The position numbers and the translations under genes are program-made. 64,000 nucleotides of DNA. Source: Candidatus Pacearchaeota archaeon. GTDB lineage: Archaea > Nanobdellota > Nanobdellia > Pacearchaeales > GW2011-AR1. Shown one piece after another: positions 1-64,000 of this stretch (the first letter of the stretch is position 1; every line of letters begins with the position of its first letter). The notes under the pieces are model-generated. The model worked only from the letters and a program-made list of their open reading frames with translations, was not told the origin of the DNA and ran no database searches. The DNA lies in the NCBI GenBank assembly GCA_018303855.1, contig JAGVXI010000006.1, forward strand, positions 41,181 through 105,180, written 5' to 3'.

Positions 1-361
1 ATGGCCCAAAATCCCAAAAACCTGCAAATCCGCCATAAATATCACTGCTTTGAAAAACAAAACCTTTTCTCTTGCAAAATGCAGCCAAATCCTCTATTGT
101 TATTGGTTTTTGAACCTGTTTTTGCATTGTTTGCACTGGCTTTTGTAGTTCTTTTACCCCTATAACTTCTTTTTTCACTATTTCTCCATTGCTTTTCTCT
201 TTACTCAACATTTCTTTCATTTTCTGTTTAGCTTGTTTTTTATTTTTTCCTAAATATCCAAGTGTTTTAGACTTTACTTTGCCTGTTGCTTTGTCTCTAT
301 GCCTTTCAACAAGATAATAATACTCATTCCCGTGAATTTCTTTTTTAACAATAAACGCCAT
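1..361 (-). CDS. glyS: Glycyl-tRNA synthetase, N-terminal part (cut by window edge)
   Basis: The minus strand is open from the ATG at 361 to the window edge, giving 120 residues. Residues 88-120 read as the class II glycyl-tRNA synthetase start (ITIEDLAAFCKRKGFVF, then SSDIYGGFAGFWDFGP), which holds motif-1-proximal residues of the archaeal/eukaryotic enzyme that charges tRNA-Gly. About 85 residues precede it. The first 40 (NEYYYLVERHRD...KTLGYLGKN) resemble the short N-terminal module seen in some transposases and archaeal proteins; residues 41-85 are Lys/Gln-rich linker. The 3' end lies outside the window. Confidence is high for the enzyme and moderate for the meaning of the extension. Confidence 0.88.
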   Translation of the reverse strand, partial: MAFIVKKEIHGNEYYYLVERHRDKATGKVKSKTLGYLGKNKKQAKQKMKEMLSKEKSNGEIVKKEVIGVKELQKPVQTMQKQVQKPITIEDLAAFCKRKGFVFQSSDIYGGFAGFWDFGP

Positions 362-377
362 TTTGATTTTATACAAG

Positions 378-637
378 TAGGCACTACATTAAGATATTTA
401 AACTTTTCGGTAGGCACTGCAATCTCTCTTGTCAAGATACCACCCACTGAAGTAGGTGGCGTGTTTGGTATCTTGAGTACACTCAAGATTTGCATTTACT
501 TTCTCATGAACTAAAGTAGGGAGTTTGCATAAAATACAAATCTTAATGTATCAAAACTTCTTAGGTACTGCAATAAATCATCTTAATCCTTTGTTAGGCA
601 CTATCACTTGCTATATCGAAAACTTATTAGGTACTAC
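378..637. repeat. Degenerate direct repeats TAGG(C/T)ACT with 33-bp phase
   Basis: Five copies of TAGG(C/T)ACT start at 378, 411, 562, 595 and 628. Spacing is exactly 33 bp for 378-411, 562-595 and 595-628. Each is preceded by an AAACTT-like run, so the similar part is about 20 bp. The array lies in the 401-bp divergent gap between glyS and the giant surface gene and is interrupted between 421 and 561. No gene is visible in this gap; a TATA-like TTTATAAG at 732-739 sits 31 nt before the ATG at 763. The spacing is near three helical turns, as for sites bound on one DNA face, but no binding protein is known. Confidence 0.6.
433..475. repeat. Nested inverted repeat inside the phased-repeat array
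   Basis: CAAGATACCA (433-442) and TGGTATCTTG (466-475) are perfect 10-bp inverted arms. Inside, CCACC/ACT (440-448) pairs with AGT/GGTGG (451-459). The 141-bp stretch 421-561 that holds it breaks the 33-bp repeat phase, so it may be a small inserted element. A terminator or operator is also possible. Confidence 0.45.
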
Positions 638-762
638 GAATTAAATTATTTTTTTTAGAGTTGGTAGTTCCTAAATTATCCTAAAATTCTTAATACATAT
701 ATAGTAAGTATTTTTAGTATTTATAATAACATTTATAAGTATAATTACATACTTAATAAGTA

Positions 763-3700
763 ATGGGAAGGGCTTTATTAGCAGATGCAAGTATAAATGA
801 GTTAAAGAATAGATTAGAGGAATGCGAAAAGAAAAAGCAATTTCTTAGGAATTATTTAAAAAAACTTCATTTAAACTATACATCAGGTAAAATTACTTAT
901 GCAACATATATTGAAACAGGACTTAAAAAGAGAGATGACAGAGATATAAAAGAATGGATTGAATTTTATGACAAAGAAATAAAAAAATGTGAAAATGAGA
1001 TAAAGAAAAAAACCCTTAAAAAAAATATCCCAATAGTCTTTATTTCTTCAATTATATTGATTATATTAGTAACAATGCTTTTTAATATCCAACCAAGATT
1101 TATTGGTTTTGCGATTAAAGGAGTTGAAAATGAACAAACATTTGTAAAAGAAGTTGCTCTTAAAATAACAGAATCAAGTGAATATGAATTTATCCCTCAA
1201 GCCCAAGGAATTTTATCCTCTTTAAGAGTCTCCGGCTCTTTTAAAAGTTCAGATGAGAAAGGCTCTGTTAAAATTTATCTCGATGATATTTTAATACTTA
1301 ATACATTACAAAAACAAAAACCAGGAATAACAGGAAGCGCAATAAGTTCTGGTGGTTTTTTTTCTAATCTTGGCAAAAAATTAACAATTACTGGTTTATC
1401 TGTTGATGAAAGCGATACCGGAAGTGAAAGTTCCTTAGATTCATCATCAACTGAAAGTTCACCTGATTCATCAGATATTTCATCAGAAGAATCATATTCA
1501 GAAGAACCACCAGAATCAAGTCCAGAAGCATCAGCAGAATCAGATTTAGCGGGTGAATCATCACAAGAATCATATTCAGAAGAAACAAGCGAGGAGACTT
1601 CTCAAATTTCTGAACAGGAAGAAAGCCCTTCCCAAGAACAAGAGATGTCTCCTCCAACTTCTGAAACTCCTCAACCAGAAATGCAAGAAGAAATAGAGCA
1701 AACAACTGAAGAAGAATTTTCAGCAAATGAAACAGAGCAAGAGTCAACTGAAGAAAAACCAGATGAAAAACCTGAGCAAAAACCAAAGCCTGAACCAGAA
1801 ATTTTAGAGATTTCATTTACAGATTTTTGCGATGAAACATGCGACTTAACAAAATTTGATTTAAACAAATCCTTTTATAAAATTAGAATTGAAATTGATG
1901 GCGCCACACTCTACCTTGACAAAATTGCATACAGCATGATAATTGCGCCACTTGAAGAACCAAAAGAAATTCCAGCAAACATAACAAGACCTGAAGTCAA
2001 CGCAACAGGCCCTGAAATTAACATAACAAAACCAGAACTTCAAATGAATATAACAAAAGAAAATAAAACCTTAATCTCAGGTTACCCAATACACACAAAA
2101 ACAATTCCAAATATATTCATACAAAAAAACAGCTTTAGAGAAATAAACTTAAATGAATATTTCTCAAATGCAGAACAATTTTTTGTCCTGCAGATAAAAG
2201 ACATATCAACAACAACTTATGACTACACAATAAGATTCCAACCAAATCAAGAATTTACAGGCATTAGAGAAACAACAATAATTGCAGAAAATGTATACGG
2301 GCAAATAGAAAGCAATGCTTTTAACATAATCGTAACAGAAGAAGCAATAGAAAAACTTCCTGAACCAGAAATAGCCCCAGAAATAAACATTACAAAACCA
2401 GAACAAAACATAACACCAATACTGCCTGAACCTAACATAACCATTTCTCCTGAAATAAATATGACAATTCCAAAAGCAAACATAACTATTCTGCCTAATA
2501 TAACTCAAATAGAAAATATAACAGAAATAAACATAACCTCCATTGAAAATATAACACAAGAAAATTTAACAATAACAACAGAGCAATACCAGGCTGTTCT
2601 CGGACAGCCGGTTAAATGGAAAAAAATTTTAGATCCAGAACAAAAAGGCATAGCCAAAGTTAAACTTCCAAAAGAAGCAGAAAACATTGAAATAACAAAG
2701 ATAAAAAACCAAACACAAGAAGATATAACACAAACATCTGAAATAACAACAATAACAGGCGGAGTTATTGGAGGAGGAAATCAAGAAAGCCTAATGGCAA
2801 GATTGTTCAAAAGACTTGTAGGAGCAATAACAGGGGCAGTAATTGGAGCAGAAGAACCTTTATCTGAAAAACCAACAAATGAAACCACTGAACAAGAAAA
2901 AGAAGTTGAAATAGAAATTGACGATGCTGAATCAGATTATGAAATTAAATATGAAACTCCTGCACCTTATGCAGTTGAAGAAGAAATTGAAAGAGGCAAA
3001 AGAATAACAATTACTGGCCCAGAAACAATTCATTATGAAAATGTTTTGGTATTTGCTAATTTATCAGAAAACTTTAACATAAAAGACACCTCTCGTATAA
3101 AAATTAAGTGGCTGGAAAATGAAAGCTATATCAAGCCGTTATTAGTCAATGATACCAACAACAATGGAATTTACGATTATATTGAGTTTATTGTTCCAAG
3201 ATTATCAAACCAAACATTTGAGATTATTATTGAAATAAGCAAAGCAGAACATCTCAATAGTAACAGGGAATTTATTTCAGATATTTACGAGCAGGTTAAG
3301 GCTCTTGACAATACCTGGAGTGAGACAATAAACAACAAGGAGTATATCAGGGTTACTTTTAATCAAAATTTAACATCCAACAAAGATATAACCCTATATC
3401 CACGAATCACATCTGGCAATCCAAAAATAGAAGTTTATGAAGTTGATGGAACAAACAAAATAGCAGAATTTTCTTCTTTAATTTCAAATCAATACAGTAC
3501 TATCTATCTCACAAATTTAATTTCTGAATCACAAGATGTTTTTGACTTAAAGATTATTTCTGGCTCTTTGCAAATCAACCATATTATTGACCCAGACATT
3601 GAAAGAATAAATGCAACAACCGCCTCATATGGCAGTACAGACATTTCTGATACTGCTTGCGGTGCAGGAAGCTTAGATGTAGATGACACAACTTATTGCG

Positions 3701-6408
3701 GGAATTCAATGAGCATTGAAGGAAGCGAAGCAGGATATGTAAATTCTACACATACTTATGCAATTCCTTCTGATGCAACAATTACAAGCACCTGGATATG
3801 CTCAAGATTCTCGCTTTCAGGCAAGCTTGACGATGACGCAGGAGATACAGTAAATATACAAGTAGCAGAAAATGATTCTTCTGGAACAGGAACTTGGACT
3901 TACACTTCATTAGACAGTTGCACATCTACTGGTTGCACTGCATGGGAAACAGAAGCAACCCGTTGTTATAATGTTTTTAGTGTAATAAACAACATTGCAA
4001 GGGCGAGTGCAGTTCAAATATCAATTAGAGCTTATCAAGCAGATGCAGATGCAAATCAAAACGTTGCAGTAGACCTAAATTATGTTAATATAACTTACAC
4101 CCAGCCAGTTGATGAAGAATACCCAATTTTCTCTAATTTGCGGGCAAATCCCTCTAATGCAACAACATACTCATCAACAGCCCTTTACAGATTTAATTCA
4201 ACAATTATTTCAACAAATGGAACAGTTGGAATAGAATTTAAGGCAGTAAATTATACAGCATCAAATCAAACAGCGGGAGGAAATGCAACTGAGTTCAATG
4301 TTTCTATTTCAGATCTTTCTGCAGGAGTTCATCCATATTACTGGCTTTCTTGGGGAAATGGCACAGCAAAAAAGTATAATGTAACTGCTTTACAATATTA
4401 CACAATTGCAAATGCCTCTCTTTCAGCTTCAACTTCAAGCTCTGCCGGTTTCACATTAACTTATCCGACAGAAACAATAATATCTATAAGTGAATCAAAT
4501 GCAGGAGACAATGATGTAATCTATACACTTTACAGAGACAATGTTTCTATTGGAACCGGTGAAACAGTAACATTGGGAGCTGGAAGCTACCATTACTTAT
4601 TAAATGCTTCTGGCGGGCAAAACTATTCCTATCCTTCATCTGGATTTTTAGACAGCGATTTGTTGGTAGTTTCGCAGGTGGCAGGAAAAGTAATTGTTTA
4701 TGTAAATAATACCCTGACAAATGGAACAATAAACTCAGGGCAAAGCATTTTGCTAAATGCCAGCTTAACAACAGGTGACAACTCTGGGAATATCACCCTA
4801 TATAATAATGGAACTTCAATTAATATCGGAACAAATGCCTCAACAATTTCTAACTTAACAACTTATGCTGATTTAGGCTCATTTAACATAACAGCATATT
4901 ATTCAGGAAGCCAAAACTATACATCTGATTGGGCAGATTCAGCAGACCAATTATGGGTTGATGTTAGTGCTCAATTAACTTCAGCTCCTCAAATTATTAA
5001 TCTAACAGTTTCAGAGGGTCCAGCAATAACATTAAATGAAGCAGGCAATATTAATGTAACAATAAATTTTACAGTAGAAGACGCCAATGGTGTTTCAAAT
5101 CTTAAACCATTAGCAAATGTAAGTTTCTTTAAACCAAGTGAAGATTCAAGAATCAATACAACATGCTTTAGAGAAACAGCAGCATCTGGGAATAATGCAA
5201 ATTTTTCATGCCAGGTTGATTTATGGTGGTTTGATGACGACGGAGAATGGGTTATTAATGCAACTATTTCAGATGCAGATGGATTAAGAGCAGAAAATAG
5301 CACCAAGAATATTACAGTAAATCCTTTAACAGGATTTAATCTTGGGCCAGGAAACATAACATTTGCCACATTAAATCCAGGAAGCCAAAACCAAACAGCA
5401 AACAATATCTTAATATTAAACAACACAGGAAACCAGGATTTTTTAAATGGAAGCATTACAATTAATGCAACAACACTATGGGGCGAAACAATTAATACAA
5501 TTGGCATTTATGCTGGAAACTTTACTGTTTCAAACACATCAACTGGGGGGAATGCCCAATGTGATATATCTGGAAAATGGGCATCAAGAATGAACGAAAG
5601 TATGTCATCATGGAGATATGTTGAGAGTGCAAACATCTCAAGAGGCAATTATACAAAAAATGATGGATTATCAGGGCAAGAGCAATTATACCTGTGTATT
5701 TATCAAATTGGAGCAGAATTAACTCAGCAGTCATATTCTATTAACAGAGCAGGCTCATGGACAATTCAAGCATTAAATATTTTGTCGCTTATTAAGGAAT
5801 TTGTTGGATTATTTGAAACCTCACTAACAATAAGAATTTTGTTGGTTGCTGTTGTTGTCAAGAAGAAAAAGCAGAAGAAAAAACAACAGGATAAAAAACA
5901 GGGGCTTGAAATTGAAACCAAGCTTAAAGGCGACAAACTTGCCAAAGCAATAACACTATTAATGGAAGAATTAAAAGAAAAACATAAATTAAAAGAAAAT
6001 GAAGTTGCACAGTTTTTAGAAATAAGCCAAAAAGAAAACATTCCAATAACCATCTTCAACAAAAATCTTGGAGCATTAGAAGCTCTGACAAAATACATGA
6101 AAGAAAATCTTAATATGACTTATAAAGAAATTGCAGATGCTCTTGAAAGAGACCAAAGAACAATCTGGACTTCTTATAAAAAAGCAAAAGAAAAACAACC
6201 AGAAGCATTAGAAATAAAAGCCACACAATTTTATCTGCCGATTGAAATATTAAAGAACAGGAAATTTACAATTTTAGAATCAGTAATACTTTATTTAAGA
6301 GAAAAACAAATGAAGCATAAGGAAATTGCTAAAATGCTTAATAGGGATGCAAGAAATATTCAAACAACTTATTCAAGAGCAATAAAAAAATTAGCAAATG
6401 AAAAGTAA
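763..6408 (+). CDS. Giant surface protein with cytoplasmic tandem HTH tail
   Basis: 1881 residues. Residues 1-88 are charged and coiled-coil-like. Residues 89-109 form a transmembrane helix. Residues ~210-345 are Ser/Glu/Pro-rich low complexity. Residues ~345-1670 form an Asn/Thr-rich ectodomain with many N-glycosylation sequons. A weaker hydrophobic segment lies at ~1669-1699, followed by a Lys-rich stretch. The tail holds two ~50-residue repeats, each ending in an HTH like sigma-70 region 4 (MTYKEIADALERDQRTIW near 1785; KHKEIAKMLNRDARNIQ near 1851). Topology in-out-in would put the HTHs in the cytoplasm. Residues ~1405-1670 match the whole secreted product of the next gene. I infer a membrane-tethered regulator or a fusion; function is unknown. 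Confidence 0.75.
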   Translation: MGRALLADASINELKNRLEECEKKKQFLRNYLKKLHLNYTSGKITYATYIETGLKKRDDRDIKEWIEFYDKEIKKCENEIKKKTLKKNIPIVFISSIILIILVTMLFNIQPRFIGFAIKGVENEQTFVKEVALKITESSEYEFIPQAQGILSSLRVSGSFKSSDEKGSVKIYLDDILILNTLQKQKPGITGSAISSGGFFSNLGKKLTITGLSVDESDTGSESSLDSSSTESSPDSSDISSEESYSEEPPESSPEASAESDLAGESSQESYSEETSEETSQISEQEESPSQEQEMSPPTSETPQPEMQEEIEQTTEEEFSANETEQESTEEKPDEKPEQKPKPEPEILEISFTDFCDETCDLTKFDLNKSFYKIRIEIDGATLYLDKIAYSMIIAPLEEPKEIPANITRPEVNATGPEINITKPELQMNITKENKTLISGYPIHTKTIPNIFIQKNSFREINLNEYFSNAEQFFVLQIKDISTTTYDYTIRFQPNQEFTGIRETTIIAENVYGQIESNAFNIIVTEEAIEKLPEPEIAPEINITKPEQNITPILPEPNITISPEINMTIPKANITILPNITQIENITEINITSIENITQENLTITTEQYQAVLGQPVKWKKILDPEQKGIAKVKLPKEAENIEITKIKNQTQEDITQTSEITTITGGVIGGGNQESLMARLFKRLVGAITGAVIGAEEPLSEKPTNETTEQEKEVEIEIDDAESDYEIKYETPAPYAVEEEIERGKRITITGPETIHYENVLVFANLSENFNIKDTSRIKIKWLENESYIKPLLVNDTNNNGIYDYIEFIVPRLSNQTFEIIIEISKAEHLNSNREFISDIYEQVKALDNTWSETINNKEYIRVTFNQNLTSNKDITLYPRITSGNPKIEVYEVDGTNKIAEFSSLISNQYSTIYLTNLISESQDVFDLKIISGSLQINHIIDPDIERINATTASYGSTDISDTACGAGSLDVDDTTYCGNSMSIEGSEAGYVNSTHTYAIPSDATITSTWICSRFSLSGKLDDDAGDTVNIQVAENDSSGTGTWTYTSLDSCTSTGCTAWETEATRCYNVFSVINNIARASAVQISIRAYQADADANQNVAVDLNYVNITYTQPVDEEYPIFSNLRANPSNATTYSSTALYRFNSTIISTNGTVGIEFKAVNYTASNQTAGGNATEFNVSISDLSAGVHPYYWLSWGNGTAKKYNVTALQYYTIANASLSASTSSSAGFTLTYPTETIISISESNAGDNDVIYTLYRDNVSIGTGETVTLGAGSYHYLLNASGGQNYSYPSSGFLDSDLLVVSQVAGKVIVYVNNTLTNGTINSGQSILLNASLTTGDNSGNITLYNNGTSINIGTNASTISNLTTYADLGSFNITAYYSGSQNYTSDWADSADQLWVDVSAQLTSAPQIINLTVSEGPAITLNEAGNINVTINFTVEDANGVSNLKPLANVSFFKPSEDSRINTTCFRETAASGNNANFSCQVDLWWFDDDGEWVINATISDADGLRAENSTKNITVNPLTGFNLGPGNITFATLNPGSQNQTANNILILNNTGNQDFLNGSITINATTLWGETINTIGIYAGNFTVSNTSTGGNAQCDISGKWASRMNESMSSWRYVESANISRGNYTKNDGLSGQEQLYLCIYQIGAELTQQSYSINRAGSWTIQALNILSLIKEFVGLFETSLTIRILLVAVVVKKKKQKKKQQDKKQGLEIETKLKGDKLAKAITLLMEELKEKHKLKENEVAQFLEISQKENIPITIFNKNLGALEALTKYMKENLNMTYKEIADALERDQRTIWTSYKKAKEKQPEALEIKATQFYLPIEILKNRKFTILESVILYLREKQMKHKEIAKMLNRDARNIQTTYSRAIKKLANEK

Positions 6409-6673
6409 AAGTCTAAAAAATAAGCTGGCAGAAAAAATAAGCAGATAAAAAAGATACCTAAAGAACAGACAAATTAATGTTAACAGCTAATAAACATATC
6501 AGCCCCTAATTTATAGCATATTAGAGTTTTAGCATTCTATACAAATTTTAAACTAAAAATTAATATCAAAACCATAAAATCCACAAAAAAACCCATAAAC
6601 CATTATAGATTTAAAACAAAAGAAATATTTAAAAGCGGAATAATCCTCTATAGATTATTAAAAAGGGTGTAAA

Positions 6674-7669
6674 ATGAATAAAAAAGGTAAGCAATTCTTA
6701 ATTGCTCTATTTTTAATTATCATCTTATTATCAACATTATCTTTTGCGTCTGCAGGGTTTGCTGACTGGATTAGAGGAAAATTAACACCAACAGGAAAAG
6801 CAACAACTTATACTGGTATTAATATCACAGTTGGGGCTGGAAACGCACCGCAAATTATACAAATAGGGGGGGTTTTTTTAAATCATAGCATTTCAGATGT
6901 AACTCTAAATGAAGCAGGAAACGTAAATGTAACAGTAAATTTTTCAGTTACTGATGCAGATGGAATTTCAAATTTAAGGACTATTGCTAATGTGAGTTTT
7001 TTCAGGGTAGGTGAAACACAAAGAATTAATACCACATGCGGAAGATATGAATCATCAGGAAATAATGCGAACTATTCATGTCGAGTTGATTTATGGTGGT
7101 TTGACCAAGGTGGAACCTGGACAATAAATGCTACAATATCAGATGTCAGCGGGAATAGGGCTGAAAATAGCACTATAAATGTAACTATTGGAACTTTAAC
7201 AGGATTTAATCTTGGGCCAGGAAACATAACATTTGCAACTTTAAATCCAGGAGCAGCAAACTCAACACCTACTACAAATATGAGATTAAATAATACAGGA
7301 AACCAGGATTTTGCCTCTGATAGCATTAGTGTTAATGCAACAACATTATGGGGTGAAACAACCACAACAATAGGGCTTTATTCTGGAAACTTTACAATAA
7401 GTAATACAACAAGCGGGGGCAATATTCAGTGTGATTTATCAAGATCAACATTTAATGCTTCAGCAACATCATCTCGAATGAATGTTACTTCAGGAGCAAG
7501 TTATGTAATAATTAACGGAGCAAATTTATCAAGAGGAAATTCCACGATTAATAATGGCGCTGCAGGACAAACAAATTTGTATCTTTGCTTGACAATTGTT
7601 GGTTCAGAATTAAGCCAACAATCATATTCAACTTCCTTAGGAAAATCATGGACAATCCAAGCTGTATAA
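6674..7669 (+). CDS. Secreted paralogue of the giant protein's ectodomain
   Basis: 331 residues with a signal peptide (residues 1-27, ending SFASA) and no C-terminal anchor. The rest is Asn/Thr-rich with many NxS/T sequons. It aligns end to end with the membrane-proximal ectodomain of the upstream 1881-aa protein: shared blocks include LNEAGN(V/I)NVTVNF, VDLWWFD, LTGFNLGPGNITFATLNPG and SWTIQA. The DNA is identical over 43 nt (7194-7236 versus 5324-5366), pointing to recent duplication or gene conversion. It stops where the larger protein goes on to its membrane segment and HTH tail. A GGTG-type ribosome site lies just before the ATG. Role unknown; a soluble surface partner of the larger protein is possible. 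Confidence 0.7.
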   Translation: MNKKGKQFLIALFLIIILLSTLSFASAGFADWIRGKLTPTGKATTYTGINITVGAGNAPQIIQIGGVFLNHSISDVTLNEAGNVNVTVNFSVTDADGISNLRTIANVSFFRVGETQRINTTCGRYESSGNNANYSCRVDLWWFDQGGTWTINATISDVSGNRAENSTINVTIGTLTGFNLGPGNITFATLNPGAANSTPTTNMRLNNTGNQDFASDSISVNATTLWGETTTTIGLYSGNFTISNTTSGGNIQCDLSRSTFNASATSSRMNVTSGASYVIINGANLSRGNSTINNGAAGQTNLYLCLTIVGSELSQQSYSTSLGKSWTIQAV

Positions 7670-7689
7670 ATATGAAATGACGAATAAAA

Positions 7690-8265
7690 ATGGTTGATAA
7701 AAAAATGTGTATAAGGAAAAAATTTGTAATTTTGACAGCATTTGCTTTTACACTAACAATTATTTTATTTATTAACTCTATTCTTGCTTTTGCAATTTCA
7801 GCTCCTTATATGGGTGAAGAAAAACAAATTAAATTAATGCCAGGAGATTCAAGGAATATTGAGTTCACAGTCCAAGATGCAGGTGCAACAGCAGAAACTA
7901 ATGTAGCAGTTCAAATTCAAGAAGGCACTGAAATAATACAGATAACTGATGCATTTGATTCATATACTATCCCAGTTGGAGATAAAACTTCAGTAAATAC
8001 AAGAATAACTATCCCAAGTAATGCGCAGATAGGAGATGTATATAAAATAAAATTGGCATTTGCAGTAGCTGCTCCTGATGGAGGATTTGCATTTGGAACA
8101 AGCATAGTGCAAGAGTTTAGTGTTATTGTAGGCAAAGAAGAAACACCAGCTCCTGCTGTGCAACCAGAGAAAAAAGAGCCCAATACTCTTCTTTATGCAA
8201 TAGGAATTTTAACAATAATTATAATCTTGCTCATACTTTTTGTAATTAAAAAAAGAAGTCAGTAA
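7690..8265 (+). CDS. Anchored secreted protein, Ig-like domain
   Basis: 191 residues. An N-terminal hydrophobic segment (about 13-33) acts as signal or anchor, a beta-rich extracellular domain spans about 37-150, a Pro/Glu linker follows, and a C-terminal transmembrane helix (about 166-186) ends in KKRSQ. The domain carries the motif pattern of archaeal surface Ig-fold proteins that balance polar strands (MPGDSRNIEFTV, IPSNAQIGDVYKIKLAF), similar to NEW3/CARDB-type modules. It follows the secreted paralogue by 20 nt, so the two are probably co-transcribed. Family-level function is unknown; a structural or adhesin accessory role is inferred from context only. Confidence 0.6.
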   Translation: MVDKKMCIRKKFVILTAFAFTLTIILFINSILAFAISAPYMGEEKQIKLMPGDSRNIEFTVQDAGATAETNVAVQIQEGTEIIQITDAFDSYTIPVGDKTSVNTRITIPSNAQIGDVYKIKLAFAVAAPDGGFAFGTSIVQEFSVIVGKEETPAPAVQPEKKEPNTLLYAIGILTIIIILLILFVIKKRSQ

Positions 8266-8502
8266 GCAATATATAAATAATATTAATTATTTTCCAGCTA
8301 AAGCTGAAGTTCCTTTATTAATTTCTAACATAGGCAACAACAATATATAACTGAATATAACCAGCAAGCTAATAAGTGTTTGGCATTATTCATAAAATCC
8401 ACAAAGGTTACTAACCAAAGTTAGCAGGTATAAACAAAACGCTTATAAAAAATACTTCTAAAAAAGATATAATTTTAAATACTTTTATTCTATCTTAGTA
8501 AT

Positions 8503-10239
8503 ATGGAGTGTAAACTTGTTTTGATAATGACATTATTTTTAATAACTGCAGTAATTATATCAGGCAATATATCAGCTTCATTTACAATAACAGGAAAAAG
8601 AATAGGAAATGCGTCAGTTACAGGAGATGTAACACAGCAAGCAAGTTTAAAAATAGTTCTTGATGCCAACCCTCCTAATATAACCTTAGTTGAACCGAAA
8701 AACAAAACCTACAATTACAAAAAAATTAGCCTAAATTTCTCAATTGTTGATGATTTATCACCTGTAAACAAAGTCTGGTATACTGTAAATAATGGGACCA
8801 CAAATACAACTATAACAGAAAATACAACAATAAATTTAAATGATAAAGCAAGCTACACCATTATCCTTTACGCGAATGATAGTTTAGGGCAATTAAATAG
8901 CACAAGAGTAACATTTTTTATAAATGAAAGTTATGGATGGACTATTACTTCAGATAAATACTCTTTCAATGATGACAGTTATAATAATGATAGTAGCCAG
9001 AATTATACGGCATGGTATGAAAATATGGGAAAAGAATATATGCAAAACATATCTGGCTTTACTCTTGAAATCCCAAATTACGGGAAAATTGTTTTCAATA
9101 CTCCATTAAATATAAGCCGCTGGCTGGATGATTTGGACGATAATTCTAATATTAATAATAATACTATTCTAATCAATTCCACTAATTTACCAGAGTTTAA
9201 TATGTCAGCAACCCTTTATTTATATAGTTTAAATTTCACAAATCCACGAATGTTAAGAGATGGTGTTGTATGCCCTTCAACAATCTGCACACAACAAAGT
9301 TATTCAGGAGGAAGCTTAATAGTTAATGTAACTGGATTTAGCGAATATCAAGCAGATGAGACTCCTTCTGAAGGTGGGGGAAGCGATGACAGCGGGACAG
9401 GCGGAGTTAGTGAAAGTGGAGGAGTAACAACTGTCATAACCCTGGATGAAATAAGTGTAGACAAACAAATGATTAATATAAAATTAAAGCAGGGTGAAAC
9501 AACAACAATAAAAAAAATAATAACCAATAAGTTAGATAGGAACCTGATTGTTGAAATAAAAACAAGCAGTTTGAGTGATTTCGTAATAATATCAAATGAA
9601 AAAATCAAATTAACTCCAAAAGAATCAAAAGAGGTTATTTTTGAAATAACTATTAAACCAGATACAACTCCTAATTTGTACCAAGGAGAACTAATTATTA
9701 CTACTGAAAAAACCCAGGAAAAAATACCAATAACAATAGAAGTTGAATCAACAAAATCCCTATTTGATATTGATGTAACAATCCCAACACAATCTTTAAG
9801 GGTTCTTCCTGGGCAAGAATTAATTGCTAACATAAATCTTTTTAATATAGGAGCTCCTAAAGGAGTTGATGTTTTGATTAATTATGATATAAGAAGTTAT
9901 GAAGGAAAAAGTATATATCAGTCATCAGAAAGTGTTGGCATAGAAACAAGAACAAGCCTTTCAAAAAATTTTCAAATACCAGAAGATGCTGATTTTGGAG
10001 ATTATATATTATATATTAAAGTTACATACGATGGGGAAGTAGCAAGCGCAAGCACATGGTTTTCTATTGGAAAAAAGCCACTGGAGAATATAACAATAGT
10101 GCTCTACCTTATAATTGCTATATTAATGGTTATGATCTTAATTGTTTTATATGAAATACAAAAGATTAAAAAATATCTAAAACATCATTATAAAGTAAAT
10201 GACAGCATGTTATCAGGGGAAATAACAATAAAAAAATAA
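8503..10239 (+). CDS. Asn/Thr-rich surface protein with C-terminal anchor
   Basis: 578 residues. A signal-type hydrophobic segment spans about 4-25, then the short motif TITGKRIGNASVTG. Residues ~50-140 look like an Ig/cadherin-like repeat (PPNITLVEPKN, a phrase common in archaeal surface proteins). A Gly/Ser/Asp linker at ~285-305 leads to two NEW3/CARDB-like domains (~310-525), then a transmembrane helix (~530-552) and a basic tail. A TATA-like TTTTAAATAC about 30 nt before the ATG suggests a leaderless transcript. Spaced 9 nt from the following small membrane protein, probably one transcript. No catalytic motif was seen. Confidence 0.62.
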   Translation: MECKLVLIMTLFLITAVIISGNISASFTITGKRIGNASVTGDVTQQASLKIVLDANPPNITLVEPKNKTYNYKKISLNFSIVDDLSPVNKVWYTVNNGTTNTTITENTTINLNDKASYTIILYANDSLGQLNSTRVTFFINESYGWTITSDKYSFNDDSYNNDSSQNYTAWYENMGKEYMQNISGFTLEIPNYGKIVFNTPLNISRWLDDLDDNSNINNNTILINSTNLPEFNMSATLYLYSLNFTNPRMLRDGVVCPSTICTQQSYSGGSLIVNVTGFSEYQADETPSEGGGSDDSGTGGVSESGGVTTVITLDEISVDKQMINIKLKQGETTTIKKIITNKLDRNLIVEIKTSSLSDFVIISNEKIKLTPKESKEVIFEITIKPDTTPNLYQGELIITTEKTQEKIPITIEVESTKSLFDIDVTIPTQSLRVLPGQELIANINLFNIGAPKGVDVLINYDIRSYEGKSIYQSSESVGIETRTSLSKNFQIPEDADFGDYILYIKVTYDGEVASASTWFSIGKKPLENITIVLYLIIAILMVMILIVLYEIQKIKKYLKHHYKVNDSMLSGEITIKK

Positions 10240-10248
10240 AAACTTAAA

Positions 10249-10578
10249 ATGATTGACTCAATAATAATAATAAGCATTATTTTCGGATTAGCAAGTATTT
10301 TAGCTGGAATTTGGGTAATTGGTAGATGTGAAGGAAAACTTAGGACCACGGCAATTATTTTGGTTACTGCTGCAATTGTTCTTACTATAAAAACAGCCAT
10401 AACAGGTGCTTATACCTTAACCGGTTCTGCAATTAATTTAACTATATTAAGGGAAATTGGTTATTCAAGAACCGTGGACATTTTTCTGTATTTCTTTATA
10501 ACATTGTTTATATTAATTGCATTAGTAATCATGAACAAAATGATTTCTGAGATTGCAAACCAATATGGGAAAAAATAG
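10249..10578 (+). CDS. Small integral membrane protein, three TM segments
   Basis: 109 residues with hydrophobic helices at about 3-20, 29-48 and 77-98, joined by short polar loops. It starts 9 nt after the stop of the surface protein upstream, so translation and transcription are probably linked. The region after the second helix carries the ITGAY...LTGSAI motif type seen in neighbouring secreted proteins. No family recognised; it could be a partner or chaperone of the surface protein, which is inference from position only. Confidence 0.55.
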   Translation: MIDSIIIISIIFGLASILAGIWVIGRCEGKLRTTAIILVTAAIVLTIKTAITGAYTLTGSAINLTILREIGYSRTVDIFLYFFITLFILIALVIMNKMISEIANQYGKK

Positions 10579-10588
10579 AAGTGCTATC

Positions 10589-11122
10589 TCATAAGTCCAG
10601 TTTAACCATTATCTCATTAACAACTTCTTCAGGGATTTTTTCTTCTGTATTAATAACAAAATCTGCCTTTTTTTCCTGCTCACGATAATCTATTCCATAA
10701 ACTGCTTTAAAGAGATTTATTTCAAGCTCTTCTTTTTCTTTAAGCTTTTTCCTTGCTTTTTCAATATTCCATGCCTCTCTTTTAGCTATTCTTTTTGCGC
10801 GAGTTTCAAAAGAAGCTGTAATCCATATGCACTTGTCAGCAATATCTTTCAAGAAATGAATTCCAAGTTTAGAGTCTATAACAATGCCTCCTTTTTTAGC
10901 CAATTCAACTTGCAGATTATCTAAATAATCATGAAAATTTTTATCTTTGGCTTCTTTGGTTTTTGTAAAGTTGATGTTTTTATCTGTTTCTCCTGCTCCT
11001 TCTCCTCTTTTTTTAAATTCTTTGCCTATTGAAAAATATTTTAGTGCGAGTTTATCAGCCAGCAATTTTCCGATAGTTGAACTTCCACAGCTCGTTAACC
11101 CAGAGATAACAAATGTTTTCAT
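10589..11122 (-). CDS. cmk: Cytidylate kinase-like P-loop kinase
   Basis: 177 residues from the ATG at 11122 (a TTG lies one codon upstream). The layout matches archaeal CMP kinases: P-loop region at residues 6-15, a lid/Arg region (ETRAKRIAKREAW) and the C-terminal YGIDYREQEKKADFVINT block that is typical of this family, which phosphorylates CMP/dCMP. The P-loop reads GLTSCGSST: the usual lysine of GxxxxGK(S/T) is replaced by serine. The product could still bind nucleotide differently, or act on another substrate. It sits convergent to the surface locus and tail-to-tail with the gene at 10249. Confidence 0.7.
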   Translation of the reverse strand: MKTFVISGLTSCGSSTIGKLLADKLALKYFSIGKEFKKRGEGAGETDKNINFTKTKEAKDKNFHDYLDNLQVELAKKGGIVIDSKLGIHFLKDIADKCIWITASFETRAKRIAKREAWNIEKARKKLKEKEELEINLFKAVYGIDYREQEKKADFVINTEEKIPEEVVNEIMVKLDL

Positions 11123-11139
11123 CAAAAATAAAATTATAG

Positions 11140-13809
11140 TTACTTCTTAAACCTTTTTCTATTGACAATCCCCAATTTTGCAAGATGATATCTCCTTAAT
11201 TTCAAAATCCTTCTAATCATAAAAAATGCAAAGATAACAAACACTAAAATTATCACTCCAGTTATAAATGTATCCCTTGTGCCTACTTCACCGCCAAAGA
11301 TTGCAAGCCCAGTGGGAGTTAAAAAAATGTTTTCCTGGATAAATGTTGAATAAATTTCTGAGTTTAAATTAATCAGCAGATTAAAATCCCCTTTCAAATT
11401 AGAAGCAATAGGAAGAAGGGTTTCAAATTCAGCCAAAGAATTTGCTGAAATTGTTCTTTGCTCTATCATCTCTGCAACTTTTTCATCATCAGAATTATAT
11501 AATAAAAACTGCAATTCAACAGTTTGATCAGTTCCTGAGAGTTCTTCCAAAGAATAAACAATCCTAACCATATCTGCCCCTGCTCTTTTTACATCAATAA
11601 GTTTAAGCCCTATCTTTTGCTCAATAATCTCTGCATTAAAACTCACGCCATCACTTATTTCTTTGCATGTTAAAGCAACCCCCAATTCATATTCATCTGC
11701 ACGTGCATTATCAGGCACTTTTAAGTCAAATACAAAATTATATTCTTCCCCCGCAGATAAACTTTTGGTACCTGAAACAGAAAGCCAATCAGCATAAGAA
11801 CCAGTTGACTCTATTTTACAATCATTCAAAAAGACAGTTCCAGTATTTTTGGCACTTAGAGTAATTTTCTTTGAATCTCCTGGGTTAACAATTAAATCAT
11901 AAATTGATGCAAGAGTTAAAGAGATTGTTGCTTCTGGAGTCTGCTGGATTATTGTGGTGCTTCCTCCGCCCCCACCTCCTCCGCCGCCTCCACCAGAAGT
12001 TCCGCTAGAAGTTGAAACACTAAAACTTGAGCTTGCATTATCTTTAGAACCAAAAGTATTATTTGCATAAACATTAAACACAAAATCGGCGTCAATAGTA
12101 ACACCAAAATCTCCACTTATAGAGCCATTAGAGCAACTTATGCTTGTGTTTGCCACTTCAAGGTTTGTTCCTCTGTAAACATTATAAATACAACTCACAT
12201 TGTCACCAACCACCCCAACATTAATTGGAATTCCTGTCCTGCTTAATTTTGCTCCAGAAGGTTCGTTTATTGTTATAGCAACGCCAGTGGCATCTATATC
12301 AAAGCTCACATTATCACTTCCAAGCTTCCCATATGTATCATTTGTGTAAATTTTTAAATTGTGACTTCCTTGAGAAGTACTAAATGTTGTATTCACGCAA
12401 CCTGTTAAACTTATATTTAAGCCATTATCTAACCAATACCAGCATGCATCTAAATTACCATCGCTATCGCTTACAGTATATGTTAAATTCAAAGATTCAT
12501 TAGCTAAATATAAAGTATTTTGTGGTTCAATAAGTGTAATTGCCGGAGCAGAATTTAGCAATGCATATCCAATTGAAACATTATAAACTGAGGGGGTTAT
12601 AGAAGAGCTAGGAGTTGTAAAATCTACTTTATACTGGAAATATCTTCCCTGCAGGCTGAAACTGGCCTGATTAACGCCCTGCCAACCCCCATCGCTACAA
12701 TCTACCTGGGTGCAATTTTTAACCTGAAATGATAAATTCGTATAGTCTAAAACCGAGTTAAGTCCAAAAACATTTCCGTTGCCCCCATTAAAATTAGTGT
12801 CATTTACTTTTATAAATATTACTCCCCCATTAACAGACCTTAAAACATCTTCGCTTCCATCAACTACATAAATATTATTCTGCTCATCAATATAAGCGAC
12901 AAGTCCATCGTTGCTGTCTCCTGCTCCATTAATATCATCATTAACCAATGTCCAACTAACCCCATTATCAGTAGAGCTCCAGAAATCCTGCCTATCAATA
13001 ATATAAAGATTGTTATTTGAGTCCATAGCCATATCATCTGCATTATTTCCTATGCCTCCATTAAAATCATCTTTAACAAGATTCCATGTAACACCCTGAT
13101 CAAGAGAATTCCAAACATCAGATGCTCCATCTACTACAGAAATAGCACCAGAATTATTTATAACAAGTCCAAATACAACCCCATTCCCACCATTAAAATT
13201 AGAAATTAATTTTGAAAAAGTTACCCCCCCGTCAGTGGATCTCCAAACATCTTGGTCTCCTTCTATAATATAAATATAATTATTGCTATCAATTCCTAAA
13301 ACATCCCCGTTCTGTCCTTCTGCCCCATTATAATCATCATTAATCTTGACCCATGTTAAACCCCTGTCTAAAGATGTCCACAAATCCTGATTAAAAAGCA
13401 AAAATAATCGCGTTGAGTTTTTCTCAAGATCAGTGGCCCCATTTCCTTCTCCTCCATTATAATCATCTTTAACAAGATTCCAACTAATCCCAGAATCAGA
13501 AGATTTCCAAAAATCTGATTGAACATCCACTGCATAAAGGACCGGTAATGAGAGGGTTACGCCAAGGTAACTTAAATTATTCCAAACAGCATCAGTTCCA
13601 GCATCAAAAATCCTGCTTATATAAGTTCCAGTTAAATTGCTTCCAGAGAGAACAACCGCACTTCCATTGTAAGTCGTATTTGAATATGTTCCTAAATCAA
13701 AATTATCTTGATTTAAATCTGAGAACATCGCAGCATAAATTAATGCTATTAACAGAACTAAAACAAAACAAAATATAAGACTAACTAATACAAAATTCCC
13801 CTTTTTCAT
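11140..13809 (-). CDS. Surface protein with Asp-box beta-propeller and C-terminal anchor
   Basis: 889 residues. N-terminal hydrophobic signal/anchor (about 6-28). Residues ~85-360 hold six repeats with Asp-box signatures (SSDSGISWNLV, SLDRGLTWVKI, STDGGVTFSKL, SLDQGVTWNLV, SSTDNGVSWTLV, SVNGGVIFIKV) as in sialidase/VPS10-type propellers; each is followed by a D/N-rich FNGG segment. Ig-like modules (~415-590), an 11-Gly linker near 608-620, a NEW3-like domain, the motif PTGLAIFGG, and a transmembrane helix with a basic tail follow. No sialidase Arg triad or catalytic Asp was identified, so I infer a binding or adhesion role. A GGGGAG ribosome site precedes the ATG. Confidence 0.7.
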   Translation of the reverse strand: MKKGNFVLVSLIFCFVLVLLIALIYAAMFSDLNQDNFDLGTYSNTTYNGSAVVLSGSNLTGTYISRIFDAGTDAVWNNLSYLGVTLSLPVLYAVDVQSDFWKSSDSGISWNLVKDDYNGGEGNGATDLEKNSTRLFLLFNQDLWTSLDRGLTWVKINDDYNGAEGQNGDVLGIDSNNYIYIIEGDQDVWRSTDGGVTFSKLISNFNGGNGVVFGLVINNSGAISVVDGASDVWNSLDQGVTWNLVKDDFNGGIGNNADDMAMDSNNNLYIIDRQDFWSSTDNGVSWTLVNDDINGAGDSNDGLVAYIDEQNNIYVVDGSEDVLRSVNGGVIFIKVNDTNFNGGNGNVFGLNSVLDYTNLSFQVKNCTQVDCSDGGWQGVNQASFSLQGRYFQYKVDFTTPSSSITPSVYNVSIGYALLNSAPAITLIEPQNTLYLANESLNLTYTVSDSDGNLDACWYWLDNGLNISLTGCVNTTFSTSQGSHNLKIYTNDTYGKLGSDNVSFDIDATGVAITINEPSGAKLSRTGIPINVGVVGDNVSCIYNVYRGTNLEVANTSISCSNGSISGDFGVTIDADFVFNVYANNTFGSKDNASSSFSVSTSSGTSGGGGGGGGGGGSTTIIQQTPEATISLTLASIYDLIVNPGDSKKITLSAKNTGTVFLNDCKIESTGSYADWLSVSGTKSLSAGEEYNFVFDLKVPDNARADEYELGVALTCKEISDGVSFNAEIIEQKIGLKLIDVKRAGADMVRIVYSLEELSGTDQTVELQFLLYNSDDEKVAEMIEQRTISANSLAEFETLLPIASNLKGDFNLLINLNSEIYSTFIQENIFLTPTGLAIFGGEVGTRDTFITGVIILVFVIFAFFMIRRILKLRRYHLAKLGIVNRKRFKK

Positions 13810-13898
13810 ATCTCCCCTAATACAATCTCTTTTTTAAATATTATCACAAAACAAGGAATAAAAGAAATCTTTAAATAACTCTTTTAATTAAGTTAAAT

Positions 13899-14675
13899 AT
13901 GGCAAAAAAGAGCTATGCATTTATAATCCTCTTATCATTAACAATTATTTTGTTATCCTCTTCTGTTTTAGCCCAGACTAAGATAAGTGTTTCAACAATA
14001 AAAGAAACTTTTGATGCAGGTGAGCTAGTAACACTAAAGGTTTCTTTATTCGATACTAACAATGCCCCAATTAATACTGAAGTAAACATCGTATTAGAAG
14101 ACGCAGAAAAAAGAGTAAAAATAGAAAAAACAATCCAGTCAAATAAATTTGTTGATATCAGCCTTGGAGAAGGAGCTACACATGGTTATTGGGAAATAAC
14201 TGCTAACTACCAAGGACAAGAAGCAAAAACAATTTTTATTGTAGAAATTAAAGAATTAGCCAAATTTGAATTAAATAAAGATATTTTAAAAATAACAAAT
14301 ATTGGTAACACAAAATATACTAAAACTGTCCAGATTATCATTGGGGGCACAATTGGTATAAAAGAACCAAAGCTCAATATTGGGCAAAGTGTGGGATACC
14401 GGTTAATTGCGCCTGATGGAACATACAACATAAGAATAACAGACGGGAAAACAACTTTAGAAAAAGGAAATATCCAATTAACAGGAAAAACTATTGGCAT
14501 TCTTAATGAAAATATTGGCAAGGGTTCTGTATTAACAGGAGGCATCAAACCAGAAGATGAAACAACAGATGTAAGTGTCTTCCAAAATAAGTTTGTTTAT
14601 GCTTTTATACTTGTTATATTTGGGGCAATGATTTTGCTTGCAATTGAAAGAAGATACAGGAAAAGGGCGGAATAA
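13899..14675 (+). CDS. Secreted anchored protein with NEW3/CARDB-like domains
   Basis: 258 residues: signal peptide (1-25, ending SVLAQ), one Ig-like domain that opens with TFDAGELVTLKVSLFD (~30-110), a second small beta domain (~115-185), the motifs LTGKTIG and LTGGI, then a transmembrane helix (~228-248) and a basic end (ERRYRKRAE). The architecture is that of archaeal surface proteins whose beta domains bind neighbouring envelope proteins; exact role unknown. A TTTAAATAA box about 28 nt upstream of the ATG fits leaderless transcription. It is divergent from the propeller gene with a 89-bp promoter gap. Confidence 0.6.
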   Translation: MAKKSYAFIILLSLTIILLSSSVLAQTKISVSTIKETFDAGELVTLKVSLFDTNNAPINTEVNIVLEDAEKRVKIEKTIQSNKFVDISLGEGATHGYWEITANYQGQEAKTIFIVEIKELAKFELNKDILKITNIGNTKYTKTVQIIIGGTIGIKEPKLNIGQSVGYRLIAPDGTYNIRITDGKTTLEKGNIQLTGKTIGILNENIGKGSVLTGGIKPEDETTDVSVFQNKFVYAFILVIFGAMILLAIERRYRKRAE

Positions 14676-14826
14676 TTTCTTGTTAAAAAAATTTCTATTA
14701 AGATAAAAGTTAATGATAAAACGCGATTATAAACAAGTTATTTATTAATTAGACCCAAAATTCAGTTAACACATTTTTTATTAATTAAAAATTATTTTTT
14801 AAGCACGAAATCTCGCATTAAAATAA

Positions 14827-15129
14827 CTAAATAGTCATGGGTTCCCTCAAACCTTTCCAAAAACTGCTCTTATATTCTATCTCTTCTTGAGTTAAAAGCC
14901 TTTCATAAGTTGTCCAACAATAATCACAATGGACTGTAACTGAACTGCCATATCCACGAGCAAGCTGAAGTTGAGAGGAAAAATAATCTCGCGGTTGTTT
15001 GTGTCCGTCTCTTGCACAATCTTTTCTTCTTTCCGGGATAACTTCTTTACACATATAATCAAGCCATTTAGCAGTTGAGCTTGTTTTGTTAGCAAGTTCA
15101 ACCCTTATTTGTTCTTGAAATATCCCCAT
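14827..15129 (-). CDS. Small Cys/His-containing protein, unknown
   Basis: 100 residues. Two clusters could bind zinc: CKEVIPERRKDC near residues 27-38 followed by H43, and HCDYC at ~67-71. No family recognised, and the spacing does not match a known zinc ribbon closely. The gene stands alone, 151 bp downstream of the convergent surface gene and next to tRNA-Cys. A nucleic-acid-binding role is possible but not shown. Confidence 0.5.
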   Translation of the reverse strand: MGIFQEQIRVELANKTSSTAKWLDYMCKEVIPERRKDCARDGHKQPRDYFSSQLQLARGYGSSVTVHCDYCWTTYERLLTQEEIEYKSSFWKGLREPMTI

Positions 15130-15282
15130 GAGTTTTACAACTGAATGAGATATTTAAAGATTGTTGTGAAGATGCAAGAAAAATATTGATTTGTTAATTT
15201 TAACTATTTTTATTTTAAATAGCTGACTTTTCCGTGATAAAAGCCAGCCTGCCATCTTGACTTTAAGATAACTATAAACAAA

Positions 15283-15355
15283 AGCGGAGGGTGGGACTCG
15301 AACCCACGAAAAACCGGGCTGCAGCCGATTGCAGTAGCCGCTGTGCCACCTCCGC
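15283..15355 (-). tRNA. tRNA-Cys (GCA)
   Basis: Full cloverleaf on the minus strand: acceptor GCGGAGG with CCTCCGC, anticodon stem ATCGG/CCGGT around loop CTGCAGC giving anticodon GCA, T-arm GTGGG TTCGAGT CCCAC. The discriminator is U, as expected for cysteine tRNA. No intron and no encoded CCA. Confidence 0.95.
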
Positions 15356-15379
15356 ATGCAAAAAGTAGGAAACCCGCAT

Positions 15380-15778
15380 TTAAAGGCTTTTTGTTAGCGC
15401 TTTAACTTTCTTTTCAATTTTATCAATAATCCTACTTATCTCTTGTTTATCCAAAGAAATAGCGTCTTTGATTTCCCATTTAATTATTTTTCCAGAAAAA
15501 TCATGAAAAAACTCTTTGGAAACATTGTCTGCAACAATAACAATCATCTCAAATTTATCAGCCAGCTGTCTTGTTAATTGCCTTGGAGTTCCTGCAACAT
15601 CATATCCTTTTTCTTTCATTAAAGAAACAACAACTGGTTCAACATAAGGTCTTGACTCATCTAAAATTAAACCAGCACTTTCTATTTGAATTTCTTTATT
15701 TTTATTCAGCTTGTTAAAAATTGCTTCAGCAACTTTGCTTCTGAACCTATTATGCCTGCAAACAAAAAGAATTTTCAT
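15380..15778 (-). CDS. Low-molecular-weight phosphatase / arsenate-reductase-like protein
   Basis: 132 residues, the usual size of the family. The active-site loop CxxxxxR(S) is present as CRHNRFRS (C7, R13) right after the first beta strand KILFV. This is the signature shared by low-molecular-weight protein tyrosine phosphatases and thioredoxin-coupled arsenate reductases. The second catalytic aspartate is less clear; WEIKDA near 104-109 is the best candidate. Its start overlaps the stop of the upstream hydrolase by 4 nt (ATGA), so the two are translationally coupled. Phosphotyrosine phosphatase and arsenate reductase cannot be separated from sequence alone. Confidence 0.75.
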   Translation of the reverse strand: MKILFVCRHNRFRSKVAEAIFNKLNKNKEIQIESAGLILDESRPYVEPVVVSLMKEKGYDVAGTPRQLTRQLADKFEMIVIVADNVSKEFFHDFSGKIIKWEIKDAISLDKQEISRIIDKIEKKVKALTKSL

Positions 15779-16329
15779 TTTATGAATTTTAAAATCTCTG
15801 GAATCTCATTAACTTCATTAAAATGTTCCAATCCTCTTTTTATAATTATTCTCGCGTCAAGTCTAGACTTAAATTTATTAACTTCATCTAAATGCACATA
15901 AGGATCATTATTTGAAAAAATCGTTAAAAAATTATTACAATGATCTAAAACTCTTTCGAAATCAATTTTTTCGTGAATCCAAGGATGTGCAATTTCTAAT
16001 TCTTCTTCACTTTGATTAATTAAATCAAACCACGGGGCAACAAAAACACATCCTGCAATTTTTTTATGCTTATGTAACTTCTCCAAAAACCTCATTATTG
16101 TTTGACAGCCAATACTGTGCCCTACAAAATATGTTTCTTCATCGACATCTTTTATATTTTTTTCAAAATATGAAACCCATTCTTCAATTTTTGGGTGATC
16201 TGTATTTGGCATATTAAATATCTCAACATGAAACCTTTTTTTAACCAATTCTTTTTTCAACCAATCAAACCAAGGTTCACTGGAAGAACTTCCCCCCCAA
16301 CCATGAATTATGCATACCTTTTTAACCAT
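15775..16329 (-). CDS. RBBP9/YdeN-type alpha/beta hydrolase
   Basis: 184 residues, matching the length of the RBBP9/YdeN serine-hydrolase family. Visible elements: oxyanion region HGWGG near residues 9-13, nucleophile elbow GHSIG near 70-74, acid in SNNDPYV near 140, and the terminal histidine in LEHFN near 169. It is predicted to be a cytoplasmic esterase of unknown substrate. It overlaps the downstream phosphatase gene by 4 nt, suggesting one operon. Confidence 0.78.
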   Translation of the reverse strand: MVKKVCIIHGWGGSSSSEPWFDWLKKELVKKRFHVEIFNMPNTDHPKIEEWVSYFEKNIKDVDEETYFVGHSIGCQTIMRFLEKLHKHKKIAGCVFVAPWFDLINQSEEELEIAHPWIHEKIDFERVLDHCNNFLTIFSNNDPYVHLDEVNKFKSRLDARIIIKRGLEHFNEVNEIPEILKFIK

Positions 16330-16344
16330 CTTACAAATCCCAAA

Positions 16345-16460
16345 TGCCCCCGACAGGATTTGAACCTGCGACCCCTAGCTTTCTTCCTTTTTCGTGTCTC
16401 GCGAAACCTATGCATAATGGCTAGAAGGCTAGTGCTCTATCCAGGCTGAGCTACAGGGGC
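16345..16460 (-). tRNA. tRNA-Arg (UCU) with intron
   Basis: Minus-strand cloverleaf: acceptor GCCCCTG/CGGGGGC, D-arm GCTC...GAGC, anticodon stem CTAGC/GCTAG, loop with TCT at 34-36, T-arm GCAGG TTCAAAT CCTGT, discriminator A. A 41-nt intron (about 16381-16421) interrupts the loop after position 37, the canonical archaeal site; boundaries may shift by a base. It should be cut by the tRNA-splicing endonuclease at a bulge-helix-bulge. Confidence 0.92.
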
Positions 16461-16553
16461 TCATAATAATAAATAAAAAAGTCTATTTAAAAGTGTTTGT
16501 CTTACTAAAACAACAAAATTTAAAAGGTTCATACACCCAATAAAAAAGGCAAA

Positions 16554-16826
16554 ATGAATAGGATTAATTTAGAAATCGAGATGATTACTGAACAAGAAAT
16601 CAAAGAAGCTGGTTCAAGACTAATTGAATCTATGGTACAAATCCACAAAAATTCTGGCGGACAAAATTTAGATAGCCTGAAAAAAGGAGGATCATATGCA
16701 AAAGAAGCAATTGACAAAGGGTATCATGACGGAGAAAGCGATACTCTTGATAACATAAATTATTTTAATTTACATATAATGCCTTTAATAACTAAAATTA
16801 AACCCTTAAAACATCTAAATCATTAA
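16554..16826 (+). CDS. Small hypothetical protein
   Basis: 90 residues, mostly acidic alpha-helical in character, no signal or membrane segment. A TTTAAAAGG box about 35 nt before the ATG is a plausible promoter. Its 3' end overlaps the 3' end of the convergent RNase Z gene by 29 nt. No family recognised. Confidence 0.5.
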   Translation: MNRINLEIEMITEQEIKEAGSRLIESMVQIHKNSGGQNLDSLKKGGSYAKEAIDKGYHDGESDTLDNINYFNLHIMPLITKIKPLKHLNH

Positions 16827-17691
16827 CCAAATAACTTTGTTTAAACTCTTTTCTTGCTTCATCTAAGATGACTTTGGGGTTTTTGTCATATCTCTGGCTT
16901 AAATGAGTTAACACAAGCTTCTGGACTTTAGCTTTTTTTGCAATATCTGCACACTGTTTTGAAGTCATGTGTTTGTATTCTTTTGCTTTTTCTTTAAGTT
17001 CATGGCTAAAATCCGAGGCACAAACTAAAATATCAGCCCCTTTAGCAAAATTTGCAATACTGCTGTCAAAAGCAGTATCCAAAATCACAGAGATTTTTTT
17101 GGCTTGGGTGGTATACACTAAATTTTTAGCAAGATATTTTTTATTTTTGTATATTACATCTTTTCCCTGTTTCAGTCTGCCAATTAATGGACTATTTGGC
17201 AATTTAGCTCTCTCTAATTTTTTTTTGTCAATTCTAACCTGCCCTTTTTTAACAAAATTATATGCTAAAGTTGGGGGGCCATGAAACATGTTTTTAGCTT
17301 CAATAAAAAAATCCTGGGTTTCTAAAAACCTGCCAGAAACCTCTTGGACATTCAGATTAATCTTACCTGCAAAAACAAAGGTGTTTAATAATTGATGCAT
17401 AAACTTTTTGGTGCCTGTGGGTCCATAAATACACAAAGTTTTTTTATAGTTATTTAAAGCCAATGTCTGCAATAATCCCGGTATTCCAAGCACGTGATCT
17501 CCATGCCAGTGAGTAATCAACAATCTAGTAAGCTTCATTGTGCTTAGTTTTGCTTTTCTAAACTGCCTCTGGGTTCCTTCCCCACAATCAATTAGAATAT
17601 TTTCATTTGCATAACTAAGTAAAATCGCCGGATGATTTCTACTTGCAGTTGGAATGCTGCTGCTTGTCCCTAAAAATGTCAGTTTAATCAT
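16798..17691 (-). CDS. rnz: Ribonuclease Z
   Basis: 297 residues, standard short-form size. The metallo-beta-lactamase signature THWHGDH (H61, H63, D65, H66) is intact, as are the early FLGTSSSIPT strand, the N-terminal NHPAILL block, the histidine of NMFHGPP, the AFDSS aspartate and the final THLSQRY histidine. RNase Z cuts the 3' trailer from pre-tRNAs in the cytoplasm, which fits a genome whose tRNA genes do not encode CCA. It follows the Lsm gene on the same strand, separated by a hairpin. Confidence 0.93.
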   Translation of the reverse strand: MIKLTFLGTSSSIPTASRNHPAILLSYANENILIDCGEGTQRQFRKAKLSTMKLTRLLITHWHGDHVLGIPGLLQTLALNNYKKTLCIYGPTGTKKFMHQLLNTFVFAGKINLNVQEVSGRFLETQDFFIEAKNMFHGPPTLAYNFVKKGQVRIDKKKLERAKLPNSPLIGRLKQGKDVIYKNKKYLAKNLVYTTQAKKISVILDTAFDSSIANFAKGADILVCASDFSHELKEKAKEYKHMTSKQCADIAKKAKVQKLVLTHLSQRYDKNPKVILDEARKEFKQSYLVNDLDVLRV

Positions 17692-17771
17692 ATTTTAAAC
17701 AAGAGAAAATGATTTAAATAAGTTGTGAAATTAATCTCAAAAATTAACTGGGTGTTAATATCAAACTTCTA

Positions 17772-17801
17772 AGTAGGTGGATTACTAACTAATCCCCTAC
17801 T
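17772..17801 (-). terminator. Hairpin between lsm and rnz
   Basis: AGTAGG and GGATTA (772-784, with one bulged T) pair with TAATCC and CCTACT (790-801): 12 bp around a 5-nt loop. It lies 10 nt past the lsm stop on the minus strand. A terminator or mRNA end-stabiliser is likely; archaeal terminators need only a U-tract, so this is inference. Confidence 0.45.
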
Positions 17802-17810
17802 AAAGAAATC

Positions 17811-18062
17811 TTACTCTTTTTTCAAACTTGTTGATGCAGGAGATATAAATATAATTGTATCTCCACGTAAAAAAGTCAAGCCAATGTTTCTTTTCGCTTC
17901 TCCACTTTCCATCTCCTTAGTATTGTCTAATACAAGGTTGATGTGTATATCAAAAGCTAGCAGAGTGCCAACAAACTGCTTGTCTCCTTTCAAATGCACT
18001 AAGACTTCTTTGCCCTTTGAATTGTTTAACAAATCAAGAGGCCTTTCAATACCGTTAACCAT
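17811..18062 (-). CDS. Lsm (Sm-like) RNA-binding protein
   Basis: 83 residues, the usual archaeal Lsm size. The Sm1 motif covers GKEVLVHLKGD to LVLDN (about 15-50), and the Sm2 motif ends in FLRGDTIIFI (about 66-75), the archaeal form of the I-R-G signature. The protein should assemble into a ring that binds U-rich RNA. It is the first gene of a minus-strand pair with RNase Z. Confidence 0.9.
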   Translation of the reverse strand: MVNGIERPLDLLNNSKGKEVLVHLKGDKQFVGTLLAFDIHINLVLDNTKEMESGEAKRNIGLTFLRGDTIIFISPASTSLKKE

Positions 18063-18283
18063 TATTAATTTTTGATGAATAGCTTTTTAAATGTTTTTGT
18101 TTGACAAATGAGGGTTATTTAGTCTTTTATCACTTGTTTGGTATAATATAAGATTAATAATCATACAATATCAGGTTGAACATATAATCAGTATAAGCCA
18201 CTCTGGTAGGATTTTTATCACAATTAACAATTTCTTCAAACAAAACAGAAACCTATTTAAACCAAATTTCTCAACATTAAAAT

Positions 18284-18646
18284 ATGAAAAAAGGAAGAAA
18301 GGTATCTGGTGGAAAATATATTCAGAGAAGGAAAAAGAAACTTTACGAGTCTGGAAAACAAAAAAAAGAAACCAAACTAGGCAAAGAAAAAAGAAAAACT
18401 AAAAAAGTGGCCGGAGGAAATAAAAAAAGTTATTTGCTTGCGTCGAAATTTGTTAATTTAATCACTAAAGAAGGAAAATCAAAAAAAGTTGAGATAAAGA
18501 AGGTTCTTGAAACTCCTTCAAATCATTTTTTAGCCAGACAAAACATAATTACAAAAGGGACAATAATCCAAACAGAAGTCGGGAAAGCCAGGATTACATC
18601 AAGGCCAACACAAGAAGGAGTTGTAAATGGGGTTTTGATTGAATGA
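18284..18646 (+). CDS. rps8e: Ribosomal protein eS8
   Basis: 120 residues, highly basic. The start KGRKVSGGKY and the end ITSRPTQEGVVNGVLIE are typical eS8 blocks of the archaeal small subunit; the archaeal protein is about 120-130 residues, so it is full length. A TTTAAACC box 28 nt before the ATG suggests a leaderless mRNA. Confidence 0.93.
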   Translation: MKKGRKVSGGKYIQRRKKKLYESGKQKKETKLGKEKRKTKKVAGGNKKSYLLASKFVNLITKEGKSKKVEIKKVLETPSNHFLARQNIITKGTIIQTEVGKARITSRPTQEGVVNGVLIE

Positions 18647-18737
18647 TTATTGAAAAATCATAATTTTTAGTTATTTCAAATAATATGCTAAATCAAAACC
18701 TTTTGAATTATAGTAATTAACCTTGATTTGCATCTGC

Positions 18738-18768
18738 TACAATAATGCTTAATCATAACATTATTGTA
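18738..18768. terminator. Perfect 10-bp stem-loop after eS8
   Basis: TACAATAATG (738-747) and CATTATTGTA (759-768) flank an 11-nt loop. It lies 92 nt past the eS8 stop and 100 nt before the lipoprotein ATG, so it may be a terminator or an operator. The 221-bp gap holds nothing else I can support. Confidence 0.35.
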
Positions 18769-18867
18769 CCATTTAATTGATAATCTCCTTATCTTTATTT
18801 TGAAGTGATTAATTGACAAATCCTCAACAATAAAAACCTTTATAATGTGTAAAACCCTTTTTATTCT

Positions 18868-19164
18868 ATGGAATTAATAAAGAAATTTATTACTGTCACT
18901 GGAGTTTTAATTGCTGCTGGGGTAAGTCTTCCTTTGATTGGCTGTGAAACAATACAGAAACACCCAGACCTTGCAGGAACAATTGGCGGAGCAGGAGCAG
19001 GATATGTAATTGGTGGAAAAAAAGGAGCTGTTATTGGAGGCGCTGCTGGTTATGTAATTGGAGACAAAGTGCAAGACGAACAAAGGGATAAGGAATTAAG
19101 AGAACTTAGAGAAAGACAAGAACGCTTGGAAAGAGAGCAGCTTCCCAGAGATTTTAGATATTAA
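18868..19164 (+). CDS. Glycine-zipper lipoprotein-like protein
   Basis: 98 residues: an N-terminal hydrophobic segment ends in a lipobox-like LIGC (C26), followed by a Gly-zipper block of GGAGAGYVIGG and GAVIGGAAGYVIGD (about 40-68) and a charged helical tail. This is the layout of bacterial 17-kDa-antigen/YmgG-like outer-envelope lipoproteins. In an archaeon it suggests transfer from bacteria, or convergent use of a Gly-zipper membrane segment. TTTATAATG 27 nt upstream of the ATG fits a leaderless promoter. Function unknown. Confidence 0.65.
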   Translation: MELIKKFITVTGVLIAAGVSLPLIGCETIQKHPDLAGTIGGAGAGYVIGGKKGAVIGGAAGYVIGDKVQDEQRDKELRELRERQERLEREQLPRDFRY

Positions 19165-19229
19165 AAAAGCACAGGCAATAGCAATAATCTGAATTGAAAT
19201 GCTTCTTAAAAACAGGTTTATTCTTTAGA

Positions 19230-19438
19230 TTGCACCAAATTTAAGCTCTTTAGAGGTTTAGGTGCAAAAATTCTTCTGTCACAAAAACCCCAATAGTTTA
19301 TGTGCAACGCCAAACCAAGCAGCTTTGCACTTAAACCCCATTCTGTCACAAAAAGGGTATATTGCTGTCACAAAAACTATCTAAATTAGGGAGAAGAGTG
19401 GATTAAAATAGAAAAAGAGGGAAATTCTGTCACAAAAA
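19230..19438. ncRNA. Structured intergenic region with repeated CTGTCACAAAAA
   Basis: The 353-bp gap 19165-19517 has no gene. It holds four CTGTCACAAAAA copies (19276, 19343, 19365, 19427). Between them are stem-loops: TTGCACC/GGTGCAA (230-236 with 261-267) around CTCTTTAGAG (246-255), and GTGCAA/TTGCAC (302-307 with 325-330). Hairpins alternating with one identical single-stranded motif suggest a small RNA or protein-binding DNA; strand and ends are unknown. Confidence 0.35.
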
Positions 19439-19517
19439 AGAATAGCATTAGTAAATAGCTATTAGAAGGAAATAGTTAAAAATTAGAAGTTCCTGTTAGT
19501 ATAACTTTTTAGTGGTA

Positions 19518-19679
19518 TTAGCCTTTAAATCTAATCAAGTTTAAATAATCTTTTATAATGATTAAAACTCCAATAAAAAAAATAACCAATCCAAGAATAT
19601 AAGAATTTTTAAAGAAAACAAAAACTCCCAGAATAAGCTCTAAAATTCCAACAACTAAATAAAATTTATCTTTTTTCAT
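19518..19679 (-). CDS. Small membrane protein, two TM segments
   Basis: 53 residues from ATG at 19679. After MKKDK come two hydrophobic helices, about 6-22 (FYLVVGILELILGVFVFF) and 28-42, then a basic end. Codon pattern and hydrophobic periodicity look like a real gene, although it is below the usual length cutoff. A GAAGAAAAAA tract precedes the start. Function unknown. Confidence 0.6.
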   Translation of the reverse strand: MKKDKFYLVVGILELILGVFVFFKNSYILGLVIFFIGVLIIIKDYLNLIRFKG

Positions 19680-19801
19680 TTTTTTCTTCCATTCTATTTC
19701 TAATAATTTAAAGTATTTATTATTAACTGTGTCCTAAAAGTAAAGAGTTAAAAATTAGATTATTCTTAAATTATTGTTAAAGTTATTAGATTTATAGAAA
19801 A

Positions 19802-20113
19802 ATGAAAAGGTGGCTTGAAAGAGATTTTATACTTGTTTTATCATTAGGAATCCTTATCGGACTTTTGATTCCTATTTTAATATTTAATCTTAAGGAAGCA
19901 CTTAAAGAAGAAGAGTGTTTTTGTGATGTTCCAGCTTTTACTGACCCCTGTTCTATTTGGAATAAAGATGCAAGAGATAAAGAAACATATGATTATTGCG
20001 AAGCTAGAAACTGGACATTTTTGACTCAAGAAGAAAGTGAGAAGATTATTGAATCATATAAACTTAAATATTGCGAGTGTTATGCTAAGTTGGCTTTATT
20101 AAATAAGTCCTGA
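19802..20113 (+). CDS. Membrane-anchored Cys-rich small protein
   Basis: 103 residues. One N-terminal transmembrane helix (about 9-29) leads to an extracytoplasmic domain with six cysteines (ECFCD, DPCS, DYCE, KYCECY), which could form disulfides. No family recognised. It is isolated, with a poly-A/T rich upstream gap. Confidence 0.55.
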   Translation: MKRWLERDFILVLSLGILIGLLIPILIFNLKEALKEEECFCDVPAFTDPCSIWNKDARDKETYDYCEARNWTFLTQEESEKIIESYKLKYCECYAKLALLNKS

Positions 20114-20191
20114 TTTAAGGCGACTTTTTACACAGGATAAAATATCATAATCCATAAAAACCTCAGAAATCCTTACTTTTCATGTCTAGGG

Positions 20192-20266
20192 GGCTTTGTT
20201 TAATAAGTCTCCTTTTTAGGGCTTTGTTTAATAAGTCAATCAAACTCCGACTTATTAAACAAAGCC
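20192..20266. repeat. Two direct and one inverted copy of an 18-bp unit
   Basis: GGCTTTGTTTAATAAGTC occurs at 20192-20209 and 20220-20237, and its exact inverted copy at 20249-20266. The second and third copies form an 18-bp hairpin with an 11-nt loop. The inverted copy also contains the stop of the 38-aa ORF on the minus strand. It may be a terminator duplicated in place, or the scar of a small mobile element. Confidence 0.55.
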
Positions 20267-20371
20267 TCTCCAACCATATGGAGTTTTAACTATTCTTGTA
20301 GATTTAGCCAAAAGCTTTCCTCTCTCTTCTCTTGAAAGCTTTTTCCAGTTTGTTTTTAATGTTTGTTCCAT
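20255..20371 (-). CDS. Possible 38-aa protein
   Basis: ATG at 20371, 38 residues (METLIKQ-unrelated; begins MEQTLKTNWKKLSREER and ends GWRGFV). It is basic and helical. The divergent palindromes at 20382-20425 sit just upstream of its start, as expected for a regulated promoter. Short length leaves coding status open. Confidence 0.35.
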   Translation of the reverse strand: MEQTLKTNWKKLSREERGKLLAKSTRIVKTPYGWRGFV

Positions 20372-20381
20372 TGTTTATACA

Positions 20382-20425
20382 TTATGGTACCATAAAAAGT
20401 ATATAAATATTGTGGTACCACAATA
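20382..20425. promoter_or_regulatory. Two TGGTACCA palindromes (candidate operators)
   Basis: TTATGGTACCATAA (20382-20395) and TATTGTGGTACCACAATA (20408-20425) are perfect palindromes with the common core TGGTACCA. The centres are 28 bp apart. The same core recurs at 20694-20701 upstream of the AbrB-like and RHH genes. They are likely binding sites of one of the local regulators. Confidence 0.55.
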
Positions 20426-20491
20426 AATAGATTAGTTTTGATAATCCTGAAGGGGTTTAGAACAAATACTTTTCCGAGTACTTTAGAATAA

Positions 20492-20659
20492 TCACTCTTT
20501 TTCTAAAATAATTTTACCCTTCTCTATCTTAGCTTTAAGATTTTTATTGATAAGTCCAGATTTTTCGGCGACTTCCTTTGGTATTGGAGAAATAGTGTAC
20601 TTGTGATAGTACCCATTTCCATCTGCTCTTTTTGTTGACTTTACTTTACTTAATCTCAT
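20492..20659 (-). CDS. AbrB/MazE-like DNA-binding protein
   Basis: 55 residues from ATG at 20659. The order beta (KVKSTKRADGNGYYHKYTIS), proline turn (PIPKEVAEKSGL) and a final beta pair (KAKIEKGKIILEKE) is that of swapped-hairpin AbrB/SpoVT regulators, which often act as antitoxins or repressors. It reads away from the RHH/RM genes across the operator-rich gap 20660-20784, so it could regulate itself and the RM gene. Call is from fold pattern only. Confidence 0.6.
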   Translation of the reverse strand: MRLSKVKSTKRADGNGYYHKYTISPIPKEVAEKSGLINKNLKAKIEKGKIILEKE

Positions 20660-20693
20660 AATAAATCTATTGAGACGAACTATATAAATATAG

Positions 20694-20763
20694 TGGTACC
20701 ATAATATTTAAATATACCACTTGGTATGGTGTAGTATGACTAATCATACTAAGTCTTATAAAT
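20694..20763 (+). promoter_or_regulatory. Promoter and operator cluster of the RHH/RM operon
   Basis: TGGTACCA (694-701), ATACCACTTGGTAT (714-727) and AGTATGACTAATCATACT (733-750, 7-bp arms) are inverted repeats. The last abuts the TATA-like CTTATAAAT (755-763), which is 29 nt before the RHH ATG at 20785. A bound repressor would block transcription; the mRNA would be leaderless. Confidence 0.55.
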
Positions 20764-20784
20764 CATACCCCCATAATTTATATT

Positions 20785-20946
20785 ATGAAAAAGGGGGTTG
20801 TGAAAGAGAAGATAACCATCTCTATCAGCCCAGAGGTTCTAAAAAATTTAGACGACTATCGGGAAAAAATAAAACCAGTTCAGCCCGACAGGTCTCCTTT
20901 AATAGAAATAGCCATAAAAGAGTATTTGGCGAGGGAGAAAAAATGA
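20785..20946 (+). CDS. Ribbon-helix-helix (CopG/MetJ-type) regulator
   Basis: 53 residues. The pattern ribbon (EKITISISPEVLKNL), helix, turn, helix (DRSPLIEIAIKEYLARE) is that of RHH DNA-binding proteins. It is in another frame from the RM gene and overlaps it by 4 nt (ATGA at 20943-20946), so translation is coupled. The TATA box at 20755-20763 sits 29 nt before this ATG, not before the longer upstream frame of the RM ORF, which supports this gene and moves the RM start. Likely role: autoregulator (C-protein-like) of the RM operon. Confidence 0.75.
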   Translation: MKKGVVKEKITISISPEVLKNLDDYREKIKPVQPDRSPLIEIAIKEYLAREKK

Positions 20947-23900
20947 TGGAGATAAATAGAGAAAGCTTGTCAAATTTTCTTAGTTTGATTGAATTTAAAC
21001 TAAAAGACGGCGAAGAAGAAACCTATTCCAAAAAATATAGAAAACATAATGCCTATGAGATTGTAATAAAAGTAAATAGAAATTTTAAGTCTTCTTTAAT
21101 TGATTATGGAAATAAGATTAATGTCGGTAGAAGAACAATTACAAACTTCTCAAAACCAGAAAACTTTGTTATTTTAGAGTGTGTTGATAGATTATTAGAA
21201 AAGGGATATTCTCCAGAAAAAATCTTTCTGGAAAAAGATTGGAGGCAGGGTCATAATGAAGGAGGAAAGTTAGATATTCAAGTATTGGATAAAAACAATA
21301 AGAGTTTCTTGATGATTGAATGCAAGACATGGGATACTGAATATAAGAAATATGTACAAGAGACATATATGGATGGGTCACAAATATTCCCTTACTTTAA
21401 TAATGATAAAAATACAAAATTCCTCTGCCTTTACGCTTCTTACTTGGATGGGGAAAAAATTTTTTACAAAAGTTCTATAATAAAAGTAACTGAGGATATG
21501 AGAGACTCAGCAACAAGTCAAGAAGCATTTGAAAGATGGAAACCCCAAGTATTTGAAACAAACGGGTTATTTGAAGATGTTGCGGAACCATATCAACCAA
21601 AATTCACAGGGTTAAAAAAAGAAGACCTTGTATCTCTGACAAAAGATGATGGAGGAGATATTTTTAACAGATTCGCTGAGATACTTAGGAAAAATGTTGT
21701 TTCAGATAAAACAAATGCTTACAATAAAATATTCAATTTATTCCTATGTAAAATAGTAGATGAGTATAAAACAAATGAAAAAGACAAACTTAAGTTTCAA
21801 TGGGAAGAGGGTGAAACTAATGAAGAGGTATTATTGAGACTAAATGACTTATATAAGGAGGGAATGAACGAATATCTAAACTTGAAAATTTCTTCTGTAG
21901 ACATAGAAAAAATTGATAAACAATTGAAGAATTTGGCAACTGACAAAGAAAAAGAAATAATAAAACAAATGTTTATAGAGCAAAAACTTTATACAAGTAA
22001 TGATTTTGCATTTAAAGAAGTCTTTGATAAAAAGACTTTTGATTTCAATTGTGTAGTCGTAAAAGAAGTTGTTAAACTATTAGAAAGGTATAAAATAAAA
22101 TATGAAACCAAGCAACAATTTTTAGGAGATTTCTTTGAAAGTTTGTTGAACACAGGAATCAAACAAGAAACTGGTCAATTTTTTACACCAGTTCCAATAA
22201 CCCATTTTATATGTAGCTCCTTACCAATCTATGAAATAATAAAAGAGAAAAATGCCAATAGAGAAAATCATGTTTTACCATATGTTTTAGATTATGCTTC
22301 TGGTTCAGGGCATTTCCTCACAGAGATAATGGAAATCATTAATTATTACATGGACAAAATTGATGATAACTTCTTCAATAATGCATATGCAAGAAAAGAA
22401 TTTAATCGGAATAAAGATAATTTTCTTTGGGCTGAAGAGTATATCTATGGAATTGAAAAAGATTATAGGTTGGCAAAAACTACTAAAATTGCTACATTTC
22501 TTAATGGGGATGGAGAAGCTCAAATAGTTTTTGGTGATGGGTTAGATTCTTTTTCAGAATCTAAAGATTATATGGGACTTCTTAAATCAGAAAGGAAGGG
22601 TAAGGATAATCAGGTCTTTGATGTAATAGTGACTAATCCGCCTTACTCTGTAAATGGATTCAAAACGACTCTAAGAAATGGGAAAAGTAGCTTTGATTTA
22701 TTTGAATTTTTATCTGAGAAATCAGATGAGATAGAATGTTTATTTGTTGAGAGAGCAAAACAATTATTAAAAAATGGAGGCGTAGCAGGAATAGTTTTAC
22801 CAAGCAGTATACTTTCTAATAAAGGAATTAAAACAAAAACAAGAGAGTTTATCTTAAAAAATTTTGAAGTAGTGGGGATAATTGAATTAGGTTCCAAAAC
22901 ATTTATGAAAACAGGCACCAATACAATAATACTTTTCTTAAAAAAACTAAATAATTTAAAAGGTTTAGAAGTAAAGGAACATCTGGATAATGCATTTAAA
23001 TCTAAAAGGGATGTTACTATAAATGGAATTAAGAATCCTATAGATACTTATCTAAAAGAGGTTTATAATTCTAAATTTTCTGATTTCTTGTCTATTTTAA
23101 ACGGAAAACCTAATGAGAAAATAATCAAATTAGATATTTACAAAGAATACGCAAGTGAATTTTATAAAATAAAGGAAATAAAAGACTTACAAAGAAAGAG
23201 AGATTTTAATGAATTATCTGAAGAGGAACAGAAAAAAGTACTAACTGCAAGATTATGTTCTTATATATCTGAAAAGGAAAAAGAGAAACTTTATTTTTTC
23301 ATATTAGCTTATGCTCAAAGCCCCGTTTTAGTAAAAATTCCAAGAGAAATAAGGAAACAAAGAGAGTTCTTGGGATATAAATTCTCAGAAAGAAGAGGTA
23401 AGGAAGGGCTTAAATATTTAGATGAAGAAGAGAAAACTACAAGTTTATATGATGTAGAGGGAGTAGATAATCCTGAAAAGGTAAACTATTACATTAAGAA
23501 TAATTTTTTAGGGAAAAAAACAGAAATAGCAGAATCTTTACAGGGAGTAGTATTCTATCAGAAATTAAGTAGCTTAATTGATTTTAGACAAACCGAATTT
23601 AATAAAACAATAAATCTAAATCCAAAAGTAGAATTTGAAAGTAAATATGAAAAGGTTAAGTTAAAAAATAATTATGAAGTTGAAAAGGGTACATCAATAA
23701 CAGAAGAACAAACGAGAAAAGGTGGGATACCAGTAATTGCGGGTGGAAAACAACCAGCTTATTATCATAATTCCTCAAATAGAGAGGGCTATACTATTAC
23801 TATAAGTGGTTCTGGAGCTAACGCAGGGTATGTTTCCTTTTTTGATAAACCAATATTTGCTTCGGATTGTTCTACCATCAAATCAACTAACGAAAGAATA

Positions 23901-24734
23901 GCCTCAACCAAGTTTCTTTATTATTTATTAAGCCTCAATCAAGAGTCTATGTATTATCTAAAAAGAGGAAATGCCCAACCCCATGTTTATCCAAAGGATT
24001 TAGAAAATCTGAAAATACCTCTTCCTCAAATATCAATCCAAAATGAAGCAGTGCATAAATTAGATAAAATGGGTAGCGAACTGATTAAATTAAAAAAGGT
24101 TAACGAGAATCTTATTAAAGATAAAGAAATAAAATTAAAAGAAATAATCACAAATAAGTACCCTACTGAAAAATTAAGTAACTTATGTGAGGTTGTTAGA
24201 GGAGGGTCGCCAAGACCTAAAGGTAGCCCATTATATTTCTCAAAAAAAGATACGGGAATACACTGGATTTCTATATCTGATTTAACGAGATATAAAAAAG
24301 GTAAATTTATCACTAATACAATAGAATTTTTGACAGAAGAAGGTAAGTCAAAGAGCAGGTACTTGGAGAAAGGGTCTCTTGTCTTAACAAATAGTGGAAC
24401 GGTAGGAATTCCAGCATTCTTAGGGATTAATGGTTGTATCCATGATGGTTACCTAACTTTCCTTAATCTTTCTAAGAAAATATCTAATAATTATTTATAT
24501 TATGTTTTTAACGCTATGAAAGAGCATTTAGAAAGCATTGCACCTGAAGGAAACCAAAAGAATCTAAACACAACTATTGTTGGAAATTTGGAAATTGCTT
24601 TGCCCCCAGAAAAGAAACAAGAAGAAATGGTTAGCCTTCTTGATAAAATCAACAAGGAAATAGAAGAAAATAATTTAAAGATAAAGAAAATTCAAGAAGA
24701 ACAACAAAACGCCCTAAATGAGATTCTTAATTAG
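20943..24734 (+). CDS. Single-chain restriction-modification enzyme (type IIG-like, R-M-S)
   Basis: 1263 residues from ATG 20943. An upstream in-frame extension to 20721 would precede the TATA box and overlap the RHH gene in another frame, so I reject it. Domains: N-terminal PD-(D/E)xK nuclease with D111, E126, K128 (LDIQV..IECK) and a following Gln; HsdM-like N6-adenine methylase with GQFFTP near 409, motif I DYASGSGHF near 450 and motif IV TNPPYS near 565; two HsdS-like target-recognition domains (~905-1035 and ~1073-1240) separated by conserved helices. One protein should methylate and cut the same bipartite site. No separate helicase (HsdR) is present. Confidence 0.85.
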   Translation: MMEINRESLSNFLSLIEFKLKDGEEETYSKKYRKHNAYEIVIKVNRNFKSSLIDYGNKINVGRRTITNFSKPENFVILECVDRLLEKGYSPEKIFLEKDWRQGHNEGGKLDIQVLDKNNKSFLMIECKTWDTEYKKYVQETYMDGSQIFPYFNNDKNTKFLCLYASYLDGEKIFYKSSIIKVTEDMRDSATSQEAFERWKPQVFETNGLFEDVAEPYQPKFTGLKKEDLVSLTKDDGGDIFNRFAEILRKNVVSDKTNAYNKIFNLFLCKIVDEYKTNEKDKLKFQWEEGETNEEVLLRLNDLYKEGMNEYLNLKISSVDIEKIDKQLKNLATDKEKEIIKQMFIEQKLYTSNDFAFKEVFDKKTFDFNCVVVKEVVKLLERYKIKYETKQQFLGDFFESLLNTGIKQETGQFFTPVPITHFICSSLPIYEIIKEKNANRENHVLPYVLDYASGSGHFLTEIMEIINYYMDKIDDNFFNNAYARKEFNRNKDNFLWAEEYIYGIEKDYRLAKTTKIATFLNGDGEAQIVFGDGLDSFSESKDYMGLLKSERKGKDNQVFDVIVTNPPYSVNGFKTTLRNGKSSFDLFEFLSEKSDEIECLFVERAKQLLKNGGVAGIVLPSSILSNKGIKTKTREFILKNFEVVGIIELGSKTFMKTGTNTIILFLKKLNNLKGLEVKEHLDNAFKSKRDVTINGIKNPIDTYLKEVYNSKFSDFLSILNGKPNEKIIKLDIYKEYASEFYKIKEIKDLQRKRDFNELSEEEQKKVLTARLCSYISEKEKEKLYFFILAYAQSPVLVKIPREIRKQREFLGYKFSERRGKEGLKYLDEEEKTTSLYDVEGVDNPEKVNYYIKNNFLGKKTEIAESLQGVVFYQKLSSLIDFRQTEFNKTINLNPKVEFESKYEKVKLKNNYEVEKGTSITEEQTRKGGIPVIAGGKQPAYYHNSSNREGYTITISGSGANAGYVSFFDKPIFASDCSTIKSTNERIASTKFLYYLLSLNQESMYYLKRGNAQPHVYPKDLENLKIPLPQISIQNEAVHKLDKMGSELIKLKKVNENLIKDKEIKLKEIITNKYPTEKLSNLCEVVRGGSPRPKGSPLYFSKKDTGIHWISISDLTRYKKGKFITNTIEFLTEEGKSKSRYLEKGSLVLTNSGTVGIPAFLGINGCIHDGYLTFLNLSKKISNNYLYYVFNAMKEHLESIAPEGNQKNLNTTIVGNLEIALPPEKKQEEMVSLLDKINKEIEENNLKIKKIQEEQQNALNEILN

Positions 24735-24740
24735 ATATTT

Positions 24741-24878
24741 CTATACATTTAACCAAAAAAGATTTTCCTTAAAATTATAAGCAAATTTCTGGGGTGAAGA
24801 TTTTTTCCATTTATTACTACCAGCCTTTCTATATTTTATCTGAAAATAAAAATCCAATGAAGAAATCTCTTGAATCAC
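24741..24878 (-). CDS. Possible 45-aa protein after the HTH gene
   Basis: GTG start at 24878, 12 nt after the HTH gene stop, ending 6 bp from the RM stop. Residues are coding-like (KYRKAGSNKWKKSS, then aromatic-rich end). If real, it is the third gene of the AbrB-HTH operon. No family recognised. Confidence 0.35.
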   Translation of the reverse strand: MIQEISSLDFYFQIKYRKAGSNKWKKSSPQKFAYNFKENLFWLNV

Positions 24879-24890
24879 GACTGTTTGCAA

Positions 24891-25136
24891 TTAAAGAATT
24901 CTAACTTTCTCTCTCCAATTAGGATTAATTCTGCATTTCATCATCTTATGCTTTCCCTCTTTTTTACAATTAGTTATTCCTGCTTTATCTAACTTCCCCA
25001 ATCTACTCTGAACAGTAGCTGGATGCACATTAATTGTTTTAGCTATTTTTGATGGGGTTACTGCAAGTTTTAATGGAACTATCGTTCTAATTATATCCCT
25101 ATCTATTGGGTCTAATCTTATTTTTTCTTTTGCCAT
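24891..25136 (-). CDS. Winged-helix DNA-binding regulator
   Basis: 81 residues. A helix-turn-helix is clear at about 25-52 (TPSKIAKTINVHPATVQSRL, then GKLDKAGIT), the pattern of AsnC/ArsR-type winged helices, with a short basic wing after. It overlaps the start region of the AbrB-like gene upstream by 19 nt, so the two are co-transcribed. It has no ligand domain, so it is probably a small repressor. It lies between the RM gene and the transposase. Confidence 0.72.
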   Translation of the reverse strand: MAKEKIRLDPIDRDIIRTIVPLKLAVTPSKIAKTINVHPATVQSRLGKLDKAGITNCKKEGKHKMMKCRINPNWREKVRIL

Positions 25137-25336
25137 CTTATTGAATATTCTTTATTTTTAAGTGAAGCTTTAAATATAAATATATCTCCTTTTTTAATTC
25201 CAACAATCTCCGCAAATAAAGAAGGAATGGGAAGTACTAATTGCCTTCCAGTATGTTGAACTTTTACCTCTTTTAATATCTCTTGAGGCTCTTTGATAGT
25301 TGGATTTAATACGTCACCAATATTGCTTTTTTTCAT
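25118..25336 (-). CDS. AbrB-like transcriptional regulator / antitoxin
   Basis: 72 residues. The segment KVQHTGRQLVLPIPSLFAEI (about 25-44) followed by GIKKGDIFIF is a swapped-hairpin AbrB/SpoVT domain of the kind found in archaeal regulators and antitoxins. An upstream GGTATTATTACC motif (inverted arms GGTA/TACC) next to a TATA-like stretch at about 25345-25375 is a candidate operator. It overlaps the downstream winged-helix gene, forming one operon. Confidence 0.7.
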   Translation of the reverse strand: MKKSNIGDVLNPTIKEPQEILKEVKVQHTGRQLVLPIPSLFAEIVGIKKGDIFIFKASLKNKEYSIRWQKKK

Positions 25337-25454
25337 ATATTATGGTATTATTACCTCTATATAAATATATCTGTATATCATATTATAACTATTCAATTAC
25401 GAAACATTTATAAAGGTGTAATATAGTAATATGATAAGATTACAATAATATAAA

Positions 25455-26561
25455 ATGAAAAGATATAAAGGATATAGTGTATTAAAAGCACAAGCAGAGC
25501 ATAACCTAGAGAAAGAAGCTATCAGGAAAATAGAAGAAAAAATATACAAGAATATTCCTCTTCCTCCAAAACCTCAAAAGAAAATAGAGGATTTCATTCC
25601 TAAGGATACAGAATACTGGCACAAATACAATCAGGCAAAAACCAATGAGAAAAGAATGTTCTATTTGTTATTAGATGATTTATTGAATATGATACAAGAG
25701 CCTTATCATGATAATGGAAGACCTCCTGTTCCAATAAGAGATTTGTTATTCTGTTCCTGCATAAAAGCATATAACAACTTCTCAGCAAGAAGAATATCAA
25801 GTGATTTAAGGCATGCAGAAAATATGGGATTTGTAAAAAGAGTTCCACATTACAACACACTTCTTGCTTTTATGAATGATGATTTTCTTACAGACATGTT
25901 GGGTAAACTGATAACAATAACTGCTCTTCCATTAAAAAGCATGGAAACAGACTTTGCTTTGGACAGCAGTGGTTTCGGAAGTTATGAATATGAAAAATGG
26001 GTAAGGGTAAGATTTCAAAGAGCTTTGGGAAGCGAATATTCAAAAAGAAATTATGTCAAGGCACACATTGCTATAGGAACAACAACACAGATAATAACTG
26101 CTTGTGAAGTTACCCCTGGAAATGAATCAGATACAAAACAACTTCCATTATTAGTAAGTAAAACTCATAAAAACTTTGAACCAAAAAGATGGACAGCAGA
26201 TAAAGCTTATAGTTCTCGTAAAAATATGCAATTAATAGGAAGCCTTGAATCAATCCCTTTCATACCATTTAAGGATAATGCAACAGGAACTTCAAAAGGG
26301 TGCCCAATTTGGAATGCCATGTTCACTTATTTTCAGATGTACAAGGAAAAATTTGATAAATTTTACCACAGAAGAAGTTTAGTTGAATCAACTTTTAGTG
26401 TTTTGAAAAGAAAATACGGAGAATTCCTTCGCTGCAAGAATTTTGAAGCCCAAAGAAATGAAGTCCTGTTAAAATGCCTTTGCCACAACATTTCTCAGCT
26501 TGTAGAGGAAATTTATCAGAATGGCATAAACATCAAATTCAAGCCCCTTGCGACTTCTTAG
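25455..26561 (+). CDS. DDE transposase, IS5/IS1182-like
   Basis: 368 residues. Catalytic triad candidates: D in FALDSSGFG, D in WTADKAYSSRKN, and E in RRSLVESTFSVLKRKYG, the standard order of IS4/IS5-superfamily DDE transposases. The N-terminal half holds the helical DNA-binding part (NFSARRISSDLRHAE). It looks intact, with no stop or frameshift. I could not find convincing terminal inverted repeats or target duplications, so element ends are unknown. It lies between the AbrB/HTH operon and TFB and probably marks the end of the accessory island. Confidence 0.85.
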   Translation: MKRYKGYSVLKAQAEHNLEKEAIRKIEEKIYKNIPLPPKPQKKIEDFIPKDTEYWHKYNQAKTNEKRMFYLLLDDLLNMIQEPYHDNGRPPVPIRDLLFCSCIKAYNNFSARRISSDLRHAENMGFVKRVPHYNTLLAFMNDDFLTDMLGKLITITALPLKSMETDFALDSSGFGSYEYEKWVRVRFQRALGSEYSKRNYVKAHIAIGTTTQIITACEVTPGNESDTKQLPLLVSKTHKNFEPKRWTADKAYSSRKNMQLIGSLESIPFIPFKDNATGTSKGCPIWNAMFTYFQMYKEKFDKFYHRRSLVESTFSVLKRKYGEFLRCKNFEAQRNEVLLKCLCHNISQLVEEIYQNGINIKFKPLATS

Positions 26562-26573
26562 GCAGAAATCACT

Positions 26574-26606
26574 TTTGCCTTAAAAGGCATATAGTTTTAA
26601 GGCAAA
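26574..26606 (+). terminator. Hairpin after the transposase
   Basis: TTTGCCTTAAAA (574-585) and TTTTAAGGCAAA (595-606) form a perfect 12-bp stem with a 9-nt loop, 12 nt after the transposase stop. It is likely a terminator, or part of the element end. Confidence 0.45.
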
Positions 26607-26717
26607 GCCAAACCAAGCAAAAGCTTTATAAAGGCGAAAGGTTTATAAAACTTATCCTCAAATCATTTATAAAACTTACTGTTAAACTTTAGAGTTATAA
26701 AAACTTAATATTTTAAA

Positions 26718-27656
26718 ATGGCTTTTGTAAGAAGATGCCCTGAATGTGGCAGCATAAACCTCACGCATGATGAAGCGCATGGAGAGATAATTTGCAATGA
26801 TTGCGGACTTGTTATTGAAGAAAAAATGGTGGATACAGGTCAGGACTTGCAAGGAAAATTTGATAAAAGCGAAAAAAAAGGGCGTGGCGGTGCTCCGATG
26901 AGCATACAAAAATTTGACAAAGGATTAACCACAAATGTCGGTGAAATTTCTGATATATACAAATTAGAACCTGGGCAAACGCGTAAATTCTTAAGACTTA
27001 AAAAATGGCAAGAGAGAGTTTCAACTTCAATTGAGAGAAATTTGAGGCTTGCAATGGCAGAACTCAGAGTTATTGCTTCTTATCTTAATTTGCCAAATGT
27101 TGTGAGAGACGAAGCTTCTAGAATATACAATTATGTTCTTCAACGCGGACTAGTAAGAGGAAGAAGCATGGAATCTGTAATTGCATCTTGCTTATATGCT
27201 GCATGTAGAAGTTATAATATACCAAGAACACTGGATGAAATGGCAACAGCTTCTGATGTAGAAAGAAAAGAAATCGGAAGAACATACAGGTTCGTTGTAA
27301 GAAAACTTGGAATCACAGTTAAGCAAAGCTCTCCAAAAGATTACATATCAAGATTTGCTTCTGTTCTTAAGCTCTCACCAAAAACCCAAAATGATGCCCT
27401 TAAAGTTTTAAAGCAAGCAGAAGGTGCTGAACTAACATCTGGCAGAGGACCAGCAGGGATTTCAGCAGCTGCATTATATGTTGCAGCTTTAATGAATGAT
27501 GAGAAAAAAACACAAAGAGAAGTTGCAGACATTGCAGGAATAACAGAAGTAACAATCAGAAATAGGTACAAAGAATTAATTGAAAAACTTGAACTGGAAG
27601 ACAAGTTAAAAATTAAAGAGTTTGAAGCAAAAGCTGTTAAAGCTAAAAAGAAATAA
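26718..27656 (+). CDS. tfb: Transcription initiation factor TFB
   Basis: 312 residues, full length. N-terminal zinc ribbon has C7, C10, C26 and C29 (CPEC and CNDC), then the B-finger/linker region (KGRGGAP) and two cyclin-fold repeats (~105-190 and ~200-300), the second ending in an HTH (TQREVADIAGITEVTIRNR). It recruits RNA polymerase to TBP-bound promoters and reads the BRE. The sequence RGLVRGRSMESVIAS is typical of archaeal TFB. Upstream TTTATAAAAC boxes give a candidate promoter. Confidence 0.96.
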   Translation: MAFVRRCPECGSINLTHDEAHGEIICNDCGLVIEEKMVDTGQDLQGKFDKSEKKGRGGAPMSIQKFDKGLTTNVGEISDIYKLEPGQTRKFLRLKKWQERVSTSIERNLRLAMAELRVIASYLNLPNVVRDEASRIYNYVLQRGLVRGRSMESVIASCLYAACRSYNIPRTLDEMATASDVERKEIGRTYRFVVRKLGITVKQSSPKDYISRFASVLKLSPKTQNDALKVLKQAEGAELTSGRGPAGISAAALYVAALMNDEKKTQREVADIAGITEVTIRNRYKELIEKLELEDKLKIKEFEAKAVKAKKK

Positions 27657-27790
27657 TTTTTTAATTTATAGCTATCTATAACACAGCCAAAAATAATAAA
27701 TTAGCAAAATAGTGCACAATATTATAAATGGCTTATATTAGATAAGATAATTTGAGAATTTAACAATAACTGCTCTTTACTAATTTTTAA

Positions 27791-27994
27791 CTAACTCTTT
27801 TTAAAAATTTGATCAAGTCCTAAAGATTTTTCTAATTCCTCTAAAGTATCTAAACCCTCTAATTGTTCAAGTCCTAATTTAACCTGCAGATAATTAAACT
27901 CATCAATTTCCTTTCTGCCAGTTGCTTTGAATCCTGGCTTAAGCTCTGGGGGACATGCTTCAACAAAATAAAATCTATCTTTTTTATTTGGCAT
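27791..27994 (-). CDS. Small conserved-looking protein, unknown
   Basis: 67 residues, acidic C-terminal half with Leu repeats (LGLEQLEGLDTLEELEKSLGL). The N-terminal part PNKKDRFYFVEACPPELKPG has one Cys and Pro-rich turn. No family recognised. It lies convergent to tfb. Confidence 0.5.
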   Translation of the reverse strand: MPNKKDRFYFVEACPPELKPGFKATGRKEIDEFNYLQVKLGLEQLEGLDTLEELEKSLGLDQIFKKS

Positions 27995-28140
27995 TTTTTG
28001 GCAATGTAAACAGGATAACCATGATTTAGGTTATAATAACTAATATTTAATCACTTTTAACACTTATTAACAGCCTTTCCATTTTAACTTACTTCTCTAT
28101 CTTAAATACCCCCAACACAATCTTACAAATAATTAAAAAA

Positions 28141-28224
28141 TGCGGGAAGAAGGATTCGAACCTTCGCAGGCACTAAGCCACTTGGTCCTAAGCCAAGCCC
28201 ATTTGACCACTCTGGCACTCCCGC
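28141..28224 (-). tRNA. tRNA-Leu (UAG)
   Basis: Class II tRNA on the minus strand: acceptor GCGGGAG/TTCCCGC, anticodon stem CTTGG/CCAAG with loop CTTAGGA (anticodon UAG), long variable arm, T-arm GAAGG TTCGAAT CCTTC, discriminator A. No intron. Confidence 0.94.
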
Positions 28225-28363
28225 ATGTTTCTATTAATTTACTGCTCAAAGTCAATAGCATAATAGAAATCCATTGATATAAAAACCTTAGTATTTTAAA
28301 TATCTAAAATATGCAATCTATAATGATTTGTCTAACATATCTTACTAAATTTATCTAACCAAT

Positions 28364-31300
28364 TTATTTAAAGTATTGCTCTAAACCAATAGCTATTTCC
28401 TCAGCAAGAAGTTGTTTTGAAGCAGATTTTTTTAAAATTGCTGCATCTTGGGAATTTGAAATAAAACCAACTTCAACTAAAACAGCAGGCATTGTAGCTG
28501 TTTGCAAGACAGTCATATCAGCCCCTTTAACTCCCCTTGTTGTAGCTATGTTAATACTGCTAACAGCTTCTAACATTAGCCTGGCAAGATTAAAACTCAC
28601 ATCAAAACCAGCTCTTCCGTCTTCTCCAGCATTTTTTTTGCATTCATCATCTTTATCTGGATTAGACACATAATCGATTACCCCCTTTGTATCTCCTTGC
28701 TTACCAAAGCAAAAAAGATAAACTTCCGCACCATTTGCTTCAGAATCTTTAATAAAATTTTCATCTTTTGGATCGCCAAAAGAATTTGCATGAATACTGA
28801 TAAAAACATTTGCATTTTTTTGGTTAGCAATTGCAGTTCTTGCTGATTTGATTGGATCATCTGATAGAACCTTCTTAGTTAGGTAAACTATAGCCCCTTT
28901 ATTCTCTAATTCTCCTTTTAACCTCGATGCAATATCCCAAACAAGCTCTGCTTCATCAATACCATTGCCACTCGTACCAGTTCCTTTTCCACCATGCCCA
29001 GGATCAAGAACAATTATCTTGCCAGCAAGTGAAGATGTTGTTGTGCCAGTAGTTGATGAATCATCATCTTTGTTGCCCATTGAAGGATCACCACCGCCTC
29101 TTTTAGCAGGATAACACCCTTCATCTTGAATTGTTTGGTCAGAATAACAGCAATAGTCATTAACAAATTTTAAAAAGCCAAAAAAACCACCTCCAAATTT
29201 GCAAACCAATTCTGCTTCACAATCCCCATTATTATTACAATCGCCTTGATTATATGCTAATAATTTTTTATCAGAATCAACAGATTTTACTTCTTCAATT
29301 CTAATTTTTGCTGTGCCATCATTATTCAAGCCAATAAAAGTTATAGAGATGTCTTCAACATTATTATTGTCGACATCATTATCAACATCAAACTTTTGTG
29401 ATATCCCCTTTTGCAATTCAAAAATTCCATTTATTAAAGGATAAAGTTCAAGTGTTAGTTTGTCATTTTCAATTTTCACAGCTTTGATTGTAATAACAGA
29501 CATTGTTCCAGATGAAGGTTGTAAAATATCTAATAAGAATGGCTCATTTTCTTTAATATCTTTTATTAATACTTCTCCAGATTGTTGTTCAAGCACAAAT
29601 TCACTACTACCTTCTATTTGTGAAATGACATCAGCTATTTGCGAGCTTTGCCTTTCTCTTTCCAGCCATATAACGTTCCTAATCAAAGCATTATAAACTC
29701 TCGCCCTAAACCATGTAAGCTCTGCTTTTTGGAAAGAGTAAAATACCTTTGTGTAATTTAAGTCAATTGATTCTAAAGCGTGAAGTAAAGCATTTTGATT
29801 AACAACTTCTGCATCATTTAAATCCGGAGATGTACCAACTAATTTTATTAATGCCTCTCTTACCCCTGTATACTGCTCATTGTTCAGATATTTTCCTTCA
29901 TTCATTAATCTGTTAAGGTTATATTTATTCAAATCACCTAAAGTCTTGCCTTCAAGTATTTCCATTGAATTTTTCACAGAATTTTGGTCAAGCCAGCACC
30001 TTAATTTTTGATTATCACAATAACCAACATCAGTCCATCTTTGTTCATTTCCTACTCGTGTGCCAGGATTTGCAGTTGCACAAATTCTGATTATCCCGCT
30101 ATTATAAAGTTCAGGATTAATAAACTCCTCTGCACCTGCCTGAATATTTGGATTAATCATGCTATACAAACTCGGGCTTCCTGAAACACACTCTGCTTCT
30201 GTTTTAACATCTTTTTTAGTTGCCTGCTCTTTTTGATAAGACTCTGCTAAATAATCTAAAGCGAATGAGGTAGTAACCTGCTTAAATCCGCACTCTGTTT
30301 TGGCATTAACACTAACGCACAATTCTTTATATCCAGTTGATGCAATAAAATCAACTGTTTCAGAGCCAGTATCTCCTTTTGGAATATACCCATTTGCAAC
30401 AGAATAAGTTGGGTTTACCTGGTATAATGACAAACCTTCTGGATTCCTTAAATAAACTCTGAAATAAGCCCCCCTGTCATTTCCAGCATAAATATGGAAA
30501 AATACTTTATACTGGGAAGTTGCAGGCACAGTTGCAGTTGTAAATGGAATTTCTTCAAATCTTGCATAAAACTGCACAGGAGAGTCTGGCTCAAGTAATT
30601 TGTCTAAAAACTCCCCGCTTGCAGGATATCTTGCAGAGATAAATGTCTTGCAAACCTCTGTGCCAGCTTCTTCTGTAGAACGCGCTTTAAATGCATTAAT
30701 AGAATTTTTAGCATAATATTGCGTGAAATAAGAAACAGAGTTTTGTGCATTTTGCCAGGCATTCGCAACACCAAGATATTCTCCTCCTCCACGGACATTT
30801 TGCCCTGCAACAGCTTCAAATATTTTTGGGATTATTAATTTTGTAAATGGCACTGCTTGTCTCCAGAAAAATTCGCACATATAAATGCTCTGAATTTCAT
30901 CACAAATTCCAACTGTTTTTCCTGTTTCAAGATTTTCCTGTAAACAACCTTTGTAAGACTTCATAATGCTTACAAAATTATCAAGCCCTGCGTGAATTCC
31001 TGTCAAGCAAACAGGAACAGCAATCCCTTCCTTACGATTTGGCAGGCATAATGCAATACTCCCAACAATTCCTGACTGAACAACATCAGGCACAGTATAG
31101 CTTCCTCCTAAATTGCATCTGCTTGAAGGACAGATTACAGGGTCACAAACATTAAACAAAAGCTTGCAATCTTTTGGAGACATAAATTCCTGGCATTGCA
31201 TTTCAGGAACACCTGCTGCTGGATTTCCAACTCTAATTGGCTCTGCAACACCTGGAATCCTTATATAATCAATTCCAGCCCTATACTGGTTCTCAGCTGT

Positions 31301-34300
31301 TTCAAGAGCTCTTATAGCAGAACTGATTTTTCTTCTTGCTTCTGCTGGTTTTAAGCAAGAAACCTGATCATAAGACGCTCCTGTAACCATGTTTATTCCA
31401 TGACAGATATCATCTCTAATGCCGTCAAAAAAGTCTTGTCTTCCATTTGCCCCAACATTGCATAAATAAAAACTTCTTACTGCGCCAGACTCATCATATG
31501 AAGCAGTGCTTCCAAATCCCTGCACAGTCTGCTTTGTTGCAGCATACCATCCATTAACCAAATCAAATGGAACAATTGCAGCTTTTCCTTTATATGGCTC
31601 TGTTTCATAATACATTACTTCTGCATTGCTAAATCCATTTTTAGTGCAATCCTCTTCTTGGATTGAAGAGAATGTCATTTCTCCAATTTTGTTTATATCT
31701 TGCTCTATTATTCCTGCCTCATCCATATTCCTTAGTCCTATAATCCAATTTCCCGGAGGTGAATCAGGAGCGCTGTCCCTTCTTGCTAAAGGCGTTCCAC
31801 CTTCATCATAAATCTCACTAACAGTATAAACTATTCCTCCACTTGCTACTTGTTGCTTTAAACCCAAAACATAAAATTTATTATTGTAATCTACTGCCTG
31901 GATTTGTCTATCTTTTGGTATATTCCCAAATCCTTCAGCAATAGTTTGCCCATTACTATAATAATATCTATCTATTTTTTTATTATATTTAACCAGGCCT
32001 AAACTCTCGGTTTTCTGAGTATCTTCCAAACTGCCCAAAAAGTTTTCTTGCTGAACTTCTCTTTCATATGTATTTTTGATTTCAATTAAATTTTCATTTA
32101 ATCTCCTGCCAACTGCATCTTTCATCTCATTTGTAATTCCTTGCTGATTCAAAGTTTCCATGTCAGTATGAATGTCTCTTAAAGTGTTTAGAGGAACTTT
32201 ATCCAAATATTTATTAACATTATTGCTACTAAATTCGGTGTTTAAATTATTATTAGAACTAATATAATCCTGAACTTTTGGATTTAGTATATTGAGGTAT
32301 TGATTCCTCACCTGTTCTGTATTAACAATTCTTGTTCCAAGCTTTATCTCGGAATTATCTGGGTCTTTGTCTAATGGTTGCAACACTCCCTGAACATTTT
32401 GTATAGCTTTATATCTTAACTCAACATCTTTATCAACTTCACTGGAATAATGTGTCAGACACTGATCCATTGTTTGAAACTGCCTGCCTTGCCCAATCTC
32501 ACCACTGCATTTAGGATACCAGATATTTTTCATTATATCGTGCCTTGCAATTCCTTTGCCTCCAAAATTGGCAAAATAATTTTTCACAGTTAAATAAGCT
32601 CCAACACCCAAACAAGCTCCTTTAAACCCTTTTAACAAACTTCCAATATTATCGTTTATTTTTTCCCATTTTTCAATCTGCTTGTCTAAGCTCGCAATTT
32701 TTTCCTTGATTTTATCAGGGCTTAATTGAATTGCCCGCTTCTCAATTCCAATCTTAAATGTAAAATTTGCCTCTGTTCCTGCATTGTCAATGCTTGGCAT
32801 AACATGCACTTTTGCAAATTGATTTAAGTTAATCTTATTAACAGCAATCCTGTATTCTTGTTCTCCAATAATTTTATAATCTCCTTCTTTAACCTTTATA
32901 GTTTCAGAACCAAAAATATTATCGGTTAGTTTTCTCTTAACATATACATCAAAAGTTGCAGAATCTGCTTCCAAATCTTTTAATTCAATATACTCTCCTT
33001 TATCAGAAAGAAAAACTTTTTGATTCTGCGTCACTGGTTTTCTTCCATTGTAATTTGCATCTGCTGCTCCACTAATCTGCACTTCAACCCCGTAATCTTT
33101 AAATTTAGGTTCAGAAACTCCTTCAAATTCAATCATTCTTATTCTCCCTCCAACATAAACAGTCTGAGTTACAGGTTCTTGATTTGAAAGTTTTTCTAAA
33201 TTATTTAATACATCCTGAACAGAACCCCCAAGGTTGGAAGATTCTGGGTATAATTCAATAAACTCTTTTGCAAGCTCAACCATTTTAGATTTCTGATTAG
33301 CAAAATGAGCCATTAATATTGCTTCATATAATCCTCTTTCTGCATAAGTTTCTGGCAATTCGCGATTTTCAAAAATAACTTTTTCACCAGCAAATTGAGT
33401 TTTAAGTATTCTGTAATTTTCCAAAGCATTTTCAAAATAAATTTTAGCATTTGCATCCTGAATCTCTATGTCTCTCGGTTCTGCAAAACCTTTGAGTGTA
33501 ACAATCAAACCTGCAGATTGATCACCAACTAATCTTGCAGCAAGCCCTGGAAATAAATTATTAGTGGGGTCCTTAGCAGTAAGAGAATTAACAACTTCTC
33601 CTTCTACTATATATCCTGCAGAGGATTTTATAAACGCAGAGAACTTTGTTCTTGCCTCTCCAATTGTGCTTAACAAAGTATTTGGATTAGTTATTTCCCA
33701 CTGCCTTGCCAGCTTGTAAATCCTTTCCATATCAGATTCGCTTAATTTGTCAGAGTGTATCTGAGGCGCACTTAAAAAAATAACATTTAAATCATTTTCT
33801 TTGCCAGTATCCCCTTTTATATAAGCAGCTGCAATAAAAATATTAGTGTCTTTATTATCAGTATAAATTCTGTCCCCAACATTATAATCTTCTGCTGGTT
33901 TTCCATTAACTTCCAAGCTTATTTTTGCCCGTTTAGATAGCATAAACTTTTCACTTATGCTATCATCTTCCTTGCAGGAAACCTCAACTACCTGGTCTAA
34001 TCCACGATTAATTGCTTTTAAAAGTGTGCATCTATTATCCAAAAATTTGTCTCCTTTCATAACCTGCATACTATCTCCACCAATGCTGAATTTTGCCATT
34101 TCCTTTGGATCCACAAACCCATCTAATCTAACTTGCAATCCTGCTAAGCAATAAAATCCAGGCATGTAAATCTTGCTGGACGTCTGCCCTTTTCTTAAAG
34201 TAAATGTTCCAATCCTGTTTTCCTTGTCAGAATATACTGCAATAACTGCTCCATCTTCTCTAATTGATTCTGCTCTTACAAATCCCCTGCCGCTCCAAAA

Positions 34301-35023
34301 ACCATATTGTGCATAATTTTGCTCCCAATCCAAATCACTTAATTCTGACAGAGAAAAATCAGCTTTTCCAATTCCAAATGCATTTTGAATGTCATATCTT
34401 AAAAATGCAGTTAATTCTCCTTGAACATAATCTGGCATTGCAGACTCATTTGGCTGCTGTTTTAATATAATAACTGCATACCCGATATTATCGTCAACAG
34501 GAGTATTAATCAAATTAACTCCAGGAGAAAGTGCAGCCTGAGCAGGATGAAATCCAACTCCGCTTATTTCTCTTGGGTAATTTCCCTTAAAAGAAATGTG
34601 GTCAATTGAATTAACATCAATTAAAGGGTTTATCTTTGTTGCCATAATCGGGCAGAATACAGGAACATTTCTCTCTTCCAGCAAATCGCTCCTTACAACA
34701 GCAGGTGTGCAAGATGCAGGAGCAATTTGCAAAACAAAATCCTGCCCTGCTTCGCATTTTTCCTGGCTAAAAGTTGTAAAAGCATCTACACCACTTCTTG
34801 CAAAATAATCAAATGAAGTTGGCCTTGAGTATTGTGTGCTTGTTCTGCTGTAAGCAGCAGAAATTATACTCACCAAAAGAATCATTAAAACCAAGCCTAA
34901 GCTAATTAATAAAACTACTTTAAGACTAACACCGCTTTTAATTACGCCTAAATTATTATTCTTACCCACCTTATTTATTTTTACCATTCTCTTATTCAAC
35001 TTACCTTTTTTAACCCCCACCAT
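28364..35023 (-). CDS. Giant secreted protein with C-terminal amidase domain
   Basis: 2219 residues. A single N-terminal transmembrane segment (~33-57) leads to a very long extracytoplasmic part with many cysteines, a TPR-like helical stretch near 555-650, and several beta-rich regions. The last 220 residues (~2000-2219) are an Amidase_3 domain: zinc ligands H2010 in DPGHGG, Glu in GIDEAELVW, His in SIHANS, and catalytic Glu in VEVGFIS. This is the N-acetylmuramoyl-L-alanine amidase fold, which in bacteria cuts peptide stems of peptidoglycan; DPANN archaea have none, so the target may be a host or neighbour wall, or another amide. It follows a pilin-signal protein in one operon. Confidence 0.78.
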   Translation of the reverse strand: MVGVKKGKLNKRMVKINKVGKNNNLGVIKSGVSLKVVLLISLGLVLMILLVSIISAAYSRTSTQYSRPTSFDYFARSGVDAFTTFSQEKCEAGQDFVLQIAPASCTPAVVRSDLLEERNVPVFCPIMATKINPLIDVNSIDHISFKGNYPREISGVGFHPAQAALSPGVNLINTPVDDNIGYAVIILKQQPNESAMPDYVQGELTAFLRYDIQNAFGIGKADFSLSELSDLDWEQNYAQYGFWSGRGFVRAESIREDGAVIAVYSDKENRIGTFTLRKGQTSSKIYMPGFYCLAGLQVRLDGFVDPKEMAKFSIGGDSMQVMKGDKFLDNRCTLLKAINRGLDQVVEVSCKEDDSISEKFMLSKRAKISLEVNGKPAEDYNVGDRIYTDNKDTNIFIAAAYIKGDTGKENDLNVIFLSAPQIHSDKLSESDMERIYKLARQWEITNPNTLLSTIGEARTKFSAFIKSSAGYIVEGEVVNSLTAKDPTNNLFPGLAARLVGDQSAGLIVTLKGFAEPRDIEIQDANAKIYFENALENYRILKTQFAGEKVIFENRELPETYAERGLYEAILMAHFANQKSKMVELAKEFIELYPESSNLGGSVQDVLNNLEKLSNQEPVTQTVYVGGRIRMIEFEGVSEPKFKDYGVEVQISGAADANYNGRKPVTQNQKVFLSDKGEYIELKDLEADSATFDVYVKRKLTDNIFGSETIKVKEGDYKIIGEQEYRIAVNKINLNQFAKVHVMPSIDNAGTEANFTFKIGIEKRAIQLSPDKIKEKIASLDKQIEKWEKINDNIGSLLKGFKGACLGVGAYLTVKNYFANFGGKGIARHDIMKNIWYPKCSGEIGQGRQFQTMDQCLTHYSSEVDKDVELRYKAIQNVQGVLQPLDKDPDNSEIKLGTRIVNTEQVRNQYLNILNPKVQDYISSNNNLNTEFSSNNVNKYLDKVPLNTLRDIHTDMETLNQQGITNEMKDAVGRRLNENLIEIKNTYEREVQQENFLGSLEDTQKTESLGLVKYNKKIDRYYYSNGQTIAEGFGNIPKDRQIQAVDYNNKFYVLGLKQQVASGGIVYTVSEIYDEGGTPLARRDSAPDSPPGNWIIGLRNMDEAGIIEQDINKIGEMTFSSIQEEDCTKNGFSNAEVMYYETEPYKGKAAIVPFDLVNGWYAATKQTVQGFGSTASYDESGAVRSFYLCNVGANGRQDFFDGIRDDICHGINMVTGASYDQVSCLKPAEARRKISSAIRALETAENQYRAGIDYIRIPGVAEPIRVGNPAAGVPEMQCQEFMSPKDCKLLFNVCDPVICPSSRCNLGGSYTVPDVVQSGIVGSIALCLPNRKEGIAVPVCLTGIHAGLDNFVSIMKSYKGCLQENLETGKTVGICDEIQSIYMCEFFWRQAVPFTKLIIPKIFEAVAGQNVRGGGEYLGVANAWQNAQNSVSYFTQYYAKNSINAFKARSTEEAGTEVCKTFISARYPASGEFLDKLLEPDSPVQFYARFEEIPFTTATVPATSQYKVFFHIYAGNDRGAYFRVYLRNPEGLSLYQVNPTYSVANGYIPKGDTGSETVDFIASTGYKELCVSVNAKTECGFKQVTTSFALDYLAESYQKEQATKKDVKTEAECVSGSPSLYSMINPNIQAGAEEFINPELYNSGIIRICATANPGTRVGNEQRWTDVGYCDNQKLRCWLDQNSVKNSMEILEGKTLGDLNKYNLNRLMNEGKYLNNEQYTGVREALIKLVGTSPDLNDAEVVNQNALLHALESIDLNYTKVFYSFQKAELTWFRARVYNALIRNVIWLERERQSSQIADVISQIEGSSEFVLEQQSGEVLIKDIKENEPFLLDILQPSSGTMSVITIKAVKIENDKLTLELYPLINGIFELQKGISQKFDVDNDVDNNNVEDISITFIGLNNDGTAKIRIEEVKSVDSDKKLLAYNQGDCNNNGDCEAELVCKFGGGFFGFLKFVNDYCCYSDQTIQDEGCYPAKRGGGDPSMGNKDDDSSTTGTTTSSLAGKIIVLDPGHGGKGTGTSGNGIDEAELVWDIASRLKGELENKGAIVYLTKKVLSDDPIKSARTAIANQKNANVFISIHANSFGDPKDENFIKDSEANGAEVYLFCFGKQGDTKGVIDYVSNPDKDDECKKNAGEDGRAGFDVSFNLARLMLEAVSSINIATTRGVKGADMTVLQTATMPAVLVEVGFISNSQDAAILKKSASKQLLAEEIAIGLEQYFK

Positions 35024-35050
35024 TTTTTCATTTTAAGTTTGTATCCATTT

Positions 35051-36916
35051 TCATCTTACATTCACAATTAAACTATTTTGTTCAAACAATAACTGATTAC
35101 TCTGCAATTGTTCTAATGTTGATGGAATTGGCAGGCTTGTAGCATCAATTTCAACTAACCTTCCCCCTGCTAATTCTGATTCAACAAAATAATACGGCTG
35201 TGAGCCTCCACCAGACAAAGCATTTGTAACTGTTTGCTCAGGAATATTAATGTCAAAACATTTTTCAGTTGTCATACCAAGTATTCCCCCTAAACCAGGA
35301 TTTGGAACATCAATGCATTGCGATTTAGAAGTTGCTTCTAATTTTAATTGAGAATCCCTGTAAATCTGAACAATTATTTCATAATCTCCTTCGCTTAGCT
35401 TCACGCTTTTTTGCTCAGGATAAACAACTGATGTTGAATATTTTTCAGAAACAAAATTAACAATTGCTTGCCCAGTATAAGTTCTTCCATCTAATCTTAA
35501 ATTTAAATCCAATTCATAAACTTTTTCAAGGAATAATTCTGTTGCACCTGATTCAGTAGTTGAAAACAAAGTTTTTCCCTGCCTATAACCTTCTGCATCT
35601 GCTAAAATATAACCATTGACGCACTGCGGGAAGTTTTCAGACAACTGTCCATTTTCTGTTTCGCCAATTGAACATTTTGTTCCAAAACACTCAAAAGAAA
35701 TTTTAGCATCTACTGGATTTATTCCCAAATCATAGGTATTAACGCTTACTTGAGTATTTTTATGCTGGCAAAGTTCTGGCAAACCAACTATTGCTCCGCT
35801 TCCCTCTAAAGCCTCTCTTTGTTTATTACCCTGAATAACAACTGCAACTGGAAACTGGAAAATTTCGCTCACAGCCTCGTCATAAACCTGAATCAAGACA
35901 GGGTAGTTTACATTATAAACAAAATGATAAGGAACATAACAAAAGCCAAGTATGCCTAATCCGGGCTGGTCTCCAACAGGACTTGCAATCAAGATACTTT
36001 CTTCACTTGGATCAACTTCAAAACTATGGGGCCAATTTTTAGAAGTTAAGAATCTGACATTTGCCTTAGGAGAAATATCAACCATAAAATAATCATCAGC
36101 TTTTTCTTGCACATCTCCTCCTTTAACTTTTAAGGCAAGAGTGTTTGCTTCAATTGCATTTTCCAGTTCATCAAAAACTTTTTCTGCATCCCATATTTTA
36201 GGCGCACATGTAATTTCAACTCCATCAACAGGGGCATATAATCTTAAGACATCAACTCCGTAAGTTTCCAAAAACAAAGTATCCTGCTCATGATTGTATA
36301 CTTCAAGTGCAGCTTTGTACAATTCTCCTAATTTTGAATTAACATTTATTTCATGAGAACTTACTTTTGCTGTTTCCTCTGCTTTGCTAATTTCCATCAA
36401 CATATCTAAATTGACCATGATACTTTTGTCACTAATGCTCACTTTAGCTTCTGGCTCTTGCATAATAATATCATATCCCTGTTCATAATAATCATCAAAA
36501 ACACATGCACTTACTTTAGATTCAATAAAATCAGCAAGTTGCTGTTCCATCTCGGTTTTACTTGGAACTTGTTCTTTCTGAAAATTATTTCCAGAAACAT
36601 AATACCAATAAGGCACAGGATTTCCTAAAACATTAAGCTGTGAAGAAAACGGCATATATTCGCTTCCTGTATCAAAATTAGGCAGATAGATATATCCTGC
36701 TTGAGATTCTAAAACATCTATTCCAGTTAATGTATCTTGTTCAAGACAAGATAAAAATGTGTTATAAACCGGCTCTAAAGATGCAGGAAGTCTTTTTTGA
36801 AAAATCACATCTTTAAGCAAAAAAACTCCTACAACAAGTGAAACTATAATAATTGCGATTATTATAAATAAAGTTATCTGCCCCCTCTTTCCTCTTTGAT
36901 AATTATTGCTTTTCAT
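35051..36916 (-). CDS. Surface protein with class III-like (pilin-type) signal
   Basis: 621 residues from ATG 36916; a TTG 21 nt upstream is less likely because it lies deeper in the preceding gene. The start KRGQITLFIIIAIIIVSLVV (about 10-29) has a charged stretch, a short processing-like site before GQ, and an uninterrupted hydrophobic helix, as in archaeal type IV pilin-like precursors cut by PibD/EppA. The rest is a large beta-rich domain with paired cysteines. It lies 27 nt upstream of the giant amidase gene, so the two may be exported or assembled together. No other pilus gene is visible nearby. Confidence 0.65.
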   Translation of the reverse strand: MKSNNYQRGKRGQITLFIIIAIIIVSLVVGVFLLKDVIFQKRLPASLEPVYNTFLSCLEQDTLTGIDVLESQAGYIYLPNFDTGSEYMPFSSQLNVLGNPVPYWYYVSGNNFQKEQVPSKTEMEQQLADFIESKVSACVFDDYYEQGYDIIMQEPEAKVSISDKSIMVNLDMLMEISKAEETAKVSSHEINVNSKLGELYKAALEVYNHEQDTLFLETYGVDVLRLYAPVDGVEITCAPKIWDAEKVFDELENAIEANTLALKVKGGDVQEKADDYFMVDISPKANVRFLTSKNWPHSFEVDPSEESILIASPVGDQPGLGILGFCYVPYHFVYNVNYPVLIQVYDEAVSEIFQFPVAVVIQGNKQREALEGSGAIVGLPELCQHKNTQVSVNTYDLGINPVDAKISFECFGTKCSIGETENGQLSENFPQCVNGYILADAEGYRQGKTLFSTTESGATELFLEKVYELDLNLRLDGRTYTGQAIVNFVSEKYSTSVVYPEQKSVKLSEGDYEIIVQIYRDSQLKLEATSKSQCIDVPNPGLGGILGMTTEKCFDINIPEQTVTNALSGGGSQPYYFVESELAGGRLVEIDATSLPIPSTLEQLQSNQLLFEQNSLIVNVR

Positions 36917-37046
36917 CTTTTTTTCCAAAAACCCCAATTTTTTTCTTTATTAGTTCTATAATTTCTGTATTAATATCTTTTTTAAGATTGCCTTTAAATT
37001 TCTCCCAAAGCTTCTCATCTTCTATAAGAAGCAAATATTTTTTCAT
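36903..37046 (-). CDS. 47-aa first gene of the pilin-like/amidase operon
   Basis: 47 residues from ATG 37046, basic and helical (KKYLLLIEDEKLWEKFKG). It overlaps the next gene's ATG at 36916 by 14 nt. A strong GGGGTGG ribosome site precedes its ATG, the best in the operon. Unknown function; it may be a regulator or translation leader. Confidence 0.5.
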   Translation of the reverse strand: MKKYLLLIEDEKLWEKFKGNLKKDINTEIIELIKKKIGVFGKKDEKQ

Positions 37047-37094
37047 CTAACCACCCCTATTCTCTTTCTTACACACCATGAATTTTAATAAAAT

Positions 37095-37142
37095 CTTTAT
37101 ATATATAAATGTTTCTTAATTAGTTACTAAGTTAGTAACTAA
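37095..37142 (-). promoter_or_regulatory. Promoter and 10-bp-arm operator of the surface operon
   Basis: TTAGTTACTA (37120-37129) and TAGTAACTAA (37133-37142) are perfect arms with a 3-bp centre. They sit just upstream (minus-strand sense) of the TATA-like TTTATATATATAAAG at 37096-37110. The site covers the BRE/upstream region, so an activator or repressor is plausible. Confidence 0.5.
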
Positions 37143-37268
37143 GTGAATTATTTGCGATTAATTAATAGAGATTATTATTATATAACCTACTGATCACAAA
37201 GTAAATAAGAAATATACTCTAAAACCTATAATTGAAAAAACCGCATAAATTAAACGCACCAAATAAAT

Positions 37269-37493
37269 TTACTTACTACTGGCTCTTAAATAATTAATTC
37301 CACCAATAATTATCAAAACCCCGGCAATAGCAAAAATCCATTCATTCAATGCAGTTATAGCATCTGGGATTTTAACAAATGTGAATTTTAGGTTAATTAA
37401 GTATAATCCAAAGACCAAGTAAATTAACAAAAAAATTAATGAACCTGTTTTACTTTTAGCATAAATCTCAGAACCATAATCTCTTCTTGACAT
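37269..37493 (-). CDS. Small membrane protein, two TM segments
   Basis: 74 residues: hydrophilic start (MSRRDYGSEIYAKSK), helices at ~18-35 and ~50-66, end LRASSK. No family recognised. It is a free-standing gene upstream of the tRNA-Val leader. Confidence 0.55.
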   Translation of the reverse strand: MSRRDYGSEIYAKSKTGSLIFLLIYLVFGLYLINLKFTFVKIPDAITALNEWIFAIAGVLIIIGGINYLRASSK

Positions 37494-37566
37494 AGATATT
37501 ATTAGTGATGAGCATATTTAAATATTTACAAATTGAATAAATCTCCAATTAAGTTTAAGTAGTTAT

Positions 37567-37606
37567 TTAAAGGAAAGTTTGATAAAGAAAACCTTGGTTG
37601 TCTTTA
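37567..37606 (+). promoter_or_regulatory. 40-nt tRNA leader element with hairpin (copy 1)
   Basis: 40 nt directly before tRNA-Val. It matches a 40-nt stretch before tRNA-Gln at 35 positions, with all five differences transitions. The 3' half forms TAAAGAAAAC-CTTG-GTTGTCTTTA, and one variable pair covaries (A-T here, G-C in the other copy). It ends 2 nt before the tRNA. Confidence 0.6.
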
Positions 37607-37608
37607 TA

Positions 37609-37679
37609 GGCCCTGTAGTCTAGTGGTATAACATGTCCTTGACGTGGACAAAACCCCAGTCCGATTCTGGGCAGGGCCA
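37609..37679 (+). tRNA. tRNA-Val (GAC)
   Basis: Acceptor GGCCCTG/CAGGGCC, anticodon stem TGTCC/GGACA, loop TTGACGT (anticodon GAC), T-arm CCCAG TCCGATT CTGGG, discriminator A. No intron. Confidence 0.93.
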
Positions 37680-37746
37680 TTTAGTCAAAAATAAAAAGCC
37701 ATACATTAGATTTTTAAAGCCAGATTTTCTACTCAATTTATAAAAA

Positions 37747-38058
37747 ATGAAAATCCCAAAGAAAACAAATAGGTATTGCCCATTTTGCAAGAAAAAAACA
37801 GAGCACAAAATTAAATTAGTGTCTACAGGAGCAAAAAGAGGAGCTTTAAGAAGGGGCAGTCTACAAAGAGGAAAAAAGCGAGGAAGGGGAAGAGGTTTTG
37901 GAAATAAAGGAAAATGGGGCTCTAAACCAGCTGTCTCAAAATTCAAAAGAAAAACAAAAACAACTAAAAAGACAAATATAATGTACACATGTGAAACATG
38001 CAAAAAGTCACACTATCAAAAAAAAGGAACACGTTCAGGAAAACAATTACAGGAATAA
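37747..38058 (+). CDS. rpl42e: Ribosomal protein eL42 (L44e)
   Basis: 103 residues, basic. Zinc-binding CPFC (about 11-14) and CETC (about 82-85) with the family start MKIPKKTNRYCPFCKKKTEH. It belongs to the large subunit near the E site. It is 14 nt ahead of eS1 on the same strand, a common archaeal pair. Confidence 0.95.
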   Translation: MKIPKKTNRYCPFCKKKTEHKIKLVSTGAKRGALRRGSLQRGKKRGRGRGFGNKGKWGSKPAVSKFKRKTKTTKKTNIMYTCETCKKSHYQKKGTRSGKQLQE

Positions 38059-38071
38059 TTAAAGATGAAAA

Positions 38072-38608
38072 ATGGCGCAAATAAAGAAAAGAAAAAAGTT
38101 TTTTGATGTTGAAATGCCAATAGTTAGCAAGGATACACAGCTACAAGCATACAATATTGAAGAACTTCAAAATAAATATATTACATATGATCTAACCAGA
38201 CTTCTTAGGGGCAAAAGTATGGAGATAACATTAAAAGTGGTAGTTGAAGGAGACAAAATAACAACAACTCCTTACAAGATAAAGCTAATGCCATATTTTT
38301 TGCAGAGAATGATGAGAAAAGGAACAAATTATATTGAAAGTTCTTTTTCAGCAAAATGCAAAAATTCTCAGTTAAGAATTAAACCATTCCTCATAACAAG
38401 AAAAAAAGTTTCCAGAGCAGTAAGGAATAGCCTTAGAAATAAAGCAAAAGATGAAATATCTGAATATATAAAAGAAATGACATTTGAAGAAGTTTTTGAT
38501 GAAGTAATCAAAAATAAGCTCCAAAAAACTCTGAGCTTAAAACTTAAAAAGATATATCCTCTTTCTCTTTGCGAAATAAGAATTATGAAAGTGGAGAAAG
38601 GTGTTTAA
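38072..38608 (+). CDS. rps1e: Ribosomal protein eS1 (S3Ae)
   Basis: 178 residues, somewhat short for the family (about 200). Family blocks include YDLTRLLRGKSMEI, the DEISEYIKEMTFEEVF helix and the end KIYPLSLCEIRIMKVE. It is part of the small-subunit platform. Operon with eL42. Confidence 0.93.
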   Translation: MAQIKKRKKFFDVEMPIVSKDTQLQAYNIEELQNKYITYDLTRLLRGKSMEITLKVVVEGDKITTTPYKIKLMPYFLQRMMRKGTNYIESSFSAKCKNSQLRIKPFLITRKKVSRAVRNSLRNKAKDEISEYIKEMTFEEVFDEVIKNKLQKTLSLKLKKIYPLSLCEIRIMKVEKGV

Positions 38609-38867
38609 GCTATTTAGTTAGATTAGCAATTAATTAGTTTGGTAAATTTTATTCGAGAGTGTATTAATTCAAAAAATCTGTCATCTAAGATTATATAATT
38701 GTCACCAACGATTAATCAAACTTTTGTTATCTGATGCAATAATACCTACCATTAACTAATTAATAATATGTCATCAGAGTTTTGTATTAATAATTCTCCA
38801 TACTGATAATGCCAAGCACAAATAGAAACAACAAATTTTAAAAGCAAACTATTTCTTATTCAATTAA

Positions 38868-38939
38868 GCCTCTGTAGCTCAGTGGTAGAGCGGCTGCCTT
38901 GTAAGCAGTAGGTCGGGGGTTCAATCCCCTCCGGAGGCT
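38868..38939 (+). tRNA. tRNA-Thr (UGU)
   Basis: Acceptor GCCTCTG/CGGAGGC, D-arm GCTC...GAGC, anticodon stem GCTGC/GCAGT, loop CTTGTAA (anticodon UGU), T-arm GGGGG TTCAATC CCCTC, discriminator U. No intron. Confidence 0.94.
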
Positions 38940-39102
38940 TATTTATCTAAAAAGAAATGTTTTTAGGAGTAATTAAAGATTGACTTAAACTAATTTCTTG
39001 GATTTTGTTAAAACGTCCGTTTTTTGAAGTATTAGTTTTATTGGAGAATTTTTTGTTAATCATCTAGTTAGAATATATAAACCCCAAAGTATTTATTAAA
39101 TT

Positions 39103-39282
39103 ATGGATTATATTACTTCAAGTATCATCATTATTGATGTAATTTTAATGATTGGAACATTCGTATTGTTTATATTACAAAAAAAATTTAAAATTAAACA
39201 GAAGGCCATAGACAATGTATGGGAGTTAGTAAAATATGTTACTATGGCACTTGTGGGTTACCAGTTTGGTAAAGGACTATAA
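39103..39282 (+). CDS. Small membrane protein (59 aa)
   Basis: 59 residues: TM helix at ~6-25 (SSIIIIDVILMIGTFVLFI), basic middle (KKFKIKQK) and a second weakly hydrophobic segment near 45-55. A TATA-like ATATATAAACC lies about 30 nt upstream. It is 3 nt ahead of the next small membrane gene, so they form a pair. No family recognised. Confidence 0.55.
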   Translation: MDYITSSIIIIDVILMIGTFVLFILQKKFKIKQKAIDNVWELVKYVTMALVGYQFGKGL

Positions 39283-39285
39283 AAA

Positions 39286-39402
39286 ATGCCAAATTTTTTA
39301 ACTGTCATTGGTATTGTTGTATTTGTAGTAAGTGGAATAATGAAGAATAAGCTTGGAATGGCAGTTGGTGTTGGACTTATCATTATTGGTGCTTTTACAT
39401 AA
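39286..39402 (+). CDS. Small membrane protein (38 aa)
   Basis: 38 residues with two short hydrophobic helices (FLTVIGIVVFVVSGIM and MAVGVGLIIIGAF) separated by KNKLG. It follows the 59-aa protein by 3 nt; the two hairpin-like peptides may act together. Too short for family assignment. Confidence 0.5.
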   Translation: MPNFLTVIGIVVFVVSGIMKNKLGMAVGVGLIIIGAFT

Positions 39403-39421
39403 ATCTCTCCTCACAGAAAAA

Positions 39422-41032
39422 TTATTTTATTTCCCATTTAATACACCATAAAAACCCCAAGAGCCTTTTTATACATAGTTTTTCCTGAGAAACAATAGTA
39501 TCTCCTGTTATTGGAAACTGTGATTGTTGTTGGAATTCGGAATTAATTTTTTCCTCATAATATTGATTAATTATCAATGCGTCTAATATTTGGTTATATG
39601 CATTATTACAATTAGAAGGAATTATTAAATTAGCATGACTAGTACATTGAGTGTCTTCATAATTTTTAGCCCCGCTCAATTGAACTCCAGAACCAACAAT
39701 ATGGTCTGAACTAGTGTAAATAGTGTAATATTCAACATCTCCATAAGTTTCATCATTAGAGTTTAGGTCATTCAAAAATTGGCTATTAAAGTTAAGGTCC
39801 TTTAATGATTTGTCTTGATTATAATTACATCCATTTTTAATAAGGGCTTCAATTAAACCCCCAAGATTCCCATTTGCACCATGATTCGGTGTTCCCAACA
39901 TAATTAATTTGTGTACCTTTTTATCTCCCCCAAGATAATTAATATAATATCTTGCGGTTAATCCCCCCATACTATGTGCAATTATATTAACTTTGTAATA
40001 ACGGGAGTTGGACAATGCTTTATCAATTTCTTTTTGCAATTGAAGTGCATGCTCTCTAATTCCATATTCTGCTAAATTACTACAAGTTATATCTGAATAA
40101 TCTATATTATATGTTTCTGCTTTTGCTGTTCCACTAGTTTGAACAATCTGAGTATCCCACTTTATGCTTTTTTCGAGCTCATCAAATGAACTTCCACTAC
40201 CAGTCCAGCCATGAACAAAAATTATTGGGTAATCATTTATATTCACTACTTGATGAGTAGAAAGGTTTAATTCATTTATTCTTTTTCTTTGCTCATCTAA
40301 ATTTTGTTGATAACTTTCTTCAAGAGTAGTGCATTTCTCTCCACTATCTCTTATCTCACTTTTTCCACATCCATCTTTACATAGCAAGGTATAACTTTGA
40401 TTAACACATTTGAAATATGAACATTCCCAATTAGACACACAACAAGCTTCTCTTTCTGTTTTAGTATTGCCACAGCCATCATTACAGTTTCTTGTTCTTT
40501 GTCCATTTACGCAATTTGACCAATCTCCACAATTCCATGAAGGAGTACATTTATTTTCTTCCTGAAACTTAACCCAAGCACTTAAGCATATCCCCATTTC
40601 ATCCCGAGTGCATAAACTATCTTGCCATTCTTTTTCAATGATATGCACTTCATCTTCTGTATTACAATCAATCTTTGAAGGATAAGAACATATATTTCCT
40701 ACTGAAGCTTCACCTAAAAAATTAGCAACGAGTGCACCCCCTACAAGATAATTATTATATTGTGCGGTATCTATAATTATTCCCTGGTTATCGGTAATCT
40801 TTATAGAAATATCCAATCTATCTGTAACTGAAGAAATTTCTGTACGAGCAATCCCCCTAACGTCTGCTAAAAGGTTAACATATTTTACTTTTTCTTGATT
40901 ATAAGAATTATCAGCTTGAATAAATACAAACCTATCGGGTTCAGTTTGGACTATAATATTTGTTTGGTAGGCTGAAACAAACCCACTTAAAAAGATAAGC
41001 AAAAATACCAAAAGTATTTGACGATTTTTCAT
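39422..41032 (-). CDS. Secreted lipase-like alpha/beta hydrolase
   Basis: 536 residues. Signal peptide (1-20, ending FVSA). A beta domain (~25-150) is followed by cysteine-rich repeats like thrombospondin type 1 (CTPSWNCGDWSNC...TRNC near 162-182; SNWECSYFKC near 196-210). The catalytic domain starts at FVHGWTGSGSSF (~272), with nucleophile in AHSMGG (S354), a likely Asp in SSDHIV and His in TSHANL. The order fits PGAP1/class-2 lipases. A short FPITGDTI motif and hydrophobic end follow. Predicted to be an exported esterase or lipase that could scavenge lipids. Confidence 0.78.
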   Translation of the reverse strand: MKNRQILLVFLLIFLSGFVSAYQTNIIVQTEPDRFVFIQADNSYNQEKVKYVNLLADVRGIARTEISSVTDRLDISIKITDNQGIIIDTAQYNNYLVGGALVANFLGEASVGNICSYPSKIDCNTEDEVHIIEKEWQDSLCTRDEMGICLSAWVKFQEENKCTPSWNCGDWSNCVNGQRTRNCNDGCGNTKTEREACCVSNWECSYFKCVNQSYTLLCKDGCGKSEIRDSGEKCTTLEESYQQNLDEQRKRINELNLSTHQVVNINDYPIIFVHGWTGSGSSFDELEKSIKWDTQIVQTSGTAKAETYNIDYSDITCSNLAEYGIREHALQLQKEIDKALSNSRYYKVNIIAHSMGGLTARYYINYLGGDKKVHKLIMLGTPNHGANGNLGGLIEALIKNGCNYNQDKSLKDLNFNSQFLNDLNSNDETYGDVEYYTIYTSSDHIVGSGVQLSGAKNYEDTQCTSHANLIIPSNCNNAYNQILDALIINQYYEEKINSEFQQQSQFPITGDTIVSQEKLCIKRLLGFLWCIKWEIK

Positions 41033-41119
41033 TAAACGCCAACTAATTCTAAATATAAAAATCTTTCTAACTTTTAATTCTTTCTCAGCCTTCCTAACTT
41101 TCCCCCGTGTCCGCCCTTT

Positions 41120-41818
41120 CTAAACCCTCCTAATCCTCGGTCCCTGATATGTCCTGACTCTTAAACTAACACCTAAATCATGCGCAACTTTCTCGCATTT
41201 TTCCATGTCTGGAACTGGAATTCCGCGAGGCAAAACTCCTTCTGGAAAATCAACAGCAGTTGCTTCTGTTTTTAAACCAGGCTGATTAAAGCACTGAGAA
41301 ATAAATTTTAGCAAAAGCTCATAAGCCTGACTGTCCTCTTCATTTTTAATAAAATTTGGCCTGCATAACTTATTATATACTTGACAATTCTCAGCATTTA
41401 AGCTAACTGAAATCCTACTAACACCTACACCAACTAACTCTTTAGGAATGTTTCTATTAGAATAGTGATAAAGCACATGCCCGTTTGTATCAACTCTTAT
41501 TGGCTTGCTAAATTCTTGCTTAAGTCTTGGCGACAAAGGTGAAACAATATCATCTAATCGCAGTAAAGGTTCTCCAAAACCACAATATACTATTTCTTCA
41601 AAATTTCTACCAGAAGCTTTATCAAAAACATCTTGCCACACTTCATTTAGACCAGGATCTTGCTGAAGCATTAAGTTATACTGCTTTAACCCTTGTGAAA
41701 AATTGCTTAAACAAAAGATACACTTATTATCGCATCTATTTGTAACATTAAGATACAATCCATTTTTGGTAAAATAGGTTATGCTTGGTTCATTCTTCAA
41801 CAATTTCGGCTTTTCCAT
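41120..41818 (-). CDS. Radical SAM protein (TatD-linked type)
   Basis: 232 residues from ATG 41818 (a TTG two codons upstream is a weaker start). The [4Fe-4S] motif CDNKCIFC (C29, C33, C36) follows LYLNVTNR, and GFGEP near residue 78 is the SAM-binding motif. The sequence best recalls the TatD-associated radical SAM group, substrate unknown. It overlaps the upstream GINS gene by 29 nt, so it is the second gene of that operon. Confidence 0.8.
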   Translation of the reverse strand: MEKPKLLKNEPSITYFTKNGLYLNVTNRCDNKCIFCLSNFSQGLKQYNLMLQQDPGLNEVWQDVFDKASGRNFEEIVYCGFGEPLLRLDDIVSPLSPRLKQEFSKPIRVDTNGHVLYHYSNRNIPKELVGVGVSRISVSLNAENCQVYNKLCRPNFIKNEEDSQAYELLLKFISQCFNQPGLKTEATAVDFPEGVLPRGIPVPDMEKCEKVAHDLGVSLRVRTYQGPRIRRV

Positions 41819-42341
41819 CTTCAATTAATATCTGAGCTATTTTGAAAGGAATGTTGGCAATCTGCCCTTTGCTAAAAGGACCCATCTTTTCGCCTTCTAA
41901 TCCCATAAATTCCTCAACATCTGTATTAAAAACAACGAGCTCATTTTTCTTTTCTTCTTTTTTTCCATTTAAAGTTTCGCTTATTTTTTTATCGCTTTTA
42001 TCAACACAAGCCATCAATTCTTCAAACAATTCTTTTTCAAAAGGTAGCATATTATCAAAATCTTGCTTGCTTATCCCTGTTTCAGCTGCAATCAAAACTA
42101 GATTAAGCAACTTTTTTCTTCTCCTAATCATTAACTCTTTGAATAAAGTCATAGCATTTTCAAGCTGTTTTTTGGTTTTTATAACAACATCTGAAAATAC
42201 ATCATCTTCTTTGACTGAAATTTCTTTTTTTTCTTTTAGATAATCAGCAATTTCTTGGATAAAGTTTTTTGGCAATGGCTGAAGCTGTTCACTATATCTC
42301 TCTTTACGCGAAGCCTCATAGATATCATTATAAGTTATCAT
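41790..42341 (-). CDS. Archaeal GINS subunit (Gins51/15-type)
   Basis: 183 residues. The start MITYNDIYEASRKERYSEQL with LQPLPKNFI is the A-domain of archaeal Gins51-type proteins, then long helices and a C-terminal beta B-domain (GPFSKGQIANIPFKIAQIL). GINS bridges MCM and the RecJ-like/GAN protein in the replisome; a RecJ-like DHH protein is also encoded in this window at 51041. The gene starts the operon with the radical SAM protein. Confidence 0.85.
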   Translation of the reverse strand: MITYNDIYEASRKERYSEQLQPLPKNFIQEIADYLKEKKEISVKEDDVFSDVVIKTKKQLENAMTLFKELMIRRRKKLLNLVLIAAETGISKQDFDNMLPFEKELFEELMACVDKSDKKISETLNGKKEEKKNELVVFNTDVEEFMGLEGEKMGPFSKGQIANIPFKIAQILIEDGKAEIVEE

Positions 42342-42606
42342 TTTTCAATTTTTAAGCCCATATCTCATCTTTAATTAGTACTACTGTAATTTAATCGAGT
42401 TTAACTAAAACCCCATACTTTAAGCATATATCTTTTATATTATACCTTAATCAAATAAATCACCTATTTTTAATGATTATTATATTGAAAAATGAGCATT
42501 TTGCATATGTTTTGAGAGTATTATTCATCAATCTAAAGTTAAAAATCATGAACTTAGTAAATTAAATTTAAGTACGTAGCTAACGTCTTATAGATTAACT
42601 ATTATC

Positions 42607-43857
42607 TTACTTTACAAATCCAGCCTTTTTCAAAAGCATATCCCCATTCATTCCCCCAAAATTGCCTATCTGCGCTTCTTTCTCACAAAACTTCTTGGCT
42701 TTTGGAACCTTTTCAAGCCCGTCATAATATAAAACAGGCACAGGGTCAGCTGAGTGAGATTTAAACTTACAGGGAGTTGAATGGTCACAGGTTACAACAA
42801 CTTTAATATTATTTGGCGGAGCAAATTTCCTTAGGAAATTGAATAAAACAGAATCAATATATTCCAGCATCTGTTTTTTTTCAAGTGGCTTATTATCATG
42901 CCCTGGAATATCTGTTTCTTTAATATGAATATAGGCATACTCATATTTTTTATAATTTTTTTTCAAAACCTTAACAGAAAACTTGCATGCCTGAGCCAAA
43001 CCATCATACAAATTCTGATATGCATCTAACTGCTCAAGTACAGGATAAGGCAAATCAAAAACATCCATGCCGCATAATTTTGAAAAACCAATTTCCAAAG
43101 GCATATATGCAATGGAAATCCATCTCTTGTAGGGTTTTAATTTAGGAATTTCTATGCCAGCGCCTCTTACTAATAAGAAATTAGCGGGTGCCAAACCCTT
43201 TTTTCTTCGTTGTTCATTGATAGAATGCTTGTCTAAAATTTCGTGAGCATATTCAAGAAACTCATTAACAACATTGGCAGTATATTGTGTAAGTTCGAGC
43301 TCATCTAAAGGCAGACACTTTTTTGGATTAGAAAATTGTTTTAATTTCCCCTGCTCATAATATGAAATGTCATTTCCAGAGATATTATCTGAAAAACCCC
43401 CTTTGAATACCAATGTTGCTCTATGCTGAACAGTCACCTTAAAAATAAAATCAAAAGGCAGTTTTATCTTTTTGTTTAAAGTTTCTGCGAGAGTTTCAGC
43501 CTCTTCTGTAGTAAGGGTTCTTCCAGCTCTTCTATCAGTAATTTCATTTGTTTTGCGGTCAAATGTTGCAAAATTTACTCTTAAAGCCAAATCTCCGCGA
43601 GTGGTTTTAATTCCAGCACCTGCAGCCTCTAATTGTCCCCTTGTACTCGATATTAATTCATTGCCAAAAATAGAAACAATAGCCTCATCTGATTCAGGGA
43701 TAAAACCTGGTTTAACAGGCCACATATGCCCTAATTCTCCGCGGGCAGCTAAAAAATCAAGATTTGGCATATTTGCAACTTCCAAAGGAGTTTTTTCTCC
43801 AAGCAATTTGTGGGGTAAATCAGCAGCTCCGTCAAGTATTACAAGTATGCCTTTCAT
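42607..43857 (-). CDS. apgM: 2,3-bisphosphoglycerate-independent phosphoglycerate mutase, archaeal type
   Basis: 416 residues from ATG 43857; longer upstream reading frame is antisense to ftsY. MKGILVILDGAADLP with TPLEVANMPNLDFLA, then EAAGAGI and DLALRVNFATFD match ApgM, which interconverts 2- and 3-phosphoglycerate. The active loop that is usually GSDTSHLAILG reads ESDEAIVSIFG: the Ser-Asp pair is kept but later residues differ. Metal site late in the chain (CDHSTPC) is present. The enzyme may work or may have shifted specificity in the AlkP superfamily. Confidence 0.85.
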   Translation of the reverse strand: MKGILVILDGAADLPHKLLGEKTPLEVANMPNLDFLAARGELGHMWPVKPGFIPESDEAIVSIFGNELISSTRGQLEAAGAGIKTTRGDLALRVNFATFDRKTNEITDRRAGRTLTTEEAETLAETLNKKIKLPFDFIFKVTVQHRATLVFKGGFSDNISGNDISYYEQGKLKQFSNPKKCLPLDELELTQYTANVVNEFLEYAHEILDKHSINEQRRKKGLAPANFLLVRGAGIEIPKLKPYKRWISIAYMPLEIGFSKLCGMDVFDLPYPVLEQLDAYQNLYDGLAQACKFSVKVLKKNYKKYEYAYIHIKETDIPGHDNKPLEKKQMLEYIDSVLFNFLRKFAPPNNIKVVVTCDHSTPCKFKSHSADPVPVLYYDGLEKVPKAKKFCEKEAQIGNFGGMNGDMLLKKAGFVK

Positions 43858-43999
43858 AAAAAAACCAAAGCATTTTTCTTTATAAAAATTTGTATATATT
43901 TTTAGTAGTGATAAATAATAAATAAAAATGGATAATACTAATGAAAAAGCATATATATCTAACGATTCTGTTCTATATACATAAACAAAGGCATAAAAA

Positions 44000-45121
44000 A
44001 TGTTTAAATTTTTAAAAGACAAGCTAAGCAATTGGGCAAAAAAGATAGCCAAAGCTGAAGAAAAAAGAGAAGCGAAAAAAGAGCCAGAAAAAATAGAAAA
44101 GGCGAAAACAAAAATTGAGCAAAAGGATAAAGAAAAACCAGTAAAAGAGGAAAAGATAAAAAAACCAGAGAAAACAATTGAAAAAAGGCTTGAAGAAGCT
44201 GATGAGAAAGAAAAGCAGGAAGCTGAAGAAGAAAAACAGGGGTTTTTTGCAAGATTAAAGTCAAAATTCACCAAGATTAAAATTTCTGAAAACGAGTTTG
44301 ATATTTATGCAAATGAATTAGAAGAGCTTTTGCTTGAAAATAATGTCGCATTTGAGGTTGCAGAAAAAATAATCTCAGGACTTAAGCAGGAAATTGTTGG
44401 CAAAGAATTGTTAAAAAAAGAAATTGAGGGTGAGATTAAAGATGTTTTTAAAGAGATAATTAGAAAAATACTTATAGAACCATTTGATGTAGCTGAAAAA
44501 ATCAAAGAAAAAAACCAAAAAGAAAAAACCCCTTATGTGATTGTTTTTTTCGGAATAAATGGCACAGGTAAAACAACCACAATTGCAAAAGTTACTGAAT
44601 TTCTCAAAAAGCAAAACCTTTCATGCGTTTTGGCAGCAGCAGATACTTTCAGAGCAGCAAGCATTGAGCAGCTACAAAAGCACGGAGAGAGGCTTGGAGT
44701 AAAGGTTATTGCAAATTCATATGGCAGTGATCCGGCAAGCGTGGGGTTTGATGCAGTAGCTTATGCAAAAAGGCATTATATTAATGCTGTCTTGATAGAC
44801 ACTGCAGGACGAATGCATACTGCAAAAGATCTGCTACGAGAAATGGAAAAAATAGTTAGAGTTACTAAGCCGGACTTGAAAGTTTTTATTGGAGAATCAA
44901 TAACAGGCAATGATGCGGTGGAGCAGGCAAAATCATTTAACTGGAGTGTTGGCATAGACGGAATTATCTTAACAAAAGCAGACATTGATGAAAAAGGCGG
45001 AACAGCTCTCAGCGTTGGCTATGTAATAAAAAAACCCATTTTATATCTCGGCACAGGGCAGGAATATAATGCGATTGAACCTTTCAGCAAGGAAAAGTTT
45101 ATTGAAAGGTTGGGATTGTGA
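44000..45121 (+). CDS. ftsY: SRP receptor FtsY
   Basis: 373 residues. A Lys/Glu-rich A-domain (~15-95) is followed by the N domain and the SRP-GTPase G domain: P-loop GINGTGKT (185-192), G2 region AADTFRAAS, DTAGRMHT and TKADIDEKGG. FtsY docks SRP-ribosome complexes at the membrane. Co-directional with SRP54, 112 bp apart. Confidence 0.96.
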   Translation: MFKFLKDKLSNWAKKIAKAEEKREAKKEPEKIEKAKTKIEQKDKEKPVKEEKIKKPEKTIEKRLEEADEKEKQEAEEEKQGFFARLKSKFTKIKISENEFDIYANELEELLLENNVAFEVAEKIISGLKQEIVGKELLKKEIEGEIKDVFKEIIRKILIEPFDVAEKIKEKNQKEKTPYVIVFFGINGTGKTTTIAKVTEFLKKQNLSCVLAAADTFRAASIEQLQKHGERLGVKVIANSYGSDPASVGFDAVAYAKRHYINAVLIDTAGRMHTAKDLLREMEKIVRVTKPDLKVFIGESITGNDAVEQAKSFNWSVGIDGIILTKADIDEKGGTALSVGYVIKKPILYLGTGQEYNAIEPFSKEKFIERLGL

Positions 45122-45233
45122 AATTGAAGATAAAAGATAATTAACAAAATAAGGATGCGTTAATTCAAAGGGGATAATAGTTGTTTAAGACTAAAACCAC
45201 AACTTTATTAACCTTTAATTTTCTTTTTAGTTT

Positions 45234-48200
45234 ATGTTAGAGAAATTTGGAGAAGTCTTAAGAAAAGCTACAGATAAGATAGCTAATGCCATATTCCTTG
45301 ATAAAAACCTCGTAGATTCGATAATCAAAGATCTACAAAGAGCCTTAATAGAAGCAGACGTAAACATTAAACTTGTAAAAGAATTAAGCGATAAACTGAA
45401 AAAGGCGGCATTTGATGAAAGAATTAAAGGCATAGAAAAAAAAGAGCATCTTATCAAAGTTTTACATGATGAACTAATTGCTTTGCTTGGAGAATATAAA
45501 CAGCTTAAATTACAAAAAGGACAAAACAGAATTCTGCTTTTAGGTTTGTATGGGGCAGGAAAATGCGTCCACGCAGAAAGCAATATTCAATTAGGCAATG
45601 GGGATATTATTAAAATTGAAGATCTTTATAATAGATATAAAGATAAAAATGAAGAAGAATTAGAAGAAGGAAAAATAATAGATATATCTAGTAAAAATCT
45701 GTTTGTTCCTTCATTTAATTCCAATACCGCTAAAATAGAAAATAAAAAAGTAACGCATTTATGGAAATTAGCAAAAGATAACCTGATTAAAATTAAAGTA
45801 AATAATGGGAACGATTTTTCAGTTAAAGTAACTCCAGAACATCCATTTTTTGTCCTTAGAAATGAGAAAATTGTTAAAATAAGAGCAGATGAAATAACAT
45901 TAAATGATTATATATCTATTCCTAGAGAAATAAAAAATGATGGCAAAATTATTGGATTATTTGACGAAATTAAAAAATTAAATCTTTATACCTATTTAAG
46001 TCAAGAAGAAATAAAATTAATTTTGAAAGAAAAAAATAAAAATTTAAAGGAAATCTGTAAAGATTTGAAATTCAAGAAAAACTATTGTCATTTTACTTCA
46101 AGAATCAAGAGAGGTCAAGTCCCAATAGAACTAATAGAAGAAGGCAGATTTAATCTCTTAAGAATAAAAGAATATAATAGTTACAAAATTATTACAATGC
46201 CCTGTTACTTAACGCCAGAATTTGCAGAATTTATTGGTTATGTTATGGGAGATGGAAATATAGGGAAAAATTATATCCAAATATCTAATGAAGATACAGA
46301 GATAATAAAACGAATAAATGAACTCTCAAAAATTCTTTTTAACATAACTCCCTCAATTAAAAGAGACTTTAGAACAAAAAAAATGTATAAAGTTATAATA
46401 AGTTCAAAATCTTTAATAGAAGTTTTTAAAATATTTGGACTAAAAAGAGGTAGAAAGGGAAAAGAATTAAAAATTCCACAACAAATCTTACAATCTAATA
46501 AAGATACAATAAGGTTATTTATTAGGGCTTACTTTGATTGTGATTCAAGTCCTTCAAAAGGAAAAAGATTTATAGAGCTAATCTCTGAAAGCAATATCCT
46601 AATAAAACAAATGGACTTGTTGTTAAGAAGATTTGGCATTTTGTCAGCAATTTCAAAGAAAATTATTAAAAATATTTCATATTGGAGACTTTCTATAAAA
46701 GCGCGATATGCAGAAACTTATGCTGGTGAAATAGGATATTTAATAAACAGAAAAACAAAAATAATAGCAGGATACAAAAGGATAGGAATAGTTCAAGGAA
46801 CAGGAAATCAAGATATGATTCCTCTAGGTAAATCTCTAAAAGAACTAAGAACAAAACTTGGATTTTCTATAGGTGAAATACAAAAAAATGCTGTTTGTAG
46901 TTATGGAATACATGAAAAAAAAGGTTTTATATCAAGAGAGAACCTGCTAAGACTTATAGTTTATTACCAAATTAAAAAAAGAGGGATATTTCTAAGTTTG
47001 TTGCAAGACATAGAAAATAGAAGTTCATTAAAGGATAAATACTCTAAAGAACTAATAAATGGGACACTTTATTACTTAAAAGATCAAGGAATTATTAATC
47101 TCGAAGATAATAAAAATTTAATCCTTTCACAAAAGGGTCAGTTATATCTGCAACAGATAAATGAAAACCAGTCAGATTATCTATTAGAAATGTTAGAGAT
47201 GCTTGCTAATTCAAATGTATGCTGGATGCCTGTAAAAGAAATAAAAAATATCTCAAATGATAAGGAATTTGTATATGACCTAACAGTAGAAGATAACCAT
47301 AGTTTTATTGCAGAAGGGTTTATAGTTCATAATACAACAACAGTTGCAAAACTCGCTAATTATTTTGCTAAAAGAGGAAACAAATCTGCTGTTATTGGCT
47401 TAGATGTACACAGGCCTGCAGCACAAGAGCAATTAAAACAGCTTGCTGAAAGAAACAAACTGAATTATCTAATTGATATTAATGCAAAAAACCCAATAAA
47501 CACCTATAAAAATTTCAAACCAGAATTATCAAATTATGATGTACTAATAATTGACACAGCTGGACGCCATAGTTTGGACAAAGAGCTTGTAGCAGAAATT
47601 TCTGCATTAAATAGGTTAATTGAGCCAACTGAAACAATCCTAATCATGCCAGCAGATATTGGACAAGCGGCAAAACAACAGGCACAAGCTTTTAAAGAAA
47701 TGCTGCAAATTTCTGGAATTATTGTCACAAGAATGGATTCCACTGCAAAAGGAGGGGGAGCATTAACAGCATGTGCTGAAATAAAAGCACCTGTTTATTT
47801 TATTACAACAGGAGAAAAAATAAATGACATTGAAGAATTTAATCCAGAATCATTTTTATCAAGACTTTTAGGCATGGGGGATCTTCAGATTTTAATTGAA
47901 AAAGTCCATTCTGCCTCAGACACAAAAAAACAAGAAGAAATTTCAAAAAGACTGCAAGAAGGACAGTTTTCTTTAGAAGATGTCATTGAGCAAGTAAAAA
48001 CTCTTGGCTCTGTCGGCGGATTTGATAAAATAAAGAGTATGATTCCAGGATTAGGCAAAGTAAAACTTCCAGAACTAAAAGTTGAAAACCAAGAGCAGAG
48101 AATAAAAAAGTGGGAGCATATAATTAAATCAATGACGCAGGAAGAAAAAAACAATCCAGAATTATTAGAAAGACAAACAACTAGAATTGCAAGAATAGCA

Positions 48201-48371
48201 AAAGGCAGTGGAACACATACCAGCGATGTTCGCAATTTGCTCAAGCAGTATAAAATGCTAAAAGAAGTTATAAAATCAGGCTCAACAATGGGTGTGGGTG
48301 AAGGAACTCTTGACCAAAAACAGCTTATTAAACTAGCAAGAAAGTTTGGGAAGAAAAAATTTAGAATGTAA
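45234..48371 (+). CDS. srp54: SRP54 with intein in the P-loop
   Basis: 1045 residues as translated; 455 after removing a 590-residue intein (111-700), the normal SRP54 length. The N-extein covers the N domain up to the P-loop LLGLYGAGK. The C-extein restarts at TTTVAKLANYFAKRG and holds DVHRPAAQEQL, DTAGRHS, TRMDSTAKGGGA and the Met-rich-type M domain that binds SRP RNA and signal peptides. Splicing must rebuild GLYGAGK-TTT for GTP binding. It is the first gene of the run with proB, VKOR and Bud32; proB starts 2 nt after. Confidence 0.95.
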   Translation: MLEKFGEVLRKATDKIANAIFLDKNLVDSIIKDLQRALIEADVNIKLVKELSDKLKKAAFDERIKGIEKKEHLIKVLHDELIALLGEYKQLKLQKGQNRILLLGLYGAGKCVHAESNIQLGNGDIIKIEDLYNRYKDKNEEELEEGKIIDISSKNLFVPSFNSNTAKIENKKVTHLWKLAKDNLIKIKVNNGNDFSVKVTPEHPFFVLRNEKIVKIRADEITLNDYISIPREIKNDGKIIGLFDEIKKLNLYTYLSQEEIKLILKEKNKNLKEICKDLKFKKNYCHFTSRIKRGQVPIELIEEGRFNLLRIKEYNSYKIITMPCYLTPEFAEFIGYVMGDGNIGKNYIQISNEDTEIIKRINELSKILFNITPSIKRDFRTKKMYKVIISSKSLIEVFKIFGLKRGRKGKELKIPQQILQSNKDTIRLFIRAYFDCDSSPSKGKRFIELISESNILIKQMDLLLRRFGILSAISKKIIKNISYWRLSIKARYAETYAGEIGYLINRKTKIIAGYKRIGIVQGTGNQDMIPLGKSLKELRTKLGFSIGEIQKNAVCSYGIHEKKGFISRENLLRLIVYYQIKKRGIFLSLLQDIENRSSLKDKYSKELINGTLYYLKDQGIINLEDNKNLILSQKGQLYLQQINENQSDYLLEMLEMLANSNVCWMPVKEIKNISNDKEFVYDLTVEDNHSFIAEGFIVHNTTTVAKLANYFAKRGNKSAVIGLDVHRPAAQEQLKQLAERNKLNYLIDINAKNPINTYKNFKPELSNYDVLIIDTAGRHSLDKELVAEISALNRLIEPTETILIMPADIGQAAKQQAQAFKEMLQISGIIVTRMDSTAKGGGALTACAEIKAPVYFITTGEKINDIEEFNPESFLSRLLGMGDLQILIEKVHSASDTKKQEEISKRLQEGQFSLEDVIEQVKTLGSVGGFDKIKSMIPGLGKVKLPELKVENQEQRIKKWEHIIKSMTQEEKNNPELLERQTTRIARIAKGSGTHTSDVRNLLKQYKMLKEVIKSGSTMGVGEGTLDQKQLIKLARKFGKKKFRM
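45564..47333 (+). mobile_element. Intein with LAGLIDADG homing endonuclease (in SRP54)
   Basis: 590 residues. Block A starts with Cys (CVHAESNIQLGNGD); block B contains TPEHPFFV; two LAGLIDADG helices read FIGYVMGDGNI and FIRAYFDCDSS; block F is DLTVEDNHSFIAEG; block G ends IVHN, followed by extein Thr. A helix-turn-helix-like region (KSLKELRTKLGFSIGEIQ) and helical insert lie before block F. All splicing residues for a class 1 intein are present, so it should be active. It is inserted exactly between the P-loop Lys and the first Thr. Confidence 0.93.
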
Positions 48372-48372
48372 A

Positions 48373-49143
48373 ATGAAAATTCTTATAAAAATAGGCAGCG
48401 CACTTTTAAGCAAAGGAAATTATTTAGATCATAAATTTCTAAAATCAAAAATAAAAGAAATAAGTGAATTGCATAAACAAGGAAACGAGGTAATTATTGT
48501 AAGCTCTGGGGCAGTTGCTTGCGGAATGGAAATAGAAAATCTTCAAAAAAGACCGCAGGATATATTAGAACTGCAATTACTGTCCGGGGAAGGACAAATA
48601 GAATTACTTGGACATTATCAAAAATTGTTTTTAAAAGAGGGTATTAAAATATCCCAGGTTTTACTAACTCACCATAATTTTGACACCAAAAAGGAAAAAG
48701 AAACAATAGTGAATATAATTAATAATTATCTCAAAAGAAAGATAATCCCTATAATTAATGAGAATGATTTAGTAAGCAAAGAAGAATTTGAATCCAACAA
48801 ATTATTTAGCGATAATGATATTTTAGCTGCATTGATTGCAAAGGAGATTAGAGTAGATTTAATAATCATCTTAACAGATGTTGATGGGCTCTATAGTGAA
48901 AATCCAGGAACAAATTTAAATGCAACATTAATTGAGGAAGTAAAAGAAATTACTGAAGAAATAAAAAAAATTGCTACAAAAGAAAACAACATGCTTGGAT
49001 TAGGTGGGATGAATTCCAAAATAATCGCAGCAGAAATTACAACAAAAGAAGGAATTAATACTATTATAGCAAACGGCAAATACAGCATATCAGACATTTT
49101 AAACAACAAAGTTAAAAGAACTTTGTTTAGAGCAAAAAAATAA
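48373..49143 (+). CDS. proB: Glutamate 5-kinase-like amino acid kinase
   Basis: 256 residues from ATG 48373 (an upstream in-frame start overlaps SRP54). MKILIKIGSALLSKG, VSSGAVACGM, NDLV, the LFSDNDILAALIA block, LTDVDGLYSENP and GGMNSKI match glutamate 5-kinase, which activates glutamate for proline synthesis. The C-terminal PUA domain of longer ProB proteins is absent. No proA or proC is in this window. Specificity to glutamate is likely but not proven by sequence. Confidence 0.82.
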   Translation: MKILIKIGSALLSKGNYLDHKFLKSKIKEISELHKQGNEVIIVSSGAVACGMEIENLQKRPQDILELQLLSGEGQIELLGHYQKLFLKEGIKISQVLLTHHNFDTKKEKETIVNIINNYLKRKIIPIINENDLVSKEEFESNKLFSDNDILAALIAKEIRVDLIIILTDVDGLYSENPGTNLNATLIEEVKEITEEIKKIATKENNMLGLGGMNSKIIAAEITTKEGINTIIANGKYSISDILNNKVKRTLFRAKK

Positions 49144-49148
49144 AGAAA

Positions 49149-49550
49149 ATGAAATATAAAATAATTTTATTTCTTATGGTAATATCCCTATTTAGTTCAA
49201 TACTCATCATGCTGCCAAAAGAGATAAAAGGCATGTGCGTGCAAAACACTTGTGAAAGTGTTACTGATTCACAATATGGAAAATTTCTAGGGATAAGCAA
49301 CTCGTATTATGGTGTAGTAATTTTTTCATTTTTAGCCATTGTCATTTTTCTTCACATTAATAAGCCAACAAAGATAAAAAAACAAATAATATCCATAGGG
49401 GTTATTACAGGCTCAATTATTGCGTCATATTTCATTTATCTCCAAAAATTTGTTTTAAAACAGTACTGCACTTACTGCTTAATAATTGATATATCGCTTT
49501 TAATTGCCCTCATTATTCTTGTTTTTGCACCGAATAAAAAGATTGCTTAA
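49149..49550 (+). CDS. VKOR-family membrane oxidoreductase
   Basis: 133 residues with about four transmembrane helices. Cys30 and Cys35 in the first loop and the CxxC pair C107/C110 (YCTYC) in the last helix start match the vitamin K epoxide reductase family, which reoxidises thiol oxidants with a quinone. SQYGKFLGISNSYYG is the family loop. It could supply disulfides to the Cys-rich exported proteins encoded nearby; no DsbA partner is fused or adjacent. Starts 5 nt after proB. Confidence 0.85.
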   Translation: MKYKIILFLMVISLFSSILIMLPKEIKGMCVQNTCESVTDSQYGKFLGISNSYYGVVIFSFLAIVIFLHINKPTKIKKQIISIGVITGSIIASYFIYLQKFVLKQYCTYCLIIDISLLIALIILVFAPNKKIA

Positions 49551-49558
49551 CAAATAAA

Positions 49559-50332
49559 ATGCTACAAACTCAGAAGATTATTGCACAAGGCGCAGAAGCT
49601 AGAATAATTAAACAAGGCATCAGCATAATAAAAAAAAGAATAAGTAAAGGCTATAGAATAAAAGAGCTGGATAAAAAAATAAGAAAACAACGAACAAAAT
49701 CAGAAACTAAATTGCTTGAAAAAGCATCTAAACTTGTTAATATACCTCAACCAGTTAAAGCTGATAAATATAACATAACCATGCCTTTGATTAATGGTTT
49801 AAAACTCTCAGATAATTTAGATAAACTTCCATTGAACAAGCAGCTTAAAATCTGCAAACAAATCGGTAAAGACACTGCAAAACTCCATGATGCAGATATC
49901 ATACATGGAGACTTGACAACCAGCAATATGATCTTAGTTGACGATGAAATTGATAATAAGGAAGATGGTGTTAATAAAGATAATAAAAAGGCAAACAGCA
50001 TAATACCTAACAAAAGATTAGCTGATACTAAAATCAGTAATAATGCTGATAACCTCGGTTTAACATTTAATAATAAAGTTAATAACCATGGTTTATCAAA
50101 ACAAAAATTCAAAATCTATTTCATTGATTTTGGCTTAGGATACACAAGCAAAAAAATTGAGGATAAGGCAGTTGATATTCATTTGCTACGCCAAGCTCTA
50201 GAAGCAAAACATTTTAGAAATTGGGAGAAGTTATTTGGTTCTTTCATCAAAGGTTATAAAATATCTAGCCAATCGCACAAGGTGCTGGAACAGCTTAAAA
50301 AAGTTGAAGCAAGGGGGAGGTACAAACATTAA
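49559..50332 (+). CDS. bud32: Bud32 (KEOPS/Kae1-associated kinase) with insertion
   Basis: 257 residues. Kinase signatures: glycine region AQGAEARI, the Lys in IIKKRI..., the catalytic HGDLTTSNMI (H116, D118), and IDFGLG with D190. Bud32 is part of KEOPS, which makes the t6A modification at tRNA position 37. Between the HGD and DFG motifs there are about 50 extra residues of low complexity (Asn/Lys/Asp-rich), absent in usual Bud32 proteins of ~210 residues. It starts 8 nt after VKOR. Confidence 0.9.
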   Translation: MLQTQKIIAQGAEARIIKQGISIIKKRISKGYRIKELDKKIRKQRTKSETKLLEKASKLVNIPQPVKADKYNITMPLINGLKLSDNLDKLPLNKQLKICKQIGKDTAKLHDADIIHGDLTTSNMILVDDEIDNKEDGVNKDNKKANSIIPNKRLADTKISNNADNLGLTFNNKVNNHGLSKQKFKIYFIDFGLGYTSKKIEDKAVDIHLLRQALEAKHFRNWEKLFGSFIKGYKISSQSHKVLEQLKKVEARGRYKH

Positions 50333-50393
50333 TCAAAACCCTTAAAAATCACTTAAAACTCTAATTTCTATTCAAATCACCAATGAGGCTAAC

Positions 50394-50433
50394 TTAAAGG
50401 AAGGTTTAGTAAAGGAAACCTTGGTTGCCTTTA
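50394..50433 (+). promoter_or_regulatory. 40-nt tRNA leader element with hairpin (copy 2)
   Basis: Matches the element before tRNA-Val. The hairpin TAAAGGAAAC-CTTG-GTTGCCTTTA covers 50410-50433 and ends 1 nt before tRNA-Gln. The G-C pair here replaces A-T in the other copy, keeping pairing; an A/G mismatch is common to both. Confidence 0.6.
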
Positions 50434-50434
50434 C

Positions 50435-50561
50435 AGCCCTATAGTATAGCGGTCAAGTATACAGCCCTTTGGCCGAGCAAACTCGCAAGGCAAATGTTTG
50501 AAAAATATCGAGTGAGCTTGGGAGATAGGCTGGGACCCAGGTTCGAATCCTGGTAGGGCTA
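50435..50561 (+). tRNA. tRNA-Gln (UUG) with 54-nt intron
   Basis: Acceptor AGCCCTA/TAGGGCT, anticodon stem CAGCC/GGCTG, loop C-T-TTG-G (anticodon UUG), T-arm CCAGG TTCGAAT CCTGG, discriminator A. A 54-nt intron (about 50473-50526) lies after position 37, canonical archaeal site. Exons are 38 and 35 nt. The D-arm layout matches known archaeal tRNA-Gln. Confidence 0.9.
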
Positions 50562-50637
50562 TTATTCATGAGAATACTGGATAATTAACTAATAAAAACA
50601 ACTAAACCTTTTTAAACCGAGTTTCACAATTAAAAAA

Positions 50638-51003
50638 ATGCCAAAAAAAGCAGACAGAAAAAAACCAGAAAAAAAAGATGAAAAGCCAACATCCCAAAAA
50701 CTTAGCGAGGCTGATTTTGAAAAGACTGTAATTGACTTGGCAAAAAAAGGAATAACCTCTGAAAAAATTGGAGAACAATTAAGGCAGCAGAACATTCATC
50801 CAAAGGAGCATAGCAAAAAAATTTCTCAAATTCTCAAAGAAAACAAGCTTTATATTCAGCCAGATATAAAAAATGTCAAGGAAAAACTTGAGAGAATAAG
50901 AAAGCATTATGAAAAAAATAAGCAGGATAAAAGAGTAAAAAGAGAGATAGACAGAGTTGCCGCAGGATTGCGAAAATTGAAGAAATACTTCGGAGAACAA
51001 TAG
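50638..51003 (+). CDS. rps15: Ribosomal protein uS15
   Basis: 121 residues, shorter than the usual archaeal ~150. The Lys/Glu-rich start is followed by the archaeal/eukaryotic N-terminal helix region (VIDLAKKGITSEKIGEQLR) and the S15 core with KEHSKKI, RIRKHYEKNKQDKRVKREID and AAGLRKLKKYF. It binds the small-subunit platform rRNA. TTTTTAAACC about 30 nt upstream is a candidate leaderless promoter. Confidence 0.93.
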   Translation: MPKKADRKKPEKKDEKPTSQKLSEADFEKTVIDLAKKGITSEKIGEQLRQQNIHPKEHSKKISQILKENKLYIQPDIKNVKEKLERIRKHYEKNKQDKRVKREIDRVAAGLRKLKKYFGEQ

Positions 51004-51040
51004 TATTTATTAAGCAAGATTAAATTTTATACTTGAAAAA

Positions 51041-52360
51041 ATGAAAAAGAGGATAGAACAAATAGCAAAAAAATTTCTTGAAACAGTTCATGACAAAGAT
51101 ATAATTATTCTAAGCCATTATGACACAGATGGCATAACTTCTGCAGCAATAATGATTAAAACACTAAGAAGACTTGACAAAAAATTCTTTGTAAAAATTG
51201 TAAAAAATTTAGAAGAATCCATAATAAGCAATTTGCCAAAAGACAAAGTTGTTATTTTTTTAGATTTAGGCTCTAATAGTCTTGGATACATCGAGCAGTC
51301 TAGTTTAGAAGATGTTTTTATTATAGACCACCACCAAATAATTCAGCAGATTCCAAAAAATGTTAATATAATAAATCCTGAATTGCATGGCAAAGAAAAA
51401 ATAAGCACATCTGGATTAACCTACTTATTTTGTAAGGAACTGCTACCAGAAAGCAAAGATTTGGCAAAACTCGCAATTGTTGGAATGATTGGAGATGTAC
51501 TTGAAAAAAATATAAGCAGATTAAATAAACAGATACTTGAAGAAGGAGAGATAATTACAAAAAGAGGTCCGCTAATCTATCCTTCAACACGCCCGTTAAA
51601 CAGGGTGTTGGAATTTAATTCAAATCCCTATATTCCAGGAATTACTGGAAACCCTAAAGGAGTTTTAAATTTTCTAAGAGAAGCTGGAATATGCAGTGAA
51701 AACGGAAAATATCCTTCTCTTATGGAATTGGATGAACAAGAAATGTCAAAAATCACAACAGGCATAATGTTAAGAAGCCCAAAAATAAAAAATGGGAGTG
51801 ATATCATTGGAGATATATTCCTTATTAAACTCTTTAACAAATTAGAGGATGCAAGGGAAATCAGTGCTATGATAAACGCATGCGGAAGATTAGGCGAGCC
51901 ACACATAGCAATCCAACTTTGTTTGGAAATCCCAGATGCTAAAAAAAAATCAGAATCATTATACGTAAAATACAAAAGGCTAATTATTTCAGGTTTGGAA
52001 ATCGCATCGAAAATTGAAAAGATAGAGGGAAAAAGCTTTGTAATAATAAACGCAAAATCAAGCATTTTAGACACATTAGTTGGAACAATAGCAAGCATCC
52101 TGTCCAACTCTCCTTTTTATGAGGATGGCACAATGATTATTACAATGGCTTATGCTGGAAATAAAATTAAAGTTTCAGCAAGAGGAGTTGGAAAGCAAGG
52201 AAGAAATGTCCGGGCTGTTTTAAACGAAGTTGTTGAGAAAATTGGGGGTGAGGTCGGAGGGCACGAATTTGCAGCTGGCTGTCTTATAGACAAATCAAAA
52301 GAGCAATTATTCATAGAAGAAATTCAAAAGAGCCTTGAAATTGAATTAGTGAAGATTTGA
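51041..52360 (+). CDS. DHH/RecJ-like phosphoesterase (GAN-like)
   Basis: 439 residues. DHH-domain motifs: SHYDTDG (26-31), DLGSN near 75, IDHHQ (DHH at 96-98) and GMIGDVLE near 150; the DHHA1 C-terminal domain includes EVGGHEFAAGC-like GGEVGGHEFAAG. It resembles archaeal RecJ homologues/GAN nucleases that associate with GINS. A GINS subunit is encoded at 41790-42341 on the other strand. Predicted cytoplasmic 5'-3' exonuclease or nanoRNase. Confidence 0.85.
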   Translation: MKKRIEQIAKKFLETVHDKDIIILSHYDTDGITSAAIMIKTLRRLDKKFFVKIVKNLEESIISNLPKDKVVIFLDLGSNSLGYIEQSSLEDVFIIDHHQIIQQIPKNVNIINPELHGKEKISTSGLTYLFCKELLPESKDLAKLAIVGMIGDVLEKNISRLNKQILEEGEIITKRGPLIYPSTRPLNRVLEFNSNPYIPGITGNPKGVLNFLREAGICSENGKYPSLMELDEQEMSKITTGIMLRSPKIKNGSDIIGDIFLIKLFNKLEDAREISAMINACGRLGEPHIAIQLCLEIPDAKKKSESLYVKYKRLIISGLEIASKIEKIEGKSFVIINAKSSILDTLVGTIASILSNSPFYEDGTMIITMAYAGNKIKVSARGVGKQGRNVRAVLNEVVEKIGGEVGGHEFAAGCLIDKSKEQLFIEEIQKSLEIELVKI

Positions 52361-52551
52361 TTGGATTAATGTTAAAGGATAATAATAGTCTACTCAATAA
52401 AAAACCAGTTAAACCTTACTGTTAACCCCCATTAATTATTAATCTCGCTATTAATGCCCATTATTAATCAACTTTTTTGAACTATTAAATTAGCAATTTA
52501 AATAAACACAATCATCACAACCTTTAAAACCTCTTTTTTTCTATCTAAATC

Positions 52552-53259
52552 ATGGCATTAGAAGAAGGAGACATTGTATTATGCACAGTAGACAGAATAG
52601 TTGGAACAACAGTATTTGTTAAAATAGAAGGTGAAGATTCAGAAGGAAGCATAATTACTGCAGAAATTGCGCCAGGAAGAATCCGCAATTTAAGGGACTA
52701 TGTTATCCCTAAAAAGAAGATTGTATGCAAAATTCTAAGAGTTCAAGGCAAAAATATAGAGCTTAGTTTAAGAAGAGTTACTTCAAAAGAAAAGAAGCAG
52801 GTAATAGATGAATACCAGCAAGAAAGAAGCTGTGCAAGCATTCTTAGAAGTGTTTTAGGTGATAAAGCTGACAATGCTATTAAAGAAATATGCAAAGCAG
52901 ATAAATTATCTGAATTTTTGGAACAATCAAAAGAAAATGAAAAAGAGCTTGAAAAACTTGTGGGTCACGAAAATGCGAAAAAAATACTAGGAATATTAAG
53001 AACAGAAAAAAAGAAAAAGGCTGTTGTAAAAAAAGAGTTTGGCCTTAGAACAGCCAAATCCAACGGTTTAATATTAATAAAAGAACTTCTTGAAAAAATC
53101 AAAGATGCTGAAATTAAATATCTCGCAGCAGGAAAATATTCAATAAGCACAGAATCAACTGATTTAAAAAAGGCAGATCAAAAATTGCAGGAAATAATCC
53201 GTGAATTGGAAAAACAAGCAAAACACCTTGGCGTTGAGTTCAGTGTGAAGGAGAGATAA
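52552..53259 (+). CDS. Translation initiation factor aIF2 alpha
   Basis: 235 residues, near the usual 260. Residues ~5-85 are an S1 RNA-binding domain (EEGDIVLCTVDRI, GRIRNLRDYVIPKK, IELSLRRV), then a helical domain and a C-terminal alpha/beta domain (ending LGVEFSVKER). It forms the aIF2 trimer delivering initiator tRNA. A TTTAAAACC box 27 nt upstream of the ATG fits a leaderless mRNA. Confidence 0.9.
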   Translation: MALEEGDIVLCTVDRIVGTTVFVKIEGEDSEGSIITAEIAPGRIRNLRDYVIPKKKIVCKILRVQGKNIELSLRRVTSKEKKQVIDEYQQERSCASILRSVLGDKADNAIKEICKADKLSEFLEQSKENEKELEKLVGHENAKKILGILRTEKKKKAVVKKEFGLRTAKSNGLILIKELLEKIKDAEIKYLAAGKYSISTESTDLKKADQKLQEIIRELEKQAKHLGVEFSVKER

Positions 53260-53397
53260 AGAAGGGGCATTAGCAAGATAAAGTTAATAATAAAAGACGC
53301 CAAAATGTTGTTAAGATTCAAAAGATTATTGAGTATAATGGCTGGTATTAAAGAGGTTATATAAGCTCCATCAACTATCAAAATTTTATTAAGTTAT

Positions 53398-54642
53398 TCA
53401 AACCAGCGTCTTCTGATCTTCTTCAAATTGTGCAACACCATATTCCCCATCATATCCTGGCTTTATTTTTATTTTCGCCTCACGATTTTTTAAAATAAGC
53501 TCTATTAGTTTGTTTTCTATCTTTTTAGACAATAGTGCCTCTTTTTTAACATTTAACAAAATCTCAAACTCAGTTCCAAACTTTTCGATTAAGTTATTAT
53601 AAACTTCCCATGATTTTTTGCTTTCCATTTTAGTCGAATAAGCTAAAGCAATTAATTCGTGCAATGGAAGAAGCTTAAGATAAGGTTTTGCACTAGCAGG
53701 TTTAAACCCTCTTGGCTGATCTTCTAATTGCTTAACCCTATAATCCACCCCTATTATTAATGGTTTTCCACAAACAGGACATACCCCATTAAGCTCTTTT
53801 GTTTTTTCAGGAGAACAGGAAAAGTTGCATAATCTATGCCCATCCCAATGATACTTGCCATATTCTGGAGGGGTTTCTATTGTTGCAATTAATCCATCTC
53901 CAGTCCTTATTGAATTCATTATCTCTTTATAGCTTAATTTTTTTTCATCATAAATTATTTTATCAACTTCAAAAATAGTTGATTCTCTTCCTAAACGCCA
54001 GGGCCAAAAGCTATGTGCATCTGAAAAGCTGACTATATTTACTTTTTCATTTAAGCTCCATAGCATTTCAGGGTCTGCACTCATTCCAGATTCAATTGCA
54101 TAAATTTTTTTTGTTTGTTCTTGGAAACAATCTTTTAACGAATCAAATCCAGATTTACTCCCAAACAACCCAAACCAAGGAGTCATGCAATGAGCAGGAA
54201 TTATCTCTATTTTATCATCTATCTTTTTAAGAGACTCAACCAAATCCGGAGATGTCATTCCAAAAATAGGCCTCCCATCGTAGTCTAATCTCCCCTTGCT
54301 TGCTAAAAATTCTGTTATTTGATTCGCAACCTCTTTATTTGGAGCAAAAATTAAGTGGTGAATTGCTCTGCTTTTTCCATCTTGACGATACATCAAACTA
54401 ACTTCTGTTTGCCATAAAAATGGAAATCCACTAGAAGTATATAAAATTCCATGCTCATTTTCTGTCAGTTTTTCATCAATTTCTTTTCTTCTTAAAGGAT
54501 GTTGAAAATCTCCAACACCAAGAAGATTTATCCCTTTTATTTTCGCATATTTCTCAAGATTTTCTATGCTTATATTTTTACTTGTTGCACGAGCATATTT
54601 TGAATGAATTTGTAAATCAGCTATCAACCAGTTTTTTTCCAT
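53398..54642 (-). CDS. Endonuclease Q (PHP-type DNA repair nuclease)
   Basis: 414 residues. PHP metal motifs: DLQIHSKYARATS near the start, GDFQHP, HHLIFAP, PAHCMTPWFGLFGS and FSDAHSFWPWRLGRE. The zinc module CNFSC...CPVCGKPL (~277-297) and DYRVKQLEDQPRG are also typical. EndoQ cuts DNA 5' of deaminated bases in archaea. It is convergent with aIF2 alpha. Confidence 0.92.
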   Translation of the reverse strand: MEKNWLIADLQIHSKYARATSKNISIENLEKYAKIKGINLLGVGDFQHPLRRKEIDEKLTENEHGILYTSSGFPFLWQTEVSLMYRQDGKSRAIHHLIFAPNKEVANQITEFLASKGRLDYDGRPIFGMTSPDLVESLKKIDDKIEIIPAHCMTPWFGLFGSKSGFDSLKDCFQEQTKKIYAIESGMSADPEMLWSLNEKVNIVSFSDAHSFWPWRLGRESTIFEVDKIIYDEKKLSYKEIMNSIRTGDGLIATIETPPEYGKYHWDGHRLCNFSCSPEKTKELNGVCPVCGKPLIIGVDYRVKQLEDQPRGFKPASAKPYLKLLPLHELIALAYSTKMESKKSWEVYNNLIEKFGTEFEILLNVKKEALLSKKIENKLIELILKNREAKIKIKPGYDGEYGVAQFEEDQKTLV

Positions 54643-54923
54643 TCCTGATAATAAAAAAGAAGAATTAAATAGTTTTCTATAATAATTGAGATAGATATTG
54701 ATAATAATTAATTGAGATAGAAGATGATGATAAATAAATTAGCTTGTAATTGCATACCTATACAATTCTAGAGTAAGTTAACTATCATTCTTACATAAAC
54801 TTAACCAATTTATATCAAAAATTTTAGATTAAAAATCACAATTAAATTAAGTTAAATAGTTTGCTATGATGGTTAATATAAATAAAAAGAAAATTTAATG
54901 GTGTGGTTTAATTGCTTTAGAAT

Positions 54924-55985
54924 TTAAGGAGTATCAGAAATTGGACTGATTTCTTCCACAACTGGTGCTTGATTAGTATCTTCACCTGCGACTAAAAATG
55001 CCCACCAAGGTTTATTAACTTCTATAAGTTCACCAGTAATGGGATTAATTAATGCCTGCAAATCAACATTTATATTAAACAATCCAAACAATTTTCCTTG
55101 TTTTACAGATTCTGCCATAAAAACAGATGTTAAAACTCCTTCTTCTGCCCTTTCGGTTAATTCTATTGAAATACCCTGAGCTTTTATAGCATCTAATGCA
55201 ATTTGGTGGGCCTCATCTGGCATAACAATTATGTCCTGCTCAGCTCCTGTAGAAAGTTGAGATTTAATAATTGTTGCACCATTTTTAATTTCTTCTTTAA
55301 CAGATAATTTAGTTGTAACTAAAAAACCTTTGACTTCAATTGAGTTCTTAGTTTCTTGCACACCTTCTTCTGTTTCTACTTTATTTTTTAGAATAATCTC
55401 TATTCCATCTGGAGTTGTAATTGTAGTTTTTTCTGTACGTTCAATTTCATTTCCTTCCATCTCTACTTTAACAACAACTTTCACCTCATTACCATTTTCA
55501 TCTATAAATTTGTGAATTGTTTCGGTCTCTGTTTCACCACTCTCCCCTGTTTCTATTTTGGATTCAATAACGACTTCATTTCCATTTTCATCAAAATAAC
55601 TCCTTGTTTCCTTTATCTCCTCTTCTCCATCTCCATTTTTCTCAATTTCTGTTGTAACTGTGACTTCTCTTCCTTGCTCATCAATAATTATCTCTGTAGA
55701 TTCAGACTTATCATCGTTACTACTTCCTGAATTATCTGGATCATCACCAGTATTCCCACTTCCATCACTACCGCTTGAACCTGAACCGCTTGAATCACCA
55801 TCCACATCTCCACTACCACCTTCAGAGCTTCCACTTCCTGAGCTATCACTTCCTGAATCACCACCTCCATTACTACCACTATCTGCCAAAACATTTATAG
55901 GACCAAAGCTTAATAAAACCCCAGATACTAAAAAACAAGTTAGAAATAACAATACTTCTTTTTTTAGCCTAGCTTGATCTTTCAT
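54924..55985 (-). CDS. Ser/Gly-rich surface protein with beta repeats
   Basis: 353 residues from ATG 55985, which lies 29 nt from its TATA box; a longer reading start would lie upstream of that box. Hydrophobic signal (~8-30) is followed by a Gly/Ser/Asp-rich segment (~36-100), then about four beta repeats with E(N/K)GNEV-type turns (~105-225) and a C-terminal domain ending in NPITGELIEVNKPWWAF. The acidic linker suggests an extended, salt-tolerant stalk. Unknown function. Divergent from ndk via a shared promoter. Confidence 0.6.
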   Translation of the reverse strand: MKDQARLKKEVLLFLTCFLVSGVLLSFGPINVLADSGSNGGGDSGSDSSGSGSSEGGSGDVDGDSSGSGSSGSDGSGNTGDDPDNSGSSNDDKSESTEIIIDEQGREVTVTTEIEKNGDGEEEIKETRSYFDENGNEVVIESKIETGESGETETETIHKFIDENGNEVKVVVKVEMEGNEIERTEKTTITTPDGIEIILKNKVETEEGVQETKNSIEVKGFLVTTKLSVKEEIKNGATIIKSQLSTGAEQDIIVMPDEAHQIALDAIKAQGISIELTERAEEGVLTSVFMAESVKQGKLFGLFNINVDLQALINPITGELIEVNKPWWAFLVAGEDTNQAPVVEEISPISDTP

Positions 55986-56000
55986 TATGATATAATAGCT

Positions 56001-56026
56001 TTTATATTTATAAAGCTTTATAAATA
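56001..56026. promoter_or_regulatory. Symmetric bidirectional promoter, 22-bp perfect palindrome
   Basis: TATTTATAAAG at 56005-56015 and CTTTATAAATA at 56016-56026 form a perfect palindrome made of two back-to-back TATA boxes. Each TTTATAAA starts 29 nt from an ATG: 55985 (minus) and 56046 (plus). Two TBP sites cannot be filled at once, so the genes may compete. Confidence 0.6.
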
Positions 56027-56045
56027 AACTTTTCAAATAATTTTA

Positions 56046-56519
56046 ATGAGTAATAAGAATAATAGTAAAATGGAAGAGCAAACCCTTGTTTTAATTAAGC
56101 CAGATGCAATGCTTAAGGGTTTGGCTGGCTGTGTTATAACAGAACTGCATTCTTTGGGGTTAAAAATGATTGGATTAAAATTGGTTAATGTTAAAAAAGA
56201 ATTAGCTGAACAACATTATTGTGAGCATAAAGAAAAACCATTTTTTGAAAAACTGATAAAACACATAACAGGGGAATTTCACAATAAGGAAAATGTCATT
56301 GCAATTGTTTACAAAGGAGAAAATGCTATTAAAAAAGCAAGAGAATTAGCTGGAGCAACACATCCAGAAGATGCTCATCCAACAAGCTTAAGGGGAAAAT
56401 ATGGCAGAGTGCACAGTAAAACAGACTGCTTTGAAAATGTTGTTCATACTTCTGATAGTAAAGAAAGCGCTGAAAGAGAAATAGCTTTGTGGTTTGATAA
56501 AAAAGAGCTTGTTGAATAA
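56046..56519 (+). CDS. ndk: Nucleoside diphosphate kinase
   Basis: 157 residues. Family start LVLIKPDAMLKG, the RELAGATHPEDAHPTSLRGKYG nucleotide-binding block (quoted in parts: THPEDAHPTSLRG), and the active His in NVVHTSDS (H134). It makes NTPs from NDPs. TTTATAAATA 29 nt upstream fits leaderless transcription from the shared promoter. Confidence 0.95.
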   Translation: MSNKNNSKMEEQTLVLIKPDAMLKGLAGCVITELHSLGLKMIGLKLVNVKKELAEQHYCEHKEKPFFEKLIKHITGEFHNKENVIAIVYKGENAIKKARELAGATHPEDAHPTSLRGKYGRVHSKTDCFENVVHTSDSKESAEREIALWFDKKELVE

Positions 56520-56565
56520 GTTTATAATTATTTAATTCTTTTAAAGATGGCATTTTTAAGTAGGT

Positions 56566-56637
56566 GGGTGCGTAGTATAATGGATAGTACGAAACCTTGC
56601 GGAGGTTTTAATCCAGGTTCGAATCCTGGCGTGCCCA
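56566..56637 (+). tRNA. tRNA-Arg (GCG)
   Basis: Acceptor GGGTGCG/CGTGCCC, D-arm GTAT...GTAC, anticodon stem AAACC/GGTTT, loop TTGCGGA (anticodon GCG), T-arm CCAGG TTCGAAT CCTGG, discriminator A. No intron. Confidence 0.93.
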
Positions 56638-56774
56638 TATTAACTTCATAACATTATTGAGTCAGAGGTTCAAATCACCGTTGGGGGCGTCCTTAACAGC
56701 GACGGCAAATGACATAAAATGTGTAATAAATATTGTGTCATGAGATTTTTATTTTTTCAGTATAAACTTTAAAA

Positions 56775-58496
56775 TTAATCTATCAAACCAAGTTTCCTCA
56801 ATCTTGATCTAATCGCTCCTGGCTGTCGCATTAGAATTTGTGCAATTTCAGAAATTGTTTTATTTTCAGAGTTTAAAACCTTTAATCTTAAATCATCTTC
56901 TTCTTTCCAAGGTTCATAAGCATTTGCGTAATTCTCTTTTATTTTTTTTAATCTTTTATGATAATCTGTTTCTGAACCATCTTCTTCATTAGAACCCACT
57001 AGCTCATTATTATCTATGCTTTTCTCTTTTAAATAAGTTTTAATTGTCTCTAAGAACAAATCCCCGAAATCTTTTAATTTTTGCTGCCCAACTCCCTTAA
57101 TATTTAAAAATTCCTCATTATTACTTGGAAAAAAGCTAGCCATTTCTCTTAAGGAAACATCTCCAAATATAATAAAAGGAGGAACATTTCTTTGAACAGC
57201 AATCTGCTTTCGTAGAATCCTTAATTTCTCAAATAATTCACGATCATACTCCTCAATTTTTCCTTTTTCTTTTGGAATTAATGTTTTTTGTTCTATTCTT
57301 TCGGGTTTTGATAATTTTAAGCAAGAATCGCAAGCTCCACAATTATCCTCTAAAAAATCCTCTCCAAAATACTTCAGTATCTGCTTTCTTCTGCAAGAAC
57401 CATCTTCACAATAATTCATAACTTGGCTTAATTTATTTCTTGCATTGTTTTTTGTCGTTTCATCTTCTATCTTATCAATAAAAAATTCATGTTTTCTTTT
57501 GTCTCCCCTTGAATAAAAGAGTACACAATCGCTTGAAAGCCCGTCTCTCCCCGCTCTTCCTATTTCCTGATAATAACTTTCAAGGGTTTTTGGAAAAGTA
57601 TGATGAATAATCAATCTAACATCTGGCTTATTAATACCCATTCCAAAAGCAATTGTTGCTACAATGATATTAGCTTTATCCTTAATAAATAAGTCCTGAT
57701 TCTTTTTTCTTGTTTCATTATCAAGCCCTGCATGATAGGGGAGGGCACCAAATCCTCGCCCCCTTAATCTTTCTGCAATATTCTCTGAATCTTTACGAGA
57801 AAAACAGTATATAATTACAGATTCATCTTTATATTCTTTTAACATAGTTATAATTCTTTCAATAGTTTTATTTTTTTCTACAACCATTAAATTTAGATTT
57901 TTTCTATTAAAACTCGAGATGAATATTTTTGGTTCTCTTAAAGATAATTGTTTTAAGATGTCTATTCTTACTTTTTCTGTAGCTGTTGCAGTTAAAGCAA
58001 TTATTGGAGCATCTGGAAAAAGTATTCTTAAAGATTTTAAATTTCTATATTCTGGTCTAAAATCATGTCCCCATTCAGAGATGCAATGAGCCTCATCTAT
58101 AGCAATTAAATCCACTTGCAAGGTGCTCAAAAATACTCTAAACTCTTCTAAAGCTAATCTTTCGGGAGCAATATAAAGAAGCTTTATTTCTTTTTTTTGA
58201 ATTTTATTCTGTATTAATAGAATCTCTTCAAAAGAAAGTGAAGAGTTAATGTACTCTGCATTAATGCCATTTGCCCTTAAACTATCTACTTGGTCTTTCA
58301 TTAAAGAGATAAGTGGAGAAATAACTATTGTAAGCCCTTCTAATTTTAAAGTAGGAAGCTGATAACAAATTGACTTTCCACCCCCTGTTGGCATAATTAC
58401 TAAAGAATCCCTCTTTTTTAGAACATTATCGATGATATCTAATTGCACTGGTCTAAATTCATTATGACCAAAATATTTTTTTAGTAGTTCAATCAT
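56775..58496 (-). CDS. recQ: RecQ-type DNA helicase
   Basis: 573 residues. Helicase motifs: Q/0 region FRPVQLD, Walker A MPTGGGKS (35-42), DEAH (134-137), TATAT, and motif VI QEIGRAGRDG. The RQC zinc site (CEDGSCRR and CGACDSC) and an HRDC domain (~435-515) follow, with a short HTH-like end. RecQ unwinds 3'-5' in recombination and repair. It is common in bacteria and rarer in archaea, so transfer is possible. It starts 2 nt after the macro-domain gene, one operon. Confidence 0.93.
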   Translation of the reverse strand: MIELLKKYFGHNEFRPVQLDIIDNVLKKRDSLVIMPTGGGKSICYQLPTLKLEGLTIVISPLISLMKDQVDSLRANGINAEYINSSLSFEEILLIQNKIQKKEIKLLYIAPERLALEEFRVFLSTLQVDLIAIDEAHCISEWGHDFRPEYRNLKSLRILFPDAPIIALTATATEKVRIDILKQLSLREPKIFISSFNRKNLNLMVVEKNKTIERIITMLKEYKDESVIIYCFSRKDSENIAERLRGRGFGALPYHAGLDNETRKKNQDLFIKDKANIIVATIAFGMGINKPDVRLIIHHTFPKTLESYYQEIGRAGRDGLSSDCVLFYSRGDKRKHEFFIDKIEDETTKNNARNKLSQVMNYCEDGSCRRKQILKYFGEDFLEDNCGACDSCLKLSKPERIEQKTLIPKEKGKIEEYDRELFEKLRILRKQIAVQRNVPPFIIFGDVSLREMASFFPSNNEEFLNIKGVGQQKLKDFGDLFLETIKTYLKEKSIDNNELVGSNEEDGSETDYHKRLKKIKENYANAYEPWKEEDDLRLKVLNSENKTISEIAQILMRQPGAIRSRLRKLGLID

Positions 58497-58498
58497 TC

Positions 58499-59041
58499 TT
58501 AATCCATTATAATCTCATTTAAATCTGTTTTCATCCCATTCCCCAATACTCTTTTATAAATTTCATAATCTTCTTCATCAAACAGAACTAATATAATCTC
58601 TTTAATGATATCTGATTTAAAATTCTCAAGTACCTCTGATACTATCTCAGCAGATTTTTCAATAGGGCATCCATAAGCCCCAGTAGATATTGCAGGAAAA
58701 GCAATACTCTCACAATTATTTTCTTCTGCTAATTTCAAACAATTAGTATAGCAGTTTTTTAGTAGGTTAATATCTCCAGAATAGTATCTTGGTCCTACTG
58801 TGTGAATTATTATCTTAGCAGGAAGATTATATGCTTTAGTTACAATAGCTTTTCCAGTTTCAAGCCCATTAGGGATTACTTCTTTTCTTAGTCTAACACA
58901 TTCTTCCTGCAAACTATGCCCTGCTGCTCTCCTAATAGCCCCATCAACCCCTCCGCCACCAAGCATCCCAAAGTTTGCAGCATTTACAATAGCATCTACT
59001 TTAACTTTAGTTATGTCTCCCCTAATTATGCTAATCTTCAT
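58499..59041 (-). CDS. Macro domain protein (YmdB/O-acetyl-ADP-ribose deacetylase type)
   Basis: 180 residues. Macro-domain signatures: GDITKVKVDAIVNAAN, the GGGGVDGAIRRAAG loop, TGKAIVTKAYNLP, IIHTVGP and FPAISTGAYGCP. The family hydrolyses ADP-ribose adducts (or O-acetyl-ADP-ribose) in the cytoplasm. It is the first gene of an operon with RecQ, suggesting a link to DNA damage or to ADP-ribosylating toxins. Confidence 0.92.
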   Translation of the reverse strand: MKISIIRGDITKVKVDAIVNAANFGMLGGGGVDGAIRRAAGHSLQEECVRLRKEVIPNGLETGKAIVTKAYNLPAKIIIHTVGPRYYSGDINLLKNCYTNCLKLAEENNCESIAFPAISTGAYGCPIEKSAEIVSEVLENFKSDIIKEIILVLFDEEDYEIYKRVLGNGMKTDLNEIIMD

Positions 59042-59112
59042 GCAGAAACGAATAATGTTCGGTTTAAATAATTAATAGCGAGGGTTATAGTTAAAGATGT
59101 CAAAAATCAGTT

Positions 59113-59171
59113 AAAGATTAGCATAAATGTTATGCATACAATCTTTGATTTTGTAGGCTAAGCCTACAAAA
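59113..59171. repeat. Two tandem perfect hairpins
   Basis: Hairpin 1: AAAGATT with AATCTTT (113-119, 140-146) enclosing GCATAA/TTATGC (121-126, 130-135). Hairpin 2: TTTTGTAGGCT and AGCCTACAAAA (149-159, 161-171) around one A. They lie in the gap upstream of the macro gene and before small plus-strand ORFs. Terminator pair, structured RNA or element end are all possible. Confidence 0.5.
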
Positions 59172-59202
59172 AAGTGCCATTTCCAGCCCCAATATGAATT
59201 AA

Positions 59203-59301
59203 ATGAAGTTTAGAGTAGAGCTAGGAAGAAAACAGGATCACGCTAGTAAAATAGAGAAAGTGCTTAATGAAGATAACTTTTTAATGATGTCAGCAGTATA
59301 A
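59203..59301 (+). CDS. Possible 32-aa peptide
   Basis: ATG at 59203, 32 residues (MKFRVELGRKQDHASKIEKV, then NEDNFLMMSAV). It ends 5 nt before the next ORF start. Basic/helical, no family; may be a leader peptide or chance ORF. Confidence 0.25.
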   Translation: MKFRVELGRKQDHASKIEKVLNEDNFLMMSAV

Positions 59302-59306
59302 TAAAC

Positions 59307-59486
59307 ATGAAAATCAAAGACATATTAAGCATCATACTTGCAATCGTTGCAGTAGTTAGCTTTATCATATTTTTTAGAAGTGCTTCGGATGTAGAGCAGT
59401 TTACAACTGCTGTTTGGAGTTGCTTAGTTACTGCAGTATCTGTTGCTGTACTTCTTGTTTGGAATCCCTGGCTGATTGGCAAATAG
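59307..59486 (+). CDS. Small membrane protein (59 aa)
   Basis: 59 residues with two hydrophobic helices (ILSIILAIVAVVSFIIFF near 6-23, and LVTAVSVAVLLVW near 40-52), charged loop between (RSASDVEQF), end NPWLIGK. The frame is clean and the amino-acid pattern is protein-like. No family recognised. Confidence 0.55.
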   Translation: MKIKDILSIILAIVAVVSFIIFFRSASDVEQFTTAVWSCLVTAVSVAVLLVWNPWLIGK

Positions 59487-59574
59487 CCAGATTTCTTTAA
59501 GGAACATGTACCTTTAAGTTCCTGCCCTCGTTTGGGCGTATTATCTAAGGTTTACTTTCTCTGACAAAAGCCCT

Positions 59575-59826
59575 TTATCTATCAAATTTTTTCTTGAGAT
59601 TGTTGAGTCTTTCTCTAAAGTTTTTGAGCGAATCATCTTCAGCCCCCAGAATTTCTATCTTTATCTCGAGTGCTTGCAATAAGCTTTTATCTATTTCTTT
59701 TGCATGATATCTTCCTCTTTCTATTCTCCCTTCTTGAATGTCTTTTTCTAATTTAGAGAAATGTTCCTCTATCTCCTTTTTTAGACTGTCTATTCCTTTT
59801 TCTAATCTTTTAATTCTTTTAACCAT
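59575..59826 (-). CDS. Small coiled-coil partner of the nucleotidyltransferase
   Basis: 83 residues, almost all charged heptad-like helix (IKRLEKGIDSLKKEIEEHF... LKNFRERLNNLKKKF). It overlaps the 3' end of the nucleotidyltransferase gene by 25 nt, so the two are coupled. The pairing resembles an MNT/HEPN-type toxin-antitoxin arrangement, but no HEPN RxxxxH motif is visible. Function unknown. Confidence 0.55.
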   Translation of the reverse strand: MVKRIKRLEKGIDSLKKEIEEHFSKLEKDIQEGRIERGRYHAKEIDKSLLQALEIKIEILGAEDDSLKNFRERLNNLKKKFDR

Positions 59827-60551
59827 TTTTCAGATAAGTCCAATAGAATTTCCATTTCCTTTGGAATTATTTCTCTTAATTCTTTCTCATTCCTCTTTAT
59901 TCTGATATATGCGAAATAGTTCTTATCCCCGCAAATTTTCAAGAAATCTTCTTTGGAATATGATTTATTGGATCTTAAGCATTTCAGCAAATATAACTCC
60001 CTTAATCTTAAAACAATCGAATAAGCTATTCCATCAGGTATTTTTTTATTATTGTCTTCGCATATCTTTACAGTGTCTTTATTAATTTTCAATACCCTGC
60101 CAATTTCATTCAATACCCTTTTAACGTTCAATCTATATTTGCTTATGGAATATCTTTCAATTAGGTCTTTATTGATTATAGTTTTCAATTCTTTTAGCAT
60201 AGATGTATAATATAAACTATCAGGCAAGTTTTTTGAGAAATTTTCCTCTGAGATTAATAGAACCTCATAATTCCCATGATTGATTAACTTATTTGTTTCT
60301 TTTGTTATCATTAAAAGGTCTATATCACTATAAGGGTCATAATCCCCTCTTGCATAGCTTCCATAAAGGTAAACTCCTTTTATTTCTTCATTTATATTGT
60401 TTTTGAGGATTATTTCCATTACTTCTTTGGCTATTTCTTCTTTTGAAGGCTGTAAAAGAGTTACGACTACCTGCTTATTCAGCCATTTTCTTGGCAACAA
60501 AACTCCTGCAGAGGTTCCAACCTCCCTAGTTTGTTTTATTAAAGTTTCCAT
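59802..60551 (-). CDS. AbrB-like domain fused to a nucleotidyltransferase
   Basis: 249 residues from ATG 60551; an earlier in-frame ATG (60563) would be too close to the TATA box. Residues ~4-33 (TREVGTSAGVLLPRKWLNK) resemble a DUF2080/AbrB-like DNA-binding hairpin. Residues ~58-85 carry the MNT polymerase-beta-like motif GSYARGDYDPYSDID (G64, S65, D76, D78). A helical domain follows to the end. Family members transfer AMP to a partner toxin; the fused DNA-binding part would allow self-regulation. Two palindromes overlap its promoter. Confidence 0.75.
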   Translation of the reverse strand: METLIKQTREVGTSAGVLLPRKWLNKQVVVTLLQPSKEEIAKEVMEIILKNNINEEIKGVYLYGSYARGDYDPYSDIDLLMITKETNKLINHGNYEVLLISEENFSKNLPDSLYYTSMLKELKTIINKDLIERYSISKYRLNVKRVLNEIGRVLKINKDTVKICEDNNKKIPDGIAYSIVLRLRELYLLKCLRSNKSYSKEDFLKICGDKNYFAYIRIKRNEKELREIIPKEMEILLDLSEKWLKELKD

Positions 60552-60555
60552 ATTA

Positions 60556-60581
60556 TAATGCATTATAATGCATTATATAAA
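60556..60581 (-). promoter_or_regulatory. Tandem TAATGCATTA operators overlapping TATA
   Basis: Two abutting perfect 10-bp palindromes TAATGCATTA at 60556-60565 and 60566-60575, running into the TATA-like TTATATAAA (60573-60581, read on the minus strand). They lie 5-30 nt before the ATG at 60551. Likely autoregulatory site of the fused AbrB-like protein. Confidence 0.6.
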
Positions 60582-60598
60582 TGTTTCTTTTTTGAAAT

Positions 60599-60650
60599 AA
60601 CATTAACCTAATGTTAATTCTTTCGTGGGGGCATTAATCCTTAGGATTAA
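60599..60650. repeat. Two short inverted repeats
   Basis: AACATTA/TAATGTT (599-605, 609-615) and TTAATCC/GGATTAA (634-640, 644-650), in the gap between divergent toxin-antitoxin-like operons. Each has a 3-bp centre, as in operator sites. Confidence 0.35.
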
Positions 60651-60684
60651 ATCTTTTACATAAAACAAAAATATTTATAAACTA

Positions 60685-60700
60685 TAGTTGTTTACAACTA
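60685..60700 (+). promoter_or_regulatory. RelB operator candidate
   Basis: TAGTTGT-TT-ACAACTA, 7-bp arms. It lies about 5-20 nt downstream of TATA-like ATATTTATAA (60671-60680), at the expected transcription start. A GGGAG ribosome site (about 60706-60710) precedes the antitoxin ATG, so this mRNA has a leader. Confidence 0.55.
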
Positions 60701-60719
60701 ATTATAGGGAGTTATAAAA

Positions 60720-60929
60720 ATGTCAACCACAATACAAATTTCAGATAATGTAAAATTAGTTTTAGATAAAATGAAAATGATAGAAAGGGAAACCTACAAT
60801 GATATAATTGAAAGAATGATAGAAGATGATTTAGATATAAATGAAAGAACTAAGAAAGAATTAGAAGAGAGAAGAAAAAGCAAAGATTTTATTTCTCACG
60901 CAGATGTCAAAACAAAATTTGGGCTATAA
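60720..60929 (+). CDS. RelB-like antitoxin
   Basis: 69 residues. N-terminal ribbon (TTIQISDNVKLVLDKMK) and helix pattern of RHH/RelB-type proteins with a charged, likely unfolded C-terminal tail (KELEERRKSKDF...) that would wrap the toxin. Its stop overlaps the toxin ATG (TAATG at 60927-60931). It should repress its own promoter at the palindrome upstream. Confidence 0.8.
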   Translation: MSTTIQISDNVKLVLDKMKMIERETYNDIIERMIEDDLDINERTKKELEERRKSKDFISHADVKTKFGL

Positions 60930-61177
60930 TGAAATACCAGATATTTTATGAAAAAGAGGCTTTAAAGGAATTAAACAAATTAGAAACTTCAATTTCTAGA
61001 AGAATAATAAAAAAGATTGATGAAATGTCAAGAAATTCATCTTCTTGTGACATTAAAAAATTAAAGGCAAGTAATGATTACAGATTAAGGGTTGGGGATT
61101 ACAGGATTCTTTTTCTTTTTGATAAAGATTCAATAAAAATTCTTAAGATTGGACATAGACAACAAATTTACAATTAA
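60929..61177 (+). CDS. relE: RelE/ParE-family toxin
   Basis: 82 residues. The pattern YQIFYEKEALKELNKLE, helix IIKKIDEM, and strands DYRLRVGDYRILFLFD with KIGHRQQIY is the RelE/ParE fold; RelE cuts mRNA in the ribosomal A site. Basic residues K/R and terminal Tyr (HRQQIYN) fit an mRNA interferase rather than a gyrase poison. Overlaps the antitoxin gene by 1 nt. Confidence 0.85.
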   Translation: MKYQIFYEKEALKELNKLETSISRRIIKKIDEMSRNSSSCDIKKLKASNDYRLRVGDYRILFLFDKDSIKILKIGHRQQIYN

Positions 61178-61218
61178 ATGAAGAAAACATTGCTAAACTA
61201 ATCTTTAAATGCCAAGAA

Positions 61219-61635
61219 TTAAATTTCTTTTTCCCCTTTATGCCAACCAATTAATGGAGAAAATTTTTTCCAAAATGGGTTTTTATTTCCCCTAAAAGTC
61301 AGATAATTTAACTGAAAACAACTGCCTTCTGCATAACCAACGCTTCCAACCTGCAAAGTGGTTTTTTTCTCTTTTTCTTCAGCTTCTGTTGCTGTATGTG
61401 TGTTAAATATTGGGATTACCTTTGCATACCAATGATTGTCACCAGCTAAGTTTAATATTCCAATTTCAGTATAACTTCCGCCTTTTGCTAAACAACCATA
61501 ACCAATTAAAAAATCTCTTTCTCCTTCCCTGTCAATCATCACAGAAGACATTCTAATGTTATATCCAGCACAGCCAGTTGTCGCTAAAATAGTTCCAGCA
61601 ACTGCACTAGCTAAGATTTTCCTTAAACCTTTCAT
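61219..61635 (-). CDS. Lipoprotein-like exported protein
   Basis: 138 residues. The N-terminal segment has a basic start, hydrophobic core (~7-18) and a lipobox-like TTGC (C22). The rest is a beta-rich domain with two further cysteines. No family recognised; bacterial-type lipobox in an archaeon is notable. Confidence 0.55.
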   Translation of the reverse strand: MKGLRKILASAVAGTILATTGCAGYNIRMSSVMIDREGERDFLIGYGCLAKGGSYTEIGILNLAGDNHWYAKVIPIFNTHTATEAEEKEKKTTLQVGSVGYAEGSCFQLNYLTFRGNKNPFWKKFSPLIGWHKGEKEI

Positions 61636-61713
61636 GTTAGATCAAGAAATAAGCACTATAAATATTTTTGTGCTAATAGTATGCTTTTTATATCCAAAAG
61701 ATCATTTATTAAC

Positions 61714-62775
61714 ATGAAAAGAGGCACGACAATAATATTAATGATAACAGTAGTAGTAATCATCATCTTAGCCACATTTATATTCTCAAATAAAGGTGCA
61801 ATTTTAACCAAACAAACCCCAAAACAAAATGAATCATTAACACCTAATTTAAACCAGAGCAATAATATAGATATAGAACAAGCAACAAAATATGAAGGAC
61901 CCCCGCAATTTATTTTGGCATTCCCTGCAAATTCCATAATAAGCCCGTATGAAAAAATTTTTGTATATGGAAACCCTAGTCAAACTGAAATTGATAGATA
62001 TTCAAATGCAATACAGAAAACGAGGACAGATTTGGCAAATTTTGTGAAAAAGATTTCGCAGTCCCAATTAACGCTCACATTTGAAGAACAAGACAAAATT
62101 GGGTTTGGTCCTGGAAACCTGCCAATTTTAGCAGATTCTAACATCAGGAGCATTTCATTGGCCAACAATATTAATGAAGGTTCAGTAACTTTTATCCCAG
62201 AGTATAAATACACTAACGATGAAAACTCAACAGCGTCAGAAGATACATTCACAATCAACCAAGAAGAATCAATAGATACATGGATGCTGGTAATTAGCTG
62301 GAAAAATGAATATTCTGAAATAACTTCTATGCCAGTAATCAAATTATACTCAGAACACGAACTCTTGCTAGGAGAATATAGCCTAAGCATAAAAATTAGA
62401 TTAGAAAACACCACAATACCGGATGACTCTAATTTAAGCAGAAGTGCAACAATAAAAGTCTTTGCAGAAACCAGCATAGTTTTGCCAACAGATGAAATAA
62501 CAATAAATAAAACTGGACTTGAAAATTCAATAAATTCAGAACAACCAATAATCTTTTTAGGGGCTGACTGGCTAATTGACAAGCTGTATAACTCGTGTGA
62601 AGGCATTGAATATCCTGGGGCAAGTAACATGGGAGTAGCTGAATATATTTCAAGCCGTTTAAACTCTGCAATTTCTGATGCTGATTTTGCAAAAAAGGAA
62701 GGAATGCAATGCCCTTTAAAAGAAATTACAAGTGACAAGCCGCAGGTTATGTTTGTGAAGAATACTGAAGCATAA
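61714..62775 (+). CDS. Membrane-anchored exported protein, unknown
   Basis: 353 residues from ATG 61714, about 27 nt after TATA-like TTTATATCC (61688-61696); an ATG at 61681 lies before that box. One TM helix (~6-27) then a long extracytoplasmic domain with a large helical-then-beta pattern, three cysteines (C-rich segment near residue 300: NSCEGIEYPG). It has no recognised family. It is divergent from the lipoprotein gene. Confidence 0.6.
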   Translation: MKRGTTIILMITVVVIIILATFIFSNKGAILTKQTPKQNESLTPNLNQSNNIDIEQATKYEGPPQFILAFPANSIISPYEKIFVYGNPSQTEIDRYSNAIQKTRTDLANFVKKISQSQLTLTFEEQDKIGFGPGNLPILADSNIRSISLANNINEGSVTFIPEYKYTNDENSTASEDTFTINQEESIDTWMLVISWKNEYSEITSMPVIKLYSEHELLLGEYSLSIKIRLENTTIPDDSNLSRSATIKVFAETSIVLPTDEITINKTGLENSINSEQPIIFLGADWLIDKLYNSCEGIEYPGASNMGVAEYISSRLNSAISDADFAKKEGMQCPLKEITSDKPQVMFVKNTEA

Positions 62776-62935
62776 ACTTTGATATTTATATTATCCTTAC
62801 AATAACTTAATTAATAAAATAGTAAAACTAAGGTATTACTAAAAAAGCTGGATAAAATTGATAGATGGTTTAAACCAAGATTAGGTAATCAAATAATTTC
62901 AACAAATATCTAAGATTAAGACATAAATTAAATAA

Positions 62936-63940
62936 TCAATCTTCCTCAACAACCCCGTCTCTAATGCCAGCTTGTGTCAAGAAAAATACGCATTCATTGT
63001 CAGGCAAATTAGGAGAATCAATTAATTTCGCAACTCTCGAGTCTTTTTTTCCTCGGCGAAAATACATTCTGTAAGTTGAGGCGTGTCCTACAATATTCCC
63101 CCCAATAGCTGTTGTTGGGTCTCCAAACATCTGTGCAGGATTTGCCATTACTTGATTTGTAACATAAACTGCAAGATTATGTTGCTCTGCAATTTTCATT
63201 AACTGATGTAGATATTTATTAAGTCTTTGCTGCCTGTCTGCAAGCATGCCCCTGCCTGCAAATTCTGCTCGAAAATGCGCAGTAAGTGAATCAACAACCA
63301 CCAATTTTATCGGCTCCCCATTTTTAATCATTTCTGAAATCTTATCAAGCAATAAAATCTGATGGTCAGAATTAAATGCTCTTGCAACAAATATATTTTT
63401 TAAAACTTTTTCAGGATTTGCCCCAATTGCTTCTGCCATTTGCTTAATTCTTATTGGACGAAAAGTCCCTTCTGTATCAATAAAAACAGCCTTGCCATTT
63501 GCACCCCCTTTATCCAAAGGCAACTGCACATTTACTGCTAGCATTAAACCCAACTGAGTTTTCCCACTTCCATAAGCTCCAAATGCTTCTGTTATTGCTC
63601 TGCTCTCAACCCCTTTTCCACCCAAAAGTGCATCAATATTTTGACTTCCTGTTGTAATATTATGGACATCCTCTCTTCTTCTGGCATATTCTGTTCCTTC
63701 CTGAAAACCCAAATCCAGCATTTTGCGTGCTGCCTGTATAGCTTTTCTCGCAACAGCAGCTCCAACACCTGCTATTTCAGCTAATTCGCTTGGACTCATT
63801 ACAGCTAGACTCATTAAATCATAGATCCCAGCTGATTCGAGCTTAGAAGCAACAGCAGGCCCAATTCCAGGCAAATCAGTAAGCTGAGGCTCTGTTTTAG
63901 TTTCTGTTTCACTTTCAGAATTATCTTTTTTAATTGTCAT
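62936..63940 (-). CDS. radA: Recombinase RadA
   Basis: 334 residues from ATG 63940 (a GTG two codons upstream is too close to the TATA box CTTATAAATG). N-terminal helix-hairpin-helix (DLPGIGPAVASKLESAG), Walker A GAYGSGKT, Walker B KLVVVD, the LRARYA-like QEGTEYARRREDV linker motif and the C-terminal RKGKKDSRVAKL-like RRGKKDSRVAK. It forms filaments for homologous recombination. TATA-like TTATAAAT 27 nt upstream fits leaderless transcription. Confidence 0.96.
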   Translation of the reverse strand: MTIKKDNSESETETKTEPQLTDLPGIGPAVASKLESAGIYDLMSLAVMSPSELAEIAGVGAAVARKAIQAARKMLDLGFQEGTEYARRREDVHNITTGSQNIDALLGGKGVESRAITEAFGAYGSGKTQLGLMLAVNVQLPLDKGGANGKAVFIDTEGTFRPIRIKQMAEAIGANPEKVLKNIFVARAFNSDHQILLLDKISEMIKNGEPIKLVVVDSLTAHFRAEFAGRGMLADRQQRLNKYLHQLMKIAEQHNLAVYVTNQVMANPAQMFGDPTTAIGGNIVGHASTYRMYFRRGKKDSRVAKLIDSPNLPDNECVFFLTQAGIRDGVVEED

Positions 63941-64000
63941 ACACAAAAAAACAAGCCAGCATTTATAAGGTTTATATCTCTTGAATATATTATTTAAAAA

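Follow-up and report, generated by a model that had tools for sequence, protein, structure and literature searches.

What kind of element splits the nucleotide-binding loop of SRP54 in a Candidatus Pacearchaeota archaeon, and does it persist there through its own mobility or as a switch of its host? The interrupted gene lies in a 64-kb window (the whole stretch of DNA analysed, 64,000 nucleotides of contig JAGVXI010000006.1), and its parts are listed in Table 1. In the precursor, Pfam recognizes SRP54_N at residues 6-81, the SRP54 GTPase domain from residue 701, and SRP_SPB at residues 911-1012, and places Intein_splicing (E 2.4e-31) together with two LAGLIDADG_3 stretches between the SRP54 halves. 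The NCBIfam model intein_Nterm begins at residue 111, and intein_Cterm ends at residue 701. An earlier note, made from the sequence alone, had claimed an intein from Cys111 to Asn700 between GAGK and TTT of the P-loop; the profiles and the reading frame match these boundaries to the residue (C111-N700) and place the insertion at GK/TTT (slashes mark insertion or splice points). Removal of the intein leaves an SRP54 of 455 residues, a normal length, with the spliced junction GLYGAGK/TTTVAKL. The N, G, and M domains are all present in the exteins, and the G motifs are intact once the intein is removed. Compared with SRP54/Ffh and FtsY GTPases, the exteins carry all SRP54 domains and differ by the intein-split P-loop.

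Table 1. Features of the srp54-ftsY locus (positions in the window)
Feature	Position	Strand	Basis
ftsY (SRP receptor), directly upstream of srp54, empty at the paralogous P-loop site GINGTGK/TTT	44000..45121	+	ORF, Pfam, site comparison
srp54 gene (N-extein, intein, C-extein; 1045-aa precursor)	45234..48371	+	ORF, Pfam domains
N-extein: SRP54 N domain and initial P-loop part (...GLYGAGK)	45234..45563	+	translation, Pfam domains
Intein, 590 aa, Cys1-Asn590	45564..47333	+	profiles, motif alignment; predicted fold like solved P-loop VMA inteins
N-terminal splicing half, blocks A and B, about residues 1-130	45564..45953	+	profiles, predicted fold, motif alignment
LAGLIDADG homing endonuclease, about residues 213-389, acids D230 and D327	46200..46730	+	Pfam, profile, predicted fold, alignment
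Accessory domain, residues 393-546, predicted HTH and winged-helix-like	46740..47201	+	fold match not significant
C-terminal splicing part, blocks F and G, VHN	47193..47333	+	profiles, motif alignment
C-extein: P-loop TTT, remaining G domain, M domain (SRP RNA/signal-peptide binding)	47334..48371	+	translation, Pfam

The host genome is a MAG-like draft of 860 kb in 16 contigs. It encodes one SRP54 and one FtsY, adjoining each other, and contains an SRP RNA candidate (E 5e-17) below the Rfam cut-off; a search with the Pfam splicing model found no second intein in it. Elsewhere in the window, a 2219-aa protein (28364-35023, minus strand) bears a C-terminal N-acetylmuramoyl-L-alanine amidase domain (Amidase_3, E 7.9e-40), which is unusual for an archaeon and may have bacterial walls as its target. 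A 1337-aa single-chain restriction-modification protein (20721-24734, plus strand) combines HSDR_N, N6 methylase, and Type I specificity domains, and an 1881-aa protein (763-6408, plus strand) has a sigma-70 region 4-like HTH at its end.

The LAGLIDADG motifs and the full set of splice residues claimed in the earlier note were recovered in the alignment, with intact blocks A (CVH), B (VTPEHPFF), C (GYVMGDG), E (RAYFDCDSS), F (VYDLTVEDNHSFIA), and G (FIVHN/T). The residues that define class 1 are present, namely C1, which occurs in all 25 aligned inteins, the TxxH of block B as TPEH, and the VHN/T of block G. A HINT domain is recognized by PF14890 (E 8.8e-32), TIGR01445, and TIGR01443 as well as by a Foldseek match to 7qss. 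Each of the two LAGLIDADG motifs contributes one catalytic acid, D230 and D327; of the two aspartates of block E, the second is the catalytic one in LAGLIDADG enzymes. An AlphaFold model of the intein built with ten relatives (mean pLDDT 85) matches the Thermococcus litoralis VMA intein 7qss (E 5.3e-27, TM 0.85 on target), which is also the best PDB sequence-profile match (E 1.1e-40); PI-TkoII and PI-PfuI are matched as well. Between the endonuclease and the C-terminal splicing part, the accessory region is predicted to contain helix-turn-helix and winged-helix-like elements. Foldseek returned no significant match for it (best E 0.28; CggR, MarR), so a winged helix is only suggested. As judged from its motifs, the element is a complete class 1 intein with a predicted LAGLIDADG homing endonuclease.

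The archaeal VMA-b inteins in the V-ATPase A subunit of T. litoralis and P. horikoshii (7qss, 7qst) share with the SRP54 intein the insertion in a P-loop and the arrangement of HINT, LAGLIDADG endonuclease, and accessory domains, as described for the T. litoralis VMA intein (PMC8966425), and they are its best PDB match in sequence and fold. They differ in their host, an ATPase subunit instead of an SRP GTPase, in sequence (about 18% identity over the fold), and in the accessory region, which is longer in the SRP54 intein (about 150 residues). The archaeal aIF-2 intein (NCBIfam PRK14845) likewise sits right after the GK of a GTPase P-loop, but its host is a translational GTPase; the PRK14845 match spans the full intein (1-590) and its flanks at a score far below the model cut-off. 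Essential NTPases whose nucleotide-binding loop contains an intein also include RadA (P. horikoshii) and DnaB (mycobacteria), yet these act in DNA repair and replication. Moreover, the DnaB intein of M. smegmatis belongs to class 3 and is a mini-intein that has a redox cysteine, in contrast to the class 1, endonuclease-bearing SRP54 intein. Separately, a 170-aa mini-intein (L074, 3473-3982) was seen in the P-loop GGTASGK/C of a Hodarchaeaceae MAG, in what appears by eye to be a secretion-type ATPase, and L044 and L045 contain GK/T inteins similar to it, their host type again judged by eye.

A scan of 84,980 species genomes yielded 20 complete SRP54 inteins in addition to those of the window and of G122, an extra carrier from a phylum-wide Pfam draw. 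All 22 occupy the same site and are scattered over several archaeal phyla; thus, the insertion is not an artefact of a single assembly. Every SRP54 intein found reads GK/C...HN/T, and the 22 complete ones have intact splice motifs and retain both endonuclease aspartates. The scan placed carriers in Pacearchaeota, Nanoarchaeota, Woesearchaeota, Micrarchaeota, and Diapherotrites, in Thermoplasmata/Thermoplasmatota, in a DeMMO archaeon, and in Aenigmatarchaeota, where the intein is interrupted by a contig end; the closest named relatives that carry it are Pacearchaeota and Nanoarchaeota MAGs. The survey of relatives for an empty site that the earlier note had proposed gave a patchy picture: among 231 relatives, 8 carry the intein (the window genome itself, G260, G417, G281, G436, G446, G348, and G240), and the great majority have an empty site, the other relatives listed having SRP54 frames near 460 aa. 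Even congeners differ, with G281 carrying the intein next to empty G212, G364, and G440, and G436 next to empty G335 and G425. When draws were made around carriers, the intein turned up in 3 of 196 genomes of the Micrarchaeota phylum and in 2 of 145 of the Thermoplasmatota phylum.

Two long Thermoplasmatota SRP54 frames (G709, 888 aa; G755, 679 aa) were considered as other inteins and rejected, as they are intein-free upstream extensions. Viral contigs gave 15 matches, all weak or partial and none closely like the SRP54 intein. The C-terminal part of an SRP54 intein (L040, 7-987) lies on a contig binned as Chloroflexota, which is probably misbinned, as the extein is of archaeal type.

The trees of intein and host gene are in strong conflict. 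In AU tests comparing the two maximum-likelihood topologies, those of intein and extein reject each other's data (delta lnL 367 and 406, p about 0). Across families, inteins can be the more similar part: between the window and L030, inteins are 61% and exteins 49% identical, and between L018 and L030 64% and 53%. In some pairs of close hosts, inteins are less alike than exteins (49% versus 76% for L026/L031; 39% versus 75% for L034/L037), a pattern that replacement or fast evolution would explain, as would an old vertical stay with rate differences. The SRP54 intein is thus sporadic, with exactly intein-free sites elsewhere, and its tree disagrees with that of the host gene, as is typical of homing inteins. 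Tree conflict, identity pattern, and conserved endonuclease acids fit a homing cycle, in which srp54 alleles lacking the intein would be cut by its LAGLIDADG endonuclease, and repair would then copy the intein in. Together with the patchy distribution and the empty sites in congeners, they argue for a homing element first. The SRP54 intein is very probably a class 1 mobile homing intein at a fixed P-loop GK/T site, a relative of which appears to have jumped into the ftsY P-loop, the homologous site, in at least one Pacearchaeon.

This jump is suggested by the Pacearchaeota genome CG10_35_13 (L022/L014), which has an intein at the paralogous FtsY site (GINGSGK/C...HN/TTS). The FtsY intein is 51-53% identical to several SRP54 inteins of relatives, at about 22-25% extein identity (53% and 23%, respectively, against L018), and is nested in the Pacearchaeal/Nanoarchaeal SRP54 inteins of the intein tree (branch 100/98). 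AU tests reject both an SRP54-only intein clade (p-AU 2e-4) and a single FtsY intein clade (p-AU 5e-100). Its block E reads FDCGS, the only D to G loss at a catalytic place that holds D in 22 of 22 SRP54 inteins, and the SRP54 of the same genome, further along the contig, has the empty P-loop GTYGVGKTTT. The inteins found in FtsY of Aenigmatarchaeota (L041) and Hadesarchaea (L042) group apart as a sister clade, and the FtsY of a Bathyarchaeota MAG (L069, 149-658) holds a 170-aa mini-intein without endonuclease at the same P-loop site; inteins must therefore have entered FtsY on more than one occasion. The window's own SRP54 and FtsY sites match at 24 of 30 central bases, and a T. litoralis accessory domain is reported to make cleavage less specific (PMC8966425), which together would offer a plausible route for jumps from SRP54 to FtsY. 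On the basis of one MAG, the FtsY intein of CG10_35_13 reads as a jump between paralogous sites from SRP54. It is unlikely that it instead stems from an unsampled FtsY lineage that also gave rise to the Pacearchaeota SRP54 inteins: such a lineage would be in keeping with the three other FtsY inteins, but the Aenigmatarchaeota and Hadesarchaea ones stand apart, that of CG10_35_13 lies deep within SRP54 inteins, and one common FtsY clade is rejected. The SRP54 of this genome (L022 from 7103; L014, reverse strand) is a 559-aa frame with a near-exact tandem repeat of ~85 residues of the N domain, which could reflect recent duplication or faulty assembly.

What the intein means for its host depends on splicing. 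Translation would yield the full precursor, from which C1, the block B TxxH, the residues of blocks F and G with the His-Asn pair, and the +1 Thr of the P-loop are predicted to drive autocatalytic excision and joining of the SRP54 halves. Before splicing, 590 residues separate the two parts of the P-loop, and GTP binding by the precursor is therefore not expected; that the precursor would be inactive is supported by the RadA P-loop intein, which abolishes ATPase activity (PMC6195587). With a sole SRP54 copy, splicing must be efficient; this copy number lends support to the earlier note's claim that membrane targeting requires splicing, and the best reading of the sequence is that the intein must splice for the cell to live. 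The earlier note also suggested that splicing could act as a control point. A reading in which the intein persists because its slow or regulated splicing determines how much active SRP54 there is, tuning membrane protein targeting to temperature, redox, salt, or substrate, seems to us quite unlikely. The P-loop location does make SRP54 activity depend on splicing, the site is common to both SRP GTPases in archaea, and, besides the effect of the RadA intein, the P-loop DnaB intein is inhibited by oxidants (PMC6195587). However, most relatives are free of the intein and congeners differ, a patchiness that argues against a needed switch, and the two endonuclease acids have been preserved, as they should be in a homing element. 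Further, among the aligned inteins, near-invariant cysteines besides C1 lie only in the endonuclease part, and C553, outside it, occurs in 11 of 23; a cysteine switch of the mycobacterial DnaB type thus has no conserved counterpart in SRP54 inteins and was rejected. The bolder proposal, that the SRP54 and FtsY inteins are conditional switches through which cell state would hold back splicing, with membrane protein insertion gated by a parasitic element co-opted by a reduced-genome archaeon, is highly improbable.

An old intein, inherited vertically from the ancestor of the carrier archaea and lost many times without recent homing, likewise has very little chance of being the right account. Although the inteins of Micrarchaeota, and those of Thermoplasmatota, for the most part cluster with others of their host phylum, as would suit such descent, it would require dozens of independent precise losses and is at odds with the strong tree conflict, with inteins closer than exteins across families, and with endonuclease acids kept in all 22. 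A non-splicing relic or assembly chimera, with SRP54 broken or another copy at work, is next to impossible despite the MAG-like draft assembly, given the identical precise insertion in 22 genomes of separate studies, the intact motifs, and the single SRP54 of the genome.

The mobile homing intein thus remains the favoured reading. In the openly licensed literature, covered in part by titles, counts, and abstracts, no relevant paper links an intein with SRP54 or FtsY; two reviews make no mention of one, and NCBIfam has no model naming one. The earlier note suspected that SRP54 was not yet listed as an intein host, which the searched literature and NCBIfam do not contradict. Provisionally, and with the registry and the main prokaryotic survey outside the literature covered, SRP54 and FtsY are apparently unreported as intein hosts. 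The element is of an ordinary intein kind in a new host pair.

P-loop inteins have mostly been described from DNA metabolism. With SRP54 and its receptor, the co-translational targeting machinery joins their hosts, and annotation of intein-bearing SRP54 and FtsY genes may go wrong unless an exception model is made. Moreover, the Pacearchaeal FtsY intein would represent a natural case of an intein moved between paralogous sites, from SRP54 to FtsY, at moderate divergence and with an endonuclease residue lost at the new site, which makes the path to new insertion sites testable with purified proteins.
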